From Macrotis lagotis (lineage: Eukaryota > Chordata > Mammalia > Peramelemorphia > Peramelidae): a DNA stretch of 64,000 bases. The stretch spans positions 256,872,294 through 256,936,293 of the forward strand of contig NC_133666.1 of NCBI RefSeq assembly GCF_037893015.1. Direction: 5' to 3'. Positions 1 to 64,000 of the stretch are shown piece after piece (the stretch's first letter is position 1; each line of letters begins with the position of its first letter). A program made the translations under genes and the position numbers. The notes beneath the pieces were generated by a model. The model ran no database searches, was not told the DNA's origin, and saw only the letters and a program-made list of their open reading frames with translations.

Positions 1-2
1 AA

Positions 3-260
3 GATAATTTAAAAATTATTGGAATACCTGAAAGTCATGATCAGGAAAAGAGCCTTGACATCATTTTCAAAGAATTACTACAGGAAAATTGCCCTGATAT
101 CCTAGAAACAGAGGGCAAAATAGAAATGGAGAGAATCCACCAATTCCCCCAAGAAAGAGATCCCAAAAAACCAACCCCTAGGAATATTATGGCCAAGTTC
201 CAGAACTCCCAACATTTGTACAAAATGAGAATAAAAAATAAAATTAAAATAAAATTTTAA
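3..260 (+). mobile_element. L1 ORF1 fragment, RRM-like part
   Basis: Frame 3 is open from the window edge to a TAA at 258-260. It reads like the central RNA-binding part of an L1 ORF1 protein: NLKIIGIPES near the start and PRNIMAKFQNSQ near base 200. The same block occurs in the minus-strand ORF1 at 4512-5515. L1 homology stops at about base 212, and the last codons are an AT-rich run. ORF1p is the RNA-binding chaperone of L1 retrotransposition. This piece is truncated at both ends and not functional. Confidence 0.85.
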
Positions 261-530
261 AAAAGTCTTTTCGACTTCTCTTTATAAAATATCCTGGTTT
301 TTATTATTTATATTATTACCATGCTTAGCTATATTTAAGATCATTGAACCAATTTGGCATTCCTGGTAATAAATCTATCTAAGTTATAGTATATAATTTT
401 TCAAATATGTTTTATAGCCTATTTGCTAATAATTTTATTTAAACATTTTATTTTAAGATTCATTGGGTTTATTATTCTATAGTTTTGAACTTTTTCTTTG
501 TCTCAAGGAAACATTGGGGTTGCACAAATC
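261..530 (-). mobile_element. L1 ORF2 fragment, antisense
   Basis: The stretch gcattcctggtaataaat and its surroundings match the antisense RT region seen again near 11860-11990 and 53770-53880. It is short and diverged, and lies back to back with the ORF1 piece before it. The exact ends are uncertain. From 531 to 744 I recognise nothing. Confidence 0.55.
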
Positions 531-744
531 AGAAATTATGAAGGTATGAAATTGGGTATCTACTTTAGGTCTTTAGTTGTGAGGAGGAGGTTATAGAATA
601 GCAATAAAAGATGGGCAAGTGAATGGATATGGTATGATGAGGGAGAGTGAGGAGACAAGCATAACTCTTAAGATTTTTGAAATTATATGATCATGAGCTG
701 TTTTCTGGCCCAGAAATCCATGCTAAAACCCAAAATGGGATTAA

Positions 745-1640
745 TTAGTTAATTTTCAGTTGAGTAATGAGGTTGGGAACCAGACTGTAGAAAGTTAAGA
801 AGAGAGTGAAAGAAAAACCCACAGCTATAAAATATTTATAGCAACTCTTTTTGTAGTGGCAAAGAATTTTAAACTGGAGATGCTCATCAATTGAGGAATG
901 ACTTAAAGGTTTTGGTGTATAGATTTTATGGAGCACTATTGTTCTATAAAAAATAATAAATGACTGGACTTCAGAAAAACCTGGAAAGATTTGCATGAAT
1001 TGACACTGAGAGAAGTAAGTAGCACCAGAAGGACATTGTACATATTAACAGAGACATTGAGAGATGATCAACTTATGATGGACTTGCTTTTCTCAGCAGC
1101 ACAATGATCAAAGAAAATTCTTTTTTTTTTTAGGTTTTTGCAAGGCGTTGGGGTTAAGTGGCTTGCCCAAGGCCACACAGCTAGGTGATTATTAAGTGTC
1201 TGAGGCCAGATTTGAACTCAGGTACTCTTGACTCCAGGAACAGTGCTCTTATCCACTGCTCCACCTGGCCACCCCAATCAAAGACAATTCTAAAGGACTT
1301 ATGATGGAAAATGACAACTTCATCTAGAGAAGGAACTATGGAGTCTGAATGTAAAACATAAAGCATATTATTCTCAGTTCTTAAAATTTTTTTATACTTT
1401 GTGTTTTTTGTCTTTTTATGGTATTTTGCTCTTTAATTTTGATTCTTCTTTCACAACATGACTAATATAGAAATATGTTTAACATATTTATACGTGTAAA
1501 AACAAAATTTGATCACCTGCTGTCAAGGGGAACAGGAAGGAAAGGGAAGAATGGAGAAAAATGTGGAACTTAAAATCTTACAAAAATTGAATGTTCAGAA
1601 CTATCTTTGCATGTATTTGGAAAAATAAATTTATTTTTTT
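745..1640 (+). mobile_element. L1 3' end and 3' UTR, split by a SINE
   Basis: The sequence follows the usual marsupial L1 3' end: the ctctttttgtagtggcaaag block, a caattgaggaatgac block, tcagaaaaacctggaaagat, ggactatggagtctgaatg-like sequence, then a pyrimidine-rich tail and a final gaaaaataaattta. The same order is seen at 17560-18410 and, inverted, at 51235-51900. The SINE at 1122-1276 interrupts it. ORF2 coding capacity is lost, and only the last ORF2 codons and the 3' UTR remain. Confidence 0.8.
1122..1276 (-). mobile_element. tRNA-derived SINE (WSINE1/Mar1 type)
   Basis: On the minus strand this reads as the standard unit of the window: ggtggccaggtgg head, A-box-like start, B-box-like ggttcaaatc-type motif, cagacacttaataa, ttgggcaagccacttaa and a poly(A) tail (T run at 1122). 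A 15-bp target duplication, atcaaagaMaattct with one mismatch, flanks it at 1107-1121 and 1277-1291. Such SINEs are Pol III transcripts mobilised by L1. The target is the L1 3' UTR, so the SINE is younger than that L1 copy. Confidence 0.92.
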
Positions 1641-2327
1641 AAAAAGGAATGAGAGGAAAAGAAGTCACATTGATTGTAGATGATCTTTGCAAGGATTTTA
1701 GTCTCAAAAGATAGGAAGATATGAAATAGTAACTAGCAGAGATGGATCAATCAAGTGAAAATTTTTGAGAATGGGGGGAGTCATGGCCATATTTACATAT
1801 TGAGGGACACAATCATTGGAGAAAGATAAAAGATAGATGAGATAGATGATAAATGATGATACCATGAGGATGTTAGAAAGGGCAATCTATTGACCAATAC
1901 AGAATAGAATAGGACAGCTGTGTGTTGTGTCAAGAGTTTACTTGGCAAAGAAAAGAGCTCTTTCATGTGAGACGGTGTTGAAGAAGACAATGGTGGCAGG
2001 CACCTGAGTGATGTGAGATGAGGGGGGGGGAGAGGGAGTGCTTAGGAAATGATCTGATTTTTTTCCAGTGTGAATCAGAAAGGGTGGCTGGGGGAGAGGG
2101 ATTTGAGAAGGAATTAAAAGGTCTAGAGGAATTGCTGTGGTAAAAATGATAGTGACTCAGGAATGTATAAGAGTACTGTCTTATTACAGTGAAGGGCCAG
2201 CTTATATCATATAACTTAAATTTGAAGTGGATTCAGATAGCAAAGTTTTGCTCTATTCACAAACACGAATAGGAGCAAAAGTAATATATGATAAAAGTAA
2301 TATAGGGTTGATGTTTTGGGAAGGGAA
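1641..2327. other. Unassigned, purine-rich DNA
   Basis: There is no convincing coding frame or recognised repeat. There is a short G run at 2022-2030 and a purine-rich character on the plus strand, which gives spurious minus-strand open frames. It may be part of an old repeat that I cannot name. Confidence 0.5.
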
Positions 2328-2550
2328 ATGAATAGGCATTTATATGCCATCTGCTATGTGCCAGGAACTCTGTAAGCACTTTACAAATATTATTTCATTT
2401 GATCCTCAAAACAACCCTTCTGGTTGATATTGTTATTCCCATTTTATAGTTGAGGAAACTGAGACAAACAAAAATTAAGTAACTTTTCCAGGGTCGCACA
2501 AGTAGTTTGTATCTGAGCCAGAATTTGAACTCAGGTCTTCTGATTCCCGA
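2328..2550 (-). mobile_element. MIR-type SINE, antisense
   Basis: The plus strand shows the antisense MIR signature: ctatgtgccaggaactctg, a tttacaaatattatttcatttg-like block (seen at 2380-2400), cctcaaaacaaccctt, cattttatagttgaggaaac and the end gaatttgaactcaggtc. MIR is an ancient tRNA-derived SINE with an L2-like tail that is fixed across mammals. This copy is nearly full length and diverged. Confidence 0.88.
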
Positions 2551-3268
2551 CCTAGTATTTTATATACTCATTCCTTGGCTTGCCTCATTTTGGCAGGGCA
2601 AGATTGCTGATCAAATAAGGAATCAACTGTATAAAGCTCTAAAGTATAGAACTGAAATGGTTCATGAAGAGTATAGCTATTGCAGGAGGATGATGAGAAA
2701 AAGAACTGAGGAGGTGAGGGATTGGAAATTACAATAAAGATGAACAAAATTTGGAGTTGTAAAGCCAACGGGAAATGAGATTAAAATAAATTTTGACTAG
2801 ATAAAAGAATTTCAGAGTTTATAAATAAAGAAGGGAGGACATTTGTAGGTGCTGGGAAATTAGGAATATGATCATGTTTGTGTATAGCTGATATAGAGTG
2901 GAGGTTGTGGAGGAATTGTGAGGTTAGAATGCTTTAGGAATTATCAATATATATGTTGAAGTCCCCCAATATGAAAACAGAAGTTGGAAAGATGAGAAAG
3001 ACAATGAGTGAGTCACTAAAATCATTGAGAAAAAACAAGAGGAGTGATTGGAGGTTGGTAGACTCATACTAAATAATATTAAAATTTTGATTGAATGGTA
3101 GATATGGATTGTGTGACCCTCAAATGAGGAGAGGTTATCAAGTGTTAATGGTAAAGGATGAACTTGGTACTGGCATAGTAGAGAAGAGAATATTTAATTC
3201 TCCCACCTCAACTAATGAATTGAGGGGAATGAATGAAAGTCCAAGCATGCTGGAAAGGGTAGCCAGGA
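2551..3268. other. Unassigned DNA left of the HAL1 insertion
   Basis: No repeat or gene is recognised. The sequence continues at 6264 once the element at 3283-6249 and one copy of its target duplication are removed. A 75-codon frame at 3091-3318 runs into the element's T-rich end and shows no family resemblance, so I do not call it a gene. The join reaches a stop a few codons after the duplication. Confidence 0.5.
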
Positions 3269-3282
3269 ATGTTGTCACTTTA
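3269..3282. repeat. Target-site duplication, left copy
   Basis: atgttgtcacttta is repeated exactly at 6250-6263. The two copies bound the minus-strand element between them and prove that it arrived as one retrotransposition event. Confidence 0.95.
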
Positions 3283-3507
3283 TTTTTTTTGGTTTTGCTT
3301 GGGTTTTTTTTAATTTAATTTTTTTAACCTTTTTTTTACTACCATTTATTTATTCTTATTTGGTACAAATAATGTTTTTTATACATTACTAAAATATTCT
3401 TGTTTAAGAGTAAACATAATGCTCCCCCCCCCAAATATAGACCCACATGAGTGATAAAGTAAAGGGGAGAAAAAATTAAAATAAAATAATAATAATAATA
3501 ATAGTAG

Positions 3508-3680
3508 GTATGGCCAGGTGGCAGAGTGGACAGAGCACCAGCCCTGGAGCCAGGAGCACCTGAGCCCAAATCTGGCTCCATATACCCAACAATCATCCAG
3601 CTGTGTGACCCCATGCAAGCCACCACAACCCCACTGCCCTGCAAAAACCAAAGAATAAGGCCCAAAATAAAATAAAATAG
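3508..3680 (+). mobile_element. SINE, GC-rich diverged copy 1
   Basis: ggccaggtggcagagtggac starts the unit. It is followed by agagcaccagccctggagcc, a B-box-like region (gagcccaaatctggctcc), cagctgtgtgacc and a tail of aaaataaaataaaatag. It sits in the 3' region of the HAL1-type element, next to an (AAT)n run at 3484-3502. Many T or A positions of the family are C or G here. Confidence 0.75.
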
Positions 3681-3689
3681 TAATAATAA

Positions 3690-3912
3690 TAGTAAGGGAA
3701 GCTGGGTGGTGGCCAGAGCACAGGCCCTGGAGCCAGGAGCACCTGGATCCAAATCCGGCCTCAGACACCCAACAATCACTCAGAGGTGCAACAGACAGAT
3801 CCCCGGCCCTGGGGCCAAGAGCCCTGAGCCCACATACCACCCCTTAGGCCCAGCATCCACCTGGCCCTATGGTCCCAGACAGGCCATCCGATCCCAGCCC
3901 CTTGCAAGAAGT
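3690..3912 (+). mobile_element. SINE, GC-rich diverged copy 2 with extra tail
   Basis: A head of gggaagctgggtggtggcca (3697-3716) is followed by ccctggagccaggagcacct, ggatccaaatccggcctcag and aacaatcact. From about 3800 a further GC-rich stretch repeats the ccggccctgg motif and ends at cccttgcaagaagtaaaa, which resembles a SINE tail. It may be two truncated SINEs joined together. An AATAAT-type run lies on each side. Confidence 0.65.
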
Positions 3913-4511
3913 AAAAAAGAAAATGTGTTATATCTGACCACTCTCCCCCCATGGTCCATCTTCTCCGCCATCATTCACATCCCCCCCACCTTCCCCCGTC
4001 CCCCTTCTCTCCTTATTACTTCAGATGTCTGTACCCATTGAGTATATATGCTGGTTCCTCTCCTAGTCACCTCTGATGAGAGTAAAGATTCCTTCATTCT
4101 CTCTTGCCTTCCCCCCCTTCCATATCATTGTAATAACTCATTGTAATAAAGAAAAATTTGATTACATGAATTATCTTAGCCTATTCCTCCTCTCCTTTTT
4201 CTTTCTCCCATTACATTTCCCTTTTATCTATTGACTCCATTTTTACACCACTTTATATCTTCAAATTCATCTTTCTCCTGTGCTTCATCTATAAAAACTC
4301 CTTCTACCTGCTCTATTAAATGAGAAGGTTCATATGAGTATTATCAGTATCATTTTTCTATACAGAAATACATGTAGTTCATCATCATTAAGTTCCTCAT
4401 ATTTTCCCCTTCTCCTCCACTCTTTATGCTTCACCTGAGTCCTGTATTTGAAGATCAAACCTTCTGTTCAGCTCTGGCCATTCTAAAAGGAACATTTGAA
4501 ATTCCCCTGGT

Positions 4512-5515
4512 TCATTGAAAGTCCATCTTTTTCCCCTGGAAGAGGACATTCATCCTTGCTGGGTAGTTGATTCTCGGTTGCATTCTAAGCTCTTTTGCCT
4601 TCTGAAATATTATCTTCCAAGCCCTATGAGCTTTTAATGTACTTGCTGCTAAGTCCTGTGTGATCCTGACTGCAGCTCCACAGTATTTGAATTGTGTCCT
4701 TCTGGCTGCTTGTAATATTTTCTCTTTGACTTGGGAGTTCTGGAACTTGGCTATAATATTCCTAGGCATTGGTTTTTGGGGATCTCTTTCTTGGGGGGGA
4801 TAGGTGGATTCTCTCTATTTCTATTTTGCCCTCTGCTTCTAGAATATCAGGGCAATTTTCCTGTAGTAATTCTTTGAAAATGATATTGAGGCTCTTTTCC
4901 TGATCATGACTTTCAGGTATTCAAATAATTTTTAAATTATCTTTCTTAAATCTGTTTTCCATATCAGTTGTTTTTTCAATGACATGTTTCACATTTTCTT
5001 CTAATTTTTCATTCTTTTGGTTTTGAAGTATTGTGTCCTGATTTCTCGTAAAATCAGCAACCTCCCTCAGTTCTATTCTTTGTCTGAAAGATTTGTTTTC
5101 CTCAGAGAGTTTTCTTATCTCTTTTTTCCATCTGGCCAATTCTGCTTTTTAAAGCATTCTTCTCAATAACTTCTTGAACTGTTTTATCCATTTGACCTAT
5201 GCTTGTTTTTAATATGTTATTTTCTTCAGCATTTTTTTGTATCTCCTTGACTAAGTTGCTGACTTCATTTTCATGTTTTTCCTGCATCTCTCTCATTTCT
5301 TTTCCCATTTTTTCTTCTATCTCCCTCACTTGATTTTCAAAGTCTTTTTTGAGCTCTGTCATAGCCTGAGCCCAGTTTCTATTTTTCTTGGAGCCTTTAG
5401 ATGCAGGAATTTGTACCTCCTCATCTTCAGACTGAGTCTTTTGATCCTTCTTGGGATCACAGGCAAAGTCTTTCTCAATGGTGTTCCTCTTTTTTTTTTG
5501 TCTGCTTAAACTCAT
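4512..5515 (-). pseudogene. L1/HAL1 ORF1, decayed
   Basis: The frame opens with MSLSRQKKKRNTIEKDF at 5515, a basic N-terminus. It is followed by a long heptad-rich coiled coil (5450-5110, rich in E, K and N with motifs such as LKKDFENQVREIEEK), an RRM-like part around 4925-4790 (NLKII) and a C-terminal domain (AKFQNSQVKEKILQAARR to 4512). At least one frame change near 5110 and another between 4921 and 4769 break it. ORF1p is a trimeric RNA-binding protein that coats the element's RNA. The domain order fits the family, and the protein is inactive here. Confidence 0.85.
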
Positions 5516-6249
5516 TTCTCCAGCCTGAGCCTGGTTTTGGGGTGCTTTCTGAGTCTTTGAGTATTAGTGGAACACCCCTGTAAGGATCCCTGTGTGTGAG
5601 GCTCTGCCTTCCCTCCTGGTCTGTTAATGACCACAAGTACACCCCTCTGCCATGGGGCTGAGGTAGCGGGAGGGGGGCTGCTGTTCTATGGGGGGGTCCT
5701 GGATTATGATCAGGATCTGAATGTGGTCAGAACCCCAGAGTCCTGTTCCAGGTACAAAAGACAGAGCTAGGCAGTCTTTCTCCACTCCCCTCCCTAGGCT
5801 CAGTACTCATGCCCTGGGGGCTACTGCTTACAGGCTCTGCCTGCTTCCTGTTTCTGGATCTGGGCTGCTGCAGCCAAGCTGCTTGCTGTGTGCCCTGAGG
5901 GCTGGGCTTCACATGCTCGCTCTGGCAGAAGTGCCCCTGCCCATCCCCCAAGTTGTGCCTGGTGCTCCCCAGTGTGTAGATCAGAAAACTGCCCTTGCTG
6001 CTGTGAAGGCTGCTCCCAGTGCCCTGTTGCTGCCTCCAGGAGGCTGAGGTTCCTTCACTCTGGTAGGCCACCCCTCAAACCCCATGGAATGGAGCCTTTC
6101 TGCTCTTTTCCAGGTTACCTTGGGTTGGAGAACTGCCTCACTGTATCCCTCTGTGGGTTGTCTCAAAAATGTAGTTGAGTTCTTAGTTCATATTTAATAG
6201 AGAGCACCTAAGAGAGGATCCTTTCTCGTCACCTTCTTAGCTCCACCCC
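5516..6249 (-). promoter_or_regulatory. 5' UTR / internal promoter region of the HAL1-type element
   Basis: This 730-bp block is GC-richer than its surroundings and lies between the element's first base (6249) and the ORF1 start. L1-type elements carry an internal Pol II promoter here. I see no specific binding site that I can name. Open frames on both strands (for example 5721-6047) are by-products of the base composition. Confidence 0.6.
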
Positions 6250-6263
6250 ATGTTGTCACTTTA

Positions 6264-8419
6264 GAAGGGAGCTAGATCTCTCTATGAGATCCAGAAGATG
6301 GGAGGAGTAGAAAAAGGAAAATATTTCAGATGAAAACAAGTTCGTTGCTTATAGACAAAACATTCCATTGAAAGGGATGGATAGCCTAAGAATTCAAGGT
6401 TATGGGGATTGTTTGGGGAGATACTAATAAAAGGAAGTGATTGAAGGACAACTAGGTATTCCGGATCCCTAGGGACCTCTATTAGAGGGTGGGACTTTTT
6501 TTAGTCATTGAGAACTGAGTTGAGGTGGTTTTTATCAACCTACCTATTCAATCCTTATGATAGAGTCCTTTCAGAATGTAGCTAAAATAATGAGAGAAAT
6601 ACAATTGAATGATATTTTCTCTTTTCCTGTAAGCAGATCAATCTATGAGACTGCATGTAGCTCAAAGTCTAATGGAGGTACCCATGCTTGTTTCAAGTAG
6701 GCTTCAGTTTATATCTTTCAATGATCCATGCTGAAGAAGTGGTGTAAAGAACATCACTGAGGAAAGGAAGTCTTTCGATATATGATTGGCCCTGAGGGTT
6801 TTACCTGATACTCATGAAAATTAAAAAGAACTAGAAGGAAGTCTCTGATATATTTAAGTTAATCCTTTGTATAGGCTTCTTGGGAGACATGAACAAGAAT
6901 TTCACAGAATAGGAAGGTGTGGATAAGTTGTAATCTGTATTGATAGAGGAAATAAGCACATTAATGAGAATTTTTTTCTTTGAAGATGAGAATGAAAATT
7001 ACAGCAGTGGATGCCAGTTCTTTAGCAAGTTTCCTCATCTATAAAATGAAGGAATTAGTCTATGTGATTTCTATGAGTAACTTAGCTATCTAAAAGAATG
7101 CTTATAAGTAGAAAAGTAGTAAAGACTTATTTATATGTTTATGTAAAGCCCTAAAGTTTATCCTGGGTTCATGAACTTGTTACTTTAACAATTTGATAGG
7201 TACATTTCAGTATAATTACTTTCTTCTATTATTCTATGTATTTCATTTTAATAAAAACATTATTCTGAGAAGAGATCCATAAATTTCACCAAACTGTCAT
7301 GACAAAATATGTTTAAAAATCTATGCCATAAAGAGCAGGGTCAGAATGTATAAATGACTGAATTTTGCATCTGGTGCCAAGTAATAGACAAGCAGAATTT
7401 AATACACATTCTCTCTATCTAGGGGAACATTAATTTGAAGTTCATTATTTTAAGTTCCAGTATATGATTTGTACTTAATGTTAATTAGTAAGCATAAATT
7501 AAGCACTCATTATGTGCCACTCTGCATTGTCCTAGACAATAGTGATATAAGTACAAAGAATGAAATGAGAAGAGGTCACAAATATAAACACACATATTAT
7601 ATGCATATATGTGTATATATAACATAAATATAAAGTGAATACATTCAAATATATTTTGAGCATTGCTGCTTTATCCAAAGTAATTTTATTATTTTATATA
7701 GGTTTAAATAATTTTTTAAACAATGTCTTTCCATTTAAATCATGAAAGTCATTAGGAAAATGTTATTTACTGAATAGACGTTTACTTTTTAATCAACTTT
7801 TCAGATTATTGAATATTGGTGTATTTTAGTTAGCAGTTTGTTTTTAAAAACAAATGTAACATCTAGATTTTCTCCATTAAAATAATGTAGTCTGTTTCTG
7901 GAAAAAAATAGGGATTTTCTGATGTCCTTGTTATAGTTCAAACTTTATTTAAACTTTATTATATTAGTAAATATTTTCTTTCATGTTAACTTATTTTTGA
8001 TTTAATAAAAGGCACCTATCTAATCACACTTAAAAATTTTATTTCTCTTAGATTTTCAATAGCTGTGAAAAAGTTCAGTTTCCTGAATCCACTTCGAATT
8101 TTTAGTTTAAATGCTTAAATCCTTTAGCATTAAGTACAATAACAAATGGAAAACACATAGTTCCTATTTTAAATGAATTTGGAGTACAGTTTGCAGTCTT
8201 TGGTAAATAAATATAATTTTTATTGAAATTCAGAAAATATTTCATATAATAGTATTTTTAGTTGTTTCCATGGTAAGAAGACAAAGCAGGATCAATCCTA
8301 TATGAATGATTATAGGTAGTATCTTATTTTTTATTTAAATATTATGTTATTCTTTCTACCTTGACAAACTATTGGAACAAAGAGAATTATGTAGAATTAG
8401 GGGGCAAGCATTTTATTTA
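6264..8419. other. Unassigned DNA with two weak old-SINE traces
   Basis: It is AT-rich with no gene. At 7020-7075 gtttcctcatctataaaatg looks like the core of a MIR/THER-type SINE (plus). At 7490-7560 ttaagcactcattatgtgcc looks like an antisense MIR tail. Both are short. The rest shows nothing that I recognise. Confidence 0.5.
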
Positions 8420-8730
8420 TTACAGGATTAGGGAACTTTAGAGTGAAAGGGCTCTTAGAGTTAACCTGAACCAAATTTTATCTGACATATGAACCCCTTT
8501 TGACGCATCTCCAATAAGTAATCAGTCAACCCTTTTTGAAGACATCCCTATCTCCCGTGTCATGGCAAGGTTTTAATTGTTTGGATATGTTTCTGCATAT
8601 TGACCTGAAATCTCCTTTCCTGTCACTTTTACCCAGCAATACTGGAGTTGACCAAGAAGATAAAAGAGGCTTCATGTGATAACTTTTCAAACATTTCAAG
8701 ACATTTTGTACTCATTAAGAACAAATGATG

Positions 8731-8893
8731 CGGGCTGCTAGGTGGCACAGTGGACAAAGCACCGGCCCTGGAGTCAGGAGTACCTGGGTTCAAATCCGGT
8801 CTCAGACACTTAATAATTACCTAGCCATGTGGCCTTGGGCAAGCCGCTTAACTCCATTGCCTTGCAAAAAAAAAAAAAACTTAAAAAAAAAAG
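8731..8893 (+). mobile_element. SINE, first of a tandem pair
   Basis: cgggctgctaggtggcacag begins the unit and an A run interrupted by C and T ends it (8866-8892). The B-box-like ggttcaaatcc and the cagacacttaataattacct block are intact. The 12-bp sequence gaacaaatgatg precedes it (8719-8730), separates it from the next SINE (8894-8905) and follows that one (9055-9066). Confidence 0.93.
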
Positions 8894-8905
8894 GAACAAA
8901 TGATG

Positions 8906-9054
8906 TGGGCAGCTAGGTGGCACAGTGGATAGAGTACCGACCTTGGAGTCAGGAGGATCTGAGTTCAAATATGACCTCAGATACTTAACTAATTACCTAG
9001 CTGTGTGACCTTGGGCAAGTCACTTAACTCCATTGCCTTGTTTTTAAAAAAAAG
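8906..9054 (+). mobile_element. SINE, second of a tandem pair
   Basis: tgggcagctaggtggcacag begins the unit. It differs from its neighbour (aggatctgagttcaaatatg, gatacttaactaattacct, gtgaccttgggcaagtcact), so it is a different subfamily and the pair is not a simple duplication. It is flanked by the shared 12-bp repeat gaacaaatgatg at 8894-8905 and 9055-9066. Confidence 0.93.
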
Positions 9055-9564
9055 GAACAAATGATGCCAAAGTATTCTCTTTAATTTTCGGACAGAGTTT
9101 CCCCTGTATTTAAGATTTTTCTTACTGTTTCATTTTTTTAAAAACCAGTATATTTGATTGATTCTTTTTATTTTTACATTATAGTCATTTGTGGACATTA
9201 AAGTTCTTGTCCCACATTAACTTTTCCTTGTAACATTTTCTTGTATTACCTAAAATGTAAGCTTCCACTTTTGTGTCTGTTGCAAATTTGAAAAGCATGC
9301 CATTTATGCTTTTATCTGAGTCAGTGATTAAAAATGTTTAATAGCAAGGTTCAAGTATATAAGATCCCTGAGTTATTTCTCTTGAGATTGCCTTCTAGGT
9401 TGACACTGGAATGCTCTTTGGATCTTACTATATAACCAGGTCTGAATTTTCTGATTATGCTATTGTTCAATCTAAATTTCTCCCTTTCCCCCCTTAATTT
9501 AGTACAATGCTAGCACAACCTAGGTGCTAGCTGACTAAGTAGTAAAGGCTTTTGCTAAAATCTA

Positions 9565-10235
9565 ATGGAAAATAATTCAGAATTGTGCCCCCAGATTAAA
9601 CCATACCTACCCTTTGAAACAAAATCAATATTAAGTCTATCCTCCAAAGAGATCAAAGAAAGAGGAAAAAGACCTATCTACTTGTCTGTCTGTCTGTTCA
9701 TCTGTTTGTCTATGTATAAAAACACAGCAGCTCTTTTTGTAGTGGTAAAAAATTAGGAACTGAGCCATGTGTCATATGAATACAATGGAATACTATTTTG
9801 CTGTAAGAAATGATGAAGGGGGAGTGGTTTCAGAAATAAAATAAGAAGACATGAAGTATGAAGTGATGCAAAATATGTGAGAAGAACCTAGAGAACAACT
9901 TCTCAATGATAACACTATTATAATGACTTCTTTGAAAGACTTAGAAATGATGATTAACAGAATGACTAGTTCCAAGGGATTCATGATAAAGCATGCTTTC
10001 CACCTCCAGTCAGAGTAAAAACTGAGGCTATATGTATGTCTTTGTGTGTATATGTATCCATATGTATGTATACATTTGAGTATGTACACACATACACACA
10101 TATATGGCTAATGTGGGAATTTGTTTTGCTTAACTATACATATTTGAATTTCTTTTTTGACTTTCTTAATGGGGGGCAGGAGAGGTGGGGAAAATTAAGA
10201 AATCAAAATTAAATTAAATTATAAAAACTTGAAAA
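9565..10235 (+). mobile_element. L1 3' end, divergent subfamily
   Basis: Near 9565 the ORF2 end is still legible (WKNNSELCPQIKPY-like). The cagcagctctttttgtagtgg block and a tggaatactattttgctgtaag block follow, then a 3' UTR with ccaagggattcatgataaagc and ccacctccagtcagagtaaa. The tail is A-rich. The 3' UTR resembles that at 24360-24690 more than that at 745-1640, so at least two L1 3' UTR lineages are present. Confidence 0.75.
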
Positions 10236-11230
10236 ATAATAAAAATAATCTAGGTAAATATTATCAACAACATTTTACTGATTTTCCTGTCCTGTAACTT
10301 GCACTAATTGCAGTAATCTTGACCTGGATGTAGTTTGTTATGATATTTTTTATGGAAGCCCTTATATTTTTTTGGGTAGTCACTACTTTCTTTTCCAGAT
10401 TTCCCTAACCCATCCCTTAGGTAATATACTAGATTTTTTTCTAGGAATCTATGTCTGGCATACTTATATGTCTTTTCTATTCCATTCTTTTTCATTTCCT
10501 GAAAATTGAGGTAATATTTCTGCTTTTATAATTCAATAATGCTTCTGTCCTCCATCATTTTTTAAAGCTCTCTAGTTTGGCAGACACATCTTTTCTTTTT
10601 TGTAATTTGTTTGGATGAGTTAACTGGCACTTATCTAGGACAATGAGGTTCTTGGTTACTATCTCCCTACTTATCTTGAGTTTCAACTTCCTGTTAGCCA
10701 TTTTTTGTTCTGTTCTTTTCCAGCCCAATTCAAGCCAATAAACATTCATTAACTACCTATCTACCTGGAGATATAATTGATGAAAGATAGTTCTTACTGG
10801 GGAAGATAACAAAGAGGAAGGAAAAGATTTGGGGAGACCAGGAGATATCTTGTTATGTGGAGTTGAAACCAGACAGAGCAGTAAATGAAATGAGCTCAGA
10901 GTCCTTCTATAAAGCCATAGGGAGGAATTTGGTATTCTACCATATTATATATACCTCTCTAATCAGATAGGAGAGGAGGTTAAGGAAGGTGGTATCAATC
11001 AATACTTGAGTTAACTCATAGTGATGAGATTAGAAGTGATTTCTCCCGGAAAGGGATCTTGTTTAACTGAGTTCAAACTAGGTAGTACAGGACATACAAA
11101 GTCTAGTGACTTTCCCAGACCAACGATCTATATCTTTTGCAAAAAGTGTCACCACACCAAAAAAACCTGGTCAAGAGAAAGCAGAAGCCAAATAAGTGTT
11201 GAAAAATTCTTTCATCTGTTGTTATTCTTC
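10236..11230. other. Unassigned DNA with two minus-strand open frames
   Basis: Two lysine-rich frames lie on the minus strand at 10304-10495 (63 codons) and 10555-10749 (64 codons). Neither resembles a protein family that I know. The block could be an old transposon. There is no splice or promoter evidence for a gene. Confidence 0.4.
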
Positions 11231-13215
11231 TAACCATTCCCAGTAGCCTTTTTTAGCCTATCCTTGTTGAGTTTTGTTGGTAGTATATAGAAAGAAATGC
11301 TGATGCTTTATGTAGATTTATTTTATATCCTGAAACTTTGCTAAGGTAGTTAGTTGTTTCAATTGTTAAAATTATCTGAAATAAGAAAAATTCCAAGATT
11401 TTTACTTCCAAGTGAAAATGATTTAATAGTAAAAACCATAAAATCTGGTTAACTAATTCCTGAGTAATTAGTGACAAAGAAATGACTTGCAAAGGTAATT
11501 TTCATAACAAAAGAAGAGGAAAAAATTACAGCAATCTTAGTAAACTTGTATTGAACATAATTCGATTGGGCAAGGCATATAATCTGACTCATTTGCTTCT
11601 AAGTTTTCTTAACTCAGTTTTGTGTTGACAGTTTATAGTTATCAAAATGAGATTATCTCAGAAGGTTCTGTCCTGCACCTGTATCATAGATATTATTTAT
11701 CATTTTAAGAAAGACTCATTTATTTTTAGGTTCTTTCACATTTTAATTAGGCATTGTATTTTGTCAAAGGCTTTTTCTATATCTACTGATAGACTCAAAT
11801 AATTTTTGTTGTTTTCTTATTGATATAGTCAACATTTTAATAATTTTCCTAATATTGAACTAGTCTTGCATTCCTGATAAATCCCTCTTAATCATAGTAT
11901 ATGGTTTTTGCAATATATTGCTATAATCTTTTTTGCTGGTATTTTATTTAAAACTTTTGCATCAATATTCAGGAAAGAAACTGATCTATAGTTTTCTTTT
12001 TTCTGTTTTTGTCCTTTACTGCTTTTAGGTATTGTTGCCATATTGGCATTTTAAAAGGAATTTGGTAGGACTCCTTTACCTGTTTTTTTATATAGTTTAT
12101 ATAATGTTGGGATTAATTGTGCTTTGAATGTTTGGTATTATTCACTTGTGAATTCATATGGTCCTGAAGATTTTTTTCTTAGTAAACTCATTGGTTATTT
12201 GTTCAATTTTTTCTAAGGAATGATTACTTTTAGCATTTTATTTTTTCCTCTGTTTATTTGGACAATTTACATTTTTGTCAAAATTCATTCTTTTCATTTA
12301 GATAGTAAGTTTTTCTGGCATATAACTGAGCAAAATAATTCCTAATAGTTGCTTTAATTTCATCTTCACTGATAGTTCATTCACCCTTTTCATTTTTGAT
12401 ATTAGTGATTTGGTTTTCTTTTCCCTTTTTTAAAATCAAATTAAATCACAGTTTATTTTATTTTTTTCATAAACCCAAAAGGTATTTTTATTTATCAGTT
12501 AAAGGTTTTTTCTTTTACTTTCAATATCCCCAATCTCTTTTCATTTTCAGAATTTCCATTTTAGTGCTTCTTTAAGGATTTTAAATTTCTTCTTTTTCTA
12601 GTTTTACTTGCATGCCCAATTTATTTATTTGCTCTTTCTCTCTTTTATTGATGTACATTTTTTAGAGATAATAATTTTTCCCTAAGTTTTACTTTGGCTA
12701 TATCCCACAAATTTTGGAATGTTGTCTCATTGTCTTTCTCTTTTATTATTGATTAAATTATTGATTGTTTCTATGATTTGTTCTTTGATCTATTCATTCT
12801 TTAGGATTAGATCATTTAGTTTCCAATTATTTTTTACTCTTTGCTTCCATGAATATTTATTGAGTATATTTTATTATATCTGAAAAGAGTATATTTTCTA
12901 CATTTGGAATTTTTTGTACTCTTAATACATCATTAATTTTTGTGATAGTACCATGTACAGCTGAGAACAAATCTGTACTCTTTCTTTTGCCATTTAGTTT
13001 TCTCCAGAGGTCTATTATATCTAACTTTTCTAAGATTCTTTTATCTCCTTAACCTCTTCTTTTTTTTTTTTATTTCATGGTTAGATTTATCCAGTTCTGA
13101 CCAGGGAAATTGAGGGTTCCCATTAGTATAATTTTGTTTTTTATATCCTCCTGTAATTCATTTCATTTTTCCTTTAAGAATTTAGATACTATACCATTCG
13201 ATGCATATGCATTTA
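11231..13215 (-). mobile_element. L1 ORF2 remnant, antisense, cut by an ERV
   Basis: On the plus strand the sequence follows the same order as the antisense ORF2 at 53100-54900: atcctgaaactttgctaagg, tattttgtcaaaggcttttt, ttgcattcctgataaat, tttggctatatcccacaaat and ttctgaccagggaaattgag. The reverse transcriptase region and the upstream linker are represented, with many stops. At 11390-11640 a foreign-looking block interrupts the colinearity. It ends abruptly at the ERV LTR (13216). Confidence 0.78.
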
Positions 13216-14279
13216 TGTTCGGGGGTCCAGCCTCCGCATTGGAACCTGACAGGAGGGATAGAGTCGGCAAAATGAGTTGTCAACAAGTGGGTATAGGCAG
13301 GAGCAGGTTGACTGACTGTCAGCTGCTTAGATTTATTTTTATAGTCTTAGAATCATATGAAACAAACTAAAATAATTTCCTTGGTTACAAAAGTATACAA
13401 TTTTCATCATTAATCACATAGTTCATATGGTTACAAGTTTGATCATATAGTGGTTACAAGTGTGATTATCAATCATGTAATTAATTTTCTTGTCCCTGCT
13501 CAGACTGTGATGACCTCAACCTGCCTGTTGCCTAGTTTGTTGCTGTATAATAAAGTTATTAATTAAACAGAACTTTCCTTATAATAATCTTTGATATAAT
13601 TTGTTTAATGGAATGCTTATATGTTTTTGTACCGCATATGTAATGTTTTTCGATATGCTCCCTTGACAACCTAATAGTGAGGGTAGTTATGTTTGTCCAC
13701 CTGTCTGTTGACTCCTTCAATAACTAATTTTCCTTTCAGCCCTTGTTGGTAGACGCTATGGTTTCTATGACTTTTTATTCTTTGCCAATAAACTAAGGCT
13801 GTTAGAGTTCACATATTGGTTACCTATACTGACTATTCTCTCACCATCTTTATCATGTATTCCTGTGTATGATAAGGGGGGCAAAGCTGTTAATTTCCTT
13901 GGAATTCTATCTGACTCATCTTGTATCTGCTTTCCCTGTATATATTCTGACATCTCCCTGGAACTCCCATGGCTGTGTCTTCCAAAGATTTCATAATGCT
14001 GAAGCCTTTTGTATGTCTCAGGGAGAGGCAGTCCTGTCAAATTTGGACAGAGTTCACAATCTGTTTTATTCAAGGAATTTCTCTGAAATCCTTCCTTTAT
14101 AGTCATTCCACTATTAGGATGAGTTAGTTTTGCAATCAATAATAGACCTACAAATATGGGTATACATGGAATCCCTATATATATTGAAGAAGGAAATGTT
14201 GTTCCATCAGGCAGTGTGATTGCCCTGAGTCTTCTTGCCACGACTGTGTCAAACAGCTTAGAGACCCTGGCTCCCAACA
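13216..14279 (-). repeat. 3' LTR of a class II endogenous retrovirus
   Basis: Reading the minus strand, the LTR begins TGTTGGGAGCC right after the polypurine tract and ends CCCCCGAACA at 13216, which gives the canonical TG...CA with short imperfect inverted ends. The length is about 1064 bp, long for an LTR and usual for MMTV-like betaretroviruses. The U3 part carries a 171-codon frame (13765-14280). A candidate AATAAA signal lies near 13771-13776 and another near 13330, on the minus strand. No partner 5' LTR is present in the window. Confidence 0.85.
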
Positions 14280-14280
14280 T
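13765..14280 (-). CDS. LTR-encoded ORF, possible Sag-like type II membrane protein
   Basis: This is the longest open frame of the window, at 171 codons. Its ATG straddles the junction of polypurine tract and LTR (A from the tract, TG from the LTR). The protein has a short, Arg-containing N-terminus (1-28), one hydrophobic segment (about 33-50, IYIGIPCIPIFVGLLLIA), two N-glycosylation sequons (N71-K-T and N80-L-T) and a hydrophilic C-terminal part. This is the layout of a type II membrane glycoprotein. The start site and topology parallel the Sag superantigen of MMTV, the betaretrovirus known for a U3-encoded ORF. Residues 138-162 (YTG..D....R.V..G..V...SL) weakly recall Sag. Homology is inference. 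It could be a chance frame. Confidence 0.4.
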   Translation of the reverse strand: MLGARVSKLFDTVVARRLRAITLPDGTTFPSSIYIGIPCIPIFVGLLLIAKLTHPNSGMTIKEGFQRNSLNKTDCELCPNLTGLPLPETYKRLQHYEIFGRHSHGSSREMSEYIQGKQIQDESDRIPRKLTALPPLSYTGIHDKDGERIVSIGNQYVNSNSLSLLAKNKKS

Positions 14281-14671
14281 TTCCCCCTTTTAGATTTAAT
14301 TTGATAGCAGAAAGTTCAACTTGGGCTGTTCGAATTGATCTTATGATAATCTTGAAGAGGACTGGAAGACAAAAAAGGAGGATTAACAGAGATAATATAA
14401 CACCCAAAGATGCTATAATATACATTTTTAAATTGCAAGAATTAAGAAAAGACTTCAAGTTTGTTAAAAATTTGGAAGTCACAGCAGCAGGAGTCAGAAG
14501 AGCAGATGGAGCAGAAGATAAGGCAGATATTTGAGAATGTAATTTTGATAAATCTATTGACAAGTCAGAATGATTCCAGATACCAAGGACATGGTTCTTA
14601 ACATTGTCCCAGGGAATAACCGAAGCATTCCACAGCAGAGGGGTAACACAGATTTCAGGGAAAAATGACAC
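14258..14671 (-). pseudogene. env: env transmembrane subunit, C-terminal part
   Basis: The frame carries the end of the TM ectodomain (CVTPLLWNASVIPWDNVKNH), an amphipathic segment, a strong membrane anchor (MYIIASLGVILSLLILLFCL, residues about 82-101) and a basic cytoplasmic tail ending with KGGNVGSQGL. The tail overlaps the LTR by about 20 bases, as in betaretroviruses. The upstream part of TM is in another frame (14554-14853), so the gene is broken by frameshifts. Confidence 0.85.
14281..14292 (-). promoter_or_regulatory. Retroviral polypurine tract
   Basis: On the minus strand TAAAAGGGGGAA lies directly before the LTR. It is the plus-strand primer site of reverse transcription and fixes the LTR 5' boundary at 14279. 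Confidence 0.9.
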
Positions 14672-15170
14672 CTAGTGGATTGATGAACTTTCAAATCTTG
14701 TAACTGCTCTCCTAAATATAGAACTGTCTCCTCTAAAGCATTAACCTTAGCTTCTAGCTTACTATCAATAATTTCTTGTGACATTAGGGCTCGGGAAACA
14801 TCCTGTGTGTGCTGTATGCACTTCTTGAATAAGAGCAGTGGAGGCCAAGGCAACAGAAGTTACAATAGCAATTAAGGCAAAAATTCCCAGTATCAGGGAA
14901 ACTATAAATCTTTTTTTGCCTGGAGAGAGCATTACTGACAACATCTAAAGCAAATAACTCAGAATCATCAGACCATGTCTCATTGAGGGTAGTAGGGAGT
15001 AGGATAAAAGAGGGTTGATGGATTACAATAACAGCATTTACATTAGATTTAGAATCAATGCAATTAGAAATTATAAAGGTGGTACAGTTAACAACAAATA
15101 AATCTGGAGACGTTTCTTTTATAATAAAATCAGCATCAGATGGAACTAAGAGCAAAAGGTGCTGAAACAC
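14554..15170 (-). pseudogene. env: env: end of SU and N-terminal TM, frameshifted
   Basis: The segment 14784-15170 reads as the last part of the surface subunit with a basic, cleavage-like RQKK motif. A hydrophobic stretch of fusion-peptide type follows in a shifted frame. The segment 14554-14853 contains a heptad region (SRALMSQEIIDSKLEAKVNA). The frames change at least twice. The N-terminal and central SU are absent, because the sequence upstream of 15170 jumps to the env leader. Confidence 0.75.
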
Positions 15171-15175
15171 ATGAT

Positions 15176-15391
15176 CTAACAGAGGGAGAGTTTTCTCCTG
15201 GAGGCAGGTGGAGGAATAAACGTGTCTTCAAGAGAGACCCTCCCAACTAGGTCCACCAAGGAAGAAATAGGGACAGCTTGTGAGTCATCATTCCTCTGGG
15301 GGTTTTGTGGATTGGGTCTTTTCCTCATAATGACGGATGAATCGATCAGGGATCCAGATAAGTGAGTCTTGAGTCCTGTGGGAATATACAA
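15176..15391 (-). pseudogene. env: env leader region overlapping the end of pol
   Basis: A 71-codon frame with an RKRPNPQNPQRNDD-type basic and polar start overlaps the integrase end by about 100 bases in another frame, as the env start does in betaretroviruses. It runs into the env SU end without the SU middle. The assignment rests mainly on position. Confidence 0.5.
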
Positions 15392-15600
15392 GCAAACTCT
15401 CCTCTGGAGTTAAAAGAATGCCTGGACCTTTCCAGGAGCCAGAAAGTAGCCAGTAATTTATCTGTAGTAGGGGGCCACTGCTCCACCCATACAGGCTCAT
15501 TAGATTTCCATAATATTGGGTCAGCTGTTAATTTTGGAACAATGGCCCCTCCTAAAAAGGAGGTAGTATTGTAGAAGAAGAACTAACAATAGGACTAGAG
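15288..15600 (-). pseudogene. pol: pol: RT N-terminus fused to integrase C-terminus
   Basis: From 15600 downward the minus strand reads LGGAIVPKLTADPILW and PVWVEQWPL, a conserved start of retroviral reverse transcriptase. Near 15450 it changes to the C-terminal DNA-binding domain of integrase (SWKGPGILL, then LIWIPDRFIRHYEE). RT palm, RNase H and the integrase catalytic core are missing, a deletion of roughly 2 kb by family length. The junction lies at about 15445-15460. Confidence 0.78.
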
Positions 15601-15850
15601 TCCTCTGGGGTAGAAAGCACAACTCTCATTTGGGACAGGATGTCCCCATAGAGAGGTGGGTAATGAAGGAATAACATAAGGCAGAAACTTCCCTGAGTCA
15701 TTATCAGAAAACCAATTAAGCATTTGTGAACTTTGCCCTACCCCTGTGGCTTGTCCAATTCCAAGCAATTTATTGGGGGTAGGTTGCACTGGCCATGAAG
15801 AAGGCTAATCTTTTCCAGCTATACAAGAGACATTCGCACCAGTGTCTAAA
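15595..15850 (-). pseudogene. pro: Retroviral aspartic protease remnant
   Basis: The catalytic motif D-T-G-A is legible at 15835-15846 (minus), followed by NVSCIAGKD. A stop codon then takes the place of the next residue. The downstream part has LLGIGQATG, a flap-like Gly-rich part, and a C-terminal VIPSLPTSLWG. Protease would cleave the Gag-Pro-Pol polyprotein. It follows dUTPase, as in betaretroviral pro genes. It is inactivated by the stop. Confidence 0.82.
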
Positions 15851-15905
15851 ATGCCTTGTATATATTTTCCATTAATCCTCAGAGTTTTTAATGGTCTGTG
15901 TTTTC

Positions 15906-16150
15906 CTACTGCTTGAATCCAAAAAGCAAAATCAGATGAACCAAATCCACAATTTCCTCTATTATATTTTGGGCTCCCAACCTTAAGTAAAGGTATTGGA
16001 GTTGTGCAATTCTCTGCCCCGAGTGAATTTGAATAGTTTTTCCTATTGGTGGGGTAAGCATGATTTGAATCTGTCCTGTATAATCAGAATCTATCACTCC
16101 TGGGATTACTGATATTCCCTGTAAGGAGTAGTGGACTAAACCAGCTCTAA
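15906..16150 (-). pseudogene. Retroviral dUTPase remnant
   Basis: YSLQGISVIPGVIDSDYTGQ is dUTPase conserved motif 3, which contains the catalytic-site Asp and Tyr. A later GQRIAQL continues the fold. dUTPase hydrolyses dUTP, and in betaretroviruses it is encoded at the start of pro. The N-terminal motifs are missing, and the recognisable virus ends at about 16155. Confidence 0.85.
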
Positions 16151-16155
16151 GCTTA

Positions 16156-16447
16156 TAATGTTATGGCCTTGTTTTACATACTTGTGTCAGTCTATTATTT
16201 ATCTTAACTTCTTTGAGAGTTAAGATACCCTATTGTTAACTTCTCTTATCTTAGTTATACTGACTTTCTTAAGCTTTACATTTTATGTAATTGAAAGCCT
16301 ATTTTAGCTTTTATTATCTCTTCTAGCCATTGCTTTGTTAAGAATTCTTCCTCAACCATAGATCTATTCTGCCTTATTTTGTTATTACCTTACTTTTTAT
16401 ACTTAGGCTGTGCAACCATTATGAATTTTGATATATAGTATCACCCA
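16156..16447. other. Unassigned DNA upstream of the ERV
   Basis: A 5' LTR or a continuation of the L1 ORF2 would be expected here but I can recognise neither. On the minus strand a short frame (VEEEFLTKQWLEEIIKAKIG) around 16290-16360 hints at an old transposon, family unknown. Confidence 0.4.
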
Positions 16448-16948
16448 GTGGTTCTCAATCTTTTTGATCTTTATAACCCTTTTATACTCTTAGCAAATCA
16501 TCAGGGACCCAAAAAACTATTGCTTATGTGCATTATATTCATCAGTATGTATTTATTAGAAATGAAAATATCTTAGTATTATTATGAAAATATCAGGTCC
16601 TGTACTACATACACTGGTATAACAAGCTAGTCTGAATCTGAATTCTTCCAAATTGATTTTTAGGTTTCTAAGCAATTCTTGCCAAATAGTGTCACCTTTT
16701 CCCTATTATTGGCTCATATTTTAAGATTTGTCAAACACTAAGCTGGTGTTCAATTGGATATGAATCTCATGTATTGATTTGGGATCATTTTTTTTATCTT
16801 GTTCTATAACATAATCCTTTACTAGTTTTATAACTATAAATCTGTAACTTAATTTAGGTAATATTTTAATTATATTGGTATAGCCAAACCATGAACAAGA
16901 AGTATCTCCAATAATTTGCCTTCCTTTTTCAATAAAAAATGTTTTGTG
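16448..16948 (+). mobile_element. hAT (Charlie-like) DNA transposon remnant, then unassigned DNA
   Basis: agtggttctcaatctttttg followed by atcagggacccaaaaaacta and tattagaaatgaaaatatct resembles the end of Charlie-type hAT elements (16448-16600). No transposase frame is seen. From 16601 to 16948 nothing is recognised. Confidence 0.5.
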
Positions 16949-17070
16949 AGGGCAACTAGGTGGAGCAATGAATAGAGAGCATCAACCCTGGTTAAATCCA
17001 ACCTCAGACACTTAATTACCTAGTTGTGTGACCTTGGGCAAGTCACTTAACCCCAGCAAAAAAAATCAAA
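16949..17070 (+). mobile_element. SINE, diverged
   Basis: agggcaactaggtggagcaa starts the unit, and aacctcagacacttaattac and gaccttgggcaagtcactta continue it. The B-box region has lost bases (ggttaaatcc). It is an older copy than most in the window and no clear target duplication is visible. Confidence 0.8.
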
Positions 17071-17089
17071 CCAAAAAAGAGAGAACATT

Positions 17090-17530
17090 TTGTGGTTGTT
17101 CTATATGTTCAATATGCTGTAGTAGTTTACCAAACAAATAGTTTATGCATTTTGAAGGTATTTTGAAACTAATTTTTCTTTCTATTTCATTCTAATGGGT
17201 TTTGAAAGTAAAATATAGAAAGACTTGTGATTTGTAGGGTTTATTTTGTATCCTGATACTTTATTTAAGTTATAATTTTAATTAATATTTTTTCATTGAT
17301 TCAGGCTTCTCTAGGTAACAATTTTGATTAATCTTTAACTATGCTTAGTTTCTCAATTATAGTGACAAAGTACTGACTTAAAAGAAGAGAAATAACCCTC
17401 CAATCCTTATTTTTTAAAAGAATGGAGACATAATTGGAGTTAAATATAACCTAAATGTCATAATTTAAATTCCCATGTAAAATTGAAAAGATTAAACAAA
17501 ACCATAAAATAGGACAGATTAGATAGGAAT
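17090..17530 (-). mobile_element. L1 ORF2 fragment, antisense, plus a shared unknown block
   Basis: At 17160-17330 the order (tagaaagacttgtgatttg, tttattttgtatcctgatac) parallels 11290-11345 and 53110-53330, that is, L1 ORF2 after the RT. From 17341 an aaaccataaaat-containing block resembles 11390-11520, in both cases directly after the same L1 point. It could be an insertion or a subfamily-specific segment. Confidence 0.6.
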
Positions 17531-17559
17531 TCATAACCCTATAATCTTTTGCTTAGAAG

Positions 17560-18410
17560 GAACATGCCCAAATAAGCAATGACATGTAGGAAAACCAGGA
17601 CACCAATGCATTGTGGGTAGAGTTGTGAACTGATGGAATCTTTCTGGAGAGTAATTTGGAATTGTGCCCAAAGAGCAATAAAAATGTGCATACCTTTTGA
17701 TCCAGCAACTGTAACCTGAAGAGATTATGAAAAAGGGTAAAAATCCCACATGTACAAAATTACTCATAGCAGCCCTTTTTATAGAGGTAAGGAACTGGAC
17801 ATTGAGGGGAATGGCTACACAAATTGTGATATATATATTTATATATATATATATATATTTTTTTCCCCCAATGGAATATTATTGTTCTATAAGAAATCAT
17901 GAGGGATGGGATTTCAGAAAAACCTGGGAAGATTTGCATGAATTGATGCTAAGTTAAATGAGAAGAACATTATACACATTAACAACAACATAAGGTCATG
18001 ATCAACCATGATGGACTTGTTCATTTCAGCAGCTCAATAATCAGACAATTTTAAAAGACTGGTGATGGAAAATAACATCCATTTCCAGAGAAGGAACTGT
18101 GGAATTTGAAAGAAGATCAAAGTTTATAATCTTCAGTTTTAAAAAAGTTGTTTTATGTATTGTCTCTTCCCCCCCTCAAATGTTTCTTTCATCCATTTGG
18201 ATATGATTCTTCTCTCACATCATGTTCATTTTGATCTATGTTTAGTATGGTTATAAATATAGCGCTTATATCAGATTGCTTTCTGTCAGGGGGAAGGGGG
18301 AAGGAAAGGAGGGAGGGAGAAAAATTGTCCAACTCAAAACCTTGTAAAAAAAAAACAAGGTTGTTAAAAATGATCATTGCATGTAGTTAGAAAAACAAAA
18401 AAGTATTTTT
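17560..18410 (+). mobile_element. L1 3' end and 3' UTR
   Basis: Clear colinear blocks run gagttgtgaactgatggaat, aattgtgcccaaagagcaat, tgcataccttttgatccagc, catgtacaaaattactcata, gaaaaacctgggaagatttg, atggaaaataacatccattt and a G-rich ggggaaggggg block before the A-rich end. This is the most complete L1 3' end on the plus strand. It includes a TA run at 17830-17858. Confidence 0.85.
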
Positions 18411-18639
18411 AAAAAAAGTGATGATATGCATAGAATAAAAATGAGATGCTGGAAAAAAATCGATCATTAGGTGAATCTTCAAAAGCAAGAATTAGAATAA
18501 TGCTATTATAAAAGCAGAAATATAATTTACAATACAGGGATAAACAAGCAATGTACACTTGAAGGATCACAGATAATGAGTTAATATCAGGGTTAAATTT
18601 ATAGACCTTAAATTCTAAAGGAAAAATTAATTGCATTGC

Positions 18640-19110
18640 AAAGAAAAAAATGTAGTTTCACAATAGTAGGAGAAATTAATTAACCTCTCATGGTTTTAGA
18701 CAAATCTAACAAAATGATAATCAAGAGTGAAAATACCGAATTGAATACATTACTGAAGAAATTCCACTTAAAAGAGATTTGATGCCTTCTGAAATAGATC
18801 GTTAAAATATATTTTTAATGATTTTTTTCATTTCTCTAATTATCTAGTTCTTTCCCCCTTTTGCCTTCTTTTCCCTTACTACAAAAAATGGTATTAATGT
18901 CTGTAATAGATTTGATTTTTATGAAAATTGACCATATTTTAGGGGCACAGAGAAATAATAGGTAAATTTAAAAAGTCAGAAAATATTAAATATATCTTTT
19001 ATAAACCATTATGCAATATAATAATAATTCAGGGAGCACAACAAACACAGAGACTTAAGTGGAGATTTAATAATGAAGTCTTAATAAGTGGAACAAAAAT
19101 TTTTAATTGC
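18640..19110 (+). mobile_element. L1 ORF2 fragment, endonuclease region
   Basis: tttcacaatagtaggagaaa (GGDFN-like region), attgaccatattttaggggc and cattatgcaatataataata follow the order of the L1 endonuclease-to-RT linker. Frames are broken. The bases between 18411 and 18640 are unassigned. Confidence 0.55.
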
Positions 19111-19124
19111 TTTCTTGGAGTTTT

Positions 19125-19808
19125 GAGAGTTGTACTATAGGATCTCAGAGACAGCTCAAGTTAGGAATCTGCCAGCTTTTAGTGCTCCCAAAATGATCTA
19201 ATCCAGGGCAAAGTCTTATTACTATCCCCCTGCTATGAGCTCTAGCTCTCTCTGACATTGGTTTGGGTCTGAGCAAGAGGCAGTGACCTGTGGACTGCTG
19301 CTAGACTCAGGTTACCATCAGCCATCTGCAAAGCCATCTGACTAAGTGATAGAACTGCAGGTTTCCTCTTGCTATATCTCTACCCTGCTAATACACAACA
19401 GGTTTCATTCTAGACTGGAAGCTGGAACTGAGTTTCCTCTCTGCTTCTGGGGTGACAACCACAAATTGCTCCATGCTTCTCACTCTCTTGGTACCTGTTA
19501 CCTGTACTACTTGCAACTTGACCTCTGCTTGGGAATGTCATCCTTAGCATGTCCCTGTCCTCAATTCTCCTCGCATCTGTGACTCAGAACTAGGTAACAG
19601 GCAATGGTGATACCTGTTCCTAAATTGTGTACAAATTTAAACTTCCTCTGTCCTTGTTCTGGAATGCTCCTGTGTGTTCCTGGCTGGGCCCCATTACCAG
19701 TGCTCTCAGATCCATTTGCTTTGTCTACTTATGCTGAATTGGGTTGGAAAAAAATGACTCATGGAGGACAGAAGGGAGCTTTTGCCATCTTGATTTTACC
19801 TCCTGACA
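19125..19808 (-). mobile_element. L1 5' UTR fragment
   Basis: The block is GC-richer than its surroundings and ends at 19808, where the minus strand begins with gtaaaatcaagatggcaaaa. A start of the type aagatggc is typical of marsupial L1 5' ends (also seen at 43500-43517). ORF1 does not follow, so the copy is 3'-truncated or rearranged. Confidence 0.6.
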
Positions 19809-19879
19809 TGATTTTTCCAAAACATAAGACTTACCAAGTTCAATTAACTCCTAGATCAAAGAAATTTTTTTTGTTTGTC

Positions 19880-20235
19880 AATGAGAATTTTTCATAACCT
19901 GTCTCCTTCCTATCTTTTCAGTCTTATATCTTTCTCTTCTCTATATTCTTACTTTGTTCTATATTCTAGTAACACTGGTTTCCTTGTAGTTCCTCACATA
20001 TGACCCTCCATCTTCTTTATGCCTTTGTAGAATATGTCCCACATGCCTGGAATGCTCAGCCCTTTCACTTGACTCTTTTTCCGTCCTCTGACTTTCTTCA
20101 AAGTTCAGTTCGAATCCCTTCCACTTCTGGAAACCTTTCTCTGGTTCTCCTAGCTGCTAATATTTTTCCCCCTCAGAATGTCTGCTCTCTAATCTGTATT
20201 TATCTTGGACTTACCTAGTAATTTACCTGTTGTCC
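19880..20235 (+). mobile_element. L2 LINE fragment
   Basis: tgcctggaatgctcagccct, then a cagttcgaatcccttccact block and aaacctttctctggttctcc match the 3' part of L2 in sense orientation. It is an old, non-coding fragment. Confidence 0.65.
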
Positions 20236-21184
20236 CACTTTGCTCTCCAGCCCCAATTAAAAAATGTAAATTCTAGGAACTGGTTTTTTTTGTTTTGTTT
20301 TATTTTTTATTTTATTTTCATTTATTTCCTATAGTCCTTTTTAGTCTCAGGTTTGAATCAGAATGAATTCCATATCAACATGGTACAAGTTTTTTTTTAA
20401 CTTTAGATTTAATATGTATTTGTTCATTTTAATTGTCTTTAATCACTGACTGTTGTCATTAATTACTAAGAATTAAATTTGAAGGTTGGATGACCTTAAG
20501 CTAGACATTTAAACTTTCTGGACCCCAATTTCCTTATTTGTAAAATAAAGGAGTTTGATTTCTGAGATATCTTCTATCTTTAAGATTCTATGACTTGAAA
20601 CTTTCAACTCAGAATTTTATTTTTCTCATGATATGAATAGGAATATATTTTGCTAATTTGACTTTCTTTCTGCCTAATTTTAGGAATGTTATAAGAATAG
20701 ATGATAGCTAAAATTTCCAAGAATTTATGCTACTACTTTGGAAAGCTTTGTTAAGACTGTTTTAGGTCATGAGTGGGATACTTTAGCCTGAACATTAGAA
20801 GAATATGGGGTTAGAATTAATTTGGTATCTCCTCTAGACATAGAGAGAAGTCAAATGGTTTTTCAATGTGGCTCCAAATTACCTGTTACTCTTTTCTGGC
20901 TCTCCAAGTAATTAGTCACTTGTTATTTTGTGTACATTTACAACTGATGTAGTTCTATTAAGAAAAAACACAACTCATGGTTTAATAAACTAGAGAATAT
21001 CAGTACAGAAGATTTAGGATGAAGATGATGATATACAGGAATGAATTGGAGAAGGGGGTATTAAAGATAAAGAAGACTTAGTCTTGATTTGATATCTACT
21101 AAGTGTTTTATATGTTTGAATATGAACTAACACCCTGGAAGAAATATTAGATGTATTCATTTATTCTCAGAGGATAGAGCTATG
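20236..21184. other. Mostly unassigned DNA with a MIR/THER-type SINE
   Basis: At 20485-20600 ggaccccaatttccttattt, gtaaaataaaggagtttgat and aagattctatga form a THER/MIR3-like tail in plus orientation. The remainder, including 20601-21184, shows nothing that I recognise. Confidence 0.5.
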
Positions 21185-21990
21185 GGCAGCACAGATCATT
21201 AACTGAGGCCCCTGGCTCCAAATCAGAAGTGGTACAGAAGGCTGCTGTGAGGGTTCAAACCCCAGCTCAAAAGGCATATTGTGAGCCCTGGACTACCAGT
21301 GCAGTGGGTGCAACTAGATTGGGTAACCCCAGGTCTATGGGCAAGCTGCTAGAACCTAAAACCTCAGCACAGAAAATCAGTGAACTAGGTCTTGGTCCCC
21401 AGCACAAGAAACTTAGGACACTGCCCCCCCACCCCGTGCCCCAAGAGCAGAGTTCAACTTTTTAAAATGAGCAAAACCAGAAAGAAAGCCCAGACCATAG
21501 AAAGCTACTATGGCAAAAGGTAAGGTCAAAATTCCATCTCAGAAGAGGAAAGCATATGAACTGGTCTGAAGTCCAGAAAGTTCTCTTAGAAGAACTCAAA
21601 TAGAATTTTAAAAATTGAAGAAAGGTAGAAGAAAAATTAGAAATAGAAATGAGAGGTATGCAGGAGAATTATGAAAAAAGAGCCAACAGTTTGACTAGAT
21701 AAAATAACTCCTTATCCTGAATTGACCAAATAGAAAAAAAAATCAACTGAAGGAAACAATTCCTTTAAAAGTAGAACTGGCCAAATGAAAAAGAAGATAC
21801 AAAAGCTAACTGAAGAAAATTATTCCTTTAAAATTAGAATTAGACAAGTGGAAGCTAATGGCATTATGAGATTACATGAAATATGGGGAAAAATTGCTAA
21901 AAATCAGAATTATTACCACAAATAGCTAAAGATGACAAAAGATGAAAACAGTCAATTATTAGAGAGCTTGTGAAAACTTATTAATATTAA
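21185..21990 (+). mobile_element. L1-type 5' UTR end and ORF1 start, decayed
   Basis: A GC-rich stretch to 21460 is followed at 21468 by MSKTRKKAQT-like codons and then a long A-rich coiled-coil region (repeats such as aactgaagaaaattattcct) to 21990. This is the sense arrangement of 5' UTR and ORF1. Multiple stops are present. Confidence 0.65.
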
Positions 21991-22084
21991 TACATTTTGA
22001 ATTTTTCTAGCCAGATTGGAAAAAAAGTAAGAATTATGTAAAAAGTAATGATTTGATATGCTATTTTACTAGTGGGCTTATACC

Positions 22085-23440
22085 ATAAAGAGTTAAAACA
22101 TAGAAATATAGCTGAGAGTGTGTAGTCAAGATGAAGTGGTTCAACTCCTTCAAAAACCTGTTGAAAATGAATTGAAAAAATCATGATGAGTCATTATTCA
22201 TCTCATTCATGCAGGATACCAGGGATGAGATCAGGTCAGACACCCACCGAGTAAAGAACTACCCTATTCAGTGAGAGGCAAGAAGAGGCCCTAGAACCAT
22301 ACCAGGGTTGCACAAGATCTGTTGGGGCACTGCAAATGGGGACAAGTTCAAACTGGCAGCTTTGTCTGCCATTACCCAGTTCCAGGTCACAAATCCATAG
22401 CAGAGTTAGGAAAAGACCTACACAGGGGAATGACATTGCTGTTAAGAGACACTGGTAATATATGGGAAAAGAGTGAAGTTCAGAAGCCAGCTATTAACTG
22501 CTGTGATATGATTAAGGTTCCAGGCTCTGAACAGTGTCACACATTTATTCTAACCTGTAGAGGCAGAAATCCTAGACCTAGATTAAAGGGAAGTCTACAA
22601 TTTCTTAGCTAATTAGAACTTTCCAGTTAGCTGATAGGGTGGAGAAGAGAATGACTGAAATAGCTATAATCAAAACCTCAGAGAAAAATCACAGTATGGG
22701 CAAGACTCAATTAGAAATCCTGTTTATAGATAAAGAGTTTTAAGAAGTCATTTTTTTTAAATAAAAGGAATGAAAAGAATTTTTAAAAAGAAAATAAATA
22801 AGGGCTATGGAAGAAAGAATTGGAGGAATTAACAACTTGACACATGAGGTTAAAGAAAAAAAAAAGCCTGGTCCATGCAACAGATTTGCTTAAAATTAGC
22901 ATGAATCCATGAGGCAGCAAGAAATATTAAAACAAAGTCAAAAGACTGAAATACAAATTGAGGAAAGTCTATACTTCATAGCAAAAACAACTAACTTGGA
23001 AAAAAAGTTTGAGGAGGAAAAAAATGAGTCATTGGACTCTCTGAACTCCATAACTAAAAAAGGAAACTAGAGATCATATTTCAAGAAATTTTAAAAGAAA
23101 ACTGCCCAGATCTCATTGAACGAAAAGGCAAAATAGAAATAGCAATAAATCACTGGTCATCTCCTAGAGAAGACAAAAACAAATGAAAACACCTAGGCCC
23201 AATATCATAACCAAAATCTAGAACCTCCAGGTCAAAGAAAAAAAATTAAATTTTGAATATAACAATGAGGATCACACATGATATAGCAGCTACCACTTTA
23301 ATGGAAGAGAGAACTTGGAATATAATGTTCCAAAAAACAAAGGACAGGGACTTAAAACAGAAAAAATTAAACAGAAAAACTGAGGAAAATGATACGGGGC
23401 GAGGGAAGACCTATAATAAAATAAGATTTTCAAGCATTTA
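22085..23440 (+). mobile_element. Second L1-type 5' UTR and ORF1, decayed
   Basis: It starts near a tcaagatgaagtgg motif, with a 5' UTR to about 22620 and an A-rich coiled coil to 23060. The ORF1 RRM and C-terminal region follows: tttcaagaaattttaaaaga, gaaaactgcccagatctcat and ggtcaaagaaaaaaaattaa. This corresponds in order to bases 60-210 of the window. It is heavily mutated. Confidence 0.7.
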
Positions 23441-23960
23441 AAAATATTTAATACTTTACCTTTTACAATTAATGTAATGAATTTTCAACATTCATTTTTG
23501 TAAGATTTTGAATTCTAACTTTTTCTCTCTCCTTTCCCTCCCCACTCTTCAAGATAGCAAAGCAATCTGATATAGGTTAAACATTTACAATAATGTTTAA
23601 CATATTTCCACATTAATCATGTGGGGAAAGAATCAGAACAAATGGGAAAATACAAGAAAAAGAAAAGAATTCAAATTCCAACATTTTTTCTCTGGATATT
23701 GATAGAATTTTCTAACATGGATCTTTTGGAACTGTCTTGGCTCAAGCATTATTTTTTTCCCCCAAGGCAATGGAGGTTAAGTGACTTGCCCAAGGCTACA
23801 CAGCTGGGTAATTATTAGATGTCTGAGATCGGATTTGAACTCAGGTCCTTCAGACTCCAGGGCTGGTGCTGGATTAAGCATTCTTGATGAAAAGACCAAA
23901 AATTCAGAGAAACTTTGATGTTTAAACATTGGAGTGAAGAGAAACATAAAAAAGCTAAAC
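23441..23960 (-). mobile_element. L1 3' UTR, antisense, with an inserted SINE
   Basis: On the plus strand ttttctctctcctttccctc, tagcaaagcaatctgatata, caataatgtttaacatattt and ctggatattgatag-like sequence give the L1 3' UTR read backwards, as at 51290-51550. A SINE lies at 23750-23875. The L1 match fades after 23960. Confidence 0.7.
23750..23875 (-). mobile_element. SINE, antisense
   Basis: caaggcaatggaggttaagt, gacttgcccaaggctacaca, ttattagatgtctgagatcg and tttgaactcaggtccttcag are the family read backwards. The 5' head is cut short (ends at ggctggtgct). The sequence aagcatt occurs at both ends and may be the target duplication. Confidence 0.85.
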
Positions 23961-24969
23961 ATGAATGGACAATAATCATGTACAATGATTTTTATCCTTT
24001 AAAGATTCAAATATGGATAGGATAATACTTATCAAATATGGATAAATAATATCTCCTATCAATCAAATATCTCTTATCAATAGAGGCAGTTCAGTTATAT
24101 GAGGCCCAGGAGTGGTTCTGTTGGGTCTTAATGTTTAAAAAGGAATGGAAAGAGAGGGGAAGAGAAATACACTGGTGAGAGGAAAGAACAAAGAGTAGAG
24201 AAAATTATCTCACATAATTAGAATTCCCAAGTAGATATCAATATAAACTAAGGGAAGGAGGACCAGCTGATTCTTTTTTTCTCACTCTGAATTATTCAAA
24301 GGAAAGAAAAATGCAAGTAAAACAAACTCAAGTATATACATATACATATATTAATATATGTTTATAGGTGGATAAACTAGTTATGGTGTGTAAATGTAAT
24401 GGAATACTATTGTGCTGAACTCCTATCAGCACGATGACAAACTAGAATTCCAGAGGATTAATGATGAAGCATGTTACTCTCCACCTGACAATGGTGAGGG
24501 GCTCAAGATGAAGCATGGGACAATTTATTTCTGGAAGTAGAAATTTGTTTTGATTGACTATACATGCTTTTCATGGGTTTTGATTTCCTTGGGTTTTTCA
24601 ATTTGGGGAGTGGGATGGAAAAGTTTGGCATGAGAGGATAAGGAGGTGGATCTTGACTGACTAAAATAAATTTTTATTTTTAAATTAAAAGATCTGCATA
24701 TACCAAAATGAGCAAATCATTTTCTTCCTCTTTTTTCTCATCTTTAAAATAAGGAATAATAAATAATGTTTACATAACAGGTTCACATTGTATTACAGTG
24801 GAAATACTTTATAAATTGTGAATGGAGAAACAAACAATATTGTCTTTTGTTGATTAATTTAAAAAATAAATGATTTTTCACTTGATATTTTCTTTCTCAG
24901 TTGGTTTTATTTTTTCTACTGAGTTTTATATATATGTGTGTTTGTATGTGCATATGCATACATAGCTAT
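23961..24969 (+). mobile_element. Unassigned DNA with an L1 3' end at 24360-24690
   Basis: tgtaatggaatactattgtg, ccagaggattaatgatgaag, ctccacctgacaatggtgag and agaaatttgttttgattgac define an L1 3' end of the same lineage as 9565-10235. The bases 23961-24359 and 24691-24969 show no recognised feature. Confidence 0.6.
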
Positions 24970-25630
24970 GCAGAACTATGTTACATAAATACACTCAAGG
25001 CCTATGGGTTTCATTTTTTGCAACATACCTCAGATACACCCCCTTCCTCTACTCTAACACTCTAATACAGGCCCTCATTACTTCATGCTTGGACTTTTAT
25101 AGTATTCCACTGGTGGGTCTGCTTGTCTCAAGTCTTTCTCCACCCCAATCATCCCTCTATTCAACCAGTGGTTTTTTAAAAGCTAAGATCTAGCCTACCT
25201 ACTCAATAAACTTCATTGACTTTCTTCAATGACACTTCAGAGTCAAATTTTATAAATGCTCTATTTAGCTTTCAAAGTCCTTCCCCATCTTTGTATGCTT
25301 TATTTCCCAAGATGTACTTCCATCCAGTGACACTGGCCCCCTGGTTGTTCATGAACAAAGTACTCTCATAACTTGGCTTCAGGCACTTTTTCTGACTGTC
25401 CTCTATGCCTGGAATGCTCTCCTTCCTTCATTCCAACTACTCACCTTCCTAACTTTTTTTAATTTCAAACTAAAAATCCCACTTCAGGAAACTTTCTTTA
25501 ATCCTCCTTAGTTCTAGTACTTTGTTTCTGTTAATTATTTCCCATTTATCCTGTAGATAGCTTGTATGTCCACTGCTCAGTACAGTGCCTGAAACATAGT
25601 AGGCACTTAATAAATGTTTATTGATGAATT
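24970..25630 (+). mobile_element. L2 LINE, 3' part
   Basis: This long stretch contains caggccctcattacttcatg, ttggacttttatagtattcc, ctatgcctggaatgctctcc, aaaatcccacttcaggaaac, and the classic L2 end cagtgcctgaaacatagtag, gcacttaataaatgtttatt. Sense orientation and untranslatable. It is the best-preserved L2 here. Confidence 0.85.
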
Positions 25631-26402
25631 ATTTCAGTATTACTCCCTTCAACTCATCCCCATTTTATCATCCTGTTTAACTCTTATTCTCTTTTAGAAC
25701 CTCTTCATTGAATATTGACCTAATGTCAAACTTCTGTTTTGCTTTTTGTTTTTCCTTAACATTACAAGGGAATCAGTTTAGCATGTAAACTTATCTGAAT
25801 GTATAAACCAGATAATTGAGGAGCAGTTGATTATTTATTCTTATATATCTATATCATTTACAAAAGGATATATTTCAGGATTCCTCTGAACTTGAAAGTA
25901 TAAGCATGCATTTTGAATATGATTCCACAGACAATTTTAAATATTTATTGTACACATATTTTTAAAGATTATAATCAATAAAGAAGACTGCATTGAGATA
26001 TTTTCTAGTCCCTCCCATATTGTGACTGAAAGCATTTTACTTATTGCTTTTTAAATAAAAAAAAAAATCAGAATGTTTTCTGTTTTAAAGAACAGTGATA
26101 TTGGCTTAGTACTACTTAAATTGTCACTTGATTAAAGTAGCATTATTTAGATGATGGTGATATTAAAATTTAAAATATTTTAAAATCCTTCCTCATTTTC
26201 ATCCTTTTTTCATATGGAAACTTTGTGACCAGTATGTTTCTGAAATTTTATTATTTATAAGTTTAACCTAAAAAGTATATATTGTATCAGTTTTATCAGA
26301 TAATTTATTATGAGTAGATCTACAGTTTCTTTACAAAATGAAAGTAGAACACTCATTTTATCAAAGTATTTGCTAAACTTTTTTGTTGATTTTTTTTATT
26401 AG
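25631..26402. other. AT-rich DNA before the first pseudo-exon
   Basis: No repeat or gene is recognised. The last 20 bases form a pyrimidine tract ending in a TAG acceptor at 26400-26402. Earlier exons of the nucleotidase-like gene, which would encode the N-terminal metal-binding motifs, were looked for here and in the L1/L2-rich DNA upstream, and were not found. Confidence 0.5.
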
Positions 26403-27120
26403 AAAGCCATGAATTTGATCTTAGTGCAGATATTTTGGAAGAATATAAAAGACAAATACATTTCCCATGGCTTGTCAGCAATATATATATGACAAATTTA
26501 CTTCAGAACCTCTTGGACATAGTACAGTTAAAAAAATTGATTGAAATAATATAATTGGCTTAATGAGACTAGTAGAAGAAGATTGACTAGATACATTAGC
26601 CACAGTTAGCAAATCAACTCTAAACTAAAAAGATTATCTTGATGTTGTTAATCAAATAGCTATAGAGTTTATAGAAAGTATCTTTCTAGGGGCGGCTAGG
26701 TGATACAGTGGATAGAGCACCGGCCCTGGAGACAGGAGTAACTGATTTCAAATCCAGCCTCAGACACTTAATAATTACCTAGCTGCGTGGCCTTGGGCAA
26801 GCCACTTAACCGCCCCCCAAAAAAAGTATCTTATCATTTCAATTACACACCTGAAATAGATAAATTATACACGGCTTGCCCAGAAAGCTCAAGTTGTAGA
26901 TGTGATTCTAGGGGGCCATGATCATGAATATGGAATCAAGAAAGTTAATGATAATGGACTGTGAAAAGTGGATCTGATTTTAGGAGCTTGACAAAGATAA
27001 AATATAAGACTCTTTGGTGAATTTTTTCAATATATATTTGAGGAATTGAACATTTTGAATCATTTGGAAGGAGATCCATGTATTAAAGTAATAGTAAAAG
27101 ATTATACCCAAAACCTCCAG
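26403..27120 (+). pseudogene. Decayed exon of a 5'-nucleotidase-like metallophosphoesterase
   Basis: Acceptor TAG at 26400-26402 and donor GTAAGT at 27121-27126 bound the exon. It reads SHEFDLSADILEEYKRQI (the GNHEFD-type metal-binding block), PWLVSN, EPLGHSTVKKI, GLM.LVEED.LDTLATVS, YLDVVNQIAIEFIE, then after a SINE LIISITHL, AQVVDVILGGHDHEYGIKKV (the GGHDH metal-binding block at 26911-26925), KSGSDFRSLTKIK and a last YTQNLQ. Enzymes of this family hydrolyse nucleotides with a two-metal centre. Damage: a 2-bp insertion in the AT run near 26470-26480, TGA at 26542 and 26584, TAA at 26626, TAG at 26857, a frameshift near 26955 and a SINE at 26685-26822. GGHDHEYG suggests the UshA/YfkN-like branch rather than NT5E. 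Confidence 0.85.
26685..26822 (+). mobile_element. SINE inserted inside the nucleotidase pseudo-exon
   Basis: ggggcggctaggtgatacag starts the body at 26689, ggagacaggagtaactgatt and tcagacacttaataattacc follow, and the end is an A run. A 10-bp duplication aaagtatctt is found at 26675-26684 and 26823-26832. Coding similarity resumes directly after it, so the SINE was inserted into the exon itself. Confidence 0.92.
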
Positions 27121-27159
27121 GTAAGTAAAACTTTATGATGGATATTGTCCTGGAAATCA

Positions 27160-27850
27160 TGGGTCAACTTAACAAAGATTCAAGGGTATATATTATCACA
27201 TTTCAAAGAACATAAATTCTTAGCAATTAATATAGCTCTGTGAAGAGGCAATAATGTCCTGCCAATTTAATTCTGTGAAGCTAGGAAAGCATGGTCTGAT
27301 TGTATTATACTTAAGCTAGTGATTAATATGTTTAAAGGATATTTTCAAGTAATAGTTTTCAATCAGACAGGAATTGGTCATGATACATATAGTATTCATT
27401 AACTTTATTGATGTACTAAATGAAGGGAATTAAGTCTATTCCTGTCATAGTTACAAATGACACTAAATTAGGTACAGTTATTAATACTGTAGGAAAAATT
27501 CTTCGAAATTAAAAATGTTTCCAATCTGGGTCATTAGATAGGAAAAATGGCTGTACCAAAAATAGGATGAAATTCATTAGGGCTAAGTGAAAGTAATTCA
27601 GCAGAAACAAAAAAATAACCAACACTAGCTATAGGGTTGGGAAGAATTAGCTAGACAAAGTATTGAAGGAAGTAGTAGTAATTGACCAGCAAGGCTAAAT
27701 ATCAATGGAAAGGTTGACATTTTATGTGTGCAAAAATCAAAATAATATTTGAAGTCATGAAATTAAATGAAAAAAATCAAATTGATCTTGTACATTACAA
27801 GAACTGGGAAAGTAGCCCCTTTTATAGATCTCTTTTTAGAGAATTATGTT
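27160..27850 (+). mobile_element. CR1/L3 LINE fragment
   Basis: tcatagttacaaatgacact followed by aaattaggtacagttattaa, then ctgggtcattagataggaaa, agtaattcagcagaaac and aaagtattgaaggaag follow the order of the CR1 ORF2 after the RT (the A-D-D-T-K-L region). It is diverged and full of stops, with limits uncertain by about 100 bp. Confidence 0.6.
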
Positions 27851-28927
27851 CAGTTTTGATCTGAGTGATTTAAAGCTAATATGAACAAATTGTAGACTTA
27901 AGATTAAAAGACAAAGAGATGGAAAATGGGTTCTCCATCGGTTAAGGGAATTAATTTATTGATTCACAGAAGAGAGAGTAAATTTGACTTTGGTCTTTAG
28001 ATTCTTAATGATAGCAATATTTGTCAGTTCCATAAATCCAGAAAGACAGGCAAAAGAAAATGTAATTTAAGAGGAAAATATTTGCAGATGGACTACTCCC
28101 AGAGATTATGAGTCTCTAACTCTTGAGATCTTCTAGCTCTTAAGACTTTTCTATTCCCAAGTCTTTTCTCCTCTCAAGTCATCTAGGTCACCCCTGCAAC
28201 CTCTGAGCAGATGAACTTTTGCATGAGGAGATATAAGCTTCTTACAGTTACTTGCTTGCTTTTCTAATTGTTTTCCATATACTTACATGCCTGGCAAATA
28301 ATAGTTGCTTAATAAATTGATTCACTGATTGATGTGTTCTTTCATTTTTCATGTTCCATACATTTATGTTGGAGGTGATACAATATTGAAAGCTTAAACT
28401 TTCACAAGAAATATCAATGAAGAGCTAATAACATAAGAATGAGGAAAAATCATGGATGATATTGGGACCCCTCAATCCATGAGTGAGAGAAGATATCAAA
28501 TACTCATTCATATACCTGCTTTCTTATTTTTATTAAAAAATTTTTGAGAATGTTCTACATATCAAAATATAAAGAGGGAAATAAGTTGGCTTTTGCAAAT
28601 GATTCTTTACAGTAGGTCAAGTCTTTGTAGTTCCTGCATGAAAAAGTAAAGAGAATACAATATTGTGCTATGATTATTTTTTAAAAAAACAACATATTTT
28701 TTACCTGTTAGCTCTGATGACTATCCTCCAACAAGGAGTCTGTCATGCAAGTTTTAAAATCTTAGAAGAATACTTAACAAATGTAATCATTGCAGATGTT
28801 ACTTCAAGAATATTTTGCAAAGTCTGTCTTTCTATTTATATTTTCATCAAGGATATCCTTAATACATATAAAACAATCTTGTAAAACTTTTATAAAGATA
28901 AGAAAGAAGGTATATTATTAAAGTCCT
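27851..28927. other. Unassigned DNA with an L2/MIR-like tail
   Basis: At 28280-28325 acatgcctggcaaataatag and ttgcttaataaattgattca resemble an L2 or MIR 3' end. A 73-codon open frame at 28663-28884 has no family resemblance. Nothing else is recognised. Confidence 0.5.
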
Positions 28928-29080
28928 CAGGGGTGGCTAGGTGGCACAGTGGATAGAGCACCAGCCCTGGAGTCAGGAGTACCTGAGTTCAAATCCAGCC
29001 TCAGACACTTAATAATTACCTAGCCATGTGGCCTTGGGCAAGCCACTTAACCCCATTTGTCTTGCAAAAACTAAAAAAAA
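28928..29080 (+). mobile_element. SINE
   Basis: ggggtggctaggtggcacag starts a full-length unit that ends in an A run. Duplication aagtcct is at 28921-28927, and again at 29082-29088. The tRNA-like head, the B-box-like gttcaaatcc and the cacttaataattacctagcc block are intact. Confidence 0.93.
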
Positions 29081-29149
29081 AAAGTCCTGAATCATTGCCT
29101 GCCTATTGATCATTTTCAAAATGTTCTGTACATATTTAAAATTAAGTAT

Positions 29150-29586
29150 GTTAAAAACAAAACCCATTATATTTCCTACAGATCCATCCTTCTGTACTTT
29201 GCTATTAATGTTGAAGGTGCTATAATCTTTCCAGTTTCACAGATTTGGTATTTTTCCCTCACTTGTTTGTCAGGTCAGTTATTAAATCTTTATCTTCCTG
29301 TCTTTATATCTCTGACATCCATCTTCTTTCTTCAACTTGTACAGCCTCAAACCTCATCATTTCTTGCTTGAATTGTTGTTGTGTCTTCCTGATTGGTCTT
29401 TTTCCTTTAAGTCTTTCACCACTCTAGTCCATCAGACATACAACTAATAAAAACTATTTCCTTTAAGTGCAAGTCTGGCTGCTCTTCATTCTCCTTTTCA
29501 TTAAATCATAGACCCTTATAGTAGGTCCCATTGCTTCCAGCATAAAATAAAAAATCTTCTCCTTTTGATTTTCTTTCCAAACATTT

Positions 29587-29683
<97 letters not shown>

Positions 29684-30150
29684 CTTCCCTTTTTGTATCA
29701 CATAGCCTTACCAACCTGGGCTTCTTGGCATTCCTTGCACATGATATTCTATCTTCCATCTCATTGCCTTTGTATGGAATTTCTTCCATTTTAGAATGCT
29801 CTCCTATGTCACCTTTACCATATATGTATGTATGTGTGTTTGTATGTATATATAGTATGTATAAAAGATTCTTCCTTTAGTTTATTCAAGTTTCAGCTCA
29901 AACACTACCTTCTGCAAGAGACCTTTTCTCAATCTCCAACTGCAGGTGCCCTTCCTTCCTAACCTACCTTGAATTTATTTCATATTATTTATATTTACAG
30001 TGTTTACATATGTATATATGTGAACCTACAAGTTGTTTCTTCCAGTAGAAAGTAAACTGTCTGAGAGCAGACTATTCCATTTTTGCACAAGTTCAGTCCC
30101 TAGCATAATGACTGACCCATACTAGGTATCAAACAATCAATTGACTATTA
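29150..30150 (+). mobile_element. L2 LINE region interrupted by a TA microsatellite
   Basis: ctgacatccatcttctttct, ttgcttgaattgttgttgtg, tccattttagaatgctctcc and tttcagctcaaacactacct are L2 3' blocks in sense orientation. The end is cagtccctagcataatgact-like (30089-30110). The microsatellite at 29589-29682 splits it. Confidence 0.65.
29589..29682. repeat. (TA)n microsatellite, about 94 bp
   Basis: Uninterrupted TA units except for one TG at about 29629. It explains two spurious open frames of alternating Tyr and Ile on the minus strand. Confidence 0.97.
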
Positions 30151-30377
30151 AAACAAAGCATAAAACTAGAGATATATTTTCACCAAGAGTATTCACTATT
30201 GTCATAAAGGATGTTTTAATGGAAATTTGAAATAGGAGAGAGAGAGAGATGCTCTGTAGCAATGAGGTTCTTCAGTTGCTTCTTTTTACAGATAATATTC
30301 TATCACTTGCCTCAAGCTGCAGAATATTTTAGGGTAATCTCAACAAGATCTATGATTATTCAAGAAATCTACCTCAT

Positions 30378-30533
30378 GGGGCAGCTAGGTGGCGTAGTGG
30401 ATAAAGCACCGGCCTTGGAGTCAGGAGTACCTGGGTTCAAATCTGGTCTGGTCTCAGACACTTAATAATTACCTAGCTGTGTGGCCTTGGGCAAGCCACT
30501 TAACCCCATTTGCCTTGCAAAAAAATCTAAAAA
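30378..30533 (+). mobile_element. SINE
   Basis: ggggcagctaggtggcgtag starts the unit. A 5-bp internal duplication (tctggtctggtctcag) follows the B box. The 13-bp target duplication aaatctacctcat lies at 30365-30377 and 30534-30546. Confidence 0.94.
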
Positions 30534-30546
30534 AAATCTACCTCAT

Positions 30547-31689
30547 AATAAAGGAGACACTAAAAAGAATTTAAAATGTTTGACTTTTTGATAAGATATA
30601 CGATTTTATGGCCAATCCATTGAATTCCTGTTGAAACTCTGGTCTGGGGTGGGGAAAGGAGGAAGGACCCTCAATTCATCCCTGTTCCTGCCAATTCCCC
30701 AAAGTATGTAAGAAATGATATAAAGTATGCCATTTAAAAATGCATTATTGTTAAAGCATTTGGGCTAGTCGTGAGTGATTGACAACTTGAGTAGCATACT
30801 GATTCCCAGAGAGTATTAAAAATGTCAAAAAAAAAAAAAACCAGGAAAAGATCTGTATAGGATAAAATAAAAAAGAATAAAGAATTTCTCAGGGCTATTG
30901 TGCATAAGTGATTTATGATTAGGACCAATAGCTTAAACAATCAATGAAATTGAAAAGTTATATGGGATCTCCAATTCTCCCAATTAGAATGTAATTTTTA
31001 GGGGATGGGACTCTAGTTCTTATTTTTATAACAATAGTGCCTAACATATTGCCTTAAAGATCATAGAACACTCTTAATAAATATTTAATTGAATGGAACA
31101 TATGATTTTCTATTCCTATTGGTTAAGAAATTTTCTTTCAAAGTTGGGTCAGATGATTTTTCTAGGTTCAATTCAGTGAACATATATTAAATGCCTACTA
31201 TGTGTCAGGCACTTAGCTATACAGAAGGTTTACAAATGTAAAGATAAAGGGAGAGAGGCACAGGGGCAGCATGTTCCATGACATCCAAACCAAGATTTAT
31301 CTGTAAAATACAGATATGCTCTCTATAAAAGAAGTTTTGGGAAATTTAGTGTTCTTCTCTTTAACTCCCTAATCAGTGGGGGAAAAGAGGCAGAAAGAGT
31401 TGTTGAATTTTAAAAATTAAGCATTGAGATGATGAGATTTTAGGTGATCGTCTTATCCTGGGTAGGGTATTCTGTTTCCTGGAATCAAAAATCAAGCACA
31501 GCTGCAGGTGAAAAGTGGCAAGTTAGTTGGTAAAAACCCTTCACTTCCATTTCTTTTCTTTTATCTGCATCTCTATCTTTCTCTAAAAACATCTCTTATC
31601 TATATGCTCTAATAATATCTTAAACTTTAGCTAAAATTAAGTAACTTTATTATTTCTCACTGTATTAGCACTATCCTGTTTTCCATGTT
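30547..31689. other. Unassigned DNA with a MIR-like trace
   Basis: At 31150-31240 taaatgcctactatgtgtca, ggcacttagctatacagaag resembles an antisense MIR or related tail. The remainder has no recognised repeat, and no gene. Confidence 0.45.
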
Positions 31690-32300
31690 TGCAAATTTGA
31701 GATTATTTACTCTTCCCTGCCATTCACCATTAATATCCAGTTATTTACCAACCACTCTATTCAATATTACCACCTCAGTACAGGCCCTCATTACCAATTA
31801 GTTGGTTATCATAACATTTAACCCCACTCTCAACCTCCCTCCAATCTGTCTTTTAAAGCACTTCAAAAATAATCTTATACATAGGAATATTCAGTTCACT
31901 ATGGTAAGAAATCATAGGGGTTCTTTATGTTTCCCAAATAAAGTTTAAATTCCTTTGTCTGTCATCTAAAACCCTTTCCATTCTGAGTATGTCCCATATT
32001 TACAGCCAATATCACATCTTTTCCTTTACATATAACATATTTCAGAGAGCCAATAATAGGAAAGATCTTTTCTCCTCATCTGTGGTCCATAATATCTCTG
32101 CTAGTTTTTATCCTGGATCATTTTAGGTTTGTTTGGATCTACAGCCTTACCAGAGTATCTTCCTGAAACACTTGGGATGGTCAGAAGACTTGAAATTTTA
32201 TTTTTCCTTTCAAACTATGAACATGGAAGGTGAATACAGAATTTGAGAGCTCATCACAGTCCTAATTTGAACTTTTATGGGTTATAGAATGAGAAACAAT
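31690..32300 (+). mobile_element. L2 LINE fragment
   Basis: acctcagtacaggccctcat, caacctccctccaatctgtc, tgtctgtcatctaaaaccct and ttctgagtatgtcccatatt are in L2 order on the plus strand. The 3' limit is uncertain. 32301-32600 shows nothing that I recognise. Confidence 0.65.
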
Positions 32301-32604
32301 TGAATAGCAGATTTTACCTTCCAAAAATAAATATGCAAGTGCTTAATTCTAACATTGTTCTTGGTTCTGTTAGTTTTATCTTGGGATCTCCTTTTGGGAC
32401 AATAGTGGAAGCCCTTCTATGATTCATCTACTGAAGGTAAACTCATTTATATCAATTATTACAAAGTTTCCATAAGATAATATTAGAATTCTGTTTTCAT
32501 GGATACAAAACTTTTGAGTAAATGACATTAGCAACCATAAATTAAATAATTTCTACTTTAATTAATATATAGTCACCATAGTATAATATAACCTAGAGAT
32601 AATT

Positions 32605-32910
32605 GTTCCAGTTTAGACTCTGCTAACTATGTGTCCTTCCAAGAAGCCACTTAATCTTTTAGTGACTCAATTTCTTCATATATAAGATGAGGCATTTGGA
32701 TGAGCTACCTCAGATCACTTTGAATTTTTTTTTTTTTTTTAGTTTTTGCAAGGCAATGGGGGATAAGTGACTTGCCTAAGGCTACACAGCTAGGTAATTA
32801 TTAAGTGTCTGAGGTCAGATTTGAACTCAGGTACTCCTGACTCCAGGGCCGGTGCTCTATCCACTGCGCCACCTAGTGGCCTTGTCACTTCGAATTCCAA
32901 AAGTATATGG
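32605..32910 (+). mobile_element. THER/MIR-type SINE cut by a younger SINE
   Basis: agccacttaatcttttagtg, actcaatttcttcatatata and ggatgagctacctcagatca make up the older SINE, which resumes at 32885-32910 after the insertion. The join point is the 12-bp duplication tcactttgaatt. Confidence 0.65.
32727..32884 (-). mobile_element. SINE, antisense
   Basis: A T run at 32727-32739 is the tail, followed by gcaaggcaatgggggataag, ctacacagctaggtaattat, tttgaactcaggtactcctg and ctctatccactgcgccacct. Duplication tcacttYgaatt is at 32715-32726 and 32885-32896, one mismatch. Confidence 0.93.
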
Positions 32911-34525
32911 TTCTTTTACTTAAAGAAAAAAACGCACTTATGGTATTTTAATATTTTATATGGTTTTTGGTCATGTTTTAAAAAATAGTTTTCCTCAGAA
33001 ATCTTAGCTATGTCTTATAGAAGGGTGTGAGTGATGTAGTTTGTTCTACATAAAGCAGTTAAGGAAAGCATATTTTAATACTATATTTTTTTCAAACATG
33101 AAATAATAGAAAAATCAGAGGATAAAAAGAAAGAGATGTAGACTGTATTCAATTACACGGGGAGTAACTCCATCTCCACTTTGTTGGTCTGTTTTGGTTT
33201 TTCTAATTCATGATTTTTAATAGTGTTCTCTTAATACTTTATTTCTTGGTTTCTTAGATATCCCTTAAAATCTTAAACAATTAATTAGTCATCACTTCAC
33301 TCAATAAATATTTATTGAGCATTTGCTATGTTACAAAAGTGTTTGAAACTTCAGTATCTATCTTATTTTGTTCCTTTTTACAACATGTTTTGCAAAATAG
33401 AAAGAAATGAAGGTATAATCATATTTTTTACTTGACCTCCTGGTTTTATCATTGTATAGTTCATCTGCCAATAAATAAGTACTTTTAGAAATAGTATAGG
33501 TCAAGATAAGCTAAGGAAAAAGCAAAGTGACTTTAATGATTAACATACTTTTAAAAAGGCCTGCACATTTTTTTCTAACATTGGAAAAATATTTCCCATA
33601 TAATGCCACATTTATTGACATTGGTTCCTGAGGAAATGATATGCTATTGCCATGGGTGATATTTTAAAAATTAGAAATTCTTACTTACTTACACAGACTG
33701 ATAGTTTAAATTGAAACATTTCTTTCAGTCCACAGATATGTAGGTTCTTCATGTTTTTTAAAAATTGAAATTTTTAAAAATTCTATGTAAGTCAGATATA
33801 GTAAGATTCCACTTAATAGGTAGGGTAAGCCAGCATACTCAGTTGTTTAGAATAGCCATAAACTTGAAAATAATTTTTAAAGCCTTTAAACATAAGAAAT
33901 GAAAAGGGAACCTGAAGAAGAAAAGACAGGAAAGTGATGGATGTCTGAGTGTCATCGGTTGGTTAAAAAAAACAGAAGCAAAGAGTCTGTTTAGTGGACA
34001 TCATAAAGGGAAGTTTCTCCGCTGCCCAAGTTCAATGGTGCCATGGTCTGTTGGGAAATAGCAGGAATATAACAGGGAAGAAAAACAAAAGTTGAGGAGA
34101 AAGAACAAGGACAATAGGATCAGTGTATGACAGACATGGTACCAGGGTCTAGAAATAAGGATAGGCAGAAAAGACAAAAGGAAAAGGAAAAGCAAAAGGT
34201 GTCCCACTGTAAGAAAAAGAATGACATAACAGCCTAAGAACAATAAATGTAGGATTGTGGATTCCCCCAAACACAGTAACCCTCACTGGCATAATACAAA
34301 AATTGGTCATCATAAAAACTTTCATTAGGTTCAATATGTAATGTTTAGTAAGGCAAGAAAGTCTACAACTTGTTTGAGAAAGATTTTCATCTTTTGTTAC
34401 TAAAAAATGTTTTAGAATTTATGGAATTAGCTTCAAATTATCAGAAATTTCATTCCCTAAGCCACTCTTGATAACTAAGGTATTAACCATACATAATTTC
34501 TTGCAATATGTATTGAAGAAAGGTA
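32911..34525. other. Unassigned DNA
   Basis: It is AT-rich intronic sequence. At 33297-33330 ctcaataaatatttattgag looks like an L2/MIR end. An adenine-rich block at 33890-34260 produces hydrophobic minus-strand frames that I regard as noise. Confidence 0.45.
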
Positions 34526-34538
34526 TTGTTGAGATTCT

Positions 34539-34701
34539 CTCTCTCTCTTTTTTTTTTTTTATTTTTTTCAAGGCAGTGGGGTTAAGTGGCTTGCTCAAGG
34601 CCACAGAGCTAAGTAATTATTAAGTGTCTGAGGCTGGATTTGAACTCAGGTACTCCTGACTTCAGGGCCAGTGCTCTATCCACTATACCACCTAGCTGCC
34701 C
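34539..34701 (-). mobile_element. SINE, antisense
   Basis: A CT/T-rich tail (34539-34567) is followed by caaggcagtggggttaagtg, gctaagtaattattaagtgt and ctctatccactataccacct. A 13-bp duplication ttgttgagattct is exact at 34526-34538 and 34702-34714. Confidence 0.94.
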
Positions 34702-34864
34702 TTGTTGAGATTCTTAAATATGTCTGTATTAATAGTTGCTTTTTTCCTGCCTTAGTGTCCACATTTCTGAGTATTTTTTATAATGTAAGAAAAAATATTA
34801 CATTGACTCTTGGTTCACAATTATCTTGGTAAATGCTTTATATATTCATTACTGTGCTCCTTTT

Positions 34865-35005
34865 GAGTGTTTTGGAGTAAGGATGGCTCCTGAGGAAAAA
34901 GTAAGACAGCATGATTCTCCTTCACTTAATTACAATTCACTTGCACAACATGGCATCACTTCCCTCGTGTCTTCAAAAATGAAGAACAAACAACAACATT
35001 TAAAT
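34865..35005 (+). mobile_element. RTE-derived SINE (Mar4 type), 5'-truncated
   Basis: ggatggctcctgaggaaaaa, gtaagacagcatgattctcc, tggcatcacttccctcgtgt and the end gaagaacaaacaacaacatt match a marsupial SINE whose tail is shared with RTE LINEs and ends in CAA units. A second copy is at 43632-43840. Confidence 0.75.
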
Positions 35006-35520
35006 GTAATCTTAAATACCAGAACTGTAATAATTACATTTTTGTTAAGAAGTTTAAGCCATTAAAAAATCCTTTGTTTGATCTATAAATCTAGTATTTT
35101 ATCTACTTCTATGATGAAATTTGATGTCTGTTCTAGCTAAAACTTTCTGATAATAACAGAATAATATATTCAATGAATTTAACGCGGAATGCAAAGTATG
35201 TGGCAGGAAAAAAATTAGGTAATATTTCTGAGATCTATGCTAGGCAGCATTAAGATCAAGACAAGATTCTAAGGATATAAAAATCTTGGAATATTTGTGG
35301 GAAGGTCATTGCATACATATAAGATTGCACTAAAGATAAAATTGGAAGAATGAAAATGTTCATGTGTTGGCATCAGAAAACTGAGAAAGGAAGATAAGTC
35401 AACATCTTAGTATCGTTAAATGTAATACCTCTGCTATTCTAGGGGCAGATTCCAGGATGAAAGCCCAGAAAAATGTGCTTTTTTCTAGTATTTTGTCATC
35501 TTGGTGTTTGCCTAGACTTC

Positions 35521-35573
<53 letters not shown>

Positions 35574-35990
35574 GGTTCTCTGGAATTCAGATGGATTTCA
35601 GGTTCTTAGAACCCACTCAGCACAATAAATCTAATCAACTTAGGTGTTTATAGGACCACTCTTGCATTTTTATTTACTTATTGGGCAATGGATCTCCTCT
35701 CATTTTTTTCCTATGTCTGGAGCTAAACTGAAATCTAACTGGGAGTTTCTAAAATCTGAGTATTTATTAGACTGGTCTAGTACACTTGCATACTGCTCTA
35801 ATTAGTTTCTTACTGTATACAAACTCTTAACCTAGGAATTTTCTGGCATATATTTCAATGTTTAGGTATCATTGGAATCTAAAGAGTAAAAAAGAACATA
35901 AACCACTCTCTTTTAAGCGTATTTTAAAAGGAAAAAAGACTAATAGAAAAATAGAATATGCTACTTTTAATTAGCTCTTTTTTCTTCTTA
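35006..35990. other. Unassigned intronic DNA with a CT microsatellite
   Basis: A (CT)n run lies at 35526-35572. The last bases (35975-35993) are a strong pyrimidine tract that serves the acceptor of the next pseudo-exon. No other feature is recognised. Confidence 0.55.
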
Positions 35991-35993
35991 TAG

Positions 35994-36141
35994 TATACAT
36001 TAAAAGAAGTTCTTTGTCCAATTGATATGGAATTAGATGGATGTACAATTAGTGTTAGAAGTTCAGAGAGCAAATTAGAAAATCTCAGAACTAATACAAT
36101 GTTGGAAGCTATTCGTGTTGATGTAGCACTACTTAATTAAG
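35994..36141 (+). pseudogene. Decayed exon 2, start of nucleotidase C-terminal domain
   Basis: The exon follows acceptor TAG (35991-35993). It is open for 48 codons and encodes CPIDMELDG, ISVRSSESKLENL and ADVALLN-type sequence (read here as VDVALLN). In 5'-nucleotidases the linker to the C-terminal substrate-binding domain carries exactly these LDG, R..E..LGN and DVALLNSG blocks. A TAA (36138-36140) stands where the family has Ser. The donor is weakened (G at 36141, then GTGGTT). The exon joins exon 1 in phase 0 and exon 3 in phase 1 without shifting the frame. Confidence 0.8.
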
Positions 36142-38068
36142 GTGGTTCTATTAACATTTTAAAAATGTTGATTACAGTTCAAAATCAATTCGAAACTGAA
36201 TACATATATTGGTCAAACTTCATACCAGCATTTGGACTATTAATAATACTATTAAAATACTATTCAGAAATACATTTTATCACTTCTGTGGCTTCAGATT
36301 TTCATTTGGTATACTTTTATTATGCTGAACCAAATTGATTTAGAATTTAAAAACTATTTTATTTGCAAACTTAAAGTTCACTTTCTCTTTGATTTGACTT
36401 TTGCTAATAATAAGCTTTTTAACATTTAATTTATTATAATTCCCATAAAGATTATTATGATTCCCTCAAAGTTGTAGATTTTGAACTCAGTGTATGGATG
36501 TCTTATTTGAAAATCATTAAATTTGAGCTGTTTAGTTTAATTTGAATAACTTAATTTGACTGAGAAATCTCAACACAGCTGCTCCTCTATAGGACATGGG
36601 AAACACTGTCTCATGACCACCCAGCACAGCATGCCCTGGTGTTGTGCTCTACTAGCAAAGCAGAATTGTAGTAGTTCAAAAAAACACAAAATGTGCAGAT
36701 TTAAAGAATACATCCCAAATGTTCACATGACCTAATTTTGCCTGACCTATGGTAGAGCATTCTAGAATTGGTCTGAACAGCCATACTTAGACATATTGCA
36801 ACTTGATTCTAACATTATGATATTTTTTGATCCTCTTCAAGAACAAAGAACAATACCTACTATGTGATCATAGGTAATTACAAAACTAGATTGATTTCTT
36901 TAAACTAAATAGTTAATCTTTGCTTCTACTCTGAACCCTAAAGTGGCTTGTCCTATATAATTTTCTTTGAATAATCATAAGGCTCTAATCTCAGCATGTT
37001 TTTAAACCTTAGAAGACATGAGAATTAGGGGGCGGCTAGGTGGCATAGTGGATAAAGCACCGGCCTTGGAGTCAGGAGTACCTGGGTTCAAATCCAATCT
37101 CAGACACTTAAGAATTACCTAGCTGTGTGGCCTTGGACAAGCCACTTAATCGCATTTGCCTTGAAAAACCTAAAAAAAAAAAGAAGAAGAAATGAGAATT
37201 AACCTTGTGTTGATTCAGACTATTATCAATATATTACATAATCCAGAAACCTAGATAATGGCTAGATAATGAGTTATTTCTGAGTTGAAATATGCTGCAA
37301 TTTCCTGCTGGCATCATTTAGCATTTACCTTAACCAGCAACCTTTTTAAAAGTCCCATTCACACAAGAAATTTAGGTGTGAGATAGAAAAAAATTTCCTA
37401 TTTTTAAGAGTTATTTGCATATTGGAATTGCTTCCTTGGAAAATCTGTAGAATCTTCCTATAGAGGTGTTTAAAAAGAGTTAACTTCTTATCAGTTTGGG
37501 AAGCTTTATATGTGTTGGGGAAAAACTGGAGATTTAAGTCTTTTTTATCCTTAGTGGTCAGTCAATGGTAATAGATTGAAAGATAAGTAGGTAGCTTTTA
37601 AGAATACTTTTTAAAATAACTATGGTAAGTGTGACTGCTTAATGAAATCCATACACTCCCCTGTGTTCATTAGTATAATGACCAGGGTGGAGAAAACATA
37701 TTAGAGAGTGGTATGGAAGTGGGCGAATTAATTAGATTGTAACCTAAAAATTCAGACCAATGGCTGACTCTGAGGAGAGGAGAAAGCCTTTCAAACTGCT
37801 TATAAGACTAGGCATTCTTGCAATTTGGGGCCTTCCCACTAGGAGAAATGATCATTTTCTACAGAAAAGTTAATTAATAAAAAAAATTATGCTAGATACA
37901 GTTCTCAAACTGACAAATATGGGGAAAATAGTGAAGAACTAGTGGGAAAATATATTTCTGAAATGTCATAGAGAAAACTGAAATGGTGAACTTCATGAAA
38001 TCATTGAGTTGACTTTTTGCTGTTAAAAATCAAATCAATAAATATATTGTTTTTTTACTGTATTGTAG
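36142..38068 (+). other. Pseudogene intron between exon remnants 2 and 3
   Basis: The intron is 1927 bp with one SINE (37028-37191) and otherwise unassigned AT-rich sequence. It ends in TTTTTTTACTGTATTGTAG at 38050-38068. Confidence 0.75.
37028..37191 (+). mobile_element. SINE in intron 2
   Basis: ggggcggctaggtggcatag starts the unit (37030), and an A/AAG tail ends it. An exact 10-bp duplication atgagaatta is at 37018-37027 and 37192-37201. Confidence 0.94.
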
Positions 38069-38234
38069 GTACCCTTTGTTCTGATTGAATACATGTAGCA
38101 AGGAATTTCATTTTGCACAATCTTCTGATTATTCTTCCCATAATGGACCCATTTCTAGTTGTCAGAGTAACAGGTGTACAACTGCTTGAAGCACTTGAAA
38201 ATGGGGTTTTCAAATACCTAGACCTTATTGGGAG
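38069..38234 (+). pseudogene. Decayed exon 3, nucleotidase C-terminal domain
   Basis: Acceptor TAG at 38066-38068, donor GTATAT after 38234. With the G left from exon 2 it begins GTLCSD (family: G-T-L/F-R-S-D). A TGA stop (38085-38087) and an IH codon pair follow, then ILPIMDPFLVVRVTG, VQLLEALENGVFKYLDLIG. The P.D..VV..VTG..L...LENGV block is the signature of the 5'-nucleotidase C-terminal domain. Apart from the stop the frame is clean. The exon ends in phase 2 (GGG AG). Confidence 0.85.
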
Positions 38235-38639
38235 GTATATATAATATATTTTTGCCAGATGACTTTATATTGGGAATTATATCCATTTCTTCTTTGTGTC
38301 CTTTTGTTCTCTGCTATAGACTTTTTACTTTATTTATTTTTACTCTTCTTTCTCCCACTCTCCAATAATTAAGTGCAGATAGTTACACACACACACACAC
38401 ACACATTTACATATACATACCTATATATATCCACCCATACATACATATGCATTTGTAAGACTGTGCAATGCTTATTTCTATTTGTCCTCTGTTTCAATGA
38501 AGGTATATAACTTCTTTCTTCATAAGTCCAAGTCTGGTCTAGTAATCTTGCATACTTGCATACACCAGCTCATTTCCTATACATAGCAATATTACAACTT
38601 TATAATAGCTAGTTATTTTATATAGCCTAAAATGATACT
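38235..38639. other. Unassigned DNA with an AC microsatellite
   Basis: An (AC)n run lies at 38384-38405. No gene or recognised transposon lies before the L1 that starts at about 38640. Confidence 0.6.
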
Positions 38640-40168
38640 AATTAATTGACATAGAGTGTAGTTTCCCTATTTTTTCTTTTGATTAAGTCTGTTTTAGCTT
38701 TAATTTTGTCTGAGATCATGACTACTACTTCCTGCTTTTTTACATAATAAATTATACTCCTGATCTTTATTTTATATTTCTATGTATCTCTCATTTTTGT
38801 AGAATTTCCTTGAAAGCAGCATCTTATTTAAATAAATTTTTTAATTTGGTATCTTCTCCATTTTATAGATATATTCATCCAATTCATATTCTAAGTCATA
38901 ATTACTTCTTTATTTTCCTCCTATTTTCCTCGCTATCCTTCTTACCCTATTCCTAATCCTTACTTCTAACCCCTGCCTTGACTTCCTATTTCTTAACATA
39001 CTCCACCTCCAAGAGTCCTTCCCTTAGCCTCTCTCTCCTCCCTATCACCTTGCCCTTTTATTTTTGTCTGAATTTAGAAGACTTTTATACCCTTCCATAT
39101 GTATATGTTGTTCCCCTCTTTATCTCATTCCCATAAAAATACACACCATGCTATATCTCCCCTCTTATCCTATTCCCTCACCCACTAACTCAGTATCCTT
39201 GCTATCCTCTTATCTCTTAACTTTTTTTCTGAATTTAGAATACCTTATATATACACATAAACATATACATACATAGGCATACACATACATTACTCTATGT
39301 ATCTATGTATCTATCTGTCAATGTAGGAGTTGTTCCCTCTTTAACCCATTTCTGATGAGAAATGCCAGTTCTCCTCTCCAATCCAATCCCTCTCTATCAG
39401 TTCTTCCTCTCACATTTCACTTGCATGAGATAATTAGTTTTAATCTTTTCCTATACAATTTTACTTTTTCAAAAGACATCATACTCAGCTAAACTCCAGT
39501 CTTTCTTTTGAACTACCCAATTATTGACCATCTTAATCATATGGTTTCTATTTCTATATATAACAAGTAAACAATTTATCCTTATTGATTCCCTTGTAAT
39601 ATCTCTGATGTTTACCTTATATTTCTCTTGGATTTTGGATGTAAAATTTCCTATTTAGGTTGGGAATTTTTTCAACAAAATCCTGAAAGTCTGGTAATTC
39701 ATTGAATGTCCATTTTCTTTTAATCAGGATTATGCTTAACTTTACTGCTAATGATATTTTCAGCCACAGCCTATAATATTTTCTCCTTTATTTGGGAGTT
39801 TCAGAGTTTGACTTTGATATTCCTGTAGGTTTTTCTTCTAGGATCTCCTCCAGGCGGTAAGAATTTTTCTATGTCTACTTTCCCCTCTTGTTTTAACTCT
39901 TCAGGACAATTTTCATCAATTATTTCTTATATTATTAGATCAAGATTCTCCTTTTGATCAAAGTTTTCATGTAGTTCAATTATTTTGTTTTCTCTTCTTG
40001 ATCTGTTCTCCAAATTAGTTGTTTTTCCCATGAGATGTTTCACATTCTCTTCTTTTTTTTATTCTTTACATTTTATTTTATTATTTCTTGGTCTCTTAAG
40101 AGTTCACTGACTTCCCCTCACACAATTCTAATTTTCAAAGAGTTAGTTTCTTCCTTAAGATTCTGATC

Positions 40169-40318
40169 TCATGATTTCTCTTTCATCACATTCAATTTGG
40201 ATCAATGTATACCATGGAGGCAATGAAAAGACTGGCAAATTGCCTTCTGTGGGGGGGGGAGGGAAGTAGAATTAGGGGAAAAATTGTGAAACTCAAAATA
40301 AGTAAACTCTTTAAAAAA
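40169..40318 (+). mobile_element. Short L1 3' UTR insertion
   Basis: tttctctttcatcacattca, ttctgtggggggggagggaa and attgtgaaactcaaaataag are an L1 3' UTR in sense. A 9-bp duplication attctgatc at 40160-40168 and 40319-40327 shows that it is a separate, severely 5'-truncated insertion into the antisense L1 ORF1. Confidence 0.8.
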
Positions 40319-42089
40319 ATTCTGATCACCTTTTCCAGGTGATTGACTTTTTTTTTCATAATTTTCTTATTTTTTTAAAATTCCTTACTCTCTCATTTGA
40401 TTCTCAAAGTCTTTTTTGACTTCTTCTATGAATTCTTTTTGGTCAGGTGGCCATTTGACACTACTCTTTGGGAGAGAATAGGCCTTTTATTTTTTTCCTT
40501 CAATATCCTCCTTTGAAGATGAACTCTGGTTTTGTTTAGTCCCACTGTAAGTGTCTAAAATTGAGTTCTTTTTTCCTTGCCTGCTCTTTTTTTTTTTTAA
40601 AAAATTATTTTTCCTTATTTTTAGCAGCTTTTAAATCTATTTACCTCTAGTCCTGGGGTGGGTTGCATTCTTTATTATAAGTCCATCAGAGAAGTTACTT
40701 CAATGATTTCCCCCATAATTGCTATTGTTAACTATATTTCCCCTACATTCTATTACTCCCCACTCCCATTTATTCTATTCTATCTCTCCTTTCACTCTAT
40801 CCATCTTCAAAAGTGTGTTGTATCTGATTACTCTCTCCCATGATCTACCTTCTCTTCTATCACCTCCATCTCCCCTCCCCTCCATCTGCCCCCTTTCTTC
40901 CATCCCTTTCCTCTCTTTTTTCCTCTAGGGTAATATAGATTTCTACACTATTGAGTGTCTATGTTATTTCCTCTCTGAGCCATTTCTAATGAGAATGAAG
41001 GCTCACTCATTTCCCCTCACCTTCCTCCCTTTTACTCCATTGGAAAATCTTTTTCTTGACTCTTTTATGTAAAATATCTTAGCCCATTCTACTTCTCCTT
41101 TCCTTTTCTTCCGGTAATTCCTTTTTCACCCATTGACTCCAACTTTATATTATACTTTTATATTCAGTTCCCTCTGGTGCTTTGTCTTTATATGTTCCTC
41201 CTAAGTGCTTTAATAAATGAGAAGGTTCATATGAGTTATTAGTATCTTCTTCCTCTGCAGGACTGCATGTAGTCCAAAAATCATTAAGTCCCTCATAATT
41301 GACCCTTCCTGTCCAACCTCTCTATGCTTCACCTGAGTCCTGTGCTTGGACATCAAACTTACAGTTCAGCTCTGGTCATTTTAACAGGAAAGTTTGAAAG
41401 TCCTCTATTTCACTGAATGTCCATCTTTTCCCCCAAAAGAGGATGTTCAGTTTTGCTGGGTAGATGATTCTAGGTTGTAATCCAAACTCTTTTGCCTTTC
41501 CGAATATCCCAAATCCTGACTGTAGTGCTACGGCAATTTAATTGTTTCTTTTTGGTTGTTTGTAGTATTTTGTCTTTGACTTGGGAATTTTGGAGTTTGG
41601 CTATAATATTCCTGGGAGTTTTGGGGTTTGTTTGGTGGGAAATCTTTTTCAGGGGGTGATTGATTAATTCCCTCAATTTCTATTTTATCCTCTGCTTCTT
41701 GGTTATCAGGGCAATTTTGTTTGATTATTTCTTGAAAAATGAAGTCTAGGCTCTTTTCCTTGTCATCACTTTCAGGTAACTCAATAATTTTTAAATGATC
41801 TCTCTCTCTCGGATCTATTTTCCAGGTCAGTTATTTTTACAATGAGATATTTCATATTTTCTTCTAGTTTTCCATTCTTTTAGTTTTGTTTTATTGTTTC
41901 TTGATTTCTCACAAAGTCACTAGCTTCCCTTAGCTCCATTCTACATTTGAAGGAGTTATTTTCTTCAGAGTTTTTTAAATCTCCTTTTCCATCTAACCAA
42001 TTCTGCTTCTTAAGGTATTATTCTTTTCATTGACTTTTTGTACTGCTTTTTCCATTTGATCTAAACTGGTTTTTAACATGCTGTTTTCT

Positions 42090-42383
42090 TTTTTGTTTGT
42101 TTTTTGCAAGGCGATGGGGTTAAGAGATTTTTTTTTAAGGTTTTTTTGCAAGGCAAAGGGGTTAAGTGGCTTGCCCAAGGCCACACAGCTAGGTAATTAT
42201 TAAGTGTTTGAGGCTGGATTTGAACTCAGATACTCCTGACTCCAGGGCAGGTGCTCTATCCACTGTGCCACCTACCCACCCCGGGGTTAAGAGATTTGCA
42301 CAAGTTTACACAGCTAGGTAATTATCAAGTGTTTGAGGTAGGATTTGAACTCAGGTCCTCCTGACTCCAGGACCAGTGCTTGC
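42090..42383 (-). mobile_element. Outer SINE, split by another SINE
   Basis: Tail side tttttgcaaggcgatggggt at 42101-42120, body continuing at 42298 (cacaagtttacacagctagg, tttgaactcaggtcctcctg). Its head is replaced at about 42378 by a tetranucleotide repeat. The point of splitting is a 15-bp duplication ggggttaagagattt at 42116-42130 and 42283-42297. Confidence 0.88.
42131..42282 (-). mobile_element. Inner SINE inserted into a SINE
   Basis: A full-length antisense unit from tttttttaagg (tail) through ttgcccaaggccacacagct and ctctatccactgtgccacct to the head. It is bounded by the exact 15-bp duplication of the outer SINE. Confidence 0.94.
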
Positions 42384-42402
42384 TTGCTTGCTTGCTTGCT
42401 TG

Positions 42403-42439
<37 letters not shown>

Positions 42440-42462
42440 TTCCTTCCTTGCTTTCTTTCTTT
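42378..42462. repeat. (CTTG)n(CTTT)n(CCTT)n compound tetranucleotide repeat
   Basis: CTTG units at 42378-42405, CTTT units to 42436, and CCTT-like units after that. They occupy the place where the outer SINE's tRNA-like head should be. Confidence 0.9.
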
Positions 42463-42699
42463 TGTTTCTTCTTCACCAAGCTGCTGACTTGGTTTTTGTG
42501 ATTTTCCTGCATCTTTTACATTTCTCTTGCCAATTTTTCCTCTCTCTCTTCCTTACTTGCTTTTCAAAGTCTTTTTTTGAGCTTTTCCATTGCCTGAGAC
42601 CACTTCCTATTTTTCTTGGAGGCTTTGGATACAGAAGTTTAGAATTCATCATCTTCTGAGTGTGTATTTTGATCCTCAATGGGACCAAAGTAATTTTCT

Positions 42700-43520
42700 A
42701 TGGTCAAATTCTTTTCTTCTATTGTTTGCTCATCCCCCACCCCCAGCCTATGACCTAATTTTAACACACTTCCCAAGATTTTGGGATTTTGTGGGGACAC
42801 TCCCTTAGAACCTTAATTACTCCAATGTCTTATGAGATTCTCTGACTGCTCTCCTAGTCTGTGGTCTGGTTTAGGAATGACCACAAGCATTCCCCTCTGC
42901 CCTGGATCTGTGGGGAGGGTCTCTGCTCCTCTATGACAAAAGGGGACCCCATATTGGGCCCTGGATTTGAGTATGGGCAAAGCTACAGAGCCCTGACCCA
43001 GGGAAAGCTGACCTCTGCAGTCTCTTCCAACTCGGTCCATGGGCTTAGCACTCTGGAAGCACTTGCTGGGTGGCTCTGCAGATTTCTGGGGCAAGGTTGT
43101 CCTGAGGCCTGTGCTGGGCTGGGCTCTGTGCTTACTCTGGTGCAGCAGAGTTCTTCTACCAACTGTCCCTGGTGATCCCAGGACCAAGAAGTCTGGAAAC
43201 CACTCCCACTGTCATGGACTCAGGCACCTCCAGGGACGCACGTGCCCAGTGAGCTATTCCTGGAGGGCTGGAGCTAGTTTGCTTCAGCAGAGTGTGGCTG
43301 AAACCGGGGCTGTGCTGCAGCTCTTTCCAATCACAGTGGAATAGATTTTTCCCATGGCTCTTCCAAGTTGTCTTGGGTCAGAAAACTGTTTCACTATCTA
43401 TCTGTGGGTTCTGCCTCTCTAGAATTTGGTTAGAGTCATAATTTTACAGAATTTGGAGCTTTCTGGGGAAGAGCTTCTGGGAATTCCTGCCTCCCAACTG
43501 CCATCTTGACTCTGCCCTCC
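42700..43520 (-). promoter_or_regulatory. 5' UTR / promoter region of the second HAL1-type element
   Basis: GC-richer than all surroundings, it corresponds in position to 5516-6249. It holds overlapping open frames on both strands (for example 42813-43187, 42861-43175) that reflect composition. No specific factor site is named. Confidence 0.6.
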
Positions 43521-43631
43521 TCAAGTCCTTCTTGCTGTTATTTTCTTAGCTTTGTTTTGGGACCAACCTCTGCACTCCTTCATCCCTTCAAGTCACAACT
43601 AGATTCCCTCAGCACAGTAAGCTGGAAATGC

Positions 43632-43840
43632 TCTTATACCCTGAGACATTTCTTTCTTTCTTAGCCTTAATCACTGAATGGGCATTTCCTCAATCAAACT
43701 GAGAGCTGTTAAAGACCCTAGCTTAAAAATAGGTCAAGGTCTCATACACTATATCCTGGGTCATTCTCAGTTGTCCTGATCTAAATCTCCCTGATGTCAT
43801 GGTCCTCTTTGAGAATGAAGGACAAACATCAGCAAAAACA
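43632..43840 (+). mobile_element. RTE-derived SINE (Mar4 type), internally deleted
   Basis: taccctgagacatttctttc, gttaaagaccctagcttaaa, ctcagttgtcctgatctaaa and tgatgtcatggtcctctttg, gagaatgaaggacaaacatc follow the family order. The middle part present at 34865-34960 is missing. Confidence 0.75.
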
Positions 43841-43866
43841 GTTTCTCCCTAAAAACACTCCAGTGT

Positions 43867-44025
43867 TAGGGAGGCTAGGTGGCACAGTGGATAAAGCACC
43901 AGCCCTGGAGTCAGGAGTACCTGGGTTCAAATCCGGTCTCAGACACTTAATAATTACCTAGCTGTGTGGCATTGGGCAAGCCACTTAACCCCATTTGCCT
44001 TGAAAAAACCTAAAGAAAAAAAACC
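43867..44025 (+). mobile_element. SINE
   Basis: gggaggctaggtggcacagt starts the unit, and a long A-rich tail ends it. An exact 11-bp duplication cactccagtgt lies at 43856-43866 and 44026-44036. It lies within the L1 5' UTR. Confidence 0.94.
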
Positions 44026-44490
44026 CACTCCAGTGTCTATCACCTTCAGTTCTTTCCTCAGGTCTGGGATCAAGACTAAGAATTCAATTCTCCTGTAAAG
44101 TCAGCAACCTTCCTGCACCACTGCTTCTGTACTCATCAAGCATGTGCTGGGACCACATCTTAGCATCTTAGCTGGGCCTGGTATTCTGTGTCAACAGAGG
44201 TTCCCTAACTCTTCCCCTGCTCAGATGCTTGACTACTCACACTGTCAGAGGTGAAGTTTCCTTTGGATGAAGCTGAGTCTACCAACATGGAGGTGTTTAC
44301 ATTTCATTCAGGTGGAATCTCTGTCCTCAGATCTTTCTTCTAATCTTCTCCAGATGTCCCAGGAAGACCAATATTTTGCTCAAACTCTTGTTTATTTTTG
44401 CCACTCTCTATCCTTTTGTCTTGTTTCTAGAGGAAATCTGGAGAGCTTGGAGTTTTTTTTACCTACTCCACCATCTATCCTCTCTTAGGA

Positions 44491-44912
44491 TGCTTTTTAA
44501 AAAGAATAACAGTAAATAGAAATGGTTTGATTTTCCATTTTAGTTATTTTTAGTCAAGGTATGTAGTTAAATACATGTAAATTAAATACATATTAATCTT
44601 TGAAAAACAACATGTTTATTTAAAGTAAGCTATGACTATCCAAATCCAGAGATCAAGGTCTCAATTATTCTCTCAATGAGAAAATACTTGATATTCTTGC
44701 CAAATGAAGAGAGATGGTAGCCAAGGATAACATTTGTTTGGAGAACAAGATCATTTTCAAAACAACAGACAGTGATGAAAGATTATTTATAATAACACCT
44801 CAGAAAATAACAAAAACTTTTGGAAAAAAATGCTTGAAAGTTGAGAATGAGACCCAGCTAATTAAGCCAGATCATTCTGAGAACATTTATAGATGAAACA
44901 GAGGACAACATA

Positions 44913-44982
<70 letters not shown>

Positions 44983-46099
44983 GGAACAGGAACTATTTCT
45001 CTGATGATTTGTTTTTATCATTAAAGACAATAGAACCCCTTCCTTTGGACTTAACACATCAATACCTAGTGAGTTCTTTGAGATAATGTCAGGGTCATTT
45101 AAAAAGTTAAAGATAGAAACTCCGGGATTTTCTGTATGCATTTGTTTTGATCCAATTTTAAATTCACTAAGGGATTGAGTTTTAAGATGACTTAAAGGGG
45201 AAGATTCCATAAGAATAAAAAAGATCATAAATACTTTGCCCTATTACCCTAAAAAACAGTAGTTTAGGAAAATTGGTAATTGCTAAACCATATACTTGTT
45301 TTCATTCTGCTATAAAATATATATGTAAATGCTCTCTACAAGTATCAAGGCATATTCTTGATGAAAATATGAGATGGAAACAGGAATGTTTCCATGGATG
45401 TTTGTTTTTGCTTTTGAAGTAATAGCATTTTATACATGCATAATTAATTTACTGGTAGAGAGGGGAGAAGATTCCATTGTCTCTAAAAGTATAAAAAGAG
45501 AGTTCTAAAAACCTTACTTTTAGACTGGTGAATATTCTACTTTTCTTACTGAGTTTTAAAAAATGATTTATAAAGCAAAATGTAGCCTTTATAGCTATTT
45601 TTGCAAAGAGTACTTTTCCATGAATATACTAAAGTCATACAAAATTCCATAACAGATTTGACCATTAAAGATAACTTTCTTCTGAGATATATGAAATATC
45701 AGCCCATGTGAGATATGAAAATAGAGGATCACTAAAAGTATTTGTCAGTAACTTGGAAAAGTCTAAATTTTATTATCTGCTGACACTCAGGCTTTCCAGA
45801 TACTCTGGTCTACTATGGTTAATTCAAATATTAAGATGAAACACTACAGATCTATCTAGTATCTATCCAGTAAGATTCAGAATTGTTCAATTCAATTGGT
45901 CTTATGACACACACTAGAAAATCCTGAAGATTAAGACTATACTTGTCTAGATTCTGACATGTAGATGGATAGAGAATCTGTTGAATTATATCTTTGATAT
46001 ATTTTTCTTGTACAGAAACTGTTAGTGGACAATGGCCCGTGTACAGAATTAAATAGGAAATAAATATCAGGCTAATTCTTATTTGGGTCATTCAGTGAG
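44491..46099. other. Unassigned DNA with a (GT)n(AT)n repeat and an orphan frame
   Basis: A 60-codon plus-strand frame at 44714-44896 (starts MVAKDNICLENKIIF) shows no family resemblance. A compound (TG)n(TA)n repeat lies at 44911-44977. From 44978 to 46099 I recognise nothing. Confidence 0.5.
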
Positions 46100-46612
46100 C
46101 CCAGGATAGTTATGATTAATGCTATGTGGTTGTAACTAATGAAACACCACAATCTACCTCCTCTCCCCTCCCCCATCCTCCCAAAAAAGGAGATCAGAAG
46201 GAAGATCTGAGGACAGAGGTTCCGCCTACACAAAGGGCCATGGAAAATTATATGATGCTTAATTTGTTCTTCATCAATTCATATAAATCTTCTCATGTTT
46301 TTTCGAAGTTATCCCTTTCATCTTTTCTTACAGCACAAGAGTATTGTATTACATACAAATAATATACCTTATTCAGCAATCCTCAATTGATGGACACACA
46401 TCATTTCCCAATTCTTTGCCACAGAAAGAGTTACTTTAAATATTTCTGTGATTTGGGTCCATTGCCTCTTTCTTTGATCTATTTCATCTCATTAGGTATA
46501 GACCTATATATTAGTATCATTGTATCAAAGGGTATGCATAGTTTAATACAGTTTTGGGGAGGCATAATTAAGAATTGCTTTCCAGGATTGTCCAGAATGG
46601 CTGGTCAAGTTT
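46100..46612 (-). mobile_element. L1 3' end, antisense
   Basis: On the plus strand cagcacaagagtattgtatt, aatcctcaattgatggacac, catttcccaattctttgcca and ttgtccagaatggctgg follow the L1 3' end read backwards, as at 51700-52000. Confidence 0.7.
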
Positions 46613-46619
46613 AGGCTTT

Positions 46620-47135
46620 CTTGAGAAGTATAATGTTTACAACTAAGGAGGTGATAGATGCATTGTATTCTTACTCTGATCAGATTACATTTTATTCTGG
46701 GCATCACATTTTTAGGAAAGCCTGGATCAATTGGAAAAGTATCAAGCGAAGGGCATCCAGAATTGTGAAGGGATTTATAGTCACATAATATGAGGATCAG
46801 TTGAAGGAACAAAGATGAGAAGACTCCAAAGGGAGTCTCATAAGGGAAATATATGATAACTGCCTTTTAAAGTATCTGAAGGGCTTTTATATAGAAGAGA
46901 GATTAGATTTGTTTTCCTGGGTTCCAGGGGAGAGAATACTTGTTAGCAGTTGCAAAGAGTTAAATTTAGACTTGATTTAAGGCAAAACTTTATAAGAATT
47001 AGAGCTTTCCAAGATTGGAAACCAGTAGTATATACCCCAACATGGTATTCTTCAAGCAAAGACTGGATGACTTGTTCAGTATTAATATAAAGGAGAGTCT
47101 TGTGCAAATATAGATTAAACAAGATGACCTTTTTT
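46620..47135 (+). mobile_element. CR1/L3 LINE, end of ORF2
   Basis: In shifting frames the end of a CR1-type ORF2 is legible: KRRASRIVKGF, YEDQLKEQ, LKYLKGFYIEERLDLF and FKQ.. .LDD-like codons (LQAKTG*L). Old and inactive. Confidence 0.72.
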
Positions 47136-47139
47136 TCCT

Positions 47140-47830
47140 CTTCCCTTGTAGCCCATTTTTCAAATCATTGACACCTCACCTATGAATATGAATATGCATC
47201 CCTCTTGAATACACACACACACACACACACATACACACACACACACATTTTTTTTGCAATTCTTCTGCTTAAAACCCTTCACCAAGCACTAGATAGTGTT
47301 CATACTACTTATTCCAGCATGTAAAATTTCTGTAATCTGCCATCACACTACCATTCCAACTTTATAGTTTATTCTCCTATATTCCATGTATCCCACACAT
47401 TGGACAAATCAAACTACTTGCTGATCTTCTTCCTCCTCCCCCAGTACATGCTTCCCATTTTCATTCCTTCATGCTTTTTGCCCACATGATTCCTTTTGTC
47501 TGTTAATGCTTTTTTCTTTCCAATGCCATACACTCTTGTCTACCTGTTTAATTTCTACCCATTCTATAGTTTAATTCAAGTGCTATTTTACCTTCTTCAT
47601 GACACCTTCTCTGATCCTATAGTTGGTACCAACCTTTCTCCTACTTAAGTCTTCATGTTGTACTTTGCAGGGACCTCTATTATACATATTATAGGTATTT
47701 GCATATATCATATTCCCTTAGAAGAAAGTATATACCACTGGTTCAGAAACTATATCTTTATATATCTCCCAGTGTCTAGTATAATGCTGTGAATATAGCA
47801 AAGACTTAAGAAATACCTGTTGAATTTACT
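47140..47830 (+). mobile_element. L2 LINE, 3' part, with an AC repeat
   Basis: cttaaaacccttcaccaagc, tattctcctatattccatgt, agtgctattttaccttcttc and the end gtgtctagtataatgctgtg match L2 sense. An (AC)n tract lies at 47210-47247. Confidence 0.75.
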
Positions 47831-48251
47831 TGAAAGAAATCATATATTTTCCTTGTAGTGATTTGCCTCTTTCTTTTTGAGATGAAACAATAAAACCATA
47901 AGAAATATAAGCCCATAATTCTTGCTTGCCTTTCTATAAAGTTGATTTAACAAGTTAACTTTTTAACATTTCAGAAAATCAACCATTTCCTTTGACCAAT
48001 TTGGTACTCTTTGACTTATTTGCACCATTTAAAATAAGTAATTATGGTCCCTGTATAACTAACATATCCACTCTTCTAATTTGCACTGTTTTGATAAAAA
48101 CAAAAAGATTGAGGTGTATTCCTGATCATTTTAGTAATTTTTACCAACATGTTTGAAGTAGCTTGTTTTATAGCTTGAATATGTTACCAGATAAGAGGAT
48201 ACCTTTTTTGCAGCAATGACACTAAGTTGTAATTTTCTCTAAATTCTCTAG
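47831..48251. other. Unassigned DNA
   Basis: AT-rich, with no gene or repeat recognised. Confidence 0.5.
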
Positions 48252-48395
48252 GGAGGAAGCTAGGTGGCACAGTAGATAGAGCACCAACCCTGGAATCAGG
48301 ACTTGAGTTCAAATCCAGCCTCAGTCACTTAATACTCACCTAGCTGTGTGACCTTGGGCAAGTCACTTACCCCCCCGCCTTTTGCATTACAAAAA
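48252..48395 (+). mobile_element. SINE
   Basis: gggaggaagctaggtggcac starts the unit and gaccttgggcaagtcactta ends it before a C-rich and A-rich tail. A 2- to 5-base gap after caggacttgagttc marks it as diverged. No clear target duplication. Confidence 0.88.
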
Positions 48396-48820
48396 ACATT
48401 CTTCATATTATTTGAATTTAAACAAAATTCCAGACATGAGCATAATTAAAATAGGGATAATAATAATAAAGTCCATAAATACATAGGGGACAAAAATCTA
48501 AAATATGAACCCACAGCCTGAGATGTCAATATACAAATGCACAAATGAAAATGAATTATAGCTTCTAACTCAAGGAGACAAATTTAACATCAGAGGTATC
48601 ATTGAAACTTGGTAGAAGAGGACTAACTAGACTATGTATGGCTTTGGAGGTGCATTATTTTTCAAAAAATAGTTTAAAGAGGTATCAAAAATTGCATTTT
48701 AGGTAAGATAGGAAATCCAGGAGCATGGGAGGGGGGAAAAGATAGAATATGATGAGAGCATTTAGATGAAAATGAACAGAGACAGAAATAGAATCGATTC
48801 TATTATTAGAACGTATAGAC
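48396..48820. other. Unassigned DNA
   Basis: Nothing recognised apart from a short AAT run at 48460-48470. Confidence 0.5.
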
Positions 48821-49031
48821 CAAAGGTGTCAAACATGCTACCTTGGGCCACATTTTCCTGAGAATTATTCTATACAGATTGAAATGCAATTGAGAGATAT
48901 TTAACAAAATAAATTGAATTATAATAGAATATAGATAATATTAATATGTGGTGTTCTAAGACAATAGTTTGCTGCAGGGATCCATATATAAGCTTTTTTG
49001 ACTCCCATTTCTATTTCAGTTTGACAGCATT
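48821..49031. mobile_element. hAT-like non-autonomous DNA transposon
   Basis: caaaggtgtcaaacatgcta opens the element and tatttcagtttgacagcatt closes it, with inverted GTGTCAAAC/GTTTGACA ends of the CAGTGGTGTCAAAC type. The interior (ttgaaatgcaattgagagat, ttaatatgtggtgttctaag) is known to me as a common marsupial repeat. No transposase. Confidence 0.65.
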
Positions 49032-49429
49032 ATTTAAAAACACCTGGAAAGAGAGGAAAAGCTGAGTTCAGGAAATGGATCAGAAGCTAAACATAGGAAA
49101 ACTGATATGGAAGATATTTTCTTCAGTTATTCTGATTTTTTGCTGGGTTTCTCTGACTCTGCCAAAAATAGAATAGTAATTTTTTAACTTGATATATTTG
49201 TCACCAGGACAGAATTGACAGAAATGATTGATTACTAAGCTGCTGCTAATGATGTTTGAAAGATGTTGAATAGAACACATAACACAAGGATTGGAGAAGG
49301 GGGAAAAAATCTGATTTTAAAGACAGGAAAATGGAATCACATAAACTCTAGACCAGTAAGCTTGATTCCTAGATAAAAAGTCTAAAACAGTGATTATTAG
49401 TGAATATCTTAAAAAAGTAGTGTCTACTC
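49032..49429. other. Unassigned DNA
   Basis: A 66-codon minus frame at 49080-49280 has no family resemblance. Nothing else is recognised. Confidence 0.5.
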
Positions 49430-49990
49430 TGAGTGCTTTTGAGTTTTCAATCCACTAAAATGTCCAGATCTTTTTCTTATAAACTAATGTCTACTCAATA
49501 TCTCTCTCAAACTTACAATTTTTTCATCTCAAGTGTAGGGTTTTACATTTATTGCAATTAAACTTCATCTTTTTAGATTTGATCCAGTGTCTAAGCTTAA
49601 CAAAATCTTTTGGATCTTGACCTTGACATCTAATATTTTAGTTATTCCTTCTTGCAAATCCATTAAGTATGGCATCTAATCTTTTATCTGAGTCACTGAT
49701 AAAAATGTTAAACAACATTAGCTCAAATTCAGATCCCCTGAGACATTCCACTGGAGAATCTCTTTAAATCTGAGCTCAAACTATTAATCTTTGGGTCTAG
49801 CCATTCAACCAGTTTCAAAGCCCTGTAAGTGTATTATGTTTTTATTCATATGTCTCCATAACATCAATTAGAATTAGTACAGGAACTTTTTAATGTTCTA
49901 CTGAAATTTAGATAAACTATTTACAGTATTCCCTTCATCTGCAAATCTAATTAAAAAAAATAGGAAACAAACAAGCCTAGTCTGGCATGA
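49430..49990 (+). mobile_element. Ancient amniote repeat (CR1/L3-like?), second copy
   Basis: tgcaattaaacttcatcttt, ttttggatcttgaccttgac, gagtcactgataaaaatgtt, gagacattccactggagaat and tgggtctagccattcaacca are the same blocks as in 9180-9480, better preserved. Confidence 0.58.
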
Positions 49991-50093
49991 ATTATTCTGG
50001 ATTAAGGAACAATTACTCTCCATGATGATGACTTATTATTTTTACTGCTGGCCAAAACAGAATAGTCGTAACAGTCTTTTAAACTTCATATCA

Positions 50094-50264
50094 AGGGGCG
50101 GCTGGCTAGGTGGCACAGTGGATGGAGCACAGGCCCTGGAGTCAGGAGTACCTGGGTTCAAATCCAGTCTCAGACACTTAATAATAATTACCTAGCTGTG
50201 TGGCCTTGGGCAAGCCACTTAACCCCATTTGCCTTGCAAAAACCTAAAACAAAAACCCCCCAGA
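50094..50264 (+). mobile_element. SINE
   Basis: aggggcggctggctaggtgg has a small duplication of the head. cagacacttaataataatta has an extra triplet. A 13-bp duplication aaactKcatatca lies at 50081-50093 and 50265-50277, one mismatch. Confidence 0.93.
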
Positions 50265-50277
50265 AAACTGCATATCA

Positions 50278-51234
50278 GTCCTTTAACCACCTAAAGGGGG
50301 ACTTGAGAGCTCTTGTTAATTCCTTTCTCTAGGCTAACATTCCTCTTTATTCAACTGATACTAATTTTTTTTTAATTACACATTTAATAATTACTCATTT
50401 AATTACTCATTTAATAAGAACAAGCATTATCAGTACAAAAACAAACAACATGACATTTTGCTTAGATTGCTGGGGGCCTTGAATCACTGATACCTGTTTG
50501 GATAAAAACAAGCATTGCCAGAGTTGACAGGTATCATTAACATTTTAAAGATGTTCAGAGTATATACTGGAACCTGACATGTCATTTAAAATTTTTCCTA
50601 ATTATTTTGACACATCATGATTTAAGTAAGTTTTTTTGTTTTATGATATTTCCAAAAATACAAAGACCCATCAACCACTTTGACTCATATACACTTCTTG
50701 CCACCTTAGTGAGAAGGAAGTAAAAAATGGACACCTTCAAAACTTTTTTATTGAGAACCACTCATAGTCAATAGTTTAGACAAATTGTATAGTGCTATTT
50801 ATGCTTCAAATATCTCAAATTTTTCTAGGAATACTAATGGCTATACCTTTTAAACTTTAGTATCATATAAAAGAGATGAAGCAATATTGTATAAATTCAT
50901 TAATTTCTTCTTTAAAATAGTACTTCACCTCTTAAAGGTAGCAAGAACTTCTGTCTTTTTCCTTTCCCTAGAAAAATATTGGAACCCAATAGTTCCATAA
51001 TATAACTAGCTCTTCATATTATTGCCTGAATTTAGCTTATTACAAAGGATTCATTTTCCTGGCTAAGTTTGTTGTTATGCTGTATGGAGAGAATTCCAGG
51101 TTATTGAGGTGATTTTTCTCTATAACCTTTACCTTATTGCCTGTGCTTTATGCTTTCAAGGACTGGAAGTATTAAAATAGAGGTGATTGTTTGCTTCCCC
51201 TTACCACTGACCCACCCCCCTTTTTTGGGAAGCA
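50278..51234. other. Unassigned DNA
   Basis: It contains a short local repeat of attactcatttaata around 50390-50420. No gene or recognised element. Confidence 0.5.
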
Positions 51235-51649
51235 GATTTTTTAAAAAACAATTTTTTCAATAACATATAAATATAATTTTCAGCATTGTTTGGTAAAAAT
51301 TTTGGGTTCCAAATTTTTCTCCCTCCTTTCCTTCCCTACCCCCTCTCTAAGACAGCAAGTGATCTTTTATAGATTATACATATCATACATGTACAGTCAT
51401 GTTAAAGGTATATCCATATTAGTCATGTTGTGAAAGAAGAATCAGAGTAGAAAACTATGAGAAAGAAATAACAAATAGCAGATTTAAAAAAATAAAAGTA
51501 GTATGCTTTGGTCTGCATTCAGACTCCATAGTTCTTTCTCTGGATGTAGATGCACCTTCCATTACATGTCTTTTAGAATTGTCTTTGGTCACTGTATTGT
51601 TGAGAAGAGCCAAGTGTTTCATAGTTGATCATTACAAAATATTGTTGCT

Positions 51650-54600
51650 GTGAACAATGTTCTTCTGATTCTGCTCACTTCTTTCAGCATCAGTTCATGT
51701 AAGTCTTTCAAGGTTTTTCTGATATCTGTCTGTTCATAATTTCTTATAGTATAATTGTATTTCATCACATTTATATAGGACAGCTTGTTCAACCATTCCC
51801 CAATTGATGGGTATCTCTTCAATTTCCAATTCTTTGTCACTACAAAAGAGCTACTATAAATACTTTTATACCTGTGATTACTTTTCACTTTTTTATGATC
51901 TCCTTGTGATATTGTTCAATCAAAGGACATGCACATAGCCCTCTGGACATAGTTTCAAATTGCTCCCCAGAATGGTTGGATCAGTTCACAGCTCTACCAA
52001 CAATGTATTAGTGTCTCAATTTTCCCACAATCCCCCTAACATTTATCATTTATCATTTTCTTTTTATGTCATATTAGCCAATCTGATAGATATGTTGTAT
52101 TAATTTTGCATTTTGCTAATCAATAATGATTTGTAACATTTTTTCATAAAGTCTATAAATAGCTTTAATTTCTTCCTCTGAAAACTGCCTGTTCATATCC
52201 TTTGACTATTTATCAATTGGGGAATGACTGGCATTCTAATAAATTTGACTCAATCTTTTAAATATTTTAGAAATGAAAACCTATATATATCAGAAACACT
52301 GGCTGTAAAAATTGTTTCTTAGCTTTCTGCTTTCCTTCTAATCTTGGTTTCATTGGTCTTCTTTTACAAATATTTTAAATTTAATATAATCAAATTATCC
52401 ATTTTGTATTTTATAATTTTCTCTGTCTGTTGTTTGATCACAAATTCTTTCCCTCTCCATATTCCTTGTTCTCCTAATTGGCTTATGATATCACCCTTTA
52501 TATCTAAATCATGTACTAATTTTGACCTAAATTTGGTATTGGGTGTGAGGTGTGATCTATCCTAGTTTTTGTTACTATTTTCCAGTTTTCCTAGCAGATT
52601 TTGTCAAATAGAGAGTTCTTATTGCAGAAGTTGAGTTTAGATATTACTGTTTCTTTTGTACGTAAAACTAATCTACCATTTTTTAGCCTGTAGCAAACAG
52701 TTCTGATGACTGCTGTTTTATAAGATAATTTAAATGTGGTACACCTTCCTTCACAGTTATTTTTCATTAATTCCTTTCATATTCTTGAACTTTTGTTCCT
52801 CCAGATTAATTTTGATACTATTTTTTCCCTAACTCTAGAAACTATTTTTTTTGGTAGTTTGGTATGGCACTAAATAAATGGATTAATTTAAGTAGAACTG
52901 TCATTTTCATTATTAATTTATTATATTGCTCAGTATATTCATGATCAATTGATGTTCTTCTAGTTGTTTAGTTCTGACTTTATTTGTGTGAAAAGTGTTT
53001 ATTCTTTTTTTATCTAGTATCTGGGTTTGTCTTGACATGTAGATTCCCAAGTGTTTTGTGTTGTCTATAGTTAAATACAATTTCTCTATCTCTTGTTGCT
53101 GTGCTTTGTTGGAAATATATAGAAATGTCGATGATTTATGTGGCTTTATTTTTTTTAGGTTTTTGCAAGACAAATGGGGTTAAGTGACTTGCCCAAGGCT
53201 ACACAACTAGGTAATTAAGTGTCTGAGGCCGGATTTGAACTGACTCCAGGGCCCTTGCTCTATCCACTGTGCCACCTAGCAACCCTTATGTGACTTTATT
53301 TTATATATTTATTGCTATTTTGCTAACATTGCTAATTGTTTCAAGTAGTTTTTAGGTGATTTTCTAGGATTCTCTAGGTATGCCATTATATTATTTGCAA
53401 AGAGTAAGTGTTGTTTCTTTATTGCTTATTCGAATTCCTTGAATTTCTTTTTCTTCTCTTATTGCTAAAGCTAACATTTCTATTACACTATTCAATAATA
53501 GTTTTGATAATGAGCATCCTTGTTTCAACCCTGACCTTCCTGGGAATGATTCTGGCTTATTGCCATTACATATAATGGTTTTAGATAGATAACTGCTTAT
53601 CATTTTAAGGAGAACTCAATTTATTCCTTTGCTTTCTAGTGTTTTTAATGGGAATAAGTACTGTATTTTTGTCAAAAGCTTTTTTTAGCATTTATTGAGA
53701 TAATCATATGATTTCATTTAGTTTTGTTATTGATATTGTCTTAGTTATGCTGATTGTTTTCCTAATATTGAACAATCCCTGCATCCCTGGTATAAATACT
53801 ACCTGATCATAGAGTATTATGCTAGTGATGATAATGTAATCACTTTGCTAAAATTTTATTTAAAACTTTTACTTCAATTTTCATTCAATTTTCTGTCTGC
53901 CTCTTCCTAGAGATTTTTTTGTTATGGAGTTCATTGATTACTGGTTCAGTTTCTTTTTCTAAAATGGGTTTATTTATTTTGTTCGTGCATTCCACTTAGA
54001 TTGTAAGGTTTATGTGCATACAGTTGGACAAAATAGCTCCAAATTATTGCTTTAATTTCCTCTTCATTGGTGGTGAATTCATTCATTTCATTTTTGATAC
54101 TGATAATTTAGTTTTCTTCTTTCTTTTTTTTTAAATCAGATTTACCAAAGTGTTATGTATCTCCTTTTTTTCAATGAAACCAATTCTTAGTTTTATTTAT
54201 AGGTTAATAACTTTCTTACTTTCAGTTTTATTGATTTCTCCTTTGATTTTCAGAGTTCTAATTTTATAATTAATTGGGGCTTTTAATTTGTTCTTTTTTG
54301 AGTTTTTTTAGTTGCATGCCCAATTCATTAATCCCCTCTTTCTATATTTTATTCATGTAAGCATTTAGAGATATAAAATTTTCCCCAATAACTGCTTTGG
54401 CTGCATCACACAAGTTTTGGTATGTGTCTCATTGTTGTCATTGTCTTGGATGAAATTATTGATTGGTTCTGTGATTTGGTGTTTGATTCACTCATTCTTT
54501 AAAACCATGTTATTTAAATTCCAATGAACTTTTAGTCTATCTTTCCATGATCTTTTATTACATATAATTTTTTATTACATCATGATCTGAAAAGGATGCA

Positions 54601-55190
54601 ATTAATATTTCTTTCTTTTTTGCTTTTGATTGCAAGATTTTTATGCCCTAATACATGGTCAAATTTTGTGTAGGTACCATGTACTGTAGAGAAGAGGTCT
54701 ATCATATCTAAATTTTCTAAGATTCTATTCATCTCCTTAACTTCCTTCTTATTTATTTTGTGGTTAGGTTAATCTAATTCTGAAAGAGGGAGGTTGAGGT
54801 TCCCCAATAGAATAGTTTTGCTGTCTTTTTCTTTCTGTAACTAATTTAACTTCTTTAAGAATTTGGATGCTAGATACCACTTGATGTGTATATGTTTAGT
54901 ATATTATTTTACTGTCTGTGGTATCATTTAGAAAGATAAAATTTCCTTCCTTATCTCTTTTAATTAGATATATTTTTTGCCTTTGCTTTGTCCGAGATCA
55001 CAATTACTACCCTGCTATTTTTACTTCAGCTGAAGCACAATATATTCTGCTCCAGGTTTTTCCCCTAACTGTTTGTGTATCTCAATACACACCACATATT
55101 GTAGGATTCTGTTTTTTTATACCAATCTGCTATCCCCTTCCATTTTATGGAAGAATTCATTCCATTCACATTCACAGTTATGATTTTTAA
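51650..55190 (-). pseudogene. L1 ORF2 (endonuclease, reverse transcriptase), decayed
   Basis: The RT palm is legible at 53603-53391: FPGRSGLKQGCSLSKLLLNS and AREEKEIQGI-like codons (AIREEKEIQGIRI). After the RT, LYLTIDNTKHLGIYMSRQTQ (about 53100-53040) is the conserved K-Y-L-G-I-type block. The endonuclease is in the 54400-55190 part with many stops. ORF2p would nick DNA and prime reverse transcription. It is dead here. Confidence 0.82.
53153..53285 (-). mobile_element. SINE in L1 ORF2
   Basis: Antisense unit from ttaggtttttgcaagacaaa to ctctatccactgtgccacct. A few internal bases are deleted (ggatttgaactgactccagg). A 17-bp duplication ttatgtgRctttatttt lies at 53136-53152 and 53286-53302, one mismatch. 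Confidence 0.94.
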
Positions 55191-55789
55191 TTTTATATTT
55201 CTCTCCATCCTATTTTTCCCTTCAGTACTTTTCTCTCTTTTTGACTCCTTTCCCTCCTTACCAGGCTTTTGCTTTTGACCACCTCCCTCAATCTACCCTC
55301 ATTTTTTTTCAACCCTGCCCTTTTGCCCCTTTCTCCTTTTATCTTCTTCCTTCCCTTCTATTAGTTCCTTCTTCCTTTTTATTTCCCCTTCTACTTCCCT
55401 ATAAGGTAAGATAAATTTCTAAACTCAACTGAGTATACATATTATTCCCTTTTTGAACTAAATCCTATGAGAGTATGATTCAAACATTTCTCACCCCTCC
55501 CTTCTTTCCCTTTAATATAATCCATTCTTTGTACTTCTTCTTGTAATATAATTTACCCTATTTTACCTTCCAATTCCCTCTTTTCCTAGTACCACTCTTT
55601 TTCTCATGTCTTAATTTTTTATATCATCACATCAAAATCAACTTATGCCTACACTCTCGAAGTATATTCCTGATAGAGATACAGTTCTCAAGAGTTACAA
55701 GCATCATCTTTCTCTGTAGGGATGTAAGCAGTTTAATTTTATTGGATAACATTTTTTCTTTTTCCTGTTTATCTTTTTATGCATCACTT

Positions 55790-57310
55790 GAGTCTTGTAT
55801 TTGAATATTGAATTTTCTGATCAGCTCTGATCTTTTCATCAGACAAGTTTGAAAATTCTCTCTTATTTTGTTGAAAATCCATCTTTCTCCCTGAAAAATG
55901 TATGCTCAATTTTGTTGGATAGTTGATTTTTGGTTGTAATTCAAGTTTCTTTGCCCTCAAGAATATATATTATTCCAGGTCCTTCAATCCTTAAATGTTG
56001 AAACTGCCAATTCCTGTATAATCCTGATGGTGACATTTTGGTATGTTTCTTTCTGGCTGATTGCAGTATTTTCTCCTTATTCTGATAATTTTGAAATTTG
56101 ACTATAATATTCCTTGGCATTTTTATTCAGGGATCTTTCTCAGGAGGTGATAGGTTGATTCTTTCAATGGCTGCTTTATTCTCTGGTCTAGAATATTATG
56201 GGAGTTTTCCTTGATCATTTCTTGAAAGATGTTGTCCAGAATCTTTTTTTTTGAAATGGCTTTCAGGAAGTACAATACTTCTTAAATTATTTCTCCTGGA
56301 TTTATTTTCCAGGTCATTTGGTTTTCCAATAAAGTGTTTTATATTTTCTTCTATTTTTTCATTCTTTAAAATTTTTTAAACTTCTGCTTTCTCAAATCTA
56401 ACTTTAGGGAATTATTTTCTTCAATTTGCTTTTGTTTCTCTTTTTATTTGGTCAATTTTGTTTTTTAAAGGAGTTATTTTCTTCAATGCAATTTTCTCCC
56501 CATTTGGTCAATTATATTTTTTTAAGAATTTGGTTTTTTTGGTCAATTTTTGTACTTTCTTTTCCAAATTGCTGATTTTTTCTTTCATATCTTTCATTTT
56601 TTCCCAGTTTTTCTATTTGATTTTTAAAATCTTTTTTGAGGTGGTGACATATAGATAAGAAGACCTGGACCTGTTAAATTGAACTGTCTTTACTAACTGT
56701 CTCTCCAGATGTCAGTCATTCCTTTCAGAATACACCATGAGAATGGCTCATCTGAATGCTCAAATATTTGGAAGAGTTGCTAGCCCAACCAACTCCAAGT
56801 CCATGAAAGGAATGAAGTTGTTTTTGTGAATAGCCATTGTTCAAAAGAAAGGAGGCCTATGACTGATATCACAACATCTCACAACACCTATTTTGCTCTC
56901 ATGAGGAAACTCTATTTCTTTAGTCTTTACAGTGATGAATATCAAGATTTTAAAGGATAAGCAAGGATGACTAAAAAAACTTTGTGGAAAGGCAGACCAA
57001 AGAAAGGAAAAGGAAAAATATCTGCTGCAAAGAAATAGTGTTGGACAAATCTTTGGACCAATTGGTGACTGAGATGAGAAAGAAATTCTCTTGCTTATTT
57101 TTCCATTCTCAATAGTAATACAATTTTCCTAAATTGATTTTTAAAAAAATCCTTTTTGAGCTCTTCAGAAAGTACTTTTTGGACTTAAGATCAAATAATA
57201 TTCCCCTCTGGGTTAGTAGGCCTTTTTCCTATATCCTCTTCTGAGGGAGTGGTTTGTTCTTCCTTGCCACCAAAGTAACTTTTTAATGGTCAGGTTTTTT
57301 CCCCCTGTTT
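55790..57310 (-). pseudogene. L1 ORF1, decayed and interrupted
   Basis: A basic start lies at about 57316 (MSKKQG-type codons). The coiled-coil part lies at 57180-57134 and 56640-56350, the RRM at 56330-56150 and the C-terminal domain at 56120-55830. The MRPS33 retrocopy splits the coiled coil. Many stops. Confidence 0.75.
56641..57133 (+). pseudogene. MRPS33: Processed pseudogene of mitochondrial ribosomal protein S33
   Basis: In the plus strand ATG lies at 56709. After one frame change it reads [18 protein letters not shown], then [13 protein letters not shown], a stop, and later HNTYFALMRKLYFFSLY and SDEYQDFKG. The end is RPKKGKGKISAAKK plus TAG near 57040. This follows MRPS33, a small-subunit protein of the mitochondrial ribosome of about 106 residues, from start to end without introns. 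Stops and frameshifts disable it. Duplications of ttgatttttaaaa...ttttttgag-type sequence (56617-56640 and 57134-57160) show L1-mediated insertion. No clear poly(A) tail remains. Confidence 0.9.
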
Positions 57311-57840
57311 CTTACTCATTTTTTTAGCCTTGTTCATAGTTTTTAAATTTGAGCTCTGTTCCTTGGTTAGAGGGGTTACTGTTCCACATTTCTTGCATGA
57401 AGGGCCAGGGACCTGCTCACTAACTTTCCACACTGGTGCTAGCAGCCTGCCCATCACTCCAGGACTACTGTGCCAAGTCATGCTGTCTGCACTGGTGTTT
57501 TGGGGCTTGAAATATGTCTTTTGTACTAAGGCTGGATCCCTCCCATTTGGTAGGCTGTGCTATTGCTCTTCCGATTTGGGACCAATGGATCTCAGTTGCT
57601 AATCTTTGCTGTGACTGGAAGCCTCCTGCTTCCTCTCAGTCATGTATCTCCTTCACTCAAACAGGCAGACCTTTCCTGAAGTCCTTCCAAAATAACTTAA
57701 GCTGGAAAATTGCTCCATTCTATCTTTTTGTGGGTTCTGCTATTCCTGAATCCATTTAGAGTTTTAACATTGTTTCTGAGGGAAAGGGAAGAGAGCTCAG
57801 ACAACTTCTTAGGTACTTTCTACCACCTCCCATCCCTCAC

Positions 57841-58628
57841 CATTTTTTAAAAGAAAAATTTAATTGGCTCTCTTTTTTTAAGTACTGAGTCTGGTACTTG
57901 ATAGAATCCAGTAGCTACTTCTAACTTTGGCTGATCTCTGAAAGTCATTCCCTTTGCATTTATCTCCTAAATTTCCTCCCTCTTTGGTTTTTATGGCTCA
58001 GGATCAACTTTTTATGTACATCATTATTCATCAGGATGTGCCTTTTAAAATTATATGTTGTCCCAGTCAATTTCAGCACATTCGATGTAATCCTCATATT
58101 TTTGGTTCTTGCTTGTGTGATAATTGTTACTGTCAAAAATATTCTTCCTTTTACTATTTTCAAGTCTATTCCAGAAGACTGAAGACTATCTGTAAGGGTG
58201 GTCATTTAATAAATGTACTTTTTGTCAGTTCTCTCTGTGGCAAGTATCTGAAAATGAACATTTATTTTAGTCTAACACATTTGACCATGACACTTGCCAC
58301 ATGGACACTTTAACTTAGAAGATGGAATACTTTGCTAAGGAGCATTAGACCTATTTTCAGTTTTAGGGTGACCTTGTTTAATCTACTTTTCTCCTTCTAT
58401 AAATTTGAGTTAATAACTATTTTCCATTACTTAAGGGATATTGTTAAAATTAATCAAATGTGTTCACACAGTTCTTTGAGTTATTTAGAAATATTTGCTA
58501 TGTAAATATAATTATTAATGCTAAAGAAGACTGGTTCTCATTTAGATTCTTATTTTCAAAACATTATTTTAGTGGTACTGTTATTTCAGCACTTTAGTCA
58601 TGGCAGGAAAAAAAACACTCAAAACAAG
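57841..58628. other. Unassigned DNA with overlapping open frames
   Basis: A 119-codon plus frame (57954-58313) and an 81-codon minus frame (57960-58205) overlap. Neither resembles a known family. The composition suggests a decayed coding or transposon piece, but I cannot name it. Confidence 0.4.
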
Positions 58629-58688
58629 AAATTTTCCTATCCTCTGGAGTGATATAACAAATTTTCCTGTCCTCTGGAGTGATGTTAG
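58629..58688. repeat. 30-bp tandem duplication
   Basis: aaattttcctatcctctgga plus ten bases is followed at 58659 by a near copy (aaattttcctgtcctctgga plus ten). They differ at about four positions. Confidence 0.85.
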
Positions 58689-59070
58689 AGGGAGTAGTGA
58701 AGGATTAGCAATAACTTTCTGAATTGTTACTTCTATGTTTCTCATTCTAAGTTTAGGAGAAGTTGAGAAGGCTTAGGTGAAGAAATGAGACTTGTGTCTC
58801 TTTCTAAAAATGGTCCCGGACAAGAATACTCTTATACCAGGCCTAGCCAGCTTAAATAGGAGAAGAAACATCTGCAATGTAAAGGTTTCATGGTGGAAAT
58901 GAGTAGAAAGTGAGGTGGTTCTAAAAGATTTTTCCTATTTAAGACCTTGAAGATGAAAGTCATCATGTTCTAGAAGTGATTAAAGAGTAAGCGTAAAGAA
59001 AAGAAAAATTTAAATTATGTGAACTTACTGCTCCTATAGTTTGAAACAGTTTGTCTTTTTTTCCCAAGAG
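58689..59070. other. Unassigned DNA
   Basis: No gene or named repeat. A pyrimidine tract (59049-59066) and AG lead into the candidate exon. Confidence 0.5.
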
Positions 59071-59153
59071 GTTCAACTATTGTGTAGAGTTCTTTTTTGA
59101 CTCAAAGTATGAAGTAGTTGGAAAATCATCTGAGATGCTATTGTCCCCCGCAG
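59071..59153 (+). pseudogene. Candidate fourth nucleotidase exon remnant
   Basis: After ttgtctttttttcccaagag (acceptor AG 59069-59070), and with the two bases carried over from exon 3, the frame reads RFNYCVEFFFDSKYEVVG and on to a GTGATT donor. In the 5'-nucleotidase C-terminal domain exon 3 should be followed by G-R-F..V.G..F.FD..K. F, V, F-FD and SK fit. The phase (2) fits. It is short and the intron would be 20.8 kb, so I treat it as a hypothesis. Confidence 0.35.
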
Positions 59154-60789
59154 GTGATTCTGGAATTGTACTGACTCAATACCTTTCTTACTGTTTTTTG
59201 AGGAAGGATAGTTTGGAACTCACAATAACTGGTGAGATTGATGACATCAAATGTTGACATTATGAGCATATTGTCATTATTTAACATTTTTTACATGTTA
59301 TTAAAGTATTGGGTGTTATATGTAGTGCTAAGAAATAGGAACAAGGAAATCTTTAAGCATGAAAAAAACATCAACAACAAAAAAAGGGTGAATTTCCATG
59401 TTATGGTATATTCCTTCTGAAGAAGTACTTTGCTTTCTATTGCTAAGTCGAAACATGTCATCAGTTAATTTTCACAATTCTGAAGAGAAGTTGCAGTTGT
59501 TGGTGGAATGGTGGAACTATACTCTTCCTTTTTCTTTAGGATTCTATAATAATTACTTATATTTCCTTTGATTTTTTTGGGGGGGTGACATGGGGAAAGA
59601 ACTTGGTATAGTATAATTTGTATACTATATCACATACCTTGCATGTTCTGTGGAATATATTATTTATGGCTTTTTCTATGCCAAAACTTTCTTTTTAACA
59701 TGTAAAAATAACTGATTATAGATAAGTGTCACTACTAGACATATTTCTGTTTATATCTTGAAAAGCTGTCAAGTTAGTGTATTTTCATCTGAGTGAAGAA
59801 ACATGAATAATTTTTTGCATATCCAAAATTCACATTGAATGATACCTTGCAATTGAAATTATTATTTGTATATGGAAATATTTTTAGATAGTTTTGATCA
59901 TTGACATGGACCAAAAATATTAAGAATTCTTATTTGTGGTACTGTACTGGGAATTGCATGAAAGAGATTTGAATTAGAACCTATTTTCTTGGGAATTCAT
60001 TTTTTAAATGTAGATGGTTTATTTGTCCTTTTCAAAGAAAATTATATGCAAGTCCATAGACCTTAGGAATATTTATTTTGGCTTTGAACCTAATTGAACA
60101 GATTTTGAAGTTCTTAGATTACTTATTAATTTTAATTGAGAAGAGTTGAGACCATTACAACCTAGTACAGTAAATAATGCCCTGGAAACATCTAGGAAAC
60201 TTAGCAGTAGTCATTGCATGAACTAGACATTTTTGCAACTTTCATGGTTCTGTTCTGTCCCAACAAAATTTAAATAAAGCATCCATGTTTTTATATAGTG
60301 TGACTTTTTCATCCCCTTTTGTGATAACTGCAGACTTGGTCATTATGTCTTAGAGTTTAGAAGAAAGAGAAGGAATAACTATAGTAGGGCATAATTATTA
60401 TAGAGGAGTAATAGGATCACAGGAATTAAATCTCTCAAGACTTAGAGCTACTCAGTAATGTAGAGGGTGAAACAGTTGATTCTTGAAACCCTTTTTGCTA
60501 AGGACAAGACAGAATTCACTGTTTCCTCTATGATACATGAAATTACAGGTTATGTGGCTAGATTCTACACTAGTTCCTCCTCATACCTTGCCCACCCTTT
60601 ATCCTCTGAAAATTTCCAGAACCAAACCAATCCATTTCCTAGGGCTTCTTCTTTTTTTAAAACTCCTTCAATTCTGTTTGACAACATTATAATTCTGAAG
60701 ACCATTTTTCTTGTCATCCACAAAGTTAGTACTTTATTATCACATGACTTCTTTCAGTTGCTCAAATAATTATACCTTTCTAGGTTTCT
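59154..60789. other. Unassigned DNA
   Basis: AT-rich. A 100-codon frame at 60467-60769 has no family match, and part of it (60580-60660) is vaguely L2-like. Further nucleotidase exons were looked for here and not found. Confidence 0.45.
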
Positions 60790-61810
60790 CTGACTATTCT
60801 TGTGATAATATTTCAGCTCAGCTTTTTTCTTTTCATCAGAAATATCTGAAAGTTTTCTATTCTATTAAAGGACTATTTTTTCTCAAAAAAAGATTATCCT
60901 AACCTTTGCAAGATAAATTGTTACTGATTGTAAGCCTGTTTCTTTTGCCTTTGGAATGTTGTATTCTAAGATCTCCTCTGGATTTTAGTAAAAGTTGAAA
61001 GATCTTGCATGATTTAACATAGTTCCTTGGTATTTGAACTCATTCTTTCTGGATACTTGAAGTATATTTTCTTTGCCTGAGAAGTTTAGGATTTTGCTTT
61101 GAGTTTCCTGGGAGTTTTTTATGTAGACAGATTATTCTCTTTAACTTATTTCCAAGCTAATTGTTTTTGATAATATATACTTTAGATTTTCAGTTTTTTA
61201 AAAGAAATTTTTGATTCTTTTCAGTGTTTCTTTTTGTGTCATAGTCATTGTCCATTTGTCCATTTGAATTGTAAGAGAATTCAGTTTTAGATAAGGTTAA
61301 ATCACCATTTCCCCCCCTAAGGAATTATTATCCTTACCCCTTTCATAACTATTTCATTAAATATCTCAACTTTCATTCATATATGCTTGTTATTTTTGTA
61401 GCCAGGATATTCTATGATACTTTAACTGGACTGATGGAGTTATTTTCTTCATCTCAATTGACTCTTTAGGCTTCTTTCAAATCTAAAGTATTCCTTCATT
61501 GTGTTTGGTATTTTCTTCTTACATTTTACTTTCATCTCCATTAATATTTTCTGAATTTGGGGGCTTATGCTCTCTATTTCTCTTGGATAGACCTTGATCC
61601 TGACTTAAGTGGATAAGACTAGACCTCATCTTTTGTTGGAATTGTCTGGTCTTGTGTCCTGGTATGGTTTAGACCCAGGCACCCTAGATAATCGGTTGTA
61701 TTATACTGGCTGTCTGAATGCAGGCCCCACCTTTTTTCCTTCTGTCACTGGGTCACTCTATGTTAAGCTTATCTGACCATCTCCTGCCTCCAAAGTTCAG
61801 CAGTCTTTTT
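60790..61810 (-). mobile_element. L1-type ORF1 and 5' UTR, antisense, diverged
   Basis: On the plus strand tcatcagaaatatctgaaag, tttgcctttggaatgttgta, cctgagaagtttaggatttt and a coiled-coil-like stretch to about 61560 parallel 55830-56640. A GC-richer block (61590-61810) corresponds to the 5' UTR. An old copy. Confidence 0.6.
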
Positions 61811-62103
61811 ATCATTATATTGCCTCTCCATTGCATTAAGCTTCCTTTCTACTTTCTTCTTGTCTCAATAATCTTTTCAAAACTTTCTCTTATCAATTAA
61901 ATGTTTCTATATCTAACCAGCCTGATCATACATAAATTTAATTCTTTTTGCACTTTGTCATTACTTTACTATTAAACTTACAAACTAGCCTAACTTGTTT
62001 GATAAAGGCATCTTGCTAAATGAAACTTGTAACTTGTTTTCCCTAATTATTTAAAAACAGTTAATAGAATAATCTTCTTCTTCATAATCTGGATAATTAT
62101 TAG

Positions 62104-62330
62104 GGACAGCTAGGTAGCAACTAGGATAGAGTGCTTGGTCCAGAGGCAATCAAACACTTAGTTGCTGTGTGATCCTGAGTAATTCACTTGATTGCTGTTT
62201 GCTTTAGTTTCCTCACCTTTAAAAAGGGGGTATTAATAGTATGTACTTTCCAAGGTTCTTGTGAGGATTAGATGAGATAATAGTTATAAAGTATATAGCA
62301 CAGTGACTGGCATGTAGATTTTCAGTTTCT
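62104..62330 (+). mobile_element. MIR-related SINE, plus
   Basis: agggacagctaggtagcaac, gttgctgtgtgatcctgagt, tttagtttcctcacctttaa, gttcttgtgaggattagatg and cagtgactggcatgtaga follow the MIR/THER order from head to tail. The B-box region is damaged. 61811-62103 is unassigned. Confidence 0.8.
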
Positions 62331-62339
62331 TCCCTAACT

Positions 62340-62840
62340 GCTCCTCAGGATCTTTTTCTGGTCATAACATCCAAGCCATAACCACTAAATCTGGGTGTTT
62401 CCCAAGGTTCTAGTCTGGGCCCTCTCCTCTTATTCCTCTATTATATATTGTTTGATGTTCTTATTGGTTCTCATGGTTCACAGATCATCTTTAGGTGTAG
62501 GATTCTCAGATCTGTTTATCCTGTCCTAACCTTCTTTTCATGTCCAACTACCTATGGGACATTTTAAGCTCTCTGTACTGCAGACATGTCAAACTCTATA
62601 GTTCAAACAGAACTCATTAGTATTTTTCTCAAACTTTCCCCTTATCCTAACTTTCTTAGTACTGTCCAAGGCAACACTATCCTCCCAATTATCCAGGTTT
62701 CCAACCTCAGCATCATACTGAATTCATCTAAAATACCTAGTCTATTGCCAAATATTGTCATTTCTACCTTTATAACATCTATTCTATTTTACTTCTCTCC
62801 TATGGAACTGCTACTTTCATGATGCATTCCCTTATCATCT
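62340..62840 (+). mobile_element. L2 LINE fragment
   Basis: ggttctagtctgggccctct, acctatgggacattttaagc, gacatgtcaaactctatagt and tcagcatcatactgaattca are L2 blocks in sense. Confidence 0.7.
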
Positions 62841-62909
62841 TATGTGCAGAATGTTGTAGTACTATAACTCTACCCTGGCCATTTCAGAAGTGTAGAATGC
62901 ATGTTTCTT

Positions 62910-63065
62910 TTCTTTTTCTTTTTTCTTTTGGCAAAGCAATGGGGTTAAGTGACTTGCCTAAGGTCATACAGCTGAGTAATTATTAAGTGTCTGAGGTCAA
63001 ATTTGAACTCAGGTACTCCTGACTTCAAGGCCGGTGCTCTATCCACTGCACCACCTAGCTGCTCT
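62910..63065 (-). mobile_element. SINE, antisense
   Basis: Tail tttctttttcttttttcttt, then caaagcaatggggttaagtg, tttgaactcaggtactcctg and ctctatccactgcaccacct. A 15-bp duplication gaatgcaYRtttctt lies at 62895-62909 and 63066-63080, two mismatches. Confidence 0.93.
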
Positions 63066-63080
63066 GAATGCACATTTCTT

Positions 63081-63324
63081 AATAAATATTTATTAACTGG
63101 TTGATTGATTACAGATTATGAATTGAATAAGAAAGGGAAAGTAAGACAGAAAAAAAGATTTTCTTTTTTTGTTTATAAAGTATGCAATTCCTCTCTTCCT
63201 GCTTCATGTACAAATGTAGTATTTAGATTAGATAAATTAAAAATCACATTATGGTAACTTTATGGAAAGGGATACATACATATATGTATATATGCACACA
63301 CATATATATGTAAATATATATATG

Positions 63325-63395
<71 letters not shown>

Positions 63396-64000
63396 TTATT
63401 TTTATTGTTTTATTTTCTTGCTTAAATCAATTAATCCAAATCAATTTCTCATTTCTTCTGTACTTGGAAAATGAGGGAGACATTAAAATAAAAATTATAG
63501 AGCCTCAGAGATGGCTTTAAAGGGGTGGCCTTCATTCAGGGACTGATGCTTTTTTATTTTTGTATGACCTGCAGTACCTAGCAGAGTGAATAGATACTCA
63601 GAAAATATTAGTTTATTTAATACATGAATGATTTTTTCCTCCAGTTCAAGTGGTAGAGAATATTTCTCATGAGTAAAATTATGATGAAAACTAAAATAGC
63701 TCAGCTTTCATGTTAGTGAAGGAGATAGCTCAGAAGGATTAGAGGTGAGGGTTATCCCTCTACTTTTGGATAAGTACATATGTATATGTATTTGTGAAAG
63801 TATTTCTGTGTGTATATATATATGCATATATAAAGCACACATGTATATTATTTACATACTCATACACATGTATCTTTTCAGAAGAGCATATTGGTAATCT
63901 GCCATGACTAGAAGAGGAAAAAAGAATCTTACCCACTTTTCTTATTTTCTAGTAATGATGGAGACTTTATATTTCTACATTAAGGGCAGATTAAAGGAAG
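63081..64000. other. Unassigned DNA with microsatellites
   Basis: (TA)n at 63331-63362 is directly followed by (GA)n at 63363-63390. Weaker TA/TG runs lie at 63775-63870. No gene is recognised. Confidence 0.6.

Follow-up and report, generated by a model that had tools for sequence, protein, structure and literature searches.

The 64,000-nucleotide stretch of Macrotis lagotis DNA analysed here (the window) had been proposed, in a first-pass annotation made from the sequence alone, to hold the relic of a spliced metallophosphoesterase gene in three segments. The question raised by this locus is whether a gene that other vertebrates retain was lost in this lineage, or whether the relic is a dead duplicate of a gene that still works elsewhere in the same genome. 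Sequence reading and searching verified the three segments at their reported places, on the plus strand, collinear and carrying blocks of the 5'-nucleotidase/UshA/YfkN family in order. In addition, tblastn of the 64-kb window with marsupial queries, the Dromiciops gliroides protein P0055 and the Notamacropus eugenii (wallaby) protein P0059, identified a further exon upstream, giving four collinear plus-strand exons that correspond to about codons 63-413 of a 583-residue metallophosphoesterase/5'-nucleotidase-family protein. The features are as follows, with exon numbers as used here.

8052-8202, plus strand: exon 2 (so called here), codons 63-114, decayed; acceptor AG at 8050-8051, donor GT at 8203-8204
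26403-27120, plus strand: exon 3, codons 114-307, decayed, with a SINE inside; donor GTAAGT after 27120
About 26685-26822 (~135 bp; 26675-26832 with its duplications), plus strand: WSINE1-like tRNA-derived SINE, from blastn and its target-site duplication
35994-36141, plus strand: exon 4, codons 308-357, decayed; starts in phase 0 and ends in phase 1, GT after 36141
38069-38234, plus strand: exon 5, codons 357-412, decayed; donor GTATAT

Each exon was matched separately in these searches. Exon 2 was found at E=3e-14 with P0055 and 3e-15 with P0059 (match ~8050-8204), and also with a snapping-turtle protein (E ~2e-12). With P0055, exon 3 was matched at E=4e-59 in two linked pieces, 26318-26488 and 26485-27120, the first of which extends back into the intron, exon 4 at E=1e-15 (35994-36143), and exon 5 at E=1e-18 (38068-38238). 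Identity to P0059 was 41/52 in exon 2, 141/193 in exon 3, 38/50 in exon 4, and 42/57 in exon 5 (over 38068-38238).

The exons are still joined by recognizable introns. The splice sites and the phases, 0 and then 1, described for the three original segments were seen in the sequence, with the acceptors ATTAG, TATAG, and TGTAG, in order, each followed directly by its exon, and exon 2 joins 26403 in phase 1. Alignment to P0059 gave exon-limit phases of 2 (start of exon 2), 1, 0, 1, and 2 (end of exon 5), and all three introns between exons 2 and 5 have GT-AG ends with agreeing phases. Two fragmentary proteins, P0003 from Marmota and P0005, end or leave the family sequence at both limits of exon 3, so these limits look ancestral. 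By eye, P0005 resembles the rodent protein P0056. With introns at the parental positions, as judged by GT-AG ends, phases, and the exon 3 limits common to P0003 and P0005, the relic is unprocessed and is not a retrocopy, as had been claimed.

The family to which the relic belongs was clear from protein searches. A search with the joined peptide returned 51 proteins at E ≤ 0.001, all from one family, including two turtles, the marmot fragment, a shark, metagenomic entries, salmonids, and tunicates. P0059 and P0055 were the best matches, each 74% identical across the entire joined peptide (348 residues, 100% coverage; E 5.1e-161 and 4.5e-160, respectively). A profile search returned 1937 proteins at E ≤ 1e-30, and the best 120 of these included full-length proteins from the mammals D. 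gliroides, N. eugenii, echidna, rabbit, lemurs, rodents, and dugong, as well as proteins from lizards, tuatara, turtles, coelacanth, lungfish, sharks, bony fishes, and many invertebrates. The suggestion that other vertebrates retain the gene was thus borne out; the accompanying suggestion that this might be the sole vertebrate remnant was rejected, because full-length orthologues are present in many vertebrates. Full-length copies in two other marsupials, a monotreme, and several placentals point to a loss within marsupials and not to the relic of a rare gene.

Domain models gave the same assignment. The Pfam 5_nucleotid_C model (PF02872) matched the joined peptide at 29 bits, above its curated cut-off of 23.6, and four full-length orthologues at 130-136 bits. 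The Metallophos model (PF00149) matched the four full-length orthologues tested, two of them marsupial, and gave zero matches on the broken joined peptide, which is without exons 1 and 2; the GNHEF-like and GGHDHEYG blocks are visible in the relic by alignment. The vertebrate proteins of this family (P0055, P0059, echidna P0062, and turtle P0053) are the same as the relic in kind and differ in being whole, while the relic is broken and its codons 1-62 and 414-583 were undetected. Their database names, which are annotation-derived, include 'mannosylglucosyl-3-phosphoglycerate phosphatase-like', 'YfkN-like', and 'snake venom 5'-nucleotidase-like'.

By sequence, the wallaby protein matches solved structures that include those of CD73, snake-venom 5'-nucleotidase, UshA (1ush), 2z1a, and the YfkN chain 3gve. 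It has the two-domain architecture of NT5E/CD73 and aligns with it over residues 38-478 (E ~1e-34), but the motifs differ: GGHDHEYG and NDVYD in the relic's family versus GGHSNTF and NDVHS in CD73. The alignment therefore agrees with the earlier remark that NT5E lacks a GGHDH motif of this form. A further difference from NT5E/CD73 is that, by eye, P0059 starts without a hydrophobic stretch resembling a signal peptide, which suggests that the subfamily of the relic's orthologues acts inside the cell, apparently in the cytosol. The relic is also distinct from bacterial UshA and YfkN, since it bears introns and scores far under the NCBIfam curated cut-offs; the UshA model matched the joined peptide at 2.9e-10 and 39.5 bits, far below its 600-bit cut-off.

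The copy in the window is a dead pseudogene. Six in-frame stops were found, four in exon 3 (26542, 26584, 26626, and 26857), one in exon 4 (36138), and one in exon 5 (38086), together with five frame breaks, near 8107 in exon 2 and near 26486, at the SINE site, near 26953, and near 26997 in exon 3; the break at the SINE site hinges on the excision limits chosen for alignment. Two residues are lost as well, Asp at codon 83 in the SGD block and Asn at codon 115 in GNHEF. In CD73 and UshA the aligned residues belong to the metal site, and the metal-binding residues of an active enzyme are not intact in the relic.

Loss of constraint was examined with 20 full-length vertebrate orthologues picked from the best 120 of the 1937 profile-search matches, in which 132 of the 351 compared columns were invariant. 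The relic altered or lost 35 of the 132 invariant columns (27%), six of these 35 being stops or frame breaks, and differed from P0059 at 55 of the 219 remaining columns (25%). When each of the 20 proteins was left out in turn, it altered only 0-6 of the columns on which the other 19 agree, and Dromiciops and Notamacropus differ from each other at 12 of the 351 positions. The nearly equal rates of change in the relic are what would be expected had nearly all of the change followed loss of function, and selection on its protein thus ended long ago. In a neutral simulation, 25% changed codons corresponded to ~0.14 substitutions per site and ~3.7 stops, compared with the 6 stops observed. The claim of a dead gene is upheld by the disabling lesions, the exonic SINE, and the absent constraint.

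The SINE in exon 3 gives a relative date. It is flanked by a 10-bp target-site duplication, AAAGTATCTT, at 26675-26684 and 26823-26832, and is presumably WSINE1, judged by its structure. Elsewhere in the window blastn matched the element 20 more times, and 13 of these matches span nearly all of it. The exon 3 copy has 6 differences in 122 positions (a distance of ~0.05) from the consensus of 14 copies, which are themselves 2-13% off that consensus, six of them at ≤ 5%. With decay of ~0.14 per site in the gene versus ~0.05 in the SINE, the gene had probably been inactive for a good while when the SINE inserted. With its short, tRNA-derived body and poly(A) tail, the element agrees with WSINE1 as described in PMC3403934, where WSINE1 is given as absent from opossum and as the SINE active most recently in the Tasmanian devil, a place taken in the wallaby by WALLSI2. 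Taken alone, the SINE type would point to an Australian marsupial host, probably a dasyuromorph.

The two ends of the gene were not detected. Profiles and three C-terminal sub-models, searched in six frames over the whole window, gave nothing above 7.6 bits for codons 1-62 or 414-583. The power of this search was estimated by simulation with the same models on randomly decayed pieces (threshold 12 bits, n = 100 each). For C-terminal pieces of 40, 50, and 60 residues, 81, 88, and 97 of 100 were found at 27% change and 74, 87, and 87 at 35%; for N-terminal pieces of the same lengths the numbers were 51, 67, and 71 at 27% and 46, 61, and 64 at 35%. Detection was lower for 30-residue pieces (C-terminal 59 at 27% and 52 at 35%, N-terminal 39 and 31). 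Since C-terminal exons of at least 40 residues were mostly detectable, these exons are probably not within the window, which continues for 25.8 kb downstream, and lie further away or have been deleted. By the same simulation the search has little power for exon 1 or for exons that are very short, and exon 1 may lie upstream of window base 1. The undetected C-terminal part could reflect a long intron or a deletion, though a truncated duplicate would look alike. No flanking protein gene was recognized among the 41 stop-to-stop open reading frames of at least 90 amino acids in the window, 10 of which were scanned against Pfam (E 0.01) and the other 31 inspected by eye; the only matches in the scan to reach a curated cut-off were L1 and retroviral ones.

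Taken with the searches above, the most probable reading, to which we assign a probability of about 0.8, is that the relic is an unprocessed, most likely unitary pseudogene, orthologous to the gene for a vertebrate-wide two-domain metallophosphoesterase/5'-nucleotidase-family enzyme. We infer orthology of the relic in preference to an old duplication. A maximum-likelihood tree of 21 sequences grouped the relic with the two marsupials with moderate support (85/86, below the program's star). The relic's branch, 0.32, is more than 20 times longer than those of the intact marsupials (0.013 and 0.014). Of 200 bootstrap trees, only 16% pair the two intact marsupials without the relic, which leaves the order inside the marsupial group unsettled.

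The main competitor to a unitary pseudogene, that the relic is an old, dead, non-processed segmental duplicate whose intact orthologue lies elsewhere in the same genome, we regard as unlikely. Retained introns are no help in separating the two, as segmental duplicates keep them likewise, and the absence of both gene ends from the window would suit a duplicate. The cluster of P0059, with 13 members, might also include the host species. However, no cluster closer than P0059 and P0055 was present among the 50 matches listed (E ≤ 1e-60), although cluster members more than 90% identical stay hidden, and this leans towards gene loss; the exons, moreover, lie in natural order across 30 kb. Two further readings hardly deserve credence. 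That the locus is a working gene with odd exons, or that sequencing errors mimic a pseudogene, draws on the still recognizable splice sites, but sequencing error does not produce six stops and five frame breaks together with an exonic SINE and as much change at invariant as at variable positions. That generic metallophosphoesterase motifs matched by chance or without relationship is just as far-fetched: short blocks queried one at a time gave weak scores, yet E values reach 5e-161 over 348 residues, from one family and in collinear order.

If the relic is a unitary pseudogene, gene function would have been lost early in the lineage of the host marsupial. Stops, frame breaks, and missense changes, including the loss of the two metal-site residues, would then have gathered at the neutral rate, and a WSINE1-like copy would have landed in exon 3 afterwards, an order of events that we infer.

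In the literature, mainly openly accessible, no title or abstract start among the best-ranked matches concerned loss of this gene. The relic is probably a fresh instance of a well-known kind, the unprocessed and probably unitary pseudogene, from a widely conserved and little-studied gene, and one pseudogene of this sort is otherwise unremarkable. What sets it apart is that an enzyme strongly constrained in other marsupials became dispensable in one lineage. We raise tentatively, as a possibility that we would not favor over its opposite, that one Australian marsupial order as a whole lacks this 5'-nucleotidase-family enzyme, which is conserved from sharks to lemurs, after an outright loss at or close to the base of the order. 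If true, this would be one of several independent mammalian losses, which would form a natural knock-out series for finding the substrate. Comparing lineages that keep the gene with those that lack it could reveal the physiological substrate of a family that bears guessed names.

The DNA of the window is rich in SINEs. The WSINE1-like, tRNA-derived element lying inside the relic exon at 26403-27120 had 20 further blastn matches elsewhere in the window, and two of these differed from the family consensus by less than 3% once CpG sites were excluded, so this family has been fairly recently active in Macrotis lagotis.

A Pfam scan of 10 of the 41 open reading frames listed for the window also recognised part of an L1 element:

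4512-4814, minus strand: L1 fragment; Tnp_22_dsRBD above the curated cut-off, Transposase_22 slightly below it

Two other ORFs, 5102-5563 and 41528-41830 (minus strand), had an L1-like appearance by eye. The only match to the former was Sec10_N, below the cut-off, and the domain scan gave no match for the latter.

The remains of an endogenous retrovirus were observed at 13765-16083 on the minus strand, within the intron that separates the first two relic exons found (8052-8202 and 26403-27120):

Within 13765-16083, minus strand: ORF with a retroviral protease (RVP) match, E = 1e-7
Within 13765-16083, minus strand: separate ORF with a GP41-type envelope match, E = 2e-19

Another ORF of these remains weakly matched MMTV_SAg (21.3 bits, below the cut-off of 25). 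A search of 12000-20500 for the signature of paired LTRs found no direct repeats of at least 60 bases.

Among the clusters listed, each of which carries a single name and for which the profile-search holders came from the best 120 of 1937 matches, the mammals named as having the relic's protein were scattered: rabbit, lemurs, some rodents (including Marmota monax, fragment P0003), dugong, echidna and two marsupials. Neither monkeys nor humans appeared among the names of these clusters. As a lead drawn from the names of the listed clusters, the relic's gene may have been lost repeatedly among mammals.
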